A stretch of 64,000 bases of DNA from Siphonodentalium dalli (Eukaryota; Mollusca; Scaphopoda; Gadilida; Siphonodentaliidae), in the NCBI GenBank assembly GCA_032622095.1, contig CP136067.1:98880707-98944706 (forward strand). The letters are read 5' to 3'. The notes under the pieces are model-generated. The model ran no database searches and was not told the DNA's origin. It worked only from the letters and a program-made list of their open reading frames with translations. The position numbers were made by a program, and so were the translations under genes. Positions 1-64,000 of this stretch are shown here, in pieces; within the stretch, counting starts at the first letter, position 1; the number at the start of each line of letters is the position of its first letter.

Positions 1-469
1 AGATATAGATTCTAGATTCGATTTTATTTGTACAATAACAATAAGTATAATTTTACAAATGACATATAATAACAGTTATTGTACATGAGCAGCATGTCCA
101 TAGTTATTCGTCTTCCTGCTGCCCCTAGTATAACACTTACTATACAAAAGATGATGGATGGATTTACGAATATGAACGAACGAAGTATAAATTCTGTTCC
201 AGACTTGAGAAATAGGCGGATGTTGATAAGATTTACAATTATCTATAATTAGCCATAAGGGCAATGTGTTATGTATGCAGGTGTTACCGTCGCCATATAA
301 TTCCTGCTAGGAAGAAATATTACTAAGCAATCAAAGTGACTGGGCGAGATATCCTGGAAGAATTTATATACATGCAGTTTAGGAGCTTCGTATACTATGT
401 GTGCATTTAACTTTGGTGCTGTTGCAACTATAACATGTTTTTAGTGCAATTTACACTATCTTAACAGCT

Positions 470-1995
470 TGATAATATATAATTAGTTAGACTTCTTTTC
501 AAATTATGTCTGTATTTGCAGTCTTTAAATGTTGATCTAGTGCATTCCAAATTTATGGAAAGCGATGTTTTGGGAGTGCTGAAGAAAAACTGGTTCTTGG
601 TGTTTGCATTCTTATGCTATTAGCCCGTCGTGTATTAACATAGTTGAGATATTCGTATGAATTAGTAAACGATCGTTGCGCGTCCAATCATACATAAACA
701 TAGACACATTTACAGTGTGTAGGTCTTGAACTGTTAGTATGCGCTCACGTTTGAAAGGAAGTTCTGTATGGCTTCTGAATTGAGCAATACATAATGTACG
801 GACTGCTTTTTTCTGGAGGGTAAAAATTCGGCTAATTTGGTTGGCATATACCCATACCTGTATGCCATACAATAAGTGGCTATTTACAAAGGAATAGTAA
901 AGTATTTTTCTCGACTTCTTAGGCAGAAAACGTTTGACTTTGTTCAGTGGATAGATAGTGCGGTTGATCTTATTGTGGAATCGATGATACATGATATTCG
1001 AAAGTTAGATTTTCGTCAATTGTGATGCCAAGAAATATAATAGATGTCTCTTGCATTTGACCACCAACTCGGATTATATCGTTGCCATTCAATTTTAATT
1101 TGAAATGTATTTGCTCTTAGAAGGGTTTATTGACGGTCTGTTGCAACAGCACCATTCAAAACATTTTCTCATCTCAGCATTTGCTAATTTTCGCAATCTA
1201 TCGCAGTCATGATCGGATGTATAAAGGGTTGTATCATCCGCGAACGATAGTAGTCGCAAGGATATGGACTGCGGCATGTCGGTGACATAAATCAGAAAAA
1301 TTGTTGGCCCGAGGATTTATCCCTGGGGGACCCCACACGTTACGTTCTTTGTATCTGACTTTGATCCTAGTAATTCCACATATTGTTGCCTTCCCGGCCG
1401 TTAGGTAACTCCTGAACCACTCGTTTGATAACCCTCTGATTCCGTAATGTTCCATTTTTTTCAATAATATATTGTGATTAATGGTATCGAATGCTTTGGA
1501 GAGGTCCAGGAAAATAGCTAATGTTGAGTCCTTAGTTTTTTATCGTTATTTTCGGTCACATAGTTTAGCAGGTGTAATAATGGATGAAATGTTGAGTGTT
1601 TTTTGCCAAATGCCATATTGATTGTCATGTAGAATGTCATGATTTCGAGAGAAATGAAAATAATCATGTTTGCATCAGCTTTTAGAGAAGCTTCGAGAAT
1701 AGGGGGAGAATACTGATTGGTCTGTAATTTTCACTTCGTCATGGGAGCTACTTTTATAAAGAGGAATAACTTTTGCGATTTTCATTTTATCTGGAAATTC
1801 ACCCTGTTTAAAGAACAGATTAAAAATAAACGATAACACACATGCGGTTTCAGTGATGGTAGTTTTCATTAACTTAGATGATATATTATCAACATCGGTG
1901 CTTCTTTTACCAAGAATGTTGTTTGAAACAATGAGCACTTGACTGGTATCAGACTTTTAGGGAGAAAAGTATTTCATTTACATACACCATGAGCA
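470..1995 (-). mobile_element. LINE fragment A, reverse transcriptase part
   Basis: Minus-strand pieces in several frames read [62 protein letters not shown] (the GxxQGSxLGPxLF region, degraded), [10 protein letters not shown] (catalytic YADD variant) and YYSFVNSHLLYGIQVW. They run in the order of a Jockey/CR1-group reverse transcriptase. Many frameshifts and stops make it inactive. It continues at 4590-6073 after an interruption. Confidence 0.8.
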
Positions 1996-4589
1996 TTTTC
2001 AGAAATCCCTTCTGTGTATCATATGGTTTTGGCCATATTGATCCCTACTTGTTCAAGCAGTAGGCCTCACGCTGATCGGTGATCTCTCGATTGAAGGGCT
2101 AGAGGTCTCTTTGTCCACATAGGTGGCTAATTACAAACAGAACGTAAATACACGAAATTGTGGTAGTTACTTTAAATCGTGTTCAACAAGGTTGACTAGT
2201 CCACTAGATTGAGGGTCAACACGGATCTAGGCACTTGCTTCGCTATCAAAACGCAACAGGGCGTTCTACGTGCATGGTAAAAGCGAAACATTATAGCACT
2301 ATGTGGCTTGACTACCAATGAAACTCATTAGAGATTTTTTAGGTCGAAAGGGATTTCTTCGACATACATCAGAAAATCCAGATCTAGAAGCAGGGAGCTT
2401 TGCCACCGATAGTTCTGCCAGTTACCTAATTGTGCTCTCTTGTGAACACTAACACGGTTGAATGATTGTAACCATATCTAACCACGTTTTACATTTCGTC
2501 AGAATCTGTTCACACCGGCATTGTGGGGCTTTTATTTATAGAGTTGGAAATTCCGTTTATTTAAAAGTCGGAACTACGCGACCAGTAGGCCAAGTCCAGT
2601 AAAACGGTTCGTTATAGGTGCTGGTTGTTATTGTTATTTTAACGGAATTCTGAGTTGGTCATTCGCGAAACCAATATATTTTATATTCTATAATTAAAAC
2701 CGTGGGTATATAATATATGATCCTCTTTATGGATATTGTAGGAAGGTAAATTTAGCTAAAGCGGTGGGATATCTTGAAAGACAACACATTTCGGTTTGCG
2801 CTATAACTGCTCAATGTTTTAACGTGTTACACAACGTCTGATAAAAAGAGTTCTATCTGGAATATTCACACTATTTTTTCAGAGAACATGCATAGAGTAA
2901 ACATAGTCCTATCGGACTATCGTAAAGTAGTTCCGTTTAATTTGGGATTAATTAACCCTCAGACTGCCGAAACTGCCGACAATAAATTCGCTTGTTCGTG
3001 TCCCCCGAAAATCAAACTTGCCTGTTTAGAGGTGCCATTTTCGTGGCTAATGGTGATAGAATCACAATTTTCAGTCAAGTTCATGGATAAATTACATTAC
3101 ACTTAATCGGCTTATGTCCGCGGCCATAAACCTGCGTTTTGATAACAATTTATTTGAGACAAACTGTTGCGCGGGTATCAGTCGGCGCTTATCGGTTGAA
3201 GTTATTATGATCGTGCAGCCTGCACGTGCAACAAGTGTTCAAATACAACAGAAGAAAAAAATACTATGTCAAATAAATAACGTGATCAATGGACAGACAA
3301 GTTTCATTTCCGTGGGACACGAAAAAGCGAATTTAATGTCGTCAGTTTCGGCAGTCTGAGGGTTTTAATTAATCTCCTTTACGATATCGCGATAGGACTA
3401 TGTTTACTCTATGTTCTCTGAAAAAAAATGGTGTGAATATTCCCGATAGAACTATTTTTATCAGACGTTTTGTAACACATTAAAACATTGAGCAGTTAGC
3501 GCAATTTTCTGGAATTTCGGACTATTTCGTCTATAAAAATACGATGAGCAACTGAAAATGTTTTTCAACATTCTGGAAGGGGTATATGTCCATGGTATAT
3601 ATGTTTAAAATTTCACGCATAAACTATGACAGATAACAAAGTTATAATTAGTTTTGTAGGCCCACCATAAATCCCCTATAATAAACGCATGCCTCCGTAA
3701 GCACATGGCTTTGCTGTGGATACTTTAGTTCCCAGCATGCATCATTCTCGCTATCTGTAAAATGTCTATGAACAATGGCTGTGCCATGCACTCTTAGGTT
3801 TGATCCGCATTTAGAAGCATTCTGGTGTGGCGAATGAGAAACCTGCAGTAATTTATAAGCCGTAGTTCATTGTAATAATTTGAAGAATTACTTATCTTAA
3901 CGGAATTCATGTAACCAATATATTTTATATTATGATTTATATTTATGGCTAATAATATGATCTTGGTGGCGTTACCATTTCTGACTATGGTTTTCTTGTG
4001 TGTTATAGTCGACGGGTGTCAATCTAAGCGCATATCATGTGCATTGGCGGAATTATTGAAGATCCAATCAGCCACCATCTGGCAATGCGCGATCCCACGT
4101 CAAGACATTTTATGGCGCTAATGGTCAGTCTGGCGATAGACTCGGTGGAGTGAAGATGCCAGTGACTACATTTTGTGGTTAATCCACCTGAGATTCCCGC
4201 CATAGGGCGATGTATATTCCTGGCTCAGCTGCTACAGCCTAATAGTGGTTAATCCACCTATGTCTCGCCACAGATATTGAAATTTTTGCTCAGCTGTTAT
4301 CACTTGAGAATGGTCCACATGCGACCATCGCCATAGTGATTGGTTCTGGGATCGGCTGATATTACTAGTTTTTCTTGTCTTTGCTACTGCATATGGTACT
4401 CACAGAATGACCAGCGCCCCTGATGATGACCCGGTCAATAAATAATAGGTCGAAACAATGAATGGAGCCGCCGAATAAAGTGTGTGATATACCACTTTTG
4501 CGGTTAAATGATGGACATCTATAATCATGGAATAGCGATATAGTGAGCCATTCATTGTTGAGCGCCGACCAGAGGTGATGTAACCTGCT
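1996..4589. other. Block interrupting LINE A, no genes seen
   Basis: This 2.6 kb block separates the two halves of LINE A. Apart from the long inverted-repeat element at 2.75-3.54 kb it has no recognised feature. Confidence 0.55.
2750..3540. mobile_element. Long inverted-repeat element
   Basis: About 165-185-base arms (2795-2980 and 3341-3506) are imperfect inverted copies: GCGCTATAACTGCTCAATG, GTCTGATAAAAAGAGTTCTA, ACATAGTCCTATCGGACTAT and CTCAGACTGCCGAAACTG recur in reverse. The 360-base loop has two short open frames without recognisable domains. No terminal duplication could be fixed. Confidence 0.7.
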
Positions 4590-6073
4590 GTGTCAGACTT
4601 TTTAGGTAGAAAAGGATTTCATTTACATACACTATGAAATATATAGAATGATTTAGAATGTGTATTAGTTAGGTAATCTGTAAACGCTTTGTTTGAATTA
4701 GATGGTACTTCGTCACTAGTTTTCTGTCCTATTTGCGAGAAATAGCCATTAAAAGCTTTAGCAATTTCTATTGGTTTTGAAATAATTTTGTCACCGTGAA
4801 AGATCCGTTTTGGTAATTGTGGAACACTACTTGACAGCTTGATTGCATTTTTCAGGTTGGCCCATGTTTTTCTCATATCCATTTTATTCTCATAGAGGGT
4901 CTTCTCAGAATATAACTGTTTACTTTTTCTTTTCAGCTGACTGTAAATACGACAGTATGATTTGTTTTTTTCGTTATTTAGTTCCGTTGGATTGTTATGT
5001 TTTTTTTACAAGAAGTTTATTTTTTGTTACTGACGAGTTAATCAGGCCCCTTGTCATCCAAGGCTCTCTTCTGATAAACTTTTTTGGAGGTTTGAAGTTA
5101 TGCAACGGGAAAAATTCATTAAATGCCCATATGTAGATGGATAAGAAAATGTCATACGCTTGATTCGCCGAAGAACAATTGTATAAGCATTCAAAGTCTT
5201 GTTGTTGCAGGATATTTTTGAATATAGCGATTTTTTTTTACTCACTATTCTGGTAAGGTTATTATCATGACTCTCGTCTGAGTTATCTACACCACTATTT
5301 ACAGAATAAAACGTTGCGAGATGGTCGGAAACATCAGAGAGTATTATCCCCGCAGTGGCGTGTGATACAAGTTTGTTGGTGTAAATGTGATCGATCAGCG
5401 TTGCTGAATGATTAGTAATTCGTGTCGGGGTAAAAACCCATTCTCAGATATTATATCGATAAAATCACCCGTTTTTGGCATGAGACTTAAAATACAATAG
5501 ATCGATATTGAAATCACCTTATAAATAAGCATCGGTTTCGGTGTCGTTTAAATGTTACACAATTTTTGTAATTTAGGAGGAAAAAATATATATATATGCT
5601 CTCGGTGCAGTTTTTGGTCTATAAATAGAGCCGACAACAAATGGTTTTGATTTTCGTCATGCATCTAGTTCAATAAATAGGGTCTCAATTACATGTGGTA
5701 TGAATATAAACAGATCATGTCGGACCTTATGCGAGAATATAACTTTTATAAAAATCCCGACGCCACTTCGTCCATCATCATTATCGGGTCGCGTATTAGT
5801 CAATAGATTGTGATATCCTGGTAGAGAATAACCTTCTTCAACTCTAAATATTTCTGTCAGTGCTATTGCGTCAATCGAATTTCCAGGGCTATCAATATCG
5901 GCTAAAAGATCTAAAACGGAATCCCAGTTTGCATTTAAGCTGCGACAGTTTAGACCAAGCATAACTAAATTAGCTTTTGATGCTGCCATTTTGTTTTTAA
6001 AAAAGAAAATATACTCAAAATATACGACATCCACAAAGTCCAAGCGGCTGTTTTCATGCATGATTGGTATCAT
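4590..6073 (-). mobile_element. LINE fragment A, endonuclease part
   Basis: Reads MLGLNCRSLNANWDSVL, DAIALTEIF, RSGVGIFIKV: the start of an AP-type endonuclease, followed downstream by RKTWANLKNAIKLSSSV and IAKAFNGYFSQIGQKTS, the linker before the reverse transcriptase. The element is broken by frameshifts. It is separated from its 3' part by 1996-4589, and both edges carry a similar 43-base sequence. Confidence 0.78.
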
Positions 6074-6748
6074 ATGCGCTTAATAGAATCATTCACCGAC
6101 ATGTTTACCAAACGCAAAAACGGACCAGACACCCGGCAAAAGCACCCACTATTTTTTTTTAAACCAAGAACATCTTGGTCCCAACAACTACCATTCCATT
6201 CTTATCCAACTACATGGAACAACTTGGATAATGAATTTACATCATACCAAACCAGACACACATTCAAACGCCGTGTACATGCCGATTGCATTAAAAAATA
6301 TGCTGCAACAATTAAATGCAACAATCAAAGATGTCCCGACTGTGTGGTAGCTCGTCAATAGTGTAACCTCCCGTACATATATCGCAATCTACAACCTCAC
6401 TCAGCACACTCCTACTCGACTTCCAAAGAACATGACACTGACAAGAAAGAGACAAACCATCGAGTAACCAATAAACGATTTATATATACGTATACCCTCC
6501 ATTATATAATTATATAATCCTATAAATGCAACCATTATGTAATACATAATTTCATAGCCGTGCATTGTACAATAAATCTTGACCGCCTATATATGTTAAC
6601 ATTTATTCATCTCTAAGGGGGTGACAGTAAGACAGTCTAGCCTGACTATGCCACCCCCTCGAATATACATTACAATATTTGTCAAATGTATTATGTATTA
6701 ATTATTATATGTATATTGAAATAAAATATCCTATCCTATCCTATCCTT
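6056..6748 (+). mobile_element. 5'-truncated LINE 3' end with (TATCC)n tail
   Basis: An open frame reads FHSYPTTWNNLDNEFTSY, then HTFKRRVHADCIKK and NNQRCPDC, the C-terminal tail of a LINE reverse transcriptase polyprotein. A 3' region of about 380 bases with a GGGGGTGACAGT...CCACCCCC stem follows, ending in AATAAAATATCCTATCCTAT. Short-unit tails of this type mark the 3' end of CR1/L2-like elements. Confidence 0.75.
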
Positions 6749-8099
6749 TCAATTGGGATGGGCATAGTAATCACATGAATGCCTTATTAGGCTATATGGT
6801 GACATATTGTTGGTTGCGTCGTCCGTAATGTCAATGTGTAATTCGTTAAATATTGATGCAAAGTTGAAAGAGTTATCTCCCTGCATTTCGCCAAGTGTAA
6901 TCTTATCCGCTGTCATATATTCTCGTTATGAAGATGGAGTTATTTCTCTTGCCCTGACTCATAAGGATTTCTCGGTTAATTGATTCAAGAATAGACAGGT
7001 GAACATCATTGATGTTGATGATCTGGATTGTGTGATCTTAGTTGGTACCAGTGGGATCCGCATGAGATATAACGGGCGGCTGCCGACTGGTTACTCAACG
7101 AATTGTGGTATTTCACTAGTCACCTGTGTTGTGAGATAGCAACAACTGATACCGGGTACTAAAATAGATTTAATATATCAAAAATAATGCATTTCAACGC
7201 AACAATAACATTTATAACAACCAATAACGTGTTCACAACCATGATAATAATGAAGTAGGCATGAAATAAAAAGGAAACATATAATATAGATCGGCGTGCA
7301 CAATTAATGGAACTGTAACAAGAATACGCTCATGAATATGGAAGAACGAGGATGGCCAGCATCCAGTCTAATAAAAAATGGACCATATTTTCATATCAAT
7401 CAACTTACGGTCTAGGGACTCCCATAGAAGAAATTATTATTTCAAACGGGAGTAATCTCGCCAATGAAATTACTGGCTTATCGAAGAATGCGATTCTCGA
7501 CCGATCAATTGCTTCCTGCAAAACTATAAATTATTCACGCTTTGGCACTTATTCACAAGCGTCGTCCAAATTGACGGAATGCTGCTAAAGATAAGTATTA
7601 CGGAAAGCGGACGTGATGGCGAAAGCGAGGCCGGACAAATGGAATACTCTCGTAACGCTTTGGAGGAATCGGAAGCAGTATTAGGTGCATGGACATATTC
7701 AGAAACATACTTGCCGAAGGTCAGCGGCCATATAAGCTTAACCCTCTCTTCACTAAATGGCTTCTCCCATTCAGTTGTAAAAGTATCCATTGGAATGACC
7801 TGTTATCAATTTGGAGGGATGTGCGGGATCACGACAGACAGGTAAAAAGATAATAAAGCGCAGACAGATTCAATTTTGTTCGAGTGAAATGTGCAGATAA
7901 CAAGGTCAAGCAACGACCCGTGGTCGTTTCTCAAACTTATTATCTTAAGATTTCATGAGGGAGCTACCCGTCAATGAGTATGTAGTATAAACAGGGTTAT
8001 TCAGAGAGCATTAGAATTCATCATGTGGACCCGAGGCGTCATAATTGAACACAGATGGTTAATTGATGAAATACTTCAGAGAATTGTGAAGCTAATATA
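6749..8099. other. Intergenic, no gene seen
   Basis: Contains a dispersed repeat (ACTAAATGGCTTCTCCCATT, CAGTTGTAAAAGTAT through CCCGTCAATGAGTATGTAGT) also found at 9.8, 10.5 and 20.9-21.1 kb. The open frames at 7352-7845 fall in or beside it and are not supported as genes. Confidence 0.6.
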
Positions 8100-8640
8100 G
8101 TCCGCGTAATGATTAGTATTGTGATCGTAGTCCATATAATGACTGCCGGAACATAACCATGTAATGATTACCAGTGATAACGTAATCCATATCATGATTG
8201 CTGGTGCTAATATAATCCATGTAATGATTACTAGTGTGACTATAACCATGTAATGATTACTAGTGTGAATATAAACATGTCATGATTACCAGTGTGAATA
8301 TAACCATGCAATGATTACTAATTGTGAAAATAATCCACGTAATGATTACTAGTGTTAATGTAATCATTGTGGTGATTACTAGTGTGAATATAACCATGTG
8401 ATGATTACTAGTGTGAATATAACCATGTATTGGCTCTATTGAGTACTGGTGTGAATATAACCATGTCATGATTACTAATGTTAATATAATCCATGTAATG
8501 TTTACTAATGTTAACATAATTCATGTAATGATTAGTAATGTTAACATAACCCATGTAATGTTTACTAATGTTAACATAATCCATGTAGTGATTACTAATG
8601 TTAATATAATCCATGTAATGATTACTAATGATCCAGTGTG
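8100..8640. repeat. Minisatellite, unit about 30 bases
   Basis: About 17 imperfect units of the type CCATGTAATGATTACTAGTG, TGAATATAA. The second half uses a variant with ATGTTAATATAAT. Open frames across it are repeat translations. Confidence 0.9.
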
Positions 8641-8900
8641 GATAAGGGTGCCACCCTACCACCCGAATCCTTAATCCCAGTTAACAAGGAGGGTGAATCT
8701 TTCGTACCATTTAACGGGGATGGGCAAATCCTTAATACTGTTTAACCGAGATTTGTGAATCCTGCTTCTCAGTTAAAAGGAGGGGTTAATCCTTAATACC
8801 AGTTAACAGGAAGGGGGATCCTTAATACCAGTTAACAAGGGGGACGAATCTTAATAACAGTTAACAAAAGGTGGCTGAATCCTGCGTACAAGTTGAGATA
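8640..8900. repeat. Minisatellite with TACCAGTTAAC core
   Basis: Six or seven units of about 38 bases with AATCCTTAATACCAGTTAAC, AAGGAGGGG. The core TACCAGTTAAC is the reverse complement of GTTAACTGGTA in the array at 48.9-49.5 kb, so the two arrays may share an origin. Confidence 0.8.
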
Positions 8901-9604
8901 TGGAATATATATTTAGTAATGTTACTCTAAGTGCATAGTGTTCACACATTTGATGAAGCAGTATCATTAGCTTAAAGTTACTCATCAAGAGATATTGGAC
9001 TAATACATCATACATTTCATCGAAATATATCATTTAGATTGGAAAACAATCAGAATGTGTGTAATGCTGTGTTACAAACGCTGCATACGAACCTGTGTTC
9101 CTGTGAGTCCTGAATACCAGTTATGTTGTGCACATGATAAATGTAACGCTCTTGGTATAACTCTGTCAAAATTACATACTCATTGACGAGTATGTATGAA
9201 TCATGGGTATTAATCTCGGGGACCACATAAACGTTTCCTGTATCCCGCGTACCGAACGTACCGTGACACCTTAACGAATGATAAGCATTAATATTGAAAT
9301 GACATGAACAATAATGTTATGCAAATAAACAAGTAACAAATTTGTCCAGCAAATTGTCCAGCAAATTTGTTTTGTCAACAAAATAAACGGCAATACAATA
9401 ACATTTTATAATGTTTACATGAGTTAATTTATCATATGATACGAATATACACGTAATGATGGTGTGAGCTCAAATTCAATTTGATGCAAGTATTTTGGTA
9501 TACAATTCTACATTTTATGAACCGAAATATTGGGCTTATTTTGATGATTTATAATTATTGTTGAACACTCCGTTATTATATAATAGACGAGCGATATATT
9601 CCAA

Positions 9605-9690
9605 AACAACAAAAAACTCCATATCAGCAAAAGCAACAAAACTCCATATCAGTAAAAGCAACAAAACTCCATATCAGCAAACGGAAACTT
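9605..9690. repeat. Short tandem repeat, unit 25 bases
   Basis: Three copies of AACAAAACTCCATATCAGCA with small differences. Confidence 0.8.
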
Positions 9691-10714
9691 GCCATTACGT
9701 TATTACATTTGACTGAATTCATCCCCAGTATAAATACGGGAATTATTCTTCCAATATATGGTTTAGGACCATCTATATGTAACAACAATTAGCCCTTCCT
9801 TTACTAAGTTTCTTTTCCCATTCAGTTATAAATGTATACATTGGAACAGTCTATAATTCAGTTGGCGGGGTCTTCAGTAAAAAATAAGCAGACGACAGAT
9901 AATAAAAGTGCAGAAGTCCTATTTTAGGGAAATGTTCAGATAATAAGTTCAACAAACGACCCGCGTTTGTTAACTGGGTATTTTCCAAGGGATAACTAGT
10001 CGTCAATACGTATTTGGTATCAGTTAAGTTGTTCATTTGTGTACAATTGTGAGCGTTATTGCGTTGAGAAGGATGCCTCATGTTGTGTGAATCTAAATGG
10101 GACCACTGGTGAATCCACACGTGGAAAGACCAAAATCCATTTATTGTTTGACAAATCCAGAATTATTGAGGTGTTGCTACTCCGAACGGCGACAAATCAA
10201 TATAGATCAACGCAAATCAACGCGACGTGTGGTATACTGTCACAGTACATGTGGACATTTGTGAACATGTTAATACCAGTCCTGATTTAGTTAAGATATT
10301 TTGCATTCAACATTAACAATTTAAATACCAAATACTAATTGGCGTTTTAGTTAATCCATACGAAATGCTCAACTTATCTGAACATTTCCTACCAATGACT
10401 GGAATTCCTTCTGCACTTTCTATTGGCTGGTGTCGGTTCATTATACCTTAACATACCTCCGAATGATTAAAGACCATTCCAATTGTATGACTTGAATAAC
10501 CAATTATATCTCCCATTCCGTTATAAAAGTATGCTTTGGTAGGGTCCATTGTTCAGGGGAGTTCAGATAGCAACAGTAGACGACAGGCACAACAAACAGA
10601 CAATGCAAGGGCAGAATGATTGTCATTGTCTCACTACTGGAAAGAATTATGAATAGATAATATTATTCGCGCAATGAACTACTGCCAGCAGGAATTACGG
10701 ATAGCTAATAGTAG

Positions 10715-11155
10715 TATCATATCACAACAATCTCACCGATATTCAATATGTAATTAATTGAATGTGATACCTATGTAACCAATACATCCTCTCTCAGTCA
10801 TATAACAACAATCTCACATATATTCACTATATAATGCATCGAATGTGATACTGATGTAACAAATACCTCCTATATCTCATACATATCACAATAATCTCAC
10901 ATATATTCACTATATAATGAATTGAATGTGACACAGATGTAACCAACACATATTCTCTCTCATACATATCATTACAATCTCAGATATTCACTATATAATG
11001 AATTGAATGTGAAAATTATGTAACAAATACCTCTGCTCTCTCAGACATATAACAACAATATCACCGACATTCATTATGTAATGAATTGAATGTGATACCT
11101 ATGTAACCAATACATCTTCTATCTCGGACATATCACAACAATCTCATCGATCTTC
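10715..11155. repeat. Tandem repeat, unit about 78 bases
   Basis: Six units with CACAACAATCTCACCGATAT, TCA(A)TATGTAATTAATTGAA and TGTGATACCTATGTAACCAA. The array ends about 130 bases from the stop codon of the polythreonine exon. Confidence 0.85.
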
Positions 11156-11282
11156 ATGCGTTCCACGTGCCAAAAATTTTATATTGCTTTTAATATGAAA
11201 CCTCACGCAGAGAGTACCATGTACTGCTGAGTGTCAACTGATCTCCAATGTCTGGTGCAAACTGCGGGAGAGGATTACATGA

Positions 11283-11904
11283 TCAAACGATCATGCACAA
11301 CAAGACAGTAACTGCGGCAACAACAGATGTGAAAAGGCCTGCCCGGGAGTCACACGCCAAAGAAGTGTTGTTACTCCTGTCGGATGTAGTCCGTGCTGTA
11401 GTCGCCGTTGCGGGTATTGTAGTGGCTGTTGTTCTGGTCGTTTTTCTCGTTGTTGTCGTTTTTGATGTTGTGGACGTTTCCGGTCCATATGTGCATATTC
11501 TGCAACAATACCAGGCGTAGTCTGCACAGAAATGTTCTTGTGCATAACGATATCTACACCAGTTTGGATTATTGTCCACACATGTTTTTGTTGTGGGCGT
11601 GATGGATATGGTCGTGGTCGTCGTAGTTGTCGTGGTTGTTGTCGTTGTTGTAGTTGTTGTTGTCGTCGTTTTAGTTGTTGTTGTTGTTGGTGTGATAGTA
11701 GTAGTCGTAGTTGTAGCTTCCCTGAGATCCCTACACGACTTACAACAGAAATATTCAAGTAAATCGCAAACATCAGAATTTGTATCAGCTGTTGAGCAAT
11801 AGGTTGCACTGTAATCAACGCATTGGCCTGGTGTTGTTGTCATTGTTGTAGTGGTGGTTGTTGTTGTTGTCGTCGTCGTCGTCGTTGTCGTTGTTGTCGT
11901 TGTT

Positions 11905-11975
<71 letters not shown>

Positions 11976-12379
11976 TGTTGTCGTTGTTGTGGTCGTTGTT
12001 GTTGTTGTTGTTGTTGTAGTTGTCGTTGTGGTTGTTGTGGTTGTAGTTGTCGTGGTCGTTGTTGTCGTTGTCGTTGTTGTTGTTGTTGTAGTGGTTGTTG
12101 GTGTGGTGGTGGTAGTAGTAGTCGTAGTCGTTGTTGTAGTTGTAGCTTCCCTGAGATCCCTACAAGACTTACAACAGAAATCTTCATAAAGATCGCAAAC
12201 ATCAGAATTTGTATTTGCCGTTGAGCAGTAGGCTGCATTGTAATCAATGCATGGGGCTGGTGTTGTTGTCATGGTTTCCAGCTTGCTGCATGTACTACAG
12301 CACACGCTGCTATATGTGGCACAAATACTACTGTCGGATGATGCACGACTGCAGTAGTTGGGGAACATGTCAGAACAGC
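11283..12379 (-). CDS. Possible alternative last exon: cysteine modules on a polythreonine stalk
   Basis: After the acceptor CTCATTTCAG this exon has a 364-codon open frame entered in phase 1, exactly as exon 16 is. It encodes CSDMFPNYC to VCCSTCS, a second module (CIDYNAAYCSTANTNSDVCD to FCCKSCRDL), about 100 almost uninterrupted threonines, a third module nearly identical to the second, a Thr-rich stretch, a fourth (CVDNNPNWCRYRYA to YCCRICT), another Thr/Ser linker and a hydrophobic C-terminus (GLFTSVVAAVTVLLCMIV). The threonine tract would be a heavily O-glycosylated mucin-like stalk. I found no signal-peptide exon between here and 17926, so it may be an alternative end of the protease gene; the other choice is a separate gene with unseen exons. 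The tract is coded by mixed ACN triplets, in part a pure ACT run. Confidence 0.7.
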
Positions 12380-13172
12380 CTGAAATGAGAAACGACATAC
12401 ACGTGACTTGGCATGCAGACGATAACACATGCACGCATACAATAATATTTAGATAGCCAGTCTGGGTTACACGAAAATCATGTTCGGTGACTGTTCAACT
12501 GCCAATTGAGTCACCCGCTCTTACCACAACAGCACAGACCATAACATGAACACAAGGTCACACATTGTTGACCTATCCTGACCTAATCAATAAAAGCAGT
12601 CAGCAGAATAATTGGGCATGCTTTTCAATGTTCAGTCGAATTTCAACTTAATCCAGATATTTTTATCGTGATTGTTGCTAAGTGCTTGGAAATCTTATAT
12701 TTGGCTGATTTAATGTGCTGACTGGAATAGTCTCAAATTCTCAGCAGATTTCGTGAAAATAAATCAGAATACATCCAGCTTATTTATGGGAATACATCAT
12801 CAAAAAGCTATATAAATAAAAGTAATGCAATGAGTGGGTATATCGTGTATGTGTTATTTGGTATTATGGCGCTTCTCACTAAATGTGCCCCGACAATAAC
12901 AGCGCCGTTTCCCACGAAAGCACGCACACCCACAACATTAATTTATTAAGTAATACACATGTATGTATACCATGTTATATTTCGATTGTGCGTGCGCGTT
13001 TTAAGTGTTGAGTAACATAAGTATTCAATAATAGTTAATGGAGTTAATAACTAGCATATATTGTGTATAACACATGACAGTACAGTATGACAATCTAGCA
13101 ATTTACAGTGCACGATTATTCAATTCAATATTGTGCACATGGCATAGCTAGTACACTCACGGGGAAATTCAA

Positions 13173-13333
13173 ATAAGGATTAACTGTCATGTGGACTGTT
13201 TTTATGGAGATGTAACGGTGAGGTAAGTGGACATAACTTGTGTAAAACCCAAAGGGTTTTACATACAAGTTATGTCCACTTACCTCACCGTTACATCTCC
13301 ATAAAAATAGTCCACATGACAGTTAATCCTTAT
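13173..13333. repeat. Near-perfect 160-base palindrome
   Basis: Arms of about 78 bases (ATAAGGATTAACTGTCATGT to GTAAAACCC, and back) meet at a 3-base loop (AAA) with only a few mismatches. Such a structure suggests a hairpin element or a very recent inverted duplication. Confidence 0.85.
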
Positions 13334-13684
13334 ATTTATATACATTTAGCGAAAACGCCACTTTTGTAAATATATTTAAATCGAAAAGTGTATCGTGACA
13401 AGATCATCCCAAAATACCCAATAGCACTCTTGGCAAAAGTTAATAGGAACAATTTCTCTTCATGTTGAAACCCGATGATGTATTAAGTCAATCCTGCGCG
13501 AGTCCAAATGCGCCCAAAACATTACGCGTTCGTCTTTCCAAACCTAATGACGTATCGATGGTGCTATTAGCTTGGTGTTATGAGGCGTTACGCATTCACC
13601 GAGAAATAACTGCAACTAGCCACGTGGGCGCCGACCAATCAGAATGCTGGATTTAGTGATGACAACACTTAGTGTGTAAATATT

Positions 13685-14040
13685 ATTGAGTATCCATTGT
13701 GCAACCCCACATATCATACCATGTACTGAGTGTCATCTGCTGGTGTCATAGTACGCCCACAAACAAATTATCACATTAAGATTCACATACCCCTTATGGA
13801 ACCCAGCACAGACAAAATACCATGCACTATTGGGTGTCGTCTGCTCTCCGCTGTGTGGGGATCAAAACGGGACATGTCATAGTACGCCCACAAACAAATT
13901 ATCACATTAATATTCATGTACCCCGTATGGGACCCCACGCAGACAGCACCATGTACTACTGAGTGCAGTCTGCTCTCCGCTGTGTGCGGTTCACGACGGG
14001 ACATGTCATAATTCGCCCACAAAAAATCATCACTTATGAT
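13685..14040. repeat. Tandem repeat of the GAGCCCCACAC-type dispersed family
   Basis: About two and a half units of roughly 124 bases with GTACGCCCACAAACAAATTA, TGGGACCCCACGCAGACAG, ACCATGTACTACTGAGTG and CTCCGCTGTGTGGGG. Single copies lie at 11.19, 15.80, 16.25, 23.65 and 26.26 kb and inside the exon 6 donor repeat. Confidence 0.8.
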
Positions 14041-14948
14041 TCACAAAACATGTACCATAATATCATAATATCACACAATTCAAGAATTGGACTATTTGTA
14101 TATATATTCTGCTCTTGTAATTGAACACTAATATCACAGAGTACATTGTCATGCAATTCAGGTATTAGTAAATGTAAGTAGTATTAGTAATGACAATCAA
14201 CAATTACCATAACCAGAACCTTTACCATTAAGAAATTGCAATAATAGGAACTAACGAAGTGATAAATAATCTTAGAGCATACCGCTTATAAAATGACGAC
14301 TATCACGTGAATGTTTTATTTTAGAGCATACCACTAATGAAATGATGATCGCGTGACTGTTTATCTTAGGGCATGCCATTAGTGAAATGATGACTGCCAC
14401 GTGACTGTTTTATTTTAGAGCATATCATATTGAAATGATGACTGCCACTTAAATGTTTTGCCAATTTTAACAGAGAACTCGATAATGGTTCAAAAGTTCA
14501 AGTTAATCATTTCTACTATTGTGTGCAATTCAAAGTTTAAATTGATAAATTTATTAACCTTTTGTATATAACGGTTTAAGTGCTTCAAAACATCACGGCC
14601 TATAAGAGCGAATTCAATTTGTTGTGGTTGATTTTAAGTGACAGTTGCCACTACCTGAAACTAATCTGGCAATTGCACGGTTGTTCGTGTTCCCGTGTGA
14701 TTACCGGTCGATAATTGCTGGCGTTATTTTTAACATATACAAAATTAGCATATGCATCAAAGCGACTTACTAAATTTATTGAAACGTTTTAGTGTTTTTA
14801 CCCTTCTGCACTGTTTGTATATTAACATATTGGTGAGACAATTACACAGAACACTTTATTTGTTGAGAACACGGAACCCATTTTTCCCGTTTGGATATTA
14901 TATTTCACTATAATACGAAGTATGAAATGATAAAGGATTGGTTATTTG

Positions 14949-15295
14949 TTAACCCTTTACCCAACAGAATGGCCCTGTGCCAATGCATTCTCTTATATAT
15001 GCGAGTCGACCATAGGTCGCCTCGCATATATAAGAGAATGCATTGGCCTAACATATATTAAAAAGTTTTTTAGGCCAATGCATTCTCTTATATATGCGAG
15101 GCGACCTATGGTCGACTCGCATATATAAGAAAATGCATTGGCACAGGGCTTAACTGTAACCATCACAATGTGGTCAACGAACCGGTTCCAATGATATCCA
15201 TATTTGTATAGTGTTGTTGAGACAGACCGAAGATATTTTAGGCTGTTGAAGCTTTATCTGGGCGTTTTTGGCCGGTTTGTTGGGTAAAGGGTTAA
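14949..15295. mobile_element. TTAA-flanked MITE with nested palindromes, copy 1
   Basis: Ends are TTAACCCTTTACCCAACA and TGTTGGGTAAAGGGTTAA, so the element has 14-base inverted ends between TTAA duplications, as in piggyBac-type elements. Inside are two palindromes (AATGCATTCTCTTATATATG, CGAG, TCGACC...GGTCGC, CTCGCATATATAAGAGAATG), themselves inverted to each other and bounded by CCCTGTGCC and GGCACAGGG. Confidence 0.85.
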
Positions 15296-16708
15296 CTGGC
15301 TTCACACGTATGGTGTTGGTAATTTTCAGAAGAGGTCCCCAGAGGGTGAACGGAATTAGGCTATCCCACATATATCAGGCTAACAAACATACTTCATCTA
15401 TTTTGGGAACCTCGTTCTGCATGACCTCATCTGCTATTGAGACCTATAGACATATTTAAGTTCATAGATGGTAAAGATGGGTGTGAACACATTTGGCACA
15501 TCGGTTACGTACTCTGTCCTCTGCCAATATGGGAATATAGAGAAACTAAACTAACACAGAAACCGATACTTTCTGAAGATGTTTTTAAAGAAAATAAACA
15601 AACTTGCTAATTTGATAATAAAGATACTTTCCAGAAAAGATGAGACCTGAGAAGAATGAGGTCCCCGAGGGTAATTTAGTAATGCTAGACCGCTGTGCGG
15701 GGACCCCATTATGCAAATGTCCATCAACTAATATTGAGGCCTGTTTGTTAAACAATGAGAGCTAAGCATTATTGGGAATGGAATTGGAATGGTGCACTAC
15801 CTTGACGAACCTCACGTTGTGAGTACTATGTTCTACTGAATGCCGTCTGGTTCCGCTGGGTGGGGTCTCAATATAGGGTAGGAACACTTGATAAACATTG
15901 TTCGTCAATTACTTTTTATTTAATTTATAAAGCCGATCATAGCATGCACAGTGTGGACCGTGAAGTCTAATGTGTATTCTTCGTTAATTGATATATTGAT
16001 TGGACATACATGCCTAGTGCATATTGAATCACAATTGCCCGCGCATTTGAACTAATTACTGTAGCATCGGTAACAAGTGGATCAACTATAGAACAAGTCT
16101 GCACTCAACAATTTGTCTCGAGTGATATATCACACGCAAATGTTGTTGTTATATCGTTTAATGTTTATGAAGACTGTCCATATATGAGATTGCATGACAG
16201 GATAGTGCTAACTTATTATCAGCAGAAAATAAAACACAACTTATAATGAACCGCTGTGTGGGGCTCAACACGGGCCATGTCATAGTACGCCCACAAACAA
16301 ATCATCACACTAAGATGCACATACCCTGTATGGAATCCCAAACAGACAATACCATTCACTGATGAGTGCGTATATTGAATTTGACTTATTCCACATCCAC
16401 ATGGAATTAAGCAATGGTTAGTAGGAGACAAACGTGACATGTTATTAACACCAAATATACATGTACATGCATAACAACACACTGAGCACCGTTCACGAAA
16501 TCCTGACCTGCTCCGTATATCAACGAGAAAGTTTTAGTTCTCAGATTGTGCGTGTGTACATGTTATTAATTTAGATTTTGTGATTATTTTCAGAATATTG
16601 GCCTGGTTATGGTCCAGAATGAGTGTTATTCCTTTGATTGTACATATTCAGTGCACTTAGTGTCTGGATCACGTTTCCACATATAATTATAAATTTGTGT
16701 CTTAAGTA

Positions 16709-17128
16709 GCGTTCAGATTAATCTGTTGCGTTGGTCCGCTGTGAATACACGACCCGTTGGCTGCGTTCGCATCGTTCACACCGATTCGTTCCCTTTTAAC
16801 TCATGCATAGCTTCCAACTGCAGGTAATAACTACTCTATTGGAATAAATTCGTTATTGAATCTCAATCTATTTATCTGTTATATGTGAGTTATACGATAA
16901 TGTCACATCCGAGAAATTAAAACTTTATTGATATTAATACTAGTCCAATTTCCTTGAAGCAGACTTTCGCCATTTCTTATCAAATGAAAACAATAATCGT
17001 CATGATCCACGTGTTTAATTGTCATAAACAGTATATCACAGTAATCCGTCTGGTCTGAAGCCTTTATGTTATTATCTATATTACAAAATACCAATGCAAC
17101 GTACGCAACGGATTCGCCTGAACGCTCG
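16709..17128. mobile_element. Probable MITE with GCGTTCAG inverted ends
   Basis: The left end AGCGTTCAGATTAATCTGTT, GCGTTG and the right end CAACGTACGCAACGGATTCG, CCTGAACGCTCG are imperfect inverted repeats about 420 bases apart. It directly abuts the TTTAAAGG element at 17129. The family is not recognised. Confidence 0.6.
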
Positions 17129-17618
17129 TTTAAAGGTACTCAACCCGTAAAGAGGGTCCCCATCTCAACAGATTCCAACAACAACAATCCGATCAGAGGG
17201 TCCTATATTACTATTTCTTTGGCTTTGGGGGTAAAAAATATTTGATTCGAGTCGAGGAACCCATCAAACAAAGCTCAGAGTTATTAGATATTGATTTTTG
17301 AAAATTCTTATGTTCTCGAGATGAGTACCAATAACTGCCGTCAATTTGGTAACATGCTCGAGATTTTACGCCAAAATTATATTCAAACAGACAAGGATGG
17401 ATAACTCTATGATCAAGTGGGTAATAACAACGAATTGTTTACTGTCTTCTGGGCCAGAAACAATTCCCGATAATGAAAAATAATAGATTTCTAAAATCGA
17501 TATCTAACAAATCTGAGCTTTGATGGGTGACTTCCTCGACTCGAATCAAATATTTTTGACCCCCGAAGCCATTGAAATAGTAATTGAGAGGAGTTTTATC
17601 GGGTTGAGTACCTTTAAA
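17129..17618. mobile_element. MITE with TTTAAAGGTACTCAACCCG ends, copy 1
   Basis: The left end TTTAAAGGTACTCAACCCG and right end CGGGTTGAGTACCTTTAAA are exact inverted repeats. Inner arms (AAATATTTGATTCGAGTCGA, GGAACCCA and TGGGTG(A)C, TTCCTCGACTCGAATCAAAT) are also inverted, so nearly the whole element can fold back. It lies just after the terminal exon in the gene's reading direction. Confidence 0.85.
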
Positions 17619-17925
17619 CGTGCCAACGTTTAGCTGAATTTACAATACAGCTAATGCTATAAATGGTAGTAACAATTGTGGATTAAACTCATGTGACAAA
17701 ATTTTGGTATAAATACAGACCATAACTTGCATCAAAATCGAGAATATTTTATCGACCTATTTTATCGGAGAAAAAAGTACGAAATGGCTTGTCTTTTTAA
17801 AAATGGTTGTCGCTGTATTTTGAGCAGTCAGAATACGTGAAATTTGGAACATATTAATCAACACATGCGACAAGCAAGGACAGGAACACAGATATGAAGA
17901 ACGAGAAAGAATTGACGTAACCTAC

Positions 17926-18131
17926 TCACTGATAATGTACGATAGTCATGCTTATAGCAAAACATGTTAGTAGTATGATCAGGGTCGGATTTTTTGCCGT
18001 GACTCCACTGGTTGGTGCCGTTTCAATCTCACATTTGTCACAACACATGAGACCATATGACAAACAGAATCGAGCTGCACTCGAATTGCTGGATGTACAG
18101 AATTCCGGGAATTTATCACCAAACTCACAAC
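17926..18131 (-). CDS. Exon 16: last ShKT-like module and hydrophobic tail
   Basis: A 206-base terminal exon entered in phase 1 (acceptor TTTTTCACATAG). It encodes GCEFGDKFPEFC to LMCCDKCE, a short polar linker, then PTLIILLTCFAISMTIV and HYQ before TGA. A hydrophobic stretch ending almost at the C-terminus with small residues before it suggests a GPI-attachment signal or a tail anchor; which one is not decided by sequence alone. I saw no clear polyadenylation signal in the next 300 bases. Confidence 0.85.
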
Positions 18132-21100
18132 CTATGTGAAAAAGCAAGTTATTTCATCAGGAACTGAATAGAGGATATCTGGTGTTTATGCAAAGAAGGA
18201 ATTAATTATTATATCCGCCGTGTGGGGGCTCAATAGAGTTTAAATTTGTGATGCTATATAACATGTTATTTCACTCTCACTTTCATGCAGGAAAATATTG
18301 ACAATTACATGTGACACTCCACGGTGTCGGAGTAAACCCTGAAGCGGGCAACACTTTTGCCCGCGTCGGAGTATACTCCTGCCCGCAGTACGTTTGACTT
18401 TATCGACGTATGGTATGTTTGGAAATATGTCATTATTCGACTTAAAGGATAGGGATTTTGTGTTTTTAGTATCAAAACACGTCACTGGTAGAGTGTCCCA
18501 TATAAACTGCCCCACATTTTTTAAAACAATTCTCGAGAAGTGTCTGCAGTGAAACTTTTTTTTAATGAACTCTTATTTACCCATACATTCCGAATGCGCT
18601 AGACTAAGATCGTGTTTTTCTCCAGAACTGATGTGTGAAATTTCTATGAACTCCTGTCACAGCATAAATAGGCACTGCTTATCATATATACACTGTATCT
18701 TCCATTGATTGGTGTGAGTTCTAAATTGATTGATTACCATTAACTAATTAAACTGGCCCTGGTATGGAAAACTCTAATTGTTATAGCCCGATGTGCAGTT
18801 TACTGACGCCCGCACCGGGGTGTACTGCCCGCAGCGAGGATTATAGGATGACCAGCGTGATAAGGAATGTGCATCACGCGTAATGAAGCATGCAGTTACG
18901 TCATGACGTCAGCCTGTTTCTTGATATTACCCTTCATACATTTCCTAGTTCATATAACACTAAAATGCTAAATTTGTTTGAAATGCAAGCAATTTCCCAC
19001 ATATCTAATTGATATCATGACAATCTTCAATTTTAAATAAATGTGACATAGGAACTATTTTGCTAACTTTGATGTGGTTCTACTATGGGTATAAACCTTT
19101 AACACACGAAATCACGTTTGAAACATTACACCCCCAGTAGAAATTTATACCCACGGTAGGAAGCTGTATGCCCACAGTAGGGTGTAAAGATGAAATTTAC
19201 AAAAGAAATGTTATACACATACAATAGAATAGGCAATTATGGTATAAAACGATTTTTCCTCTGACTTCACATGTCTGCACTTCTAGTCCCATGGTTTGAA
19301 ATCCTTGAATTCTAAATTGATCACAACATTCCGTTCGATAATATATGTCACAATTGGCAATTCTTCATCCCCAATTATTTTCCAGATGCAACAGCATACA
19401 TATAGAGCAACACAAAGCATTCACTACAAATGGATACCCAGCTAAAAACATTAGTACCGCAGCAAATGAATCAATCAGGTAACTAATCATCAACAAGTAT
19501 TCAGTGTCTAATGGTTAGAACTAACTAAGACAATGCCCTGAATCATAGCGTCAGAAAATGGATAGGACTTAAACTTGCAACATTATATAGCATTATAAAA
19601 TAACATAATAATATACCAATATTAGTATAAGCTGTAGTTATTGATGCTTCTCTGTCTCGTCTGTATGGAATCACAATATATAATCCACTAGCTTAACAAG
19701 GTAATACTATATTTCCGTTAGATTATATTCTGCTCAAAATGATTCTAACCGTGTAATGTCATAGCCAGGTTAGGCCATTCCCGAGTTCACCTATTATAGT
19801 TATATGCAAGTATGATATTTCGAAAAAACGAATTAATGGTACTGCTTAGTGTTATGTGTTTTGGTAAATACAACTATGCTAGTTGAATTTATGAGGTGCC
19901 AGACCTGATACCGTTTCTACGGTTGATGTCCAGTAAGTGATAATAATATAAGTGGTATGTGTTCATCTGTCTATACTAGCTTAACAAGGTAATACTATAT
20001 TTCCGTTAGATTATATTCTGCTCAAAATGATTCTAACCGTGTAATGTCATAGCCAGGTTAGGCCATTCCCGAGTTCACCTATTATAGTTATATGCAAGTA
20101 TGATATTTCGAAAAAACGAATTAATGGTACTGCTTAGTGTTATGTGTTTTGGTAAATACAACTATGCTAGTTGAATTTATGAGGTGCCAGACCTGATACC
20201 GTTTCTACGGTTGATGTCCAGTAAGTGATAATAATATAAGTGGTATGTGTTCATCTGTCTATACTATATAAGCATTGACCAGTTCTTCCCTTATGCAGTG
20301 TTCACCTTACTATCTAAACATTTCCACCAATGAATATAAATTCTTCTTCGGTTGTATTATCATTTCGTGCTGCTAGTGTCTGCCCATATTTTTAACATCC
20401 TTCCAGCTGAATAATATACCATTCCCGTGTATACTTGTATAACCGATTGGAGAACCTATTTAGTATTGAAATGGTTATAATTAAAACTATATTCTGTATT
20501 TCAGTCTCAGGAACCTTCGAATGTATACCCATGTTAAGCACATAGGACGAATTATTATTGATCTGTGCATCCATATTATTAAAGCACATAAGATTAATTG
20601 TTATTGATATGCGTATCCAGCTGTTTGTTTAAAACACATAGGATTAATTATGTGATATGCGTACCCAGCTGTTCGTTTAAACCACATAAGTGAATTATTA
20701 TTGATCGGTGTATTCAGCTGTTTGTTTAAAACACATGTGATGAATTATTATTGATCTGTGTATCCAGCTCTTCGTTTAAAGCACATATGATTAATTATTA
20801 TTCATCTGTTTATCCAGCTGTTCGTTTAAAGCACATATGATTAATCATTATTCATCTGTTTATCCAGCTGTTCGTTAAAGCACATTACAAGACAGGGTGC
20901 TGGTGTGGCGGGAGGTTTAACCATTTCTTTACTAAATGGATGCTCCCATTCTATTATAATGGAGTTGCTTCTTATTCATTTGGGGAGTGTTCGGGTAATA
21001 AAAGTAGTTGAAAGACAGAAACAAAACATACACTATAAATTATTCATATTCATTGGTGGGAGAAATATAGGATAGTGAGTTCAATAATCGACTATGTTTA

Positions 21101-24100
21101 ACTTATTTCCCAAGGGAAAAATACCCGTTAACCCTTTCGGTGCCAGGGGCCGATTTTCATCGGCCGTAATTTACAGTATGTAGAGTTAAATTAAAAAATT
21201 AAAAAAATTAAAACAAAATTAAAACAATTAATTTTTATTTTTTTTGGTTGAATTTTTTTTTGGGTATGCTTAAGCATGCTATAGCGAATTTAAAAACAAA
21301 CTGGATAAAACCTTAGGGGCATGTTATAACTCAAAACTATCACCAATATTCATAGTAGTATTTTTGATGCCCATGAAAAATGTAAGAGTCACTGGCACTA
21401 AACCTACAAAATAAGTCTGGCACTGAAAGAGTTAAAGAATATAAGAAAAAATTATTAAAATTGTAAAAAAAATAATAACAAATGATGAAAAATTGTTAGG
21501 CCAATGCATTCTCTTATATATGCGAGGCACAGGCTATATGGGTTGATACAAAAATCGGACTTGGCACTGAAAGGGTTAATGCGTATCTAGTGTAGAAGGG
21601 TTAAAACATGGTTTGACTGTAAATGCACCACAATTATGTTACTATGGTGACTGACCGGATACGGTAATACGGAAGACTTTAGTCATCGTCCGAGTTATGT
21701 TACCAACAATACATTTGTAATCAAGGGTAGATATTTTATAATTACTTGATATCACTAAACCAATGCAGCAATGGAAAATACAGGAATAGTAAATAATATG
21801 GAAGAGTGTACTACAGTAAACGACTGTTAAATGCGACATACCTGGAAAACGATCGTCCCTGAGATCTGTGCACGTAAGACAGCACAATTTGCTGACCACG
21901 TGTTCATAGCAGACAGCCTTCCCATCGGCGTGATTCCGTATGTACTGGGAGCAGCTCATACCGTTTATGGAGGTGACGTCACTGCACGTATAGACCGTGG
22001 GTTGAACAGCTGGTGTCGCCGTCGTCATCGCCGTACCAGTGTTACATGTCTGACAGCAGTCAGTGGGTATGTGGAATCCCTGGTGATTCTCCTTATCACA
22101 GAGCGATATGTCGCACCCTCCAATTCTGTCTCCATACTCACAACCTGAATACAAGAATACACAATGCTACCACAAGCAGGGTTCATGATGTCATAGACCA
22201 AATTGGCCAAAGACCTTTTTTTTTAAATTACTAAAACAAATTTCATTTGGTAAACCTTTGGCCAAACTTGTTGATAATATTTAACAAATTTCTACTTCTT
22301 GCCGGAGTTGCTTTCCCAATATTTTGACAAATAGAAATTGTAATTACTTGTATATGCTCATTGGTCTAGTCGTCCGTCTATATATATGAATATCGACTTT
22401 GGGTTCATGATCATAACTTAAGATAGTCTCAACTGAATGGAAATAAATTTGGTATGAGTGTTTCATAGCACAACATACAGGTCAGGTTCGAATTTGGATT
22501 ATGGCCCTTTGTTGGAATTACCAAGAGCATATTTTGCTATGTTCCAGTGAAGATCTTGCTTGTGTTTTCATTTGCAGATTTAACAAAACAGTGCGTGCTC
22601 CGAAGAACTAGTATGAATTTTTTATTCAGGCCTGAAAAAAATGGACTGGTAATTTGCAAAATGAAGTCCATGGAGGGGGGATTTTAGTGATGATACACTA
22701 CACAATGGGTTAATGTCACCAAATTTCACCCTCTGTGGGACCTCATTCTCCATGGCCTCATCTGCTTTGGGAGACCAATGTTATACATTTATTGCATTGT
22801 TTCCAGGTCAACCTTGAAACAATGCAATAAGTGTTTTATTATATGATCTACCAATGTTATCAAGCCCCACTATGCCTGAAATACCACACGCCGTGTATAT
22901 ATGTACATGGATCATCAAATTCAAAACAATGCAGATACTTTATCATTGGAAAAACCCAAGGATTTACAATTCCTATTAATAACTCATGACGTCCCATGAC
23001 TTGTTATTGACACGTCTTGCCTATGTATCCATGTTAGTTAGTATGGGACTTTTAGAAGAAAGTTAAAGATCATATAATATATATTTATAAGTTCCCTGAT
23101 GATGAATATGGCGAAGTGCACTCATGATGAATTGTGTTGTATGGCAATTCAGGGAAATAGAGACAGCAAAAACTACAAAAAAAACACTTTCCAGAGAAAT
23201 GAGGCATCAACATCATGATGCCAACAAAGGGTGAATTTAGTGATGGCAGCCTGTGCGTCATTAAATTCGCCATCTCGAGACCTCATTCCGCAAATATACA
23301 GTGCCATATTTTGAGGTCTGGGTGGATCACAAGATTCAACTTTGCTGAAGTACTTATTGGATATTTATCTGGAGCATTTGGTTATTTCTCACATAATATC
23401 TAAATTCCAAATGAATTATAGATCCACATATTGATATAGCAACACAATTCATTTGTGACCCGCCATATCAAATCCAGTCGGAAGTCGGGATTTTTTTTAC
23501 CCTGTGCCAATGCATTCTCTTATATATGCGAGTCGACCATAGGTCGCCTCGCATATATAACAGAATGCATTGGCTTAACAATTTTTATCATGTTTTTTAA
23601 ATAAATGTTTCTTACAATTTTTAGGACATAAAATAAAAAAAAAACCCATTACCCTGTAGGGAGCCCCACACATATATAGAAGCACATAGAAGAGTGTCGT
23701 CTGCTCATGTTTGTCTGGGGCTCTGTATGGGTGAAATTATAAAATTGTTAAAGAATACAAGAACAAATTATTAAAATTAAAAAAAATTGTTAGGCCAATG
23801 CATTCTCTTATATATGCGAGGCGACCTATGGTCGACTCGCATATATAAGAGAATGCATTGGCACAGGGTAAAAAAAATCCCGACTTACGACTGGATTTGA
23901 TATGGCGGGTCACATTTAAACATGATATCAACACAATCCATTTAAAAATGATACTCATATTTTTTTATTTTAATTCCTTGATACTTCATACAAATTATCA
24001 AGTGTCCCAACACATCTTCTAACAACTGGGACTCAATGCCTTCACAACGGGTTCATGCGGCAATACAAGTCTGTAAACGACTATCTTCGGGCTAGATCGT

Positions 24101-27100
24101 AAACAAATAGATTGACTTTGTTCTTATTGTCATTATTAATAACACTAATGTGATTCTTCGTGTCAAAGCCATTGTTATTGTAACAGTGAAATTACTAATA
24201 AAGTGCAATTAGACCAATAATATACCACATAAAATATCCTGAATATCACATTCAGACTTAAATGTTTGAACTTATTACACGATTATAAATGACAAATCAC
24301 TGAAATTTGTTTTTTAACAACAATACTTTCAACAGGCGAAGTTTCAATATTGGAGAGCTATCAGTAATCAATATATACAGTTTATATATTTCTCCATGTT
24401 CTTCTTAGTGGTTATGTTTTTGTTGACATACATTGTTTGTGAACTCAACCAATGCAAGTTTCTTGGATCACTTTACAATTAATTTAGTAGAAATGGTTCA
24501 TACCTTGTTTCTGAGTGTGGACGGATCTACAGGTGCCACAACACGTCTTTCGCACAGCTGACTGGTAGCATGATGATTTAGAGGATTGTACCAACTCGAC
24601 ACATGTTTTGCCATTAAATGCAATACCAACCTGATCACCGAAAACGCAGTCACCTGAAGATGTGAGAGTATGACAGGTTAAGTATGCGATGTCAGCTATC
24701 AGTTAATTAAACATTCAAATTGATGCGTTTTGTATGTAACCGTTATTGGAATGTGGGTGACTGAACAAGTAATACCACTGCCAAGGTAAACGAACACAAC
24801 CTGGCACATTAAAATGACAGAAACCAAGTCGCAGTTATAACCTAGCAGGTTGACCAGAAGGTCTTTAACTTAGAAAAACAGATTTTAACAAAACATAACA
24901 ACGACTGCAAACATATTTGTCATATCGGGTTGCCCACATACAAACATGTACGGATGTTCAGAATAAATGTAAGGTGTCTGCTAGGCATACAAACAACGGA
25001 TGTGTATACTATGGTTAGGGTCCAAATCACGAGCAGATACTTGGTACCTCGAGTTCTTGGCACAATATAGAGGTGGAGATCAATATCCCGGAATGGTTTA
25101 CACGAATTTGGAAAGAAATTTCAAACATACAGGCGAAATGAAGATTTAATAAATCACATGATCATAACATCTAATAAATTCTGTATTTTAAGGATAAAAT
25201 GTCAAACTTAAATATTTGAAATTTAAAGGGCACAGAATGTAAAAACAAAAAATTGCATAAAATGCTAAAATAGATTTAATTTAGGATCAATAGAAAACAG
25301 ATTTACATGAAGACGTTAGAGTATAGCATGATAAGAAAATAACGTCATCTATCAGCTACATAAGCATGTAAATTCATATGTAACTCAGTTATCTTCATTA
25401 TGGGATGTCAGACTCTCAATTATTAACCGAAAACCATACCTAGATAAACATGTATCCTGATGAATCAGCATCAAACCCAAAAAAAATTTCAAACAAAATC
25501 TAGAGTAAATATGTTGAGTGAAAATCCTACTAATAGTCTAAACTGCAAGTCAGAAAAGGATGTGACTCGTTAATCGGACCAAAAAGCATGCCGCAAAACA
25601 AAACATTTCGCGAATTATGTATCAACGCTATTTGTTACATACTATTTATTAACGGTCATCTACATATCTCTTTGTAGCAACACTACAATTAACAACGTTT
25701 ATGTGATACTGGTAGGTTTTTTTTATCGTTTCTTTTTGCACCCTCCAAACACGCATGCACAAGGTGAATATCTGGTGTGGCTCATACTTAAACTATCGTG
25801 AAACATAGATATGTGAACTACTAATACCCAAGTTTTCTACTCCAGTTTGTAATAAATTAACATTATTCTGGGTAAGAAAAGTTCCAATTGAGTGGTCTCT
25901 CTGGATCAAAATTATTGTTTCATACCCATACAAGGAACATATAGGTCTTATTACATATGGTCTCTTTTCCCGGCAACAATCACAAAAAAACGTTATTTTT
26001 ATAAACCCTCTTTCAAGACTATAACTAACTATTTAGATTTTAGGCTTTTCGGTCCAAAACAGCTTGGGATTTTGGTTGATTTAATGCAGTTTTGGACCCG
26101 TTACTCTTCTTTCATTGAGAAGATGCATTTACTTTACAATTATGGAAAAATGTAAAGTGATGATATGATTGTTTAATATATTGTTTACATACATTTTATG
26201 ATAGCCTTGACAAATATCACATATGACATGTATCACGAAAATCATTTATGGAGCCACCATAGCCCCGATCATGGATACCGTATATCAAAGCCTAGACATA
26301 TACTAAACCCATAAATAGCCCCACATAGACTGAAACAGACGACACTCCATATAGCTTACTTCCAAATAAGTGAGGCGCCATGTGGGTTACATATAAAAGT
26401 CACGAAGACAGAGTTGATTTATTTACAATATACTACGATAATCGAATGGTCTCAGGGAGAGTATTGTATTGTGTTATTTAACATCGACTCCATTTTGTAA
26501 AATGAGCAACAGTTTGGGAAATTGTGTTATATGAAACATTTTTATACTCAGCATTGATGAGTATTTCCCTCAGAAAATTCAGATACTAAGTTCAAGAAAT
26601 GGTTATTGAACTTATCTGAAGATTATCACCAATGAATGTGAATCCGTCTTCACTCTTATGATCTGTTGTGGTTTTAACTTTCGTAACAACCCTAAGATAA
26701 ATAGTATACTGCTCCAATATATACTCTTATGACTGATAGCCTGTCTAGAACTTGTTAATGCCTGTTTGCGTGCTTTAGTTAGTGTGCAGGTGCGATCGCG
26801 CGAATGAGTGTTTGTTTGAATGTATGCATGTGTCCGATGAACGTTCTATATTTTATCCAATATTTATAAGAATTACCAATTATTTCTGAACGTAAATCAT
26901 CTGACATTATTTCATTAATAAAACCTTTTAAAAATATTCACTCACCGTCTGCCGAGGGTGCAATCGGGTCGTATGTGCATTGTCCATTAATACACCACTG
27001 AAAAGAATAAGTGTTTGTGACATTATATAAACGGTTATATATACATTGCGCATACACTAGGTAATATATAATATATTTTTATATTGAACATTGAATGATA

Positions 27101-30100
27101 TCTACTCGTATATAAGCACATACCTGAGATAAGGTTTTCATCTCCAGAACTTCTGTTATTACGTTTTAGAATTATAGCTGTGTTATAGTTCATCGTATAT
27201 TCGATATGTTTACTGGTAGATTATCCACTGAATTCAGGATGGTCTGACCATGCAAACTATGAGTATTTTAGTAAATTAAGTTACATCGATACCTCTATAT
27301 TCATGGTTTCCAACAATCAAAAGTCATACGCCCGAGTGATCAGCAGTTATTTACGACTGTTAGTCTTTCCCCCCATCGTCAATTCATGTAGACCTAAACA
27401 TACTAAACCCCAATGTATAATATATTCTCGTCATACATGTAAGATTTCAGAACGTGTCCTCGTGCACTGTTCATATTCATGTATAACTGAGCATACTAAA
27501 TCCCATTAATTAAGTTGATCTAATGACCATTTTAGAGGTGAATATTGACTTTAGCCTTGAAACTTGTTCTTTTTCTATTTTACCCAACAATTGGCCATTG
27601 GCCAATTCGGAGATTGATAGCGTGAAACAATATTTTACGTTTAAACGTTAAAGACCCACTTAATTTTCAAATCCCCAGTTCAAATTATATAGAATAAAAG
27701 CCATGTTATTTACCATTTGAAAGAGGAAGCTACAACACATTGTATTATCAATTTATCCGGTGTAATGAAATGTGAAAAGGTTGCCTTTGTTGAGGTACAG
27801 ACGTGTTTTCTGTGTTAAGTTTCATCTAGACTGTACTGCAAATTCTAATATTTACAATGGGAGGGAAATAACTCTATAGTTTGAATTATATTGCATTCTG
27901 GGAGCGTAACGGTGGTAATGTTTCTATAATTCAGCTATTTTCTATATGGACACCTTCTGAGCCACAGACGTTTCAAATGGTGATGAATAGTATTTAAATC
28001 ATATATTATGTGATAGATTGTTATTAAAACCATATATCAAGGGACTATAAAAAATAATCAGTGACTCGAAAATTAAAATGGCCATTAAATCAAATAAATG
28101 ACTGATAACTTACCTCTTTATTCCCGCATGTTGTCCTGCTTGCTGCTTCAAACTGTGTACAAGTCATTGCAGTGGCCGGATCCCTACAGAACATATGTGT
28201 GCAAACGGTCGACGTTATAGTTGTCGTCACGCCCTGTAAGAAATAAACTATCATATATATTCTGTACTGTCTCCTTTGGGAAAGATTATGAACACAATAT
28301 ATACAACACTATATACAAATACTGTGAACATTAACACTTCCATGACTGGAGCTTCCTCAAATTTTGCGAAAACCCTGCACCAATGCATTATGTTATAAAT
28401 GCGAGTCTACTATAGGGAGCATCGAATATATAGGAGAATGATTTGCCCTAACACCATTACCTTGACCTTGTATGTCGGTGCATTCTCGTATATATGCGAG
28501 GCACCATATGGGAGACTCGCATATATACGAGAATGCATTGACACAGGATATTTAATGCTGCACAGCGCAGCTCCTGTCATGAAAAGGTTAAAACACAAGA
28601 GATGATTAACACGAGCATATAAGTGCCAAAAAGCGGTGGTACTTTGTTTAGAGGATTCATCACCGGTTACTTTGGAACTGATGATATCGGTGGTTGTTTT
28701 GACTGTTTTAACCCTTTACCCAACAGAACGGCCCTGTGCCAATGCATTCTCTTATATATGCGAGTCGACCATAGGTCGCCTCGCATATATAAGAGAATGC
28801 ATTGGCTTAACACATTAAAAATTATAAAATTGTTAAAGAATGTAAGAAAAAATGGTAAAAAGTGTTAAAAAAAGATTTTTTTAGGCCAATGCATTCTCTT
28901 ATATATGCGAGGCGACCTATGGTCGACTCGCATATATAAGAGAATGCATTGGCACAGGGCATAACTGTAACTATCACAATGTGGTCAAGGAGCCGGTTCC
29001 AATGATATCCATATTTGTATGGTTCTATTGAGACAGACCGAAGATATTATAGGCTGTTGAAGCTTTATTTGGCCGGTTTTGGCCGGTTTGTTGGGTAAAG
29101 GGTTAAGACGCTTATACACCTTTCTTAAGACTACGATAACATTGGCCTACATTATCGTTTTCATTCCCATTACAACACACACATAGTTACTGACTAACTT
29201 TCTAAATTAAACCCTTTGGTTATAAATATTATTCGGCCGTTTGCATATGCTCAAAATTAGTTTCTAAATTATCCAGACACAACATCAGGTTATGGTCCTT
29301 TAATTTAATTATTCATTGTGGTAAATTAGTACTTACCCTGCAGTAATATGAACCGGACCCCATGAGCATCACGCACAAGTCATCCGGGGTGTACACCTGG
29401 CCCAGTTTAACTCCATTAACATCTGGTAAGGAGGTGTCTACTTCCCGTCTGGTAAGGCAATAACGAAACTCTGTTGATCTGTCAAGAAATATTTACACTA
29501 TTAACATCTGGTAACGAAGTATCTATGCATTGACACAGGGTTTTCTAAACATTTCAGGAAGCTCCATTCGTGGAAGGGTTGAAACAAATATAGAAGTGGT
29601 ATGCCAGTCTAACATTGGATGTATGGTTGCATAGACTGGTAGATTTCTAAGTTTGTAGATTAATTAGTTTTTATTGTAAACTTTTTTGTAGATTTCGCAC
29701 CCGAAAATTGAAGCGGTTGGCTCGTCAAGCTTATTATATACTTCCTGTCTGGCAAGAACATAATGATACTGTGTCGATCAGCCAAGAAATATTAACACCA
29801 TTATCATCTGGTAACGAGATATCTACTTCCCGTCTGGTAAGGCAATAACGATACTGTGTCAGATATTAACACTATTATAATCTAGTAACGAAGTGTCTAC
29901 TTCCCGTCTGGTAAGGCAAAAACGAAAATATGTCGATCTGTAACGAAATTGTAATTCTAAATATAATAAGCTTGACGAGACAACCGCTTCAACTGTCGGG
30001 TACGAAATAAAACAAAATCTACAAAAGTTTGCAATACAAACTAATTAATCTACGAACTTAGAATAGGCTTCTCCGATCTACCAGTCTATGTAAGCATACG

Positions 30101-33100
30101 TCCAGTGTTAGACTGGCCTACCACTTCTATATTTTATTCAACCGTTCCATGACTGAAGCACTTCGCGCACTTGTCATTGCTATTATCCGTTTTCTAACGC
30201 TACTCTGTGTGCGATGTGAGAATTATGGTCAGCGAACTATCGACCAGCCTATACGGAATACTGTTGTGAACTGTTGTGCACGCTCGTGAAATGCTAGAAG
30301 TTGTCTTGTTTTGTAAGCACTGAAGGCATTTCGGTACATGGTGATTATAGAGTCATAATACTTGAGCCGGCCAATCGAGGAACTTACGATAACAGCTCAT
30401 CAATCTTCCTGATGAAACTATTCACGGAACAGAGGGAGAAGAACCAGGGATTGTAAAGGTTCGCTTCGGTCTTCGTCGCTGGACCCGCCGCCATGATGTA
30501 TCGGTCCGCCCCGGAGCACGTGTTACCTTCCCCGTCATGCATGCCGCTCAGACTGCAAAGAATGGAAAAAGGGACATGAACCAAACATAACAAATACGAC
30601 GATAACGAGTGTAATTAAGAGGTACACGAACCAAACATATAAGACATACGACGAGATCGAGTGTAGTTATGAAGGACGACTAGGATGATGACGACGGCTA
30701 CATGGTGTATCGGACGGTCCACCCGGAACACCAGTTAACTTCTCCTCCATGTGGGGCAAAAACGGGTTGGAAAATCAAACACTGATAGCAATGTTTTAAG
30801 AATTACTACGGAAGGGAAAGAGTCAAGACACTGGCTTCGCCCTATTTGCTGTGAACGATCCATGTACCAGTTGACGTTAAACTTTGTTCAAGTTATCACA
30901 ATTACAGCCTTTTTATTTCTAAAATATATATAAAGCGCCATGACTGGGAAAAACTTTTGGATTTGCCCCTCGATTTTCTGTGCGAATCTGTCGCGCAAAT
31001 AGATATAAACTCCTGCACCAATATTATAATACATTGTTACTGCTAGGGGTTGGTGGAGAAATGGTAACCCTGTAGTCGGTGGGGGAAATCTGTCCATCAA
31101 CAAACTGAATATATATTTAGTACAAGATAAATCACTCAAGTTGTGAATGTCTACAGTAGATACATTAAGGAATCGTAATTGTGTTTTATTTTTTAGCAAT
31201 TGGAATGGTTAATTAATGTAAGGGTGTGGTGTAATTGGAATGGTTAATTAATGTAAGGGTGTGGTGTAAAATTTCAAACACTTGTTGTATGAGGCATGGC
31301 ATTTACAACTGTTGAGAATGTATCCTGGAGTGCTTATTTCTGTGAACATCGACAGGTAATGACGGTGATGACGACGACGGTGATGACGATGATGCTGGCG
31401 GACACGTTGTAATATATATTGTTTTGATGATATTGAATTAGACCACGGACCGAAAGAGCTGCATATTGTTTCAATAGTTTTCATGATTGTGTGTCCACAA
31501 ACACACGTAAGCACATGTGAAATGAACGGCACGCCAACACACAACACTGTTTGTTCGAATATTCAGGTGTGATTTGATCCAGGGGTAAGGCAAACGTGAA
31601 TATACATACGCCGACGTAAACATGAGCTCTATATCTCATCACAAAATAATAACAGTGTTATATAGCGATTAACAAATTACTTGCTCTAACACACTTTTAT
31701 ACATTACAATATCATCACAGTCATTGTGTACAAGCCAATTAATGAACGGGCTGAATCAAACGGGTGTGCTGCTCTAGTTTGATTACAACATGATCTGATA
31801 CTCAAAATTATTACCAGGTGACTGATACTCCTGTAACGCATAAGTGGTACGAAGCCGAAACATGTATGAGCGACCTTGCTCAAGGGTCACAACTTCGCGC
31901 GGGATTTGAAATAGTGAACAATTGCACGCAGCTCAAAGCGCTCAAGCGACTGCTGTGTGATGACTCACAATGCCGTGTGTAAGTGGTCAGAGAACTCCGA
32001 TTCAACAACGATAAAATTCACGTGATCCATTTTGGGCATAACAATCCACAAATAAACTGCCACATTATTGATACAAGCACACATGAAGAAACTCCCATCT
32101 TAATTAGTCACTAGGAGAGAGATCTAGGGGTCATAATTGATGGCAAACTCAAATTCGACGAACACATACATCAAATTTGCAACAAAGCAAGTAAAATCAT
32201 TGGAATGATTTACAGAACCTTCTCCCACTTAGATCCGGGCACATTTAGACAATTATATGTGAGCATGGTACCTCCTGTGCTAGAGTATGGCAATTCCGCA
32301 TGGCATCCTCGACATAAATACCGGAGTATAATTCTCGAAAGGGTTCAAAGGAAAAGAGCTAAACTGGTACCGCAGCTGAAGCAACTTAGTTTTAGAGAAC
32401 GCATGATCGAACTAAACATAATGTCCCTGAAGTATAGACGTTTCCGGGGATACTTAAATGACCACTACAACGCTGATACTCATGAACAATTCCAGAAAAG
32501 TTTGTCCGATAAAACTAGAGGTCACCAATGGAAGTTAAAGGACTATGGGAAATACTTCTTCACACAGAGGATAATAGAAGACTTGAACGCGTTACCAAAC
32601 CACATAGTAGCAAAACCATCTCTGAAGGAATTTAAAATGTTAATAGATTCAGATTTCCACAACAGGCGATATCATATGACGATGCCAATGACAGCTCTAC
32701 CAGCATAACAACATAATTTCAATCCATTATGATCGTGACATTTTTACCAATATATTTTCATTAGTACTGGAACAAAAATTCGAAAGACTTGTTCCATGAT
32801 TATGATGATGATATTGAATAGATCTGAGACGTGCTGCGAACTCATATTGATGTGTGTACAGTCCGACACGCTAACCACTGGACCACGAAGCTCCATCAAA
32901 AATGACTTGTGCCCGTGCGAAGCCGTCTTTATGCCTTGGAACCCCCACCCCCTTGATAATAAGTTCTATTTGAATCACAGTATAACTGGCATGTGTCAGA
33001 GTTCGTGCGATGCCGTCTTTATGCTTTGGAACCCTCACCTGTTAATGAGTTATATCTGACCACGCGTATAGCTGATCTGTGTCCCCAAGTTCGTGTGATG

Positions 33101-36100
33101 CCATCTTTATACTTTGGAACCCTCCCTGTTAATGAGCACTATCTCATCACATGTATAACTGACCTGTGTCCGAGTTCGCGCGATGCCGTCTTTATGCTTT
33201 GGAACCCTCCCTGATAATGAGTTATATCTGACCACATGTATAACTGTCCTGTGTCCAAATTCGTGCGATGCCGTCTTTATTCTTTGCACCCCACCCCCTC
33301 TCGTGTTAATTAGCTCTATCTGAGCACACATATAACTTACCTGTGCCCGAGTTCGTGCGCTGCCGTCTTTATGCTTTGGAACCCTCCTTGCTCTTCTACC
33401 AGTGAGACACTGTTTCCGTCACCTCTACATAACGTATCCAAGTACGCCAGACCTGTTAAACCCAGAGGTTAAATGTAAGTGCATGGTATCGTATCCAAGT
33501 ACGCCAGACCTGTTAAAATCCGATGTTATATTTGGGAGCATGGTATCGTATCCAAATAGGACAGACCTGTTAAAATCAGACGTCAAATGTGAGTACATGA
33601 TAGCGTATCCAAATACGTCAGCCCCGCTAAACCAGAGGTTAAATGTAAGTGCATGGTATCGTATCCAAGTAGGACAGCCCTGTTAAAATCCGATGTTATA
33701 TTTGGGAGCATGGTATCCGATCCAAATAGGGCAGACCTGTTAAAATCAGACGTTAAATTTGAGTGCATGATAGCGTATCCAAATACGTCAGCCCCGCTAA
33801 ACCAGAGGTAAATTGTGAGTGCATGGTATCGTATCCAAGTTAAAATCAGAGGTTAAAGGATCATTAAATCGTGTTCAACGTTTATGACTTCAATTTGTTT
33901 GCGATATATACTGATCCCACACAGGTATGGTTCATGACTATCGTTTTTCTTTCCCCAATACTGCTATAGTTAAGCCATCATATCCCGACCATCGGATCAG
34001 ATCAGCAACATCTCGGCGGCGGTTAGAGTGCTATATTATGTGCCTCCTGCTTATTCTTCCCGAACTTCCCTCCAAATCAATAATAGGTCACTCCAATATT
34101 TGCTCTTCCCCGATTCGCAGGGCTTTAACTATTATGGTTGACGTGGCCACGTTAACATATGGTTAATGCTAACCAGATGACGCAGTATTGACGACCCCAT
34201 TATATACTGTGTACGTTAACATAGTGCTAATATAGATAGTTATACTAACCAGATGACGCAATATTGACGACCCCATTACATACTGTATACGTTAACATAG
34301 GGATAATATAAATTGTTATACTAACCGGATGACGCATCATTGACGACTCCATTATATACTGTATACAAGTCATATCTGAAAAACATACATAAGGAATGTT
34401 AAATGGACTCAATGTATTCCAACTGTTACATGTGAACTAACATAAACGTGAAGAAGGTGAGAACATATATCGATTGTGTTATTATTTCCACTGTCAATAA
34501 TTCTCAAATAAAGAGATAATATGTGATGAAACCAGTATCATTTAAACATCAACTGTTTGAGTATATTGTTGTTTATTATTATATGTGAAGAGCACTCAAA
34601 TATTCAAATAAGAGGATTAAATAATGGATGCCAATATTAGAAAAGCCGAAACACTAAACATTATTCTTAAAAACAAATACATTCTAATTATAGGATATTC
34701 CTCGAGCTGTCGGGTATTCGGAAACAATAAGTCAACGAGACGAAGCCGATTTGTTTATTTGGCCGAATACCCGACAGAGATGGGAATATCTGTCTTAAAA
34801 CATACCTTCTCAAATATACATGTCTTACAGATGTAATTTTACTCAATTGCTGACCATAACACTGGAACGGCCATGGCGACTAATGTTGCATTTGGGACAT
34901 GAGCACGGGCGGTGTTTTTATCATAATATCATGATATGGTCGTCTGTTAAACAACATTAGCAATATAATAGAATGATATGATCGACTGCTGAACAACCTT
35001 ACTCTGAGAATAGCATAATGTGGTCATCTGCTGAACAAACTTTTACGCTGATAATACCACGTGTTCGTCTGTTGAACAATCTTACCACACTAATAACATG
35101 ATGCGGTCGTCTGCTGAACAAACTTACCATGAGAATAGCATGATGTGGTCGCCTGTTAAAAAGACTTACTCTGTGAATAGCATGATGTGGTCGTCTGTTG
35201 AACAACCGTACCATGAGAATAGCATGATGTGGTCGTCTGTTGAACAACCGTACCATGAGAATAGCATGATGTGGTCGTCTGTTGAACAACCGTATCATAA
35301 TAGCATTATGTGGTCATCTGATTAACGACCTTTTACTCTGATAATAGCATGGTGTGGTCGTTTTTTTTAACAACCTTACTCTGATAATAGCATGATGTGG
35401 TCGTATGCTGAACCTCACCCTCATAATAGCTGTCAGAGTAAGGTTGTTCAACAAACGACCCCATTATGCTATTATCAGTTTAAGGTTGTTCAGCAGACGA
35501 CCACATCGTGCTATTTAATAGCACGATGTGGTCGTCTGCTGAACAACCTTAAACTGATAATAGCATGATGGGGTCGTTTGTTGAACAACATTACTCTGAG
35601 AATAGCATGACGTGGTCATCTGTTGAACAACCATACCATGAGAATACCATCATGTGGTCGTCTGCTGAACAGCATTACCCTGATAGCAGCATTGTGTGGT
35701 CGTCTGCTGAACAGCATTACACTGCTTATAGCATGATGTGGTCGTCTTTTTACCAACCTTACCATGATAATAGCAGTATGTGGTCGTCTGCTGACATCCT
35801 TACGCTGATAATAGCATGATGCGGCCATCTGTTAAACTACCTTAGTCTGATAATATCATTATATGGTCGTCTGTTGAACAAGCTTACCCTGAGAATAGCA
35901 TGATGTGGTCGTTTGCTGGAATATTATTCATCTTTCGAATATAATTTCTGAACTCTTCGAGCACGGTTTCTGCGTTCACCATTTTGCCGGAGACTCTGCG
36001 TTCTGACCACGGAGAATTCGACGAACTCTGTGAATAAAGTAGTCCGAGCTGTGCATTTATCATCACCCTCTCTATATTAAATAGACCTATGGTCGTTCAA

Positions 36101-39100
36101 CTTATTATATGATAATTTCCTCAGGGAAATGAGTATTTAGTGTAGGAGGGTTAATTCAGCATATTATATCTTTCTGAGATACAATGTGGAATTCATATAA
36201 TACACACACGATTGAATATCGAAAGATACATAACCGGGCTTCACGATTATATAGCGATAGTTGTACAATCGTGAGCACGTGCGTCACGTGTTGTTAATCT
36301 GGCTTCACGTTTAGATAGATTAGATTAAATGGTTGTTAATGTTCGCGATATGTTTGTGAATCTAATCCCAAATGTATTTATACATTGTTACAATTACATC
36401 AGGAAATTAAATATAAAATGTGCATAATTCGAATTAACGCTCCCAAAATACTATTTCTTACTAACACTTCGGGGGTAAAAAAAAATATTTGATTCGAGTT
36501 GAGAAACCCACCCATCAATCCTCAGAGTGATCAGATATCGATTTTTGAAGTTTGTTATTTCTCGAGATGTGCACTTATTTGTGGGCCAACCCGACGGTCT
36601 CGGACAAAATAGCGGATGAAGATGAATCTATAAAAATAATACGGCCATATTTCGTTGAACAAAATGTTGATAAATATTATGTTTTGGGAACTTTTAGCTG
36701 ACAGTGGTTAGCATTATTATGTTGCAATTAATCGATTCTGGTAACTAAAGCGTATTTTAAAGAAATGTTTTTGTTGTAACCTGATGATATGTGGACCGTC
36801 GGATCGGATTGAGTACCTTTAAAATTATTCCTTAAGTAAATAGCATACGTTATTCAATTATAATCTTATCTCGTGGATATGCAGCTATTTTAATTGTACT
36901 GGGTACTTCGACATACATGTAGATGCGTACTTACCTCTGATATGATAACTCCCGCCAAGTTGATGTTAATTTTGAATGGAAGGTTAGCAATCGTGTTATA
37001 TCGATGATTCATCTGCGAAGAAATAAATACATTGTATATGTCGGGTATCACTTCCCGAACTATCTACCCATATGAAGGTTCGGGGACATAAGCTGATAAT
37101 TTTCGTCGCCATTCAAGACAGATATGCAGGGGATGGAACAGGGATGGAACAGGGAGAACAAGTTTCCGGAGGTGGTGTCGTTTGTATAAGTGAATAATAG
37201 TCCTGCTTGCAGAAGATACCATCGATGGAAAATAGCGGTCAATATGTGTTTTGTTATATTTTCAAAATTAGCAGCAAACTCCATGGAGCGCCCTCTCCGT
37301 TGTTACTGTGATATATCACTGTCACAAGGATGGTACTTTGCGGACCGATACATCTATTTGTACGTAACGTCGGAACTATATTTAATCACCTATTGTCTTA
37401 TTTTGACCACAACAAGTTTGCAATAATCGTAATTCTTTCGGTATTGATAAGAACAATATGAACTGAGCCAGACAGACAATTTTATTCCTAAAACATAAGA
37501 ACTAAGATCGTGTCAGAAATCGTCACCAAATTGTCTTGTGGCAGTGTTATTTCAGCGGGGCGATGGGAGATAAATCTGCCTGGAGTTTGAATTAGCACGT
37601 AGATAAATAGTTCGAAGACTATAGCCTGTGTGATATTTTGCAAAACTCTGGCCTCACGCGCGATAGTCGTGACAATTCTGGCATCGCGCCAAATTCTGGA
37701 ATTCGCCCCACATTGTGACGTCACATGTGGGAAATAGTCGACGACTATAGCCTGTGCGATAGTTAGCTATACGGGTGATGGTTAAAACCACTTACTGACA
37801 AGTGATAACGCGTCATCGATTCAAAAGACAAGGCATATAATAAGCGTTATTATTTTCAAGTCGAATATCACAGCTGATACAAGCCAGTTTTAACCATATA
37901 TACGCAGGGGAGACTCGGGCAAAGCACTTAATGTTATCTAGTATATGCAACCGACAATCAGAAATATTAGCACTGCCAGTTTCTAACCATAACGGCGTAA
38001 CATTTGACACAGGATGCATTCAGATCAGTCAACTGGTTTGGTTGCTATATATTGATTTTTAATTTTGATCCGCTTTGTCCGGCCGTCGTACAAAGCGGGT
38101 CATAGCAAAGATCTTTAACCAATGTTGTCAAATAGTTATCTCACAACAAATTTTGCGAATAATAGTTTACCGTTATATTGAAACAGTTCTAGATTGCTAA
38201 AGCTCCCGTCTATAACTGATTGTCGGCTGTGTATATGGGGGGCACTGTATGGGAGATACCCCGAGCGCAACATGACCATAGTATTCCCGAACCCATGTAG
38301 GGGGCCATATGCAAACAGATATATTACTGATTGTCGTCTCTCCGTGTCTATATGAGGGGCACTTTATGTGAGATACTTACCCCGAGCGCAACATGGGCAG
38401 AGTATGGAGCCCCACACATATAGAAGGATCTATTACCGGATTTTGTATTTTCGTGTCGGTGAGGGGCTCTCAGTGGAGGTGGGCCTACTTACCCCGAGCC
38501 CAGCAAGAGTATAGTATTTTCGATTTCGAGCCCCCGACACATGTAGACGGATATATTACTGAGTATCATCTGCTCGTGTCTGTGAGGGGCGCGTTATAGG
38601 AGATACTTACCCCGAACGCAACATGAGCATAGTATTCCCGAATTCTGTTAATAGCATCGTTCCTTTTAGATAACGAACCGATAAAGTTTGAGCTTGTATA
38701 ATATCTGAAATATAACCGGTATACTGTTACTATAACTTAAATCAGTAATTTGATCATATAATAGTAACACCCTTATACCGTATAAGATCATATAAGATGT
38801 ATTGAAAATTACATTATCACATGGCAATATATCCTGTTATGCAACGAACGTTGCATATCACAATTAATAAAATGTGTCTATTTAATGGAATAAGGGTAGG
38901 ATCATGCAATAAATAGAGGATCTCCAACGAGTTATATTGAGATGTAAGATTTTACGAAACGAGTTTGATAAATTTGATTCACAACGAGTCGTAGACGAGC
39001 TGTGAATCAAATTTATCAAACGAGTTTCATAAAACAGAGTCGTATAATAGCGACGTATACTTTATCGCAAAGGGTTAACCAGATGCGTGAATTAAAACCA

Positions 39101-42100
39101 AAATCATGCACAAACACAAACATGTGTGGTAGCGAGATCTTTCACTGGCATAGATCGCTACACCATAATGCACAAGAAAACTAAGATGCATGCATCAGGT
39201 CGGCCGTGAACTATCTACCATAGAATTGTTGTAGCTATCGATTATACATTTTGAAACACCTGTCTGTATGTATGTATGTGTGTATGCGTGAATGCATGTG
39301 TGTATGTGTTATAGACTCTAACACTGCTCGAATTTGGTATTTAACGTGTCAACTTGACCTCGCTCATAGGCATGTTTCTGGACCTTGACCGATCCGACTA
39401 AAAATTTGTGTGTAGGACTACTTCGATCCCGGGGGCAATATGGACGGGTCCAATTTCACGTGGGACCATGTTCTCGAACGTGCTGATATAGGCATGTTTC
39501 TGGACCAATTGAACAATAGTTTGGCCAGACGCTGTATATACTGGGTACTGTCCAGATGGAGGCGATCACAAAAAAAATCCCTAACTAGCCCGAACGAAGT
39601 CGAGTACATCAGCTAGTTTAATATATATTTTGGACATTTGTCTGTCTGTTTGTGTGTTAGCTATGGCCGGGAAAACTGCCGGACAGATTTGACGAAATTT
39701 GATACCTAGGGGAAATTATTTCCAGGGAGTATTTTGGACGGGTCAAATCTTGATCCCGACCTGACTTTGACATTCAAAAAGATAAATTCAAGGTCAAATC
39801 TGGTAAAACGGAAGTATTTCAACGAAATTTGATACCTACTGTTACTTTTGTCCCAGGAGTGTTTCGGGTGGGTCAAATCATGACCCTGACCTGATCTTGA
39901 CATTCAAAATTGTCAATTCAAGGTCAAATCGGGTATAAAGCCGGGCGGATTTCGACGGGTACTTTTGTCGTGACTTTTGTCCGGGGAGTGTTTTGGACGG
40001 GTCAAATCGTGACCCCGACATGACCTTCACCTTTAAAATAGTCAATTCAAGGTTAAATCGCGCATTTCTCCGAAAATCAGACGAAGTGGGGTCCACGAGC
40101 TACTATTATATATTTCTAGATTTAGTTACAAACTAAATACCTGTATATTGTACAAAGAAATGTTTGACAAATATATCTGTATCAATATTACCATACGGGT
40201 CATTAAAATAGATACGACGAAACAAATTTTGAAGGGTGCATGTATCAGGTAAATTTTTATATTTCAAATGATGACAGGAATGCAGAAAGTTGAAGTACCT
40301 ACGTAATACTGGCTATCCGCATGAAGAGATATACATGTATATAAAAACCAGATGAGGGATATGTCTGTGCAGTTGCTAAACAATTCAGTCATGCAAAAGA
40401 GGATCAAAGAGTAAGATACCAAATTGCTGCCTGTGGTAATGTTTTTTAACGAAATTCGGGAAAATTAGATTACTCTCACCCTGGTTATCCAGAAGATAAT
40501 TGTGGAATCTGATGACGATCGGACAAGGGTGTCGTCTGTAGGATCAACCAAATTATTTAGCCATAAAAATAGTAAAATTGAAGATCACCGCTGGCAGTGA
40601 TGTCTTCACAAGGACAGTTTGAGAACAAAATATGGCTCACATCTAGCGGTGACCCAAAATATCCACATAAGAAAAAGTTCTCCAATAAAAGCTGGCTGCA
40701 GGGTGCGCCAATTGATTCAAATTCGAAATTTAGCAGGGTGTACTGCTTGTGGCCATGTTTTCCCCGCAAATTTGATAGACTGATGGACAAAACCACTGAA
40801 TCCGTTGAATCAATATACATGTATACATGGATTAATTTATATGCATTGTTATACACAGTACTGGTATATAAAGGTACTGAAAATAACTATATTACTAGTA
40901 TACACAAAATAAACCATATATCATGGCTATGGGTTCTAATATCCGAACATGACAGCTGAGAACTTGGTGTGAATTAAAGAGTGGTGGTTTCTCAAGCATA
41001 TCTAACCCTCCACGTTAGAAACATGCCATTAAATGTCATAAGTATAATCTAGCTTGAGGACAGAAGTGATCCATAAAACCCCCCTTAATTCAACCAGGTC
41101 CTCGCGCGATGTATGATCGATCACATGATGATCTAGGGGGATTAGAATTGATGTATAAAAACAGCACTGCATGTAAATATAAAATAAAATAGTGCTACAT
41201 CTTATTACAGATTATTGCCATATATAATCAGTGATTATACAGACAGTCTGACAAAATAAAGTTTCAGTGACACTCTATCCGAAGAGGGGAATAATTTCAT
41301 CTGTTACAGTCAATGGAGCAATTATGAATCTGGAAAGGTGAAATTTCTAAGTAATACTAGATATCGACATGACGCGATAAAATATAACGTAAATGCAATA
41401 TGGCCGCTGGCGACCATTTTTTCCTATGAAATTAAAAAAATATTTGATAGCTCTCATCTGATAGATCAATATCAAGATAAATATGAAGTTTGGTGATGAT
41501 CGGATGAGTGAAGTGGACTGTGGTCTGTGCTAAACGGTTTAGTAATGCTTAAAAAGATTCTTACCTTAATATTTTTATGTTCACTTTATAAACTTCACTG
41601 AGTCATCTTTGTCATGTATTGAGTTTGATATCTTTTGTTAACAGTTTATAAATCATGTATGTCTCATGTTTGTTATTTTAATTTATGTGTTTATTATCAT
41701 TAAATAAAGTTGCATTCCTTAAAAAGATTCTTATCTCAATGTTTTTATGTTCACTTTATAAAGTCCACTGAGTTATCTTTGTCATGTATTGAATTTGATA
41801 TCTTTTGTTAACAGTTTATAAATTATGTATGTCTCGTGTTCGTTATTATATTATATACACTTTATAGTGTGTTTTCAGAACGAAAAAAAATTGAATAAAA
41901 TCAACAAATTTGTAAATTTAAAAACAATTCAAACGTTGTTGTATTCCATGTCCCAGCCCGGACATATACACCAAATTTCAATAATATTCATTGAGAAACA
42001 ACGGACCAAACGCTATATAACACCCGTATACATCTTTTATTCCGAATCGGACTCGGGTACATGTTATAGTAGGTACCGAATTGACACACGTCGACTGGGC

Positions 42101-45100
42101 GAGTTGGCCATGGGGCGATTAGGCCGATTCCGGCACATTCTATAATTTACCGTATGTATCCGTTTACGCGTAGTTTACTTTAGAAAGTTCCGCAATTAAT
42201 ACCGTAAATAGAGCGATTATCAAGTTGCTGTACATTAAAAACGACAAATTCACATGCTCGTTCAAGCGCAGTAGTCTATTTTCCCCATGTTAAAGGACAT
42301 CCACAAATACTAAATAACGCTAACCTACTGCCGAATGTTTGACACGACAACTGTTAACATATTTGGGCTGAATTCATCTAACGCGGTATTATTCCTCAAA
42401 ATAAACAACAAAACCATCGTTACTTGGAAATGTAGTTTGGGCTAACATTTACATAAATCCTCCAGATCAATTATCCGACACACACGTCAGATGAAAAAGT
42501 CACATGAAGTAACCGGCCAAATTGGCCGAAATGACATTTCAGACAAGTAAGCTACACACTGATGTTGCGAAACATAATTATAAAGTACAAGTATTTTGGC
42601 AGTAATGCTATGTAGTTTGCGAATGAGAATAATTCGCAGAGCAGAATCGTGGGAACTATATTTTTTGCCGGAAGGGATACGCGAAGTGGTTGTGTTAACT
42701 TTCTTTCCAATAAATTGATCGGCGAAGATGGTCGCTTATTGTTGACAACCCTCCGTCCCTCCCCGTTTTTTTTTTTTTTTTTTTTTTTTTTTCGTTTTGG
42801 GAATACACATTCGATTGATGTCTCCACCTTTTGGCCTACATCTAAATGCGGTTATTGTGCGTCAAAAGATTATCACCCACATGTTTGTATTTGTTACTAC
42901 TACATTTATTGTATCGGCTTCCTGTGAATAACTATGTTTTTTTTCTAAACAGGTAGCTATTAAGGCATTCCAGTTGTTGTCTTTCACTTTAACCTAGGAC
43001 TAATATATTAGTCCCAGCTTTAACCCTGTGGGATAAAATCTTATATCCCAAAATAACAAGTTGAAGATCTTGTATATAACATGATAAAAGTAGAGCTTTA
43101 AATGGCTTTTTAACAAATAAAACTCTTTAAAAGAAGCTGAAAAATGCATGAAAAATGCTTACATGTACAGATTTGGCTGAGACGCTTCACAACCGTATAC
43201 GACAGTATTGTGCGCTCTCGCTGGAAACGAAAAATATAGTCCCCCAATTTGCCTCTTTGTTTTGTGCCTATTTTCGTAAGCGCAACGAAGTTGGACAATA
43301 AGTTAACTTTGATGAACAAAGCAATCAGTTTGCAACATCTGGTGCTGGTGTCAAGCGCGGCTTTTCGAATTAGTTTTAATCCGCGCGCTAAGTTTGTTGG
43401 CGCGATGTCAAGTATGTCGGGAAGCACGCGCCTATTCGTCGCTAGTTAAATATATGGAAATATGTAATGTTTTTTAATGATATAATAGAGGGTTCTTGTG
43501 ATATATGTATATAATCAATGCATGTTTGTCCCAGTTCCTCAAATGATGTAAAAGTTGATGGGTTCAGAAAGACTCGTGTTGATAACGGCGAACGACATAC
43601 TTAACTATGTAACATGGTGGTTAATAGTCATACCGAAATAAGTCAGCACACATATTACGACATCGCCACGTGGAACGTGTGACGCCATCCATCAATGCAA
43701 AATAAGTTCCATCATAACTTAGAAACAAATTCAAAAACAAACAGAACACACATAAAAAATAACAATGGACATTGTCCCATTGAGTTTGATAATCAACCTC
43801 TATCTGGTTCAACTTACTTATAATAAATACTGTATTCTGCATAAACTAACAGATCAACATAATAGTTTGGAGTTGTCGCCCTTTTCGATCGACCCGTCCG
43901 CTCCTCGTATTGTTCTTTTCTGTGTTTATAATGGAGACTATCATGTATGTTATCTACAAGAGAAATTGGACTTGAACACCAAAATTATAATTGTTTTTAA
44001 TTTTGAAATTAATCTAAATTCTGTGTTTTTGTTTTTTTTACCGACAACAAAGAATAACATGTGGGGAAACACCATAATATATACACGAGCAGACGACATT
44101 CATTGTCAAAATACAGGACAAACGACACAATGCATATACAAAAGACGACACAATACATACACGAGCAGACGACATGCATTATCAAAATACAGGACAAACG
44201 ACACAACACATAGACAAGCAGGCGACACAATGCATACCCGAGCAGACGATATTCACGATCTAACTCCAGGACAAACGACACAATACATCCACAAGAATAC
44301 GCCACAAAACATACACGAGCAGACGACATTCATGGTCTAACTCCAGGGCAAACGACACAATACATACACAAGCAGACGACACAATACATACACGAGCAGA
44401 CGACATTCATGATCTACTAGTAACTCCAAGACAAAAGACACAATACATACACAAGCAGACGACACAATACATACACGAGCAGACGACATTCATTATCTAA
44501 ATCCAGGACAAACAACACAATACATACACAAGCTTACGACATTCATGATCTAATTCCGGAAAAAATGACACAATACACACACAAACCGGCGACATGATGT
44601 GATTTAAATCTACAATGTAACTACACAATACATACACACTTTCCAATTGCAGATGACATTCATGATCTAAATTCATGATAAACAACAGAATACGTACACA
44701 AGCAGACGCCGTTCGTGATATAAATCCAGGACAGACACGATCAGACGACATATCATGATCTACGACCAATACACACGACAAAATACATGCATACTTTCTA
44801 TTAGCAGACGATTCATGATCTAAATCCAGGATAAACGACACAATACATACACGAGCAGACGATATTCATGATCTAAATCCAGGATAAACGTCACAATACA
44901 TAGACGTCAGATGACACTGATGATCCAAGACAAACGACACAATACATACACGATCAGACACGATCAGACACGACACAATACATACACACATTCCAATAGC
45001 AGAGGACATGCATGATCTAAATCCAGGATAAACACAATACATTCATGATCTGACAACATACTAGTACATGATATACGTCCAATACGCACGACACAATACA

Positions 45101-48100
45101 TACACACTTTCCAGATGACATCCATGATCTATATCCAGGACAAATAGCTGCGAAAAAAATAGAATCTTCAATGAAATATGTTTGATTTGTTTTCTCGCAG
45201 ACAGTCATGATCCCAGATGGTGGACTGAGCACATACTCTAGTTGTGTGCATATTCTATATAATGCGGTGTGGTTTTTTTTAATATTTCTGTCAAACTGTC
45301 TGTCGACCTACATGAAAAAATGGTTGATTTTTGTATCCACTTTTTCACATAATTCGAACATATCTCTCATAGTTTGAGGTTAAACACGTGTTGTTATAAT
45401 ACTATAGCATATATTGGTTATAAATTATCAAGAATTTTCCCTTCGAATTGATTGTTTGGAATTGTACGAATTCGTGGTATACTCGTTAGGGGGGGGGGGG
45501 GTCATGTGATCAATTTTGAATGGGGATTTCCATGCAAATCTCCGGAGCAAAAGTTATGTATGAAGCCTCTGTCCGGGAAGCAAAGCAGGCATATCATTTA
45601 ACTGACAGGTGCGCTAGGTAAATTATAAAAATTTGCATTAAATATATTTTTGAGAATTTGTTTCTGGAATTACATCACATGACCTACATTTGCTCCGCAG
45701 ATTTGCATGGATATCCCCACTCAAAATTTCAACAAATTCTTTCTTCAGTGTAGTCCTTCTGTATAAAATTATTTCTTTTCAAATATAGATTAGTCGTATC
45801 ATCATACCATGCATGCATGGTATGCGTGGCGTATAATTGATGTCCAAAACTAAGCAATATGTTGGTTCAGTGCAAACGACACATCCAAAAATAAATAAAA
45901 CAACGCAACCAATGGCTTATCCGAGCTTAACATTGTTACTGGAGACATAAGATAAGATAATTTCACGTTCCTGAGGTTTTGGAATGCTTTCATCGTACGG
46001 TTAGCCAAAATGATCTCCTGTAATAATAATAATGCAATAATATTAGTGATTGTGTTATTTACCTTTATTTGATAATTAATAGTTAAAGTGATTAAATTGG
46101 GCTGGTTTGGGTGTCTGTGGGCTCTTAATTGCTTTCATTGGCTTCTGTGCCATGCACCTACTACAATCCAGTAGTCCAGAGACTCCCAAACCCCCGATAG
46201 CATATGGTATGTCAGAAAAATAACAAATATGACACTACCGACACGCACTGCAGTGGCACTCCGGGCCATCCCAGGACATAAGCAAGGATTTTAAATGATT
46301 GAAATTTGATTGCATCCTGATATGTTACGGATAGATAGATAGATAGGTATGTTTCATCTTCCAACCAATGTATATGGTACGAAGAACACAGGCCGTTCCA
46401 GAAGGTGGGGCTGCATATTTGAAGGACCTTTTACCACATGTCACAATGTTTAATCTGGTTACCTATAAAATTGGATACCTAAAGCTATATCTGTTGTTCT
46501 TCCAACAAACTAAATCCTGTAAGCACATAGGTGACAACTTATTTAAAATTCAAAATGTTTCAATAGCCATAGTCCTTAGTCTTCGCACTTTGAGGGATGA
46601 CACCTTAGCTTTGTGGAGATCTTCTTGTGATGAACTGTAGTCATTGTATATAAAGCTTAATGTTCGAAATTTTATATTTTCAAGTTTCTATAGTTACTTT
46701 CCTCACTGCAAAAATGCCACACCAAAGGATAAAAATTAGATAAAATAAATGTATGGAAAATTGTAATTTTGGTCAGATGGTTCAAGTTGTATTCGTGTAG
46801 TAATATTTAAGGATGCGCAATCCGATTAAGCGCCCCTCATTTACTATTTATTTTGATTGGGGGGGGCGTAAAAAATATTTTATTCGAGTCGAGGATATAA
46901 CTGAAGATTACTTCTGATAATTGAAGCGGCATTTCTAAAAAATGTTGTTGACGTTGTTGTTGTTGTTGTTGTTATTGTTGGAATCTGATTATATGGGGAC
47001 CATCGAATCGGATTGAGTACATTTAAACCGACAAGGCTTATACGAACTTTGCACCGTTTCTGCAGACATGTAGTGCTGTTTAAATCGCCGTGCTTGTTAC
47101 AGTCGCATTTATTCATTACTCTGGAAATGTAACAACTTATCTACATGAGAATCCTAAAGCTCATCGGTTGGGGCAAGTATTATATTCCATACCTGGTAAT
47201 ATATAATCCTTTTCTGCAATGGGACTGTTTTTAACTTGTTTGGCTTTGAGTTGAGTAACTGGTTGGTTCTCGTGAAGCAACACATCCCTTTTTGATCGCC
47301 GCCCATCGCCTAAATCTTCCTGCACAATGTACTCCCGACCATTGTGAACAAATCTACCATTCTGGAAAGAGACGACGATACATGTAGCTAATATATAAGC
47401 AATTATGGTTAACTGATCTGAATAGTGTACGGGTTTCCTGATCGAGTGAGATGCGGATTGTTTTTGTTACGATGCAGTGCATCTCACCAGAAGAAAATAC
47501 GTATGCTATACTCAGAACAGTTAAAGACATATTATGGACTAATTCGGGTGCGTTAAACTGATAAGTTAGTACTCAGGCCAACCTGGGGAATGTAGCATTC
47601 TACTAACTTCGCCGAAAATTTCAAAGAAATCGACCATACCAATCCATAGAAATCATCGTCTGAACTACACTCAATTGTAAATATTTACATCTCGATTCGG
47701 GACGCAACTATCGACGATAAACACACAAAAATGATTTTGGTCATTGCATTTAAATAATATATCAGAATGACGGTGTGTGTTGTCAATTTGGATTAATTTT
47801 AATAAAAATAACTACTTTGAGCAAGATTATTCTCCACTTCTATTTAAGCACCCATATCGGAGTGTTTCACATCACTTTAACTCTTGTGTTTATTATATTT
47901 ACATACAAATTTGTTACGACCCAGACCATAATGAAATACACGGTTAGACCGTTAGACCTAACAAGTTCTTTAAGCTACATCACCAGCCAAAATAACGTGC
48001 AAGGATACCGAATGACGGACAATACGATGTCATGACACAGTGCTGAGAGTAGTAAAACATTTTCACACCGACCATTCGAAAACGAGCATCTGTGTAGCTA

Positions 48101-51100
48101 ACTGCGACGATACAACCGCGCATCTTCTTGTTTTATGTTGCAATATGTGCTACGAAATCGACAGAAATAGTGTTTCAATGTATTTATCATATGAGTAGAA
48201 TAACACGTTCGGTCTTCTGGTCGGGAGTGGGGATTCAATTTACATGTACATTTTAACGTAAAAATATAATAAAGAACTTAATGTGTGGTATTTTCTTCGA
48301 TGTCCAAACTAAACGTAATATAAAATTAGCACCTGACAAGTTCCCGTCGACGAATACACTAAGCGCGCTATTTTCGCGCCAAATATCGCAAAGATATTGC
48401 AAGTGGAAACGCTTATAAGCGCGCCGCTTGCGATATTATTGCAAAATTTTGCGCTTAGTATCGCAATATTTCGCGCTTAGTATTGCGATATCGCGCGCTT
48501 AATATTGTGACATCTTGCGCTCAAAATTGTGACACTTAAAGCAAATTATTGCTTCTTCTATATTGTTTGGCAGATATAGAGACAATATTTTATATTTGTA
48601 TATAATTATAGTTGTATATGCTATATGTGTGCTATATGTACACTATATGCACAGTATTTATCTAATATATTTATAACACTATAGGGTCTGTATGAAATTT
48701 TGTCGCGCTCAATATTGCGACAATACGCGCTTAATGTCGCAATATTCTGCGCTCAATATCGCAATAATAAGTGCGACATATGTTTAGGTATTGCGCTATA
48801 ATCGCGGCTTTTTCGAAATTAAGCGCGCTCAATATCGCAATAAAGGCGCATCTCAATATACCACTTCTTCTGACTGGTACTGTATTCCATAGTTTATTTA
48901 GCTGCAGCAAAACGTTTACGGATGATTCACAACTCCCTGTGTGTTAACTGGTATTCAGGATTCACCACTCTCTGTTAACTGGTATTCGGGATTCGCTACT
49001 CTCTGTTAACTGGTATTCGGGATTCGCTACTCTCTGTTAACTGCTATTCGGGATTCGCTACTCTCTGTTAACTGGTATTCGCTACTCTCTGTTAACTGGT
49101 ATTCGCTACTCTCTGTTAACTGATATTCGCTATTCTCTGTTAACTGGTATTCGGGATTCGCTATATACTCTCTGTTAACTGGTATTCGGGATTCACCACT
49201 CTCTGTTAGCTGGTATTCGGGATTCGCTACTCTCTGTTAACTGGTATTCGGGATTCGCTACTCTCTGTTAACTGGTATTCGCTACTCTCTGTTAACTGGT
49301 ATTCGCTACTCTCTGTTAACTGGTATTCGCTATTCTCTGTTAACTGGTATTCGGGATTCGCTATATACTCTCTGTTAACTGGTATTCGGGATTCACCACT
49401 CTCTGTTAACTGGTATTTGGGATTCACCACTCTCTGTTAACTGGTATTCGGGATTCGCTACTCTCTGTTAACTGGTATTTAGGATTCAGGTGGTAGGGGT
49501 CATACAGGCAATATTTACCAGTGTTTTAATAGTCTTTGTGGACAGCGAACATCTCACAGTGAAGCTTGCTTTGGTGGCGACATCCTCAAATATTGAGTAT
49601 GGCTGGAAAGAAGAGAATGGTATATTATATAGTGAAATACAATCATACTATGTCCTTATATATTGGATAAATTATGGCTGGAAAGAACAGAATGGTATAT
49701 TATATTGTTAATTACAGTCATATATATACTCAGTCCTTATATTTTGAATATGGCTGGGAAGAAGAGAATGGTATAAAATATTGTGAAATACAGTCATATA
49801 ACATGAATTGGCGATATGTAACTTCAATGAAGGACGTTCAATTCAATTTATTTCTTGATCATTAATATATTGATATCAGAGTAACGAGAGAATAAGAAAT
49901 ATATGACACCAAAATATATGCACATATATGTAACAATACATTGCAAACGAGGAATATCATTATAAGTGTTCGATTTGTATCAGTTTGTGGTCAGGTGATG
50001 ATTTTAGGTACAATGGGCGATTCGGGTACAATAGAACCGTACTATTTCAGAAATGGATGCTGATTTGCTTGCGTTCCATAGAATATGGATGCAAGTTTGT
50101 CTGAAATTTTGTGTCAACCTTCGAAGTTGGTATATGCGACATTTTGGGTCTTCAACTAGTGGAATATGATATCCACGGGCGTAGCCATGGTAGAGATTAG
50201 ATGCATGATCTACTTCGCCAGTAACTCTTGAACATGCGGCTATATGGGAGGTCACGAAGGGTCGAACACATATAGTCAACAATGTAATTGCATGAGGGAT
50301 TTAAAGCAGATAGGTCAATATATCAATTACCTCAATGTCGATGTCCTCTCTCACAACGTCGTGAATATTTGGTGTGTATTCTTTCACAATGTACACAGGC
50401 GCATGCGCGGCGAGGCCTGTTTTCCTGGTGAGATTGATGAATACATCCTGGTTGTCGACTCTAAACGACACCCTCAGAAAACCACTGTCTTTACAAACTA
50501 TCACGTGATCAGCGTGATGGAGTCTGTCGAAATTTATTATATATTCTGAAAAGATGAAAATGCTGAATTAATTATCCATCCATCATATGACGATGCTATC
50601 TATGTGTACATAGAAAAATTACACAGACAATATATAAAGTTACTTATTTATGATTTATTATTATGAATAAAAATGTTAAAAATAAATTAAGTCGTAATTT
50701 TAAGTGCACAATTGAAGTCCCCCCCCCCCCCACCCGAACCAAACAAATATTCAGTCATTTCGTAAAATGACTTACCACTAATTCCAGTCATTTCATGAAA
50801 TGACTAACCCCCACAGTCATTCCAAGAAATGACTGAAAATTTTAGTAATGTCACGAAAATGACTGGTTTCGCAATCTGACTGTAATATATATACACTAGC
50901 ATGTTCCATTAACTCGGACTTTGCCAACAGATGCGCACACAGACACAATATAACAATCATGGCATAATTGTATTCATTATGTGTCAATTTATTGAGCTCA
51001 GTCTATAATATTGTGCCGCTTTCGACTCATTACATTGCTTAAAAGTGCTTGATAAATGCATGAATTGTGTTGTCGTTATAGAATGTGGAAAAAAACATTG

Positions 51101-54100
51101 AATGGTTTCCATCACATATCATTACACTGAAGACATGCTTGTATGCCGCACACAGAAAGCCAGTCTATATATCTCGCTGTTGCATAATAGAGGGTGGGTC
51201 CTCACAAATTCTAATTATGTATTTGAAGTAAAAGAAAAGATACCGCAACAACACGCTTACTGTGCACACCAGTGGTAATGGGTATACATTTCAAACATAT
51301 TTCAAAGGAAAGTATAATTTCAAGGTTACCTTGAAGTCGACATCTGGTAAAGCTTTAGTTGTGTTGCGTTCCAACCAACGAAATAGCCCGGCAATAATAT
51401 AATAACTATAATATAAGATGCCCCGTAAATAGTATAGACAATCATTTTTTAGAAAGAAAAAAAACATCGTTTCAAGCATTATCACAATGACCATCCATTA
51501 TCACGACCCATCTACTTAATACTCGTCTATTATCACGACCCGTCCACGGTATGCCCATCCATTATCACGACCCTTCCGCTGTATGCTCATCCATGATTAC
51601 GACCCATCCACGATATGCTCACCCATTATCACGACCCATCCACGATATGCTCATCCATTATCACGACCCATCCACGGTATGACCCTTCCACGATATGCTC
51701 ATCCATTATCACGACCCATCCACGATATGCTAATCCATTATCACGACCCATCCACGGTATGCTCATCCATTACCACGACCCATCCACGGTATGCTCATCC
51801 ATTATCACGACCCTTCCGCGGTATGCTCACCCACTATCACGACCCATCCACGGTATGCTCATCCATTATCACGACCATCCACGGTATGCTCATCCATTGT
51901 CATGACCCATCCGCGATATGTTTATCAATTATCACGACCCATCCACGGTATGCTCACCCATTATCACGACCCATCCACGATATGCTCACCCATTATCACG
52001 ACCCATCCACGGTATGCTCATCCATTATCACGACCCATCCACGATATGCCCATCCATTATCGCGATCCATCCACGATATGCCCATCCATTATCGCGACCC
52101 ATTTACGATATGCTCATCCATTGTCACGACCCTTCCGCGGTATGCTCATGATATTAGTGTAAAATTACTAAGTATGTATTCCTTATTTTCTAAACTGGCT
52201 CGCAGGATTCACCACTCTATGTTAACAGGTACACCGTAAGCACCCAGAGGCGGACTGGCCGATCGGGAGGCCGGAAAAATTCTGATTCCACGTGATTTTC
52301 TATCAAGCGAGAAACCGAGTGGTTTTTTTTACGGTTTGGGGGGGGGGGGTATATGTGGTTGGGCCGCCCAACCACAACTTGGGCCGCAAATGAAACCCCG
52401 GGCCGAACAACCATGAACAGCCCGGTGTGTCCTGGTCTCTTGTCCGTAGCCGTGTGCATTTGTCTGGAGTTAGACCGCTAGATGTTAGATTTTATGCAAT
52501 TTTTCAGGTAAAAATATCTGAATGGTCTCATACCGGGAATATATAGAACCATGGTTTATGAATATATATTATATTAGACCAGAGGTGCAAATGGAATTAT
52601 GCAAAAACATGTATTTGGTCTGCATCTGATTCAAGGGGGGGGTGCAGTTGGAATTTTCCAAGGTGGACTGTGGACGCCCCCCCCCCCCCCCCAAACAGAT
52701 GGGCCGGTATTATATTAATTTCCCGGGCCGGTTTCTTGGCCCAGTCCGCCTCTGTAATAAAGCACCCCTCTGTGTTAAACTGGCACCACATTGCATGCTC
52801 ACCCATTGTAACGTCCATAAATGTACACCAACGAATGTGACGTTTTGTTATTCACCGCGATTGAACAATAAATGTGACCAATAAGTGTGATGCGGTTGCC
52901 GAACATATATGGTGTGTAATTATGCATGAAATTGCACCCAAAAAATAGAATTGTGGCGGTCAGGACGGATTATGTTAGAACGCATTATGTTTCATATATA
53001 GTGTCAAGTTGAGCGCGAGAGCGCACCGCCGCATGCCCATTGTTATTGATAACATTCCACAAACCCATACAGTGCCACAACCCCATACAGTGATATTTAT
53101 AACACGCCACAAATCCATACAATGTTATTTATAACACGCCACAAACCCATAGAGTGTTATTTATAACACACCATGCAAAACCCCATACTGTGTTATTTGT
53201 TACACACCGCACACCCATACACTGCTATATATAACACGCCACAAACCCATACAATGCTATTTCTAACACGCCACAAACCCATACAATGCTGAAATGCGAA
53301 AAAGCGAAGTAACAGTCAACCTACTTGTACTGTTAATTAATATTAAAATAATTAAAATAATTGGTTAGAAGCGTACTTGGCATTATATAATGGAATATGA
53401 TAAAACAATGACTTAATTCCATGGAGAGTGGCCCAGTGACAAGGAGAATGATTGGCCCACGATTGTAAATTTTTTAATTTCATTAAAATTCCATTGAGAA
53501 GTGACGAGTCGACCCCACCAGAGCACACAATACGGATAATCATAATGTGATAACACAAACTTGTACATAATTACATATGTGGTGTATTGCATGGCCCGGC
53601 GATCGGACGACTCATCGCGGTTATGAGAAACGCCGAGTTTGTAAAATGAACTTTTGTACGGCGACAAAGATCTGAGTATTGAGACGATCAGAAAGTTCAC
53701 TTGAGCCATATAATAGGATATCAATTGATATTCTGCTTGTTGGTAGAGCGGACAAGAACTCTATTCTCTCTTGAATATATAGAGGACAATTAAAAAGGAA
53801 GTGGTATGCTGATTCAATTTCATAATCACCACAGAAACAAAACGGGAAGTCTTTCAAGTGGTTTACGACGAGGTCTCTATTCAGGTTACTACAGCCTAAT
53901 CTAATTCTAGTATGATAAACTTGTGCTTTCCTGGAGTAACTTTGATAGTAAAATTTGGCTATTTTTTAACGATCAACATTTAGGGTCCGTTTAAATTCTA
54001 TCAACGAAGGGGTCATCTTTACTGAGTCGGGTAAACTATTCCAAGCACGTGTAGTTGACGGTAGAAAAGTGTCCATATACGCATTCATATTGCTGCCAGG

Positions 54101-57100
54101 TGGATGAATACTAGCATGCCTAAAATTATAACCAGACGACATAGAATCAGGTGGAATCATATTGGATAAATAGGATGGAGCTATTTTTCTTGTCATTTTG
54201 TAAAATTGAATTAATTTATGTTTACTTCTTCGTGATTCAAGTGTTTCCCAGCCAGTTTCAAGTAAAAAGTTAAGGTCGCTAGTACTTCTAGTTGCCCCAG
54301 TTACAACTCGTGCCATTTCGTACTGAATAGCATCAATGCGAACGCTCATATATTTCGGAATGTTATCCCAAACAGGGGATGCATATTCCAGTATTGGGCG
54401 AATGAATGAGACATATACGGTTTCTAAAGACTTTCTGCTTAAAGGGGTTTACTCCCATTGAATTAACTTTCAATTTAGATTGTGTTCGTGTTATATAAGT
54501 TTCGTATAAACCTAATTTAGAGAAGAAAATATTGATCTTGGAAACAAAAATATTACGATTTCAAACTACGCGCCATGTTTTTGACCTTCACCGGAGAAGA
54601 CGCAGGTCGCAGGAAGAACCGGAAGTTCATTGTTCACAGCTTCGATTGATGCCTTCATATTGGAATTGTTAACATTTTAAATAGGAAATCGGTTATATTG
54701 TTGTATAAAGAAATCAAGGATATTGTAATTAAATACTAAATACTGTGTTAGGAATGTCATGAAGGCACCGTATATTGTATTAAAACATCATAAGTATATC
54801 GTTAGAGATGGTTTTAATATGCCACTGATTACATATATAGAGCTACAGAATAAAATATTAAATATAGTCTGTGATTGTGATGGAGGTACACATACATATC
54901 AAAATTTTAATTGCACTTCGTTTGAGATGGACTCAACAGTCTGTAGGTAATATGATAGTGGTTAAAATATAAAGTACTTATAAAACACTGGAACTGTTAA
55001 CATTTTAAACAGTATGCTATTCATAAAATATCAGCTGTTTATGAAATGCGGTTAAGAATAAATTGGCAGGCATCGTCCCATATTTCATGTAATATTTGCA
55101 CCAGGGTGCATTATGTTCTGTTTATATTATTTTTTGTATTTTATTATATATGTGATCTTGTTATTGTCTTGTATCATGGAAAGTTACACACATCCAATAT
55201 CTGCACTTAGAAATCAACAAAAGCGATGCTGCAAACCCATTCTGACCTATCTTAGCTATTCCAGAACTTACCATTACTCACCTAATGGGGATTAACTTAG
55301 AAATGTATCGAGCTAGGATAGGTTACTTTGGGGACGCAGGATCGTTGGAGGTTTGGATTTTGAAAGTATAATGTTGGTTAAATTGGTATGCTGTTTTGGA
55401 CATAGAGGTTTCTTGTTGATGTTACTTCTTATGGTAATTATCTGTGTTGATGTGCATCCTCATCCAGGACCCACAACTAAAAATATTTCAATTGCATCTT
55501 TAAATGTCAGAGGACTTAGAAATAAAGTGCCTTTGGTAACAGCTGAACTAGCAAATTATGATAATATTTCCATTACGGAAAGTCTCTTAAGTGATAAGGT
55601 AACTGATGATTTATTAGATATCCCGGGGTTCCACTCACCTCCCATTCGAATTGACAGAATTGCTAACAAAGTCGGTGGTATTGTTATTTATGTCAAAAGG
55701 GAACTTACATATAAACACTTAACAGCCGTGTGGCTAGAAATAAGATATTCAAATAAGATTTTCAATCTAGGTGTGTTTTACCGTCAACCAAATGCATTGA
55801 GTAGTTATTGGGATCTCATAGATAGTTCTATATCACTAGCAAGGGAAAATGTTACACGTAAATGCATAATAGTTGGGGATTTTAATGCAGACTGTCTAAA
55901 AAAAAAAAAAAAAAAATTAAAATGCTAGAAGAATCATGTGGTCTAAAGCAATTTGTAAAAACAGCAACACGTGTTACTGATAAGTCAGCCACCTTAATTG
56001 ATTTGGTTCTCAGCTCATGCGAAAATATGATAAAAGATTGCTCTGTAGCGGCACCTTTATGTAGTGATCATTGTGCTACATTGGTGACTATTAAAGAACC
56101 TAGTACACACCTTCCTTCTTTTAAAAGACGTATATATGATTACGCACGTATGGATTTCGAAGGTATGAAGCTAGCATTTACTAGTGTAAACTGGGACACT
56201 ATTTTTCTATCTAAATTTACTGATGTTGCTGAGAAAGTGGTTGTTTATATCACGGAGACAACTGACAGATTTGTTCCAAATAAAGTTGTCACAGTAAAGA
56301 GTAATGATAAATCTTGGATCACATGTGACTTATAAAGTAAAATGAAAAAACGGGATAGGGCCCACAAATTAGCAAAAAAAAATAATAACGTGGATAGCTG
56401 GGGGAACTTCAGGATAGTAAGAAATGAGACAATTGGCGCAATCAGAAAAGCAAAATTAGAATATGACCAGAAGTTAGACATATCAGTTTCAACTGGAAAT
56501 TTCAATAATAAACAATGGTGGAGGTTAGCAAATGATTTCATGAAAAGGACTCAAAATACGCATAGGAATTTTCCACCATTGATTGAATCCAATAATCTAA
56601 TCAGTGATGCTTCTGATATAGCTAATATTCTAAATAACTATTTTGTTGAACAGGGTGCGTTTATTGATGACTCGCTTCATTTACCAGACTTACACTTTAA
56701 CAGTAAATGTCTGGAAGAAATTGAAGTAACTGTTGAAGATGTCAATCAGATTTTAAATTCACTTGAAACTGGTAAAGCCTCTGGGCCTGATAACGTGAGT
56801 AATAGGGTATTGAAAACTTTTTCTTTTGTATTGGCAGAACCTCTAACTAGATTATTTAATGTACTTCTTGAAGAATCACATTTCCCACAAATATGGAAGC
56901 ATGCTAATGTAACTCCTATACATAAGAAAGGTTATGTAAATGAAAAAAGTAATTATAGGCCAGTATCTCTGACTAGTACACTTAGTAAAGTGTTTGAGAA
57001 GGTGGTGTTTAAATATGTGTATGAATTTACTTCTTCTCACTGCCTGTTAACTCCATATCAGTCAGGTTTTACGCCTGGCGATAGTACAATATACCAACTT

Positions 57101-60100
57101 CTCGAGATTGACTACTTCACCCAACAAACTTTAAACGATAGGTCATCCGTCAGATTTATATTCTGTGATATAAGCAAGGCATTTGACAGAGTTTGGCACA
57201 AAGGTCTTATACATAAATTAAATGCAATAGGTATCCGAGGTAAATTACTGTCATGGTTTGTTAAATATCTTAATAATAGAACTCAGTCCACAGTAATTAA
57301 TGGAAAGATTTCTAAGAATAGTACTATACATGCTGGTGTACCCCTGGCTCAGTACTAGGCCCCTCCTATTTAATATTTACATCAACGATATAGTGTCGGG
57401 TATAGAATCTAACATTAGACTTTATGCAGATGATACCTGCTTATTTTTGTCTGTAGACAATGAAGTTATGGCTACCGAGATTCTAAATAGGGATCTTCTC
57501 CGTATTGGAGAATGGGCAAAGAAATGGCAAGTTAATTTTAGCCCTGCCAAAACAAAAACTTTGACAATCGGAGTGGATGGTAACCATGTTAATCCAGTAT
57601 TGTTCTTATGTGATCAACCAGTACAAGAAGTAGATGAACACAAACACCTGGGTCTCACTTTTAGTAGGAGTGGAAATTGGGACATCCATATTGACACTAT
57701 TGTCAATAAGGTTGCACCTATGATAAACATATTTAGGAGTTTTAAATATCGCCTATCGAGATCGGCCTTACTGAACATATACAAGTCTTTCATATTACCT
57801 CTATTTGATTATGCAGACTCAGTTTGGGGTAATTGCTCTTTGACAAAATGTACTCAGTTTGAAAATTTACACCTTGATGGTCTTCGCACAATATGTGGTG
57901 CAGTTAGAGGTATCAGTCATAATCTAATATACACTGAAACTGGTTTTGCTCCCTTAAGTTTAAGACGAGAACGTAGAAAAACCATTATGATGTTTAAACT
58001 TGTGAATAGGCTTTGTCCACAGTATCTCTATCTGAAGATTCCAAGACTTGCCTCTGATACATGTGATTACTCTTTTAAAGTGGATAAATTAATTGAATTC
58101 GAATGGAATCTGAAAAGTTTCTATAACTCATTCTTTCCTTCTGGTGTGAGACTGTGGAACAATGTGGACACTGATAAACTAAATACAAATTCTCTATCTA
58201 AATTAAAATTTGACCTGACTAGATTCAATGCAGTGGTGCCCAAAGTCTATTATGAAGGGAGCAGATGTAACCAAATAATACATGCTAAATTGCGCCTAGG
58301 CTGTAGTGATCTGAATGCTCATAAGTATGAAAGGTTCCTAATTGATGATCCAAGCTGTAGTTGTGGTTATGCTTATGAGGATCCTCAGCACTACATAGTC
58401 TTTTGCCCATTATTTTATAGACAACGTGAATCCTTAGTATTAACATTGAAAGACCTAGATTGTGAAATTTGTATTAAAGATTTTCTTAATGGATCATCCC
58501 ATGTTGTTCCTAATACAAATTCAACAATATGTAATGCACTTCATATTTACTTTGAATCTACTGAGAGACTGTGATTACATATCAACTACAGTACACCTTT
58601 TCTGCTTAAGTTTAACTTGCAGATTGATACATGTGGATGTGACGTATCATTCAAATTTATATTCAAATTTATATGGTTATTATATCATCACAACTTTATC
58701 TGAATATTGAATCATTTTAAACTCTAAACTCTTACACATTGCCATCAACAGTATTTTCAGGATAACCCTGTTTTATTTAATCCTATTTAGTGACTTCATA
58801 CTTAATGATTATTAGGAATTTCCATGATACAAGATATATACACCATTAAATTGTCATGTGTCCTTGTTTGTCAACTTTTTGTATTTTTCTGTTTGGACCC
58901 AATAAAATAGGCTGTGCCTGAGTTTTGGGTCCAATTCATTCATGAGTTAATGAATAAATGTATTTTTTTTAAAAAAACATGCCTTCAATCTCTTCGATCG
59001 AACAATATCACTCCCTATAAAAAATAATTGACGCTTTATGACGTGTTTCTTTCTCCTTTTTTCCGAATCGGTTATAACGGGTCTTCCTTTTGCAGGTAAC
59101 ATGTTTTGTTTGCAACTCAATAATGTTCGCGAACGGCCGTCGATAAAAGACACGCAACAGATGCGATTTCAAGAACCGTAACTCTTAATGGCATAATTCT
59201 CCATTTTATGACTCCAGCCATAAATTAATTTATATTAAATAATTCAATTTTACTTTTATGATAGCCTGTTAACCGGAACGTTTGCAGTATACATCGTCGA
59301 CTCATATTAGTTATTTTATAATATAATATTGTCACCGGGAATTTATTGAAATTGGGGTACAGTACCCCTTTAATCGGAACTTGTGTTTCCTTACAAGATT
59401 AACTCTCTTCCAGGCCTTGTCGAGTATGCTACAAATGTGACTTTCCCATGAACCAGTACTGTCAAATATAACTCCGAGATGTTTATGATTGCTTACTTCT
59501 GTTATTAGTGATCCAACCATGAGTAGGGGTGGGTGATCTATATATAGGTTTTTCCTTGATACGAACAATGCTTCTGATTCGGTTTCTGATTCTGGATATA
59601 TAACAACACATAACCTTAACCAACTCCTTTTCTTAAGAAAGTTTGGAGTTTTGGGGTGATGCCCGGGAAGATTTGAAAGGGCCGTCGACCCTCTCCTACA
59701 ACCCACGTTTGAATGCCGTAATTCCGCTAAAGAGCGTTGGTATGGTTTATGAGATTGATATATATAAATGCACAGTAGGTGTTTTCCTACTGTGCATGGG
59801 GTGGATGCCACCAAAGCAAGAAGCAAAGCCCCACCCCCATTCCGAACCAGGACCGGCGGAGAAGACTTACCTTGATTTCTCTGTGTGAGTGTTGTGCGTT
59901 GATGTATATATCATATTGAGTTGTGAATAGTTGTACTTATTGTCCTATTTAGTGCTTGCATGGACTCCAATTGCCTTAGTCTGTTGTATTCCGGGCTTGT
60001 ACTACGGAAATCTACATCTTTCAGTTAACTGTTGAGCAAAATGAATCGGTTGTTGAGCGATTTCACTTTCAGTATTGAGTAAAAATATTACTCAACTCGT

Positions 60101-62215
60101 TGGGTAGAAATAATTTACTCAACGTTTTACTCAACGTTGCTATGGGCATAACTGCGCAGCTGTTGAGTACTTGTTGGGTAAAATCTTATACTCAACGAGA
60201 TTGACAGACTGTGTGACAGATTATGCGATTAATAACTGACATGGTTTGAGGCATACACTATCACAACAAATCTTTGTTGTATTAGCATTTTATCTATTTA
60301 AATTATGGCGAAGTGTTTTCACATTACGCGTATGATCTTACCCCGAAGTCACTACGAAACCGGAACGGAACGACGTCACCCGGGGCTAATGGAATCACTG
60401 TCGCAATTACAACGGGTGCAGTTTATATTTGTACAAATTGAATGTCACAAATTTATGAATCATTGAGCAGTACAATAGAAGACAAACATGACATCAATTA
60501 ATTGTTTTAAAGCGACATCCTATTGTCAAGTCGGAAATATGTTTACACACAAAAGTGTATTTAGCACAGTAGCCAGAGAATGTTTCCGCACTATAAATGA
60601 TTGTGTTGTGTGGTCTTCGTGTGACCGCCGGGGACCATATACTATGGGAAACCTAGGATAAAATTGATGTTCCCCAGTTGAAGTTGGTGATATTCACACA
60701 ATAGTCACCTTCATAACACATGTTATCTTCTGAAAATTAGAGGATATAGAAACTGATCAGAAGTGGAAAAGTAATTAAAACAATGTTAATTTGAGACTAT
60801 AGATATACTTCACAGAAGATGAGGCCTAAGCAGAATGAGGTCACCAAATGGTGAATGCGGTGCTGATAGCCCGCTGTCCGGGATAGCGTCACTAAATTCA
60901 CCCTCTGTGGACCTCGTGCTGCAACCTTGGGAATTTCCCACATTCCTCCCAGCCAGCTAGGGATTCATGTGACAGACCTCTGATTGGGCTAATACCTGGC
61001 CATACTTCACATTGAGTTGTCGGATATTAGTACTCTTACATACGACGTACACCACTTATCTATTGAAGTACAAACACAAACGTATATTCTGGCGTGGCTG
61101 ACATTCCTGCATGTCGGTTTAATTTTACGCTCCATGGCCGCCGACACGTCATGTATTGGGTCGACTAATGATGACACAATATGTACTTATTTAAAGGGAA
61201 CCAAGGCACGCGCAGTGTGTAACTGTGCTAAAATGTATAAGTCTTTAAAGTGATGTGAAACACGCGGGTTGTGTGATCAAATGGAAATGAAGAATAATCT
61301 TGATTATTTTTACGAATATCAATCCAAATTTACAGCACTGTTTTATGTCGTGTATATATCTGTTTATAGCAGATCCCAGTGGCGGGATTTTTTTGTCACG
61401 TGTAATCGAGTTTACATTACACATCAATACATTATGCTACTCCCGTCGCAAAAAGTGACACCTTGCTGTCATAATTATGTATTATAATATGACATTCGTG
61501 TTAAATTCGCATATAATATACCGCGTAATTACGAGTAACCTCTGTTCGTTTACATTTAATTCACACTGCCTCTTCGCCAATTAAGACGAGTTCGTATTTA
61601 GGTACACATTGTGAATATATTTTTCACATTATATTACGACGTTGAGTTGACAACTATTGTGGAATATATATATATAATATTTTATATGGAATAAACGGGA
61701 TTACTCTTACAATTGTGGGATTGTATGTGAGCGGATCAATAACGCCCAACTCCGATATAGAAATATATATACACGGGGCTTCGACATAAACTAGCATTAT
61801 TATCAATGTCACCAGCTGGTTTACCTCGACATAAACGTGTACCAAACATGCATGTTGAAGTAAGGCAAACATTCTTTGATCGAGCTAGATCAGGAATCGA
61901 CAAAAAACGCTCTTTAACCACAGACACATATATGATATGCCAGTATAACTCTAAGTGTATGTTTACACAATCTGCCTTGTTTTAAGCTGAAGAAAAGTAA
62001 GGGACCGAATTTGGTTAATTCCTTTGTATGATCAAGTCTTTCCGGAGCATATAACGCCAGTATAAAACTATTTGGCTTTATGTCAATCCAGCTGTGCCAA
62101 TAGGTAACTATTTAAAAGTACATAAGATAAGTATTTACATACCTGTGGTGGCTAATAAGACGTTGATATGGACTAGAATGATCAATAATCTACACATGTA
62201 ACATATAGATTCCAT
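17926..62215 (-). CDS. Multi-exon secreted metalloprotease gene, mig-17/ADAM-like, with ShKT-like modules
   Basis: I assembled this gene from GT-AG sites and matching codon phases; coordinates are start codon to stop codon, introns included. In order it encodes a signal peptide, a prodomain, a furin-type RSKR site, a reprolysin (M12B) catalytic domain with the zinc motif HELGHSLSGMHD split by an intron after HELGH, a YIMAA Met-turn, an ADAM-type cysteine-rich region, four six-cysteine ShKT-like modules and a hydrophobic C-terminal tail that could signal GPI anchoring. Proteins of this family are secreted or surface zinc endopeptidases acting on extracellular matrix, activated by removing the prodomain. 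Coding segments are 62143-62215, 50331-50545, 49519-49602, 47193-47361, 45104-45147, 38611-38704, 36935-37012, 35888-36027, 33341-33452, 30388-30552, 29337-29478, 28114-28233, 26946-26997, 24504-24653, 21842-22144 and 17926-18131. Two junctions are incomplete (see entries). No stop or frameshift was seen in the exons, so the gene looks functional. Confidence 0.88.
19687..20262. repeat. 288-base tandem duplication, two apparently identical copies
   Basis: The unit starting ACTAGCTTAACAAGGTAATA at 19687 repeats at 19975 with no difference I could find by eye over the full length. It contains no gene. The identity implies a very recent duplication or an assembly artefact. Confidence 0.9.
20580..20890. 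repeat. Tandem repeat, unit about 50 bases
   Basis: Six units of ATCTGTGTATCCAGCTGTTC, GTTTAAAGCACATATGATTA. It lies in the intron between exons 15 and 16. Confidence 0.85.
21128..21579. mobile_element. TTAA-flanked MITE inserted in another repeat
   Basis: Ends are TTAACCCTTTCGGTGCCAG and TTGGCACTGAAAGGGTTAA. The host sequence reads CCCGTTAA at left and TTAATGCGTATCTAGTG at right; uninterrupted relatives at 7.97 kb (CCCGTCAATGAGTATGTAGT) and 10.0 kb (CGTCAATACGTATTTGGT) show the empty site. So TTAA was duplicated on insertion. A truncated copy of the AATGCATTCTCTTATATATG core lies at 21501-21530. Confidence 0.85.
21842..22144 (-). CDS. Exon 15: ShKT-like modules 2 and 3
   Basis: A 303-base exon (phase 1 to 1) after TTGTATTCAG and before CCAG/GTATGT. 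It encodes two cysteine modules: one beginning GCEYGDRIGGCDIS and ending DCCQTCN, then a Thr/Pro-rich linker (TAMTTATPAVQPT), then one from CSDVTSINGMSC to KLCCLTCTDL. The linker is a plausible O-glycosylated spacer. Phase out is 1, which fits both the exon at 18131 and the one at 12379. Confidence 0.87.
23455..23913. mobile_element. Long-TIR element carrying the same palindrome core
   Basis: Inverted ends begin GTGACCCGCCATATCAAATC and continue through CCAGTCG(G/T)AAGTCGGGAT to the poly-T and CCCTGTGCC. The interior has the same two nested palindromes as the TTAA elements, but the outer ends are unrelated to CCCTTTACCC. It is flanked by similar 20-base direct sequences (GATATAGCAACACAATTCAT and GATATCAACACAATCCAT). 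Confidence 0.8.
24504..24653 (-). CDS. Exon 14: ShKT-like six-cysteine module 1
   Basis: A 150-base exon (phase 1 to 1) between ACATCTTCAG and AACAAG/GTATGA. The peptide begins DCVFGDQVG, has the pattern C...C...C...CC..C and ends KTCCGTCRS. Such modules follow the cysteine-rich domain in molluscan mig-17-like proteases and resemble ShKT domains. The symmetric phase means the module could be duplicated or skipped without breaking frame. Confidence 0.85.
24660..26940. other. Intron between exons 13 and 14, largely featureless
   Basis: I see only AT-rich sequence and one short dispersed-repeat piece. The 87-residue frame at 25892 has no recognisable motif. Confidence 0.6.
26946..26997 (-). CDS. 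Exon 13: cysteine-rich region, end
   Basis: A 52-base exon (phase 0 to 1) between TTCTTTTCAG and GACG/GTGAGT. It encodes WCINGQCTYDPIAPSAD. The Trp-Cys-x-x-Gly-x-Cys motif closes the cysteine-rich domain in ADAM and ADAMTS proteins. It is too short to be called from an open-frame search. Confidence 0.85.
28114..28233 (-). CDS. Exon 12: cysteine-rich region, part 2
   Basis: A 120-base exon, phase 0 to 0, between TTTCTTACAG and GAG/GTAAGT. The peptide GVTTTITSTVCTHMFCRD, then a TCTQF stretch and RTTCGNKE, carries four cysteines in the spacing of the ADAM cysteine-rich domain and continues directly into exon 13. Confidence 0.85.
28331..28591. mobile_element. TTAA-flanked MITE, diverged relative with the same core
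   Basis: Between TTAA sites the ends are CACTTCCATGACTGGAGC and GCTCCTGTCATGAAAAGG, imperfect inverted ends different from the CCCTTTACCC family. The interior holds a diverged version of the same palindrome (GCATTCTCGTATATATGCGA). Confidence 0.75.
28708..29106. mobile_element. TTAA-flanked MITE with nested palindromes, copy 2
   Basis: Same ends as the 14.95 kb copy and the same nested palindrome pair. The right part shares the sequence CACAATGTGGTCAA and CCGGTTCCAATGATATCC with copy 1, so the two are full-length members of one family. It sits in the intron between exons 11 and 12. Confidence 0.85.
29337..29478 (-). CDS. Exon 11: ADAM-type cysteine-rich region, part 1
   Basis: A 142-base exon (phase 2 to 0) after TTTCTTGACAG and before AGG/GTAAGT. 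The peptide has RYCLTRREVD, then LPDVNGVKLGQVYTPDDLCV and GSGSYYCR, matching the cysteine-rich domain that follows the catalytic domain in ADAMTS-like and mig-17-like proteases. Copies of its acceptor and first half are repeated upstream (29479-29950). Confidence 0.85.
29479..29950. repeat. Acceptor-derived repeat of exon 11, interrupted
   Basis: Three copies of about 85 bases containing the first half of exon 11 (plus strand ACTTCCCGTCTGGTAAGGCA) and its acceptor region. The first copy is split at about 29525/29741 by an inserted repeat element that forms an inverted pair with 29955-30162. Confidence 0.8.
29525..30162. repeat. Inverted pair of about 190-base elements
   Basis: The stretch 29559-29745 reappears in reverse complement at 29955-30162: AAATATAGAAGTGG, CATAGACTGGTAGA, AAGCGGTTG and GACGAG(C)AAGCTTATT-like blocks in opposite order. 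The left arm starts with GCATTGACACAGGG, the tail of the palindromic MITE core found at 28.4 kb. About 200 bases of exon 11 copies lie between the arms. Confidence 0.75.
30388..30552 (-). CDS. Exon 10: third zinc histidine and Met-turn
   Basis: A 165-base exon (phase 2 to 2) after TTCTTTGCAG and before TTATC/GTAAGT. It continues HELGH with SLSGMHDGEGNTCSGADRY, giving HExxHxxSxxHD: the usual glycine of the metzincin motif is serine here, as I recall for other mig-17-like proteins. YIMAAG follows as the Met-turn, then NPWFFSLCSVNSFIRKIDEL, the closing helix of the domain. Confidence 0.92.
31970..32760 (+). mobile_element. LINE fragment C (reverse transcriptase C-terminus)
   Basis: The frame at 32205-32708 has YRTFSHLDPGTFRQLYVSMV, PPVLEYGNSAWHPRHKY, RVQRKRAKLVP and FFTQRIIEDLNALPNHIV, typical of the thumb/C-terminal region of CR1-like reverse transcriptases. 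Upstream, ERDLGVIIDGKLKFDEHI precedes it across an in-frame stop. It lies on the strand opposite to the host gene, in the intron between exons 9 and 10. Confidence 0.82.
32821..32898 (-). pseudogene. tRNA-derived sequence (SINE head or tRNA pseudogene)
   Basis: On the minus strand GAGCTTCGTGGTCCAGTGG, TTAGCGTGTCGGACT and GAGTTCGCAGCACGTC resemble the A box, anticodon-stem side and B box of a tRNA. The acceptor stem does not pair well, so it is unlikely to be a functional tRNA. It abuts the start of the exon 9 donor repeat. Confidence 0.5.
32902..33340. repeat. Donor-derived repeat carrying HELGH copies
   Basis: Five copies of the exon 9 end plus donor, with junction-equivalent positions near 33249, 33164, 33077, 32991 and 32907 (84-92 base spacing). 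Decoded in frame they give KTASHEFGH, KTASRELGH, a frameshifted MASHELGD, KTASHEL with a stop, and a deleted copy. Only the copy at 33164 keeps a GT donor, and it has lost the first zinc histidine. They are clearly decayed relative to exon 9. Confidence 0.88.
33341..33452 (-). CDS. Exon 9: zinc-binding HELGH exon
   Basis: A 112-base exon (phase 1 to 2) between GGGTTTAACAG and CACAG/GTAAGT. It encodes LAYLDTLCRGDGNSVSLVEE, then GGFQSIKTAAHELGH. The two histidines and glutamate of HELGH are the zinc ligands and catalytic base of metzincins; the third histidine comes from exon 10 (SLSGMHD). The exon is bordered on both sides by minisatellites derived from its own edges. The amino acid sequence itself is intact. 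Confidence 0.92.
33453..33850. repeat. Acceptor-derived minisatellite beside exon 9
   Basis: Seven or so units of about 57 bases, each containing the exon 9 start (minus strand GTCTGGCGTACTTGGATACG) preceded by TTTAACAG or a decayed form. Upstream flank in each unit is intron sequence rich in T and A. Some copies have lost AG (TTTAGCGG). Confidence 0.85.
34150..34375. repeat. Three-copy tandem repeat, unit about 75 bases
   Basis: Copies of AACCAGATGACGCAATATTG, ACGACCCCATTATATACTGT. I looked here for the small missing exon between exons 8 and 9 and did not find one. Confidence 0.8.
34707..34776. repeat. Inverted repeat, 15-base arms
   Basis: CTGTCGGGTATTCGG and CCGAATACCCGACAG are perfect inverted copies 40 bases apart. 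Confidence 0.7.
34929..35887. repeat. Minisatellite derived from the exon 8 donor junction
   Basis: About 20 units of roughly 41 bases. On the minus strand the unit is GACCACATCATGCTATTCTC, A(G/T)GGTAAG, then TTGTTCAACAGAC; the first part is the exon 8 end encoding DHIMLFSG and GTAAG is its donor. Many copies keep GTAAG. The segment 35424-35605 is inverted against itself, making a near-perfect palindrome of about 90-base arms. Confidence 0.85.
35888..36027 (-). CDS. Exon 8: catalytic domain, NDHIMLFSG segment
   Basis: A 140-base exon (phase 0 to 2) after CTTTATTCACAG and before CAGG/GTAAGC. It encodes SPWSERRVSGKMVNAE, an acidic helix, and ends IPANDHIMLFSG, the conserved Asp-His-x-Met-Leu-Phe strand of reprolysins that lines the active-site cleft. 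The last 23 bases with the donor are the parent of the minisatellite at 34929-35887. The next known exon starts in phase 1, so a small exon is missing between them. Confidence 0.87.
36427..36824. mobile_element. MITE of the TTTAAAGGTACTCAA family, copy 2
   Basis: Contains AAATATTTGATTCGAGTTGA, CAGATATCGATTTTTGAA and CTCGAGATG and ends GGATTGAGTACCTTTAAA. The far end has decayed. It lies in the intron between exons 7 and 8. Confidence 0.75.
36935..37012 (-). CDS. Exon 7: catalytic domain, MNHRY strand
   Basis: A 78-base exon, phase 0 to 0, between TCTTCGCAG and GAG/GTAAGT. It encodes MNHRYNTIANLPFKINI and then NLAGVIISE, matching the reprolysin segment in which a hydrophobic-Asn-x-Arg-Tyr motif is followed by an inner beta strand. 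No insertion or stop is seen. Confidence 0.87.
38230..38610. repeat. Donor-side repeat of exon 6
   Basis: Three copies of the exon 6 end (minus strand ATACTATGCTCATGTTGCG, then CTCGGG/GTAAGT-like) are spaced roughly 100-130 bases apart, separated by pieces of a dispersed repeat with GAGCCCC and GGGGC(T/A)C ends. Two copies keep GTAAGT exactly. Confidence 0.75.
38611..38704 (-). CDS. Exon 6: catalytic domain, first helix
   Basis: A 94-base exon (phase 2 to 0) after the acceptor ATATTTCAG and before GGG/GTAAGT. It encodes YYTSSNFIGSLSKRND followed by INRIREYYAHVAFG, the helix ending in the Tyr-Tyr-Ala-His-Val stretch that is highly typical of mig-17-like reprolysins just before the strand made by exon 7. 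Three decayed copies of its 3' edge with donor sites sit in the following intron. Confidence 0.85.
38956..39028. repeat. Inverted repeat, 28-base arms
   Basis: GAAACGAGTTTGATAAATTT, GATTCACA and its reverse complement (26 of 28 matching) flank a 17-base loop. Confidence 0.75.
39690..40090. repeat. Tandem repeat, unit about 125 bases
   Basis: Three units with GACGGGTCAAATC, GACCCCGACCTGACCTTGA and ATTCAAGGTCAAATC. Confidence 0.8.
41551..41848. repeat. Direct duplication, 170-base offset
   Basis: AAAAAGATTCTTACCTTAAT, followed by TTTTATGTTCACTTTATAAA and about 90 further bases, recurs at 41721 with a few percent difference. Confidence 0.8.
44083..45103. repeat. Minisatellite derived from the donor side of exon 5
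   Basis: About 20 imperfect units of roughly 50 bases. On the minus strand each unit reads like TTTGTCCTGGATTTAGATCA, TGAATGTCGTC and GTATGTATTGTGTC, matching the exon 5 end (TTTGTCCTGGATATAGATCA, then GTGT/GTATGT). Because the parent exon is intact at the array's high-coordinate end, copies appear to have spread from the exon into the intron. Translating the array gives repeated VLDLDHE-like peptides, which are not genes. Confidence 0.65.
45104..45147 (-). CDS. Exon 5: start of the reprolysin catalytic domain
   Basis: A 44-base exon follows a strong acceptor (CTATTTTTTTCGCAG) and ends before the donor GTATGT in phase 2. It reads LFVLDIDHGCHLES, corresponding to the first beta strand of reprolysin domains (usually a run such as LVVVD). 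Its last two bases plus the first base of exon 6 make a Val codon, giving SVYYTSSNF across the junction. It borders a long array of copies of its own 3' half (44083-45103). Confidence is moderate because the exon is tiny. Confidence 0.6.
46063..46121 (-). CDS. Tentative small exon between prodomain and catalytic domain
   Basis: The gene needs an exon going from phase 1 to phase 0 between exons 4 and 5. This 59-base segment has the right phases, a donor ATAAAG/GTAAAT and the ending INYQIK, which joined to LFVLDID of exon 5 resembles the start of reprolysin domains (a Tyr-x-Ile-Glu/Lys stretch before Leu-Val-Val-Asp). Its acceptor (ATTAAGAG) has a poor pyrimidine tract, so this could be chance and the true exon could lie elsewhere. 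Confidence 0.33.
46800..47029. mobile_element. MITE of the TTTAAAGGTACTCAA family, short copy 3
   Basis: Shares GTAAAAAATATTTTATTCGA, GTCGAGGA and ends GGATTGAGTACATTTAAA. The middle is deleted, leaving about 230 bases. A GTT microsatellite (minus-strand ACA/AAC) lies inside. Confidence 0.7.
47193..47361 (-). CDS. Exon 4: prodomain end and furin site
   Basis: The acceptor TTTCCAG and the donor CCAG/GTATGG bracket 169 bases (phase 0 to 1). The product starts NGRFVHNGREYIVQED, the family's prodomain strand, and then has GDGRRSKR/DVLL, a consensus furin cleavage site (R-X-K-R). Cleavage there would release the mature protease. The end phase does not match exon 5 directly, so at least one more small exon must lie in between. 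Confidence 0.85.
48360..48850. repeat. Degenerate GCGCTTAATATCGCAATA repeats
   Basis: Some 20 short blocks of GCGCTTAATATCGCAATA type, in both orientations, around an AT-rich middle (TATATGTGTGCTATATGTAC). It is dense in local palindromes. Confidence 0.75.
48915..49495. repeat. Minisatellite with CTCTCTGTTAACTGGTATTC
   Basis: About 18 units of 30-38 bases (CTCTCTGTTAACTGGTATTC, GGGATTCGCTA), with a higher-order period near 240 bases. It begins next to the exon 3 donor. It does not contain exon 3 sequence. Confidence 0.88.
49519..49602 (-). CDS. Exon 3: short prodomain exon
   Basis: An 84-base exon (28 codons, phase 0 to 0) lies between a strong acceptor TTCTCTTCTTTCCAG and the donor ACACTG/GTAAAT. 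The peptide PYSIFEDVATKASFTVRC matches the prodomain segment of the family in which an aromatic-Asp-Val stretch leads to a cysteine; that cysteine could act as a cysteine switch, which is inference. The exon is short enough for gene finders to miss. Its acceptor region is triplicated just upstream in the intron (49603-49800). Confidence 0.8.
49603..49800. repeat. Acceptor-derived repeat beside exon 3
   Basis: The exon 3 boundary (pyrimidine tract, CCAG and the first bases CCATA) recurs twice more upstream in the intron at a spacing of about 75 bases, so three acceptor-like sites stand in a row. Copies differ by a few bases (for example TTCTGTTCTTTCCAG and TTCTCTTCTTCCCAG). All keep AG and the pyrimidine tract. 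Confidence 0.75.
50331..50545 (-). CDS. Exon 2: prodomain, N-terminal half
   Basis: The acceptor CATCTTTTCAG and the donor GAG/GTAATTG bracket 215 bases read without a stop. The product contains FRVDNQDVFINLTRKTG followed by APVYIVKEY, the prodomain signature of mig-17-like proteases, in which a hydrophobic-Asn-Leu segment precedes an AP-Val-Tyr motif. NLT is a potential N-glycosylation site. Phase in is 1 and phase out is 0, fitting exons 1 and 3. Confidence 0.85.
50740..50875. repeat. Repeated short palindromes
   Basis: Four copies of the type CAGTCATTTCATGAAATGAC, each itself a palindrome, spaced about 33 bases apart. Confidence 0.75.
51485..52150. repeat. 32-base minisatellite in intron 1
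   Basis: About 20 units of GGTATGCTCATCCATTATCA, CGACCCATCCAC. All three frames stay open for long stretches because 32 is not a multiple of 3 and the unit has few stops; these are not proteins. Confidence 0.92.
53040..53295. repeat. Tandem repeat, unit about 38 bases
   Basis: Six units of ATAACACGCCACAAACCCAT, ACAATGTTATTT. Confidence 0.85.
53340..54460 (-). mobile_element. LINE fragment D (reverse transcriptase C-terminus)
   Basis: Minus-strand frames read FIRPILEYASPVWDNIPKYM, DAIQYEMARVVTGATRST, ETGWETLESRRSKHKLI, TTRAWNSLPDSVKMTPSL and then FPFCFCGDYEIESAYHFLFN with CPLY. This is the thumb and the C-terminal C-x-C...H...C motif of CR1/Jockey-group elements. A frameshift near 53950 separates the two blocks. 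Confidence 0.82.
54560..58985 (+). mobile_element. LINE E, nearly complete endonuclease-reverse transcriptase
   Basis: Frame 55353-55905 carries an AP-endonuclease (SIASLNVRGLRNKV, ITESLL, KCIIVGDFNADCL). A run of about 17 A breaks the frame near 55905. Frame 55922-57347 continues with SDHCATLV and the reverse transcriptase (GKASGPDNVSNRVLK, NYRPVSLTSTLSKVFE, IFCDISKAFDRVWHKG), interrupted by one in-frame TAA at 56333. A one-base deletion near 57345 shifts to 57348-58574, with SVLGPLLFNIYINDI intact only out of frame, RLYADDTCLF with YADD, HKHLGLTFSRSGNWDIHI and a C-terminal CSCGYAYEDPQHYIVFC motif. No ORF1 is recognised upstream. Only three lesions break it, so it is young. Clade: CR1/Jockey group, inferred. 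Confidence 0.88.
59330..59640 (-). mobile_element. LINE fragment F
   Basis: Minus-strand frame with NHKHLGVIFDSTGSWESHI, then DKAWKRVNLVRKHKFRLK, the region following the YADD motif in CR1/Jockey-group reverse transcriptases. It is short and abuts unrelated sequence at 59640. Confidence 0.75.
59766..59800. other. Short perfect hairpin
   Basis: GCACAGTAGG and CCTACTGTGC pair around a short loop. It could be a MITE remnant; no other role is visible. Confidence 0.4.
60010..60205. repeat. Cluster of TTGAGTAAAA and TTTTACTCAAC motifs
   Basis: About ten copies of a 10-base motif in both orientations within 200 bases. No gene lies nearby, and the function is unknown. Confidence 0.6.
62143..62215 (-). 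CDS. Exon 1: start codon and signal peptide
   Basis: The exon opens with ATG and encodes about 24 residues with a hydrophobic core (LLIILVHINVLLA), a typical secretory signal peptide. It ends in phase 1 before a consensus donor (CACAG/GTATGTAAAT). The leftover G joins the first two bases of the exon at 50545 to give a Glu codon, so the phases agree across an 11.6 kb intron that is full of LINEs. The start is chosen because it is the only methionine preceding a hydrophobic leader with a correct donor. Confidence 0.82.
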
Positions 62216-62251
62216 ATCACCGTTACACTGTAGCTGGTGTAAGAAGTGGGA

Positions 62252-62270
62252 TTATTCGTATATATATCCG
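62252..62270 (-). promoter_or_regulatory. Possible TATA element upstream of exon 1
   Basis: On the minus strand CGGATATATATACGAAT lies about 40-55 bases before the start codon. It is placed where a TATA box could be if the 5' UTR is very short or begins close to the ATG. The DNA is AT-rich, so this is weak evidence. Confidence 0.2.
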
Positions 62271-62737
62271 TGCTCAAATGCTCCGTCATATGAATATGAT
62301 TGTCCTCGAAATCATTTTTATATCATGTTATTTGACACGGTCTTTTGGTTGCTTTTAAACGAGTGCACGGCTTTATTTTGAGGCCTCGCGTAACATAATG
62401 GTCTTCAATGTTTACTGTGTATATCAAAGATATGCGTCATTCGTCCATTCATTGACGAGCGGCTAACCGCCGAGTCATTCAGGTAAAGCAGCGATGAAGC
62501 GCGACAGGATGGAGAGAAACTTCATAGATCGCCGATTTTATTATATAAGCATATAAGCGTGAGGATATGTTTAGAAAACCTTCTTATATTTCACATGACA
62601 GGTTGTAGATAATATATGAGCGTGATGGTTTTGTTTATGACAAATTCGTATGTTTCACTTGGCAGGTTATAGATAAGGTTTAGCTCTTTAGGTCATTTGA
62701 GGTGACAGTTTCAGCGAATTATCATCGGATTTATTCC

Positions 62738-63192
62738 TTAAAGGTATTCAATCCGATGATCCCCATATCATCAGATTCCAACAAAAACAATTTTTTTTTG
62801 AAATGCCGCATCAGTTATCAGAGTCAATTAATTGCCAGAAAATAATGCTAACCACAGTCAACTATAGTATACAATTGCCCAAAACCTGTCATTTATCAAC
62901 ATTTTGTTCAACGAAATTTTGCCAGTTTGTCAAATATCTGACACAAAAAGCCACTTGATTTTAGAGTTATCCATCTTCAACCACAATTTGGTCCGAGACC
63001 GTCTTCTGTTCGACTTTTACTGGGTCACTAAATATTATTGGTGGTGAAAAATAATAGATCTAAAATATCGATATCTGGTCACTCTGAGCTTTGATGGGTG
63101 GGTTCCTCGACTCGGATCAAATATTGTTTTTTACCCCCGAAGCCAAGAAATAGTAATTTGTGAGCGTTAATTCGGATTATGCATCTTTAAAA
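62738..63192. mobile_element. MITE of the TTTAAAGGTACTCAA family, copy 4
   Basis: Begins TTAAAGGTATTCAATCCG and ends CGGATTATGCATCTTTAAAA, with the inner blocks AAAATAATAGATCTAAAATA and TCCTCGACTCGGATCAAAT. It lies about 0.5 kb upstream of exon 1. Confidence 0.75.
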
Positions 63193-64000
63193 CATGCATC
63201 AAACTCGTGTCAGCATTTATATGTTTCCAGAAAATGACAGAAAAAAACTATACTCTTTTCTTGGCTCAACTACAATACAAAGATGTTTGGGAATCACGGT
63301 CATTTATGTATGACGTTGGTGGGACACAACTGACGGTTGGTGGTTTTCCGTGCGAAACTTGCGTGCACAGGGGTTTGCCGTTAAGAAAACAATTAAATTA
63401 AAAACGAGCACGTCACTTTAACAGACGCATCGCAATAGACACAATATCTCACAAGGTATATTACTGATTCGAATACGCCAATCGCTCGAGTTAAATCTAT
63501 ATTTTACAAAACTTGCACTTTATTCTAAGTTTTTAAAGTACAATTCATAACACAGATGATACACACAATATTCTTCCGTGTCAGCGGTGACACACTTTAT
63601 TACTGGGCTAGAGGGTGACATACTTTATTACTGGAGAAAATACACCGTCGATTTCAAACACATAATTCACCAAGAAAAAAACCCACATTTTTGTCCAAAA
63701 ACAAAATGACGCTAATAAAATGTTCACAGTTGTGAAAGTAAGCCGGTTTATTCGATATATACCATTATATATGTTCTGAACTCCACACATATTGTCACTT
63801 GAAATAACTGTAGTAGTTTAATGTGAAACATATATTGTTTATGTTTCCATGCGATATGATTCCCACGGCTACATGGCTGGGTGGAGGTCCCAACATGAAG
63901 TGTGTTATAGTGTCATGTGCAGATTGCTTCTCAGTGTGTCTATCAGATGAACGCCATGAAAATACACTTTAGGTGATATATATTACGACATTTTCATTAG

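What the first reader, a model, noticed from the sequence alone, without database searches (positions are those of the whole stretch)
29337..49800. Splice junctions of protease exons have been amplified into intronic minisatellites
Seven arrays beside six exons (3, 5, 6, 8, 9 and 11) are made of copies of the neighbouring exon edge plus its splice site: three at acceptors and four at donors. One such case could be chance; this many within one gene is not. They cluster in the prodomain, catalytic and first cysteine-rich exons, and I saw none beside the ShKT-like exons. Established background: tandem duplication of segments bearing AG/GT can create new introns. Inference: this locus has a process that repeatedly duplicates exon-intron boundaries, leaving rows of decoy splice sites that might drive alternative splicing or exon turnover.
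Basis: partly seen in the sequence, partly recalled or inferred. Interest (0 to 1): 0.93.

Follow-up and report, generated by a model that had tools for sequence, protein, structure and literature searches.

The report
Splice-junction minisatellites in a mollusc-like protease
In a mollusc-like protease gene, seven exon edges together with their splice sites have been copied into rows of decaying repeats in the neighbouring introns, much like the 'mirage' repeats described in lancelet genes.

Summary
A 15-exon model on the minus strand (M12B protease with ADAMTS cysteine-rich domain; all GT-AG; 37% identical over 96% to a Gigantopelta protein) was tested at 30 splice junctions. Seven (acceptors of X2, X9, X11; donors of X5, X7, X8, X9) have 33 intronic copies spanning the site; 21 of the other 23 are at chance level and two marginal. 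The exonic parts of the seven units match nothing else in the window.

Boundary enrichment holds if repeat units are placed at random (7 of 16 loci, 0.69 expected) or array ends inside exons are counted (7 against 1.74, P 0.002). It fails if arrays are shifted as blocks and overlap is counted (P 0.13, 0.06).

The copies look neutral: splice dinucleotides are kept no better than neighbouring pairs, exonic changes ignore codon position, and all 31 testable decoy sites bring an in-frame stop. Clustering by domain is not significant.

This fits the 'mirages' of amphioxus genes; boundary minisatellites are also reported in human duplicated genes. New here: an apparently molluscan host, seven in one gene, both ends of one exon, inverted copies.

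The parts
50331..50545 (-). exon X1 (propeptide region); first exon of the model, earlier exons not sought
49519..49602 (-). exon X2
49583..49805 (-). X2 acceptor array: anchor plus 2 intronic copies, about 75 bp unit, exon part about 20 nt; AG intact in 2 of 2
47193..47361 (-). exon X3, no array
43818..43953 (-). exon X4 (RSKR motif, start of catalytic domain), no array of its own edge
38611..38704 (-). exon X5
38223..38646 (-). X5 donor array: anchor plus 3 copies, about 115 bp unit, exon part up to 35 nt; GT aligned intact in 2 of 3; part of the intronic half resembles sequence at 13724, 23664 and 44845
36935..37012 (-). exon X6, no array
35888..36027 (-). exon X7
34923..35919 (-). X7 donor array: 42 bp unit, 13 site-spanning copies in the gene's orientation plus inverted copies in an 83-nt, 98% palindrome at 35433-35599
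34326..34375 (-). exon X8
34149..34367 (-). X8 donor array: 76 bp unit, 2 copies besides the anchor, exon part up to 41 of 50 nt; GT intact in 2 of 2
33341..33452 (-). exon X9 (AAHELGH zinc site)
33429..33857 (-). X9 acceptor array: 57 bp unit, 6 site-spanning copies, 170 bp higher-order repeat; AG intact in 4 of 6
32914..33391 (-). X9 donor array: about 85 bp unit, 4 site-spanning copies, exon part up to 50 nt; GT intact in 1 of 4
30388..30552 (-). exon X10; degenerate partial copy of its 5' part at 30701-30751, without the site
29337..29448 (-). exon X11
29404..29949 (-). X11 acceptor array: 3 site-spanning copies (AG intact in 3 of 3) plus a partial one; copies at 29739-29949 lie between inverted arms 29561-29739 and 29961-30159
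28114..28233 (-). exon X12 (within ADAMTS_CR_2 match), no array
26946..26997 (-). exon X13, no array
24504..24653 (-). exon X14 (cysteine-rich), marginal acceptor match only
21842..22144 (-). exon X15 (cysteine-rich), no array

Best explanation
These are mirage-type minisatellites. At seven junctions a short segment straddling the exon edge was duplicated in tandem (inferred: slippage or template switching during replication). The extra copies landed on the intron side, so one intact exon edge and splice site stayed in place. The intronic copies then multiplied and mutated like any minisatellite, without a role in splicing. Shown: copies of exon edge plus splice site, on the intron side; no detectable constraint on splice dinucleotides or codons; higher-order and inverted copies inside arrays. 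Inferred: the duplication mechanism, neutrality in the animal, and that the site next to the exon body is the one used. This reading and the boundary-directed rival below do not exclude each other.
For: Site-spanning copies at 7 of 30 junctions, 21 of the rest at chance level. Exonic parts of the units match nothing else in the window; outside matches are limited to the intronic half of the X5 unit. Segregating changes in the exonic part: 64, codon positions 19/22/23, 18 synonymous (28%) against 26% expected at random, p = 0.67. Dinucleotides intact in 24 of 31 copies against 69.8% of control adjacent pairs, p = 0.24. All 31 testable decoy sites would add an in-frame stop. In 4 of 7 arrays (X5, X7 and X9 donors, X9 acceptor) exon parts of copies differ more from one another than from the anchor. 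A 170-bp higher-order repeat in the X9 acceptor array, 92% matches against 78% for the 57-bp unit. Same anatomy in amphioxus mirages (passages of PMC3087553 and PMC3902484).
Against: No expression data, so silent decoys are not shown. 9 of 31 copies score at least as high as their own authentic site and 18 of 31 at least as high as the gene's weakest (counted from printed scores; site frequencies recalled), so some could be used. X2 and X8 copies share changes that the exon lacks and X11 is about even; 10 exonic differences in all are fixed between exon and copies, 5 synonymous, as if some arrays had one early founder. Neutral slippage alone does not explain an excess at junctions.
Confidence: 0.72

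Rival explanations
1. A mutational process aimed at exon-intron boundaries (for example breaks or template switches at nucleosome edges, R-loops, or the ends of homology between paralogous exons) makes such arrays far more often than elsewhere in introns.
For: Unit null: 7 of 16 repeat loci hold a junction against 0.69 expected, maximum 5 in 20,000 placements. Array ends inside exons: 7 against 1.74, P 0.0023 over 3030 shifts, maximum 8. Both ends of X9 affected. Boundary arrays recur in several amphioxus genes.
Against: Overlap of whole arrays with junctions or exons is not significant (P 0.13 and 0.06 for X1-X11; 0.28 and 0.23 for X1-X15), because a third of X1-X11 lies in local repeats. The 16 loci and some unit lengths were set by hand. 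One gene, picked because it was striking. Junction arrays may stay recognisable longer since the exon anchor changes slowly.
Confidence: 0.35
2. The arrays are kept as decoy or alternative splice sites that tune splicing of the protease.
For: 24 of 31 copies keep AG or GT; 9 of 31 score at or above their own authentic site. In human duplicated genes, repeats at exon-intron boundaries are reported to go with alternative splicing (abstract and passages of PMC2812944).
Against: No excess conservation of the dinucleotides (p = 0.24), no codon signal, in-frame stop in 31 of 31 extensions. In amphioxus, RT-PCR is reported as suggesting no interference with regular splicing (passage of PMC3087553).
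Confidence: 0.08
3. The arrays are traces of intron gain by tandem duplication of AG/GT-bearing exon segments (Rogers-type).
For: Duplicated segments bear AG or GT, as that model needs; proposed for amphioxus globins and for human boundary repeats.
Against: In all six introns concerned (728-2788 bp) the copies lie on the anchor's side and the opposite splice site is not one of them.
Confidence: 0.05
4. Assembly or sequencing artefact.
For: An 83-nt palindrome with a 1-nt spacer in the X7 array is of a kind that artefacts can make.
Against: Mean divergence between copies is 3-23% by array and part, and 94-99% inverted pairs occur elsewhere in the window too.
Confidence: 0.04

Closest known systems
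Amphioxus 'mirage' minisatellites (Adh3, globins BflGb6 and BflGb9; passages of PMC3087553; original paper, doi 10.1093/nar/gkf386, not held)
   Same: [quoted passage not shown] many but not all units keep AG/GT; units of 10-160 bp reported there, about 42-115 bp here; homogenisation within clusters.
   Different: Host looks like a mollusc, seven junctions in one gene, both ends of one exon, inverted copies; no splicing or polymorphism data here.
Tandem repeats at exons 3 and 4 of lancelet PGBD5 (passages of PMC3902484)
   Same: Imperfect 60 and 108 bp repeats that include splice sites, two in one gene.
   Different: Cephalochordate; fewer arrays.
Variable internal tandem repeats at exon-intron boundaries of human genes in segmental duplications (abstract and passages of PMC2812944)
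   Same: Minisatellite units at exon-intron boundaries.
   Different: Repeats variable between recent paralogues, about half of all such repeats in coding exons, boundary cases said to form novel introns; here exons stay single-copy and the copies lie in long existing introns.
Intron gain by tandem genomic duplication (potato RdRp gene, PMC4974935, listing and start of abstract seen; Rogers model as cited in PMC3087553)
   Same: Duplication of a segment bearing a splice signal.
   Different: Here no new intron is seen; copies lie inside an existing intron.

Membership tests
Mirage minisatellites | Tandem repeat units spanning an exon-intron boundary | tested here: met
   33 site-spanning copies at 7 of 30 junctions
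Mirage minisatellites | Both 5' and 3' exon boundaries can be affected | tested here: met
   3 acceptors, 4 donors, both ends of X9
Mirage minisatellites | Many but not all units keep AG/GT | tested here: met
   24 of 31 copies that cover the dinucleotide, of 36 found
Mirage minisatellites | Regular splicing not disturbed | not testable with these tools
   no RNA data
Mirage minisatellites | Length instability, somatic polymorphism | not testable with these tools
   one sequence only
Mirage minisatellites | Host group in which the name was coined: cephalochordates (an occurrence, not a structural trait) | tested here: not met
   34 of 35 named relatives of the protein are molluscs, none a lancelet; the species itself is not identified
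Intron gain by tandem duplication | One of the duplicated AG/GT signals serves as the opposite splice site of the intron | tested here: not met
   copies lie only on the anchor's side of the six introns
Dispersed (for example transposon-borne) minisatellite | Same unit at unrelated places | tested here: not met
   0 of 7 exonic parts match elsewhere in the window at E 0.01; three outside matches, all in the intronic half of the X5 unit; genome not searched

The most novel reading that the evidence does not exclude
A boundary-directed duplication process acts in a molluscan genome as it does in cephalochordates, so exon-intron edges are a recurrent birthplace of minisatellites across animals and a standing supply of spare splice sites.
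Probability: 0.3. Interest if true: 0.7.

Novelty: new member of a known kind. Interest (0 to 1): 0.47.

Why it matters
If it holds beyond this gene, mirage minisatellites are not a lancelet peculiarity. They would tie minisatellite birth to gene structure, complicate gene prediction with rows of credible false splice sites, and give a testable source for intron and exon-edge turnover. Seven arrays in one gene make it a good locus for measuring how the splicing machinery ignores decoys.

Tried and rejected
Overlap of whole array intervals with junctions, by circular shift: not significant; reported as evidence against. First junction test was faulty: 15 nt of the query's own intron were left in the target, giving spurious scores of 30 at many junctions; replaced. 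Domain clustering: P 0.084. Decline of identity with distance from the exon: Spearman 0.21, p = 0.29, n = 28 of 36 copies, those with 40 or more aligned sites. The 44-45 kb array near the X4 acceptor and the 31-bp array after the X2 donor: no likeness to the adjoining exon edges on the gene's strand; the latter is dispersed. Reverse-transcriptase reading frame to identify the species: of 61 hits one carries an organism name, Patella caerulea, 48% over 36%. Inverted repeats as a mark of the mechanism: 15 inverted pairs of 30 nt or more within 130 nt in the window, 10 of them 94-99% complementary, several nested, so weak evidence. Papers: 11 search requests, 10 answered; four papers seen as passages only; PMC2206037 says nothing of boundary repeats in the passages seen.
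Full report
What is there. The finding lies in a gene on the minus strand. Eleven exons (X1 50545-50331 to X11 29448-29337) join into one open frame with GT-AG at each intron, and four more (X12-X15, to 21842) continue it. The product has reprolysin M12B matches (best E 2.6e-10), an AAHELGH zinc site and a match to ADAMTS cysteine-rich domain 2 (E 1.9e-8). The closest named protein is from Gigantopelta aegis, 37% identical over 96% of the 659-residue model, E 2.1e-134. Of 38 hits there 35 are named: 34 molluscs, one Macrostomum, no lancelet. In one search, 17 of 19 hits are named, all 17 molluscs. That these genera are molluscs is general knowledge. I infer a mollusc host; the species is unknown.

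How sure the exon edges are. Among alignments to 30 homologues, the array-bearing junctions are crossed without a gap within 4 residues as follows: X1/X2 6 of 17, X5/X6 28 of 28, X7/X8 26 of 29, X8/X9 15 of 29, X9/X10 29 of 30, X10/X11 3 of 30. So X5, X7 and X9 donors are well backed by homology; the X2 and X11 acceptors rest mostly on frame and splice signals.

Check of the observation. For each of 30 junctions I searched up to 2 kb of the adjoining intron, without the junction's own sequence, for local matches. Seven have copies that span the splice site: X2 acceptor 2, X5 donor 3, X7 donor 13, X8 donor 2, X9 acceptor 6, X9 donor 4, X11 acceptor 3; 33 in all, with top scores 63-108 against null maxima of 23-29. 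Of the remaining 23, 21 are at null level and two (X10 and X14 acceptors) marginal. Copies hold up to 20-50 nt of exon plus adjoining intron. In a search of the whole window the exonic part of no unit matches elsewhere; three outside matches fall in the intronic half of the X5 unit.

More than chance? A 60-mer scan found local direct repeats at 17.9% of window positions at a threshold that one simulated window never reached. Between X1 and X11 it gave 18 intervals covering a third of the span; I merged and split them by hand into 16 loci, with some unit lengths set by eye. Three nulls. (a) Random placement of the units: 7 of 16 hold a junction against 0.69 expected, maximum 5 in 20,000; with arrays of three or more copies only, 7 of 11 against 0.47; with the X9 pair merged, 6 of 15 against 0.63. 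(b) Shifting the arrays as blocks and counting loci with exactly one end in an exon: 7 against 1.74, maximum 8, P 0.0023 over 3030 shifts. (c) Shifting as blocks and counting junctions or exons overlapped: 10 against 6.84 and 7 against 4.35, P 0.13 and 0.06; over X1-X15, P 0.28 and 0.23. I hold (a) and (b) to be the apt tests, because an array born inside an intron does not gain an exon edge in its unit; but (c) shows how repeat-rich the gene is, and the window was chosen for being striking. The lack of arrays at X12-X15 (0 of 8) has P 0.084.

What the copies are like. A longer query found 36 copies, of which 31 cover the splice dinucleotide. It is intact in 24 of 31 (77%); adjacent pairs within 20 nt are kept in 69.8% (n = 1118); p = 0.24. 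In the exonic part 64 segregating changes fall 19/22/23 on the three codon positions and 18 are synonymous (28%, random 26%, p = 0.67). Ten differences fixed between exon and copies are 5 synonymous and 5 not. In four of seven arrays (X5, X7, both X9) the exon parts of copies differ more from one another than from the anchor; X11 is about equal, X2 and X8 the other way. By a simple site score with recalled frequencies, 9 of 31 copies equal or beat their own authentic site and 18 of 31 equal or beat the gene's weakest, but reading from the authentic exon to any of the 31 meets an in-frame stop. Identity does not fall with distance from the exon. The X9 acceptor array has a clear 170-bp higher-order repeat (92% against 78% for the single unit); a 177-bp one in the X9 donor array is barely better than its unit (80% against 78%). 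The X7 array holds inverted copies in an 83-nt, 98% palindrome, and part of the X11 array sits between inverted arms; palindromes of this kind occur elsewhere in the window too.

How it most likely works. A short segment straddling an exon edge is duplicated by slippage or template switching (inferred). If the new copy lies on the intron side, the authentic edge and site stay where they were and the change is tolerated; the spare copies then expand, homogenise and decay (suggested by their pattern). I find no mark of selection on the decoys. Why junctions should be favoured is open: survival of tolerated events explains why such arrays are allowed, not why they are in excess; slow change of the exon anchor may also keep old junction arrays visible for longer.

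What is known. In amphioxus, minisatellite-like tandem repeats spanning exon-intron boundaries are called mirages: Adh3 and globin genes BflGb6 and BflGb9, with like repeats in PGBD5 (passages of PMC3087553 and PMC3902484). The former says that many but not all units carry AG/GT, that regular splicing seems undisturbed, that clusters vary in length, and proposes intron gain from them. The original Adh paper is not held. In human genes within segmental duplications, variable minisatellites at exon-intron boundaries are reported, with novel introns and alternative splicing (abstract and passages of PMC2812944). In ten answered searches of an open-licence library I noticed no report in a mollusc; most listed papers were seen only as listings. 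The three structural traits of mirages that I could test are met. So this is a new member of a known kind, in an apparently new phylum for it and at high density. Whether it is a trait of this genome or of this gene could not be tested, as the own-genome search did not complete (ten tries).

Noticed in passing
48942-49488; 8664-8866; 9103; 52205: A 31-bp minisatellite (GAATACCAGTTAAC type) just downstream of X2 has relatives elsewhere in the window; it is dispersed and not exon-derived.
   Followed up: partly
14979-15047, 15074-15142, 23506-23574, 23794-23862, 28738-28806, 28885-28953; diverged copy 28473-28543: A dispersed near-palindrome with 33-nt arms (GCCAATGCATTCTC...) occurs six times, in pairs, plus one diverged copy; MITE-like or a hairpin element.
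   Followed up: no
about 12379-11283 and about 18131-17930: Two candidate terminal cysteine-rich exons on the minus strand, each ending in a hydrophobic tail; the first has long threonine runs. Possible alternative ends of the protease or a second gene.
   Followed up: no
19687-20266: A 288-bp unit duplicated in tandem with 100% matches, so a very recent event or an assembly duplicate.
   Followed up: no
29561-29739 and 29961-30159: Inverted arms of about 180-200 bp (86-93% complementary by piece, 80% overall) enclose copies of the X11 acceptor unit; no other match in the window.
   Followed up: partly
44040-45170: A large array of 24-77 bp units about 120 bp upstream of the X4 acceptor, with no likeness to the X4 edge on the gene's strand; an opposite-strand match of score 31 to the X4 acceptor in that intron was not followed up.
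   Followed up: partly
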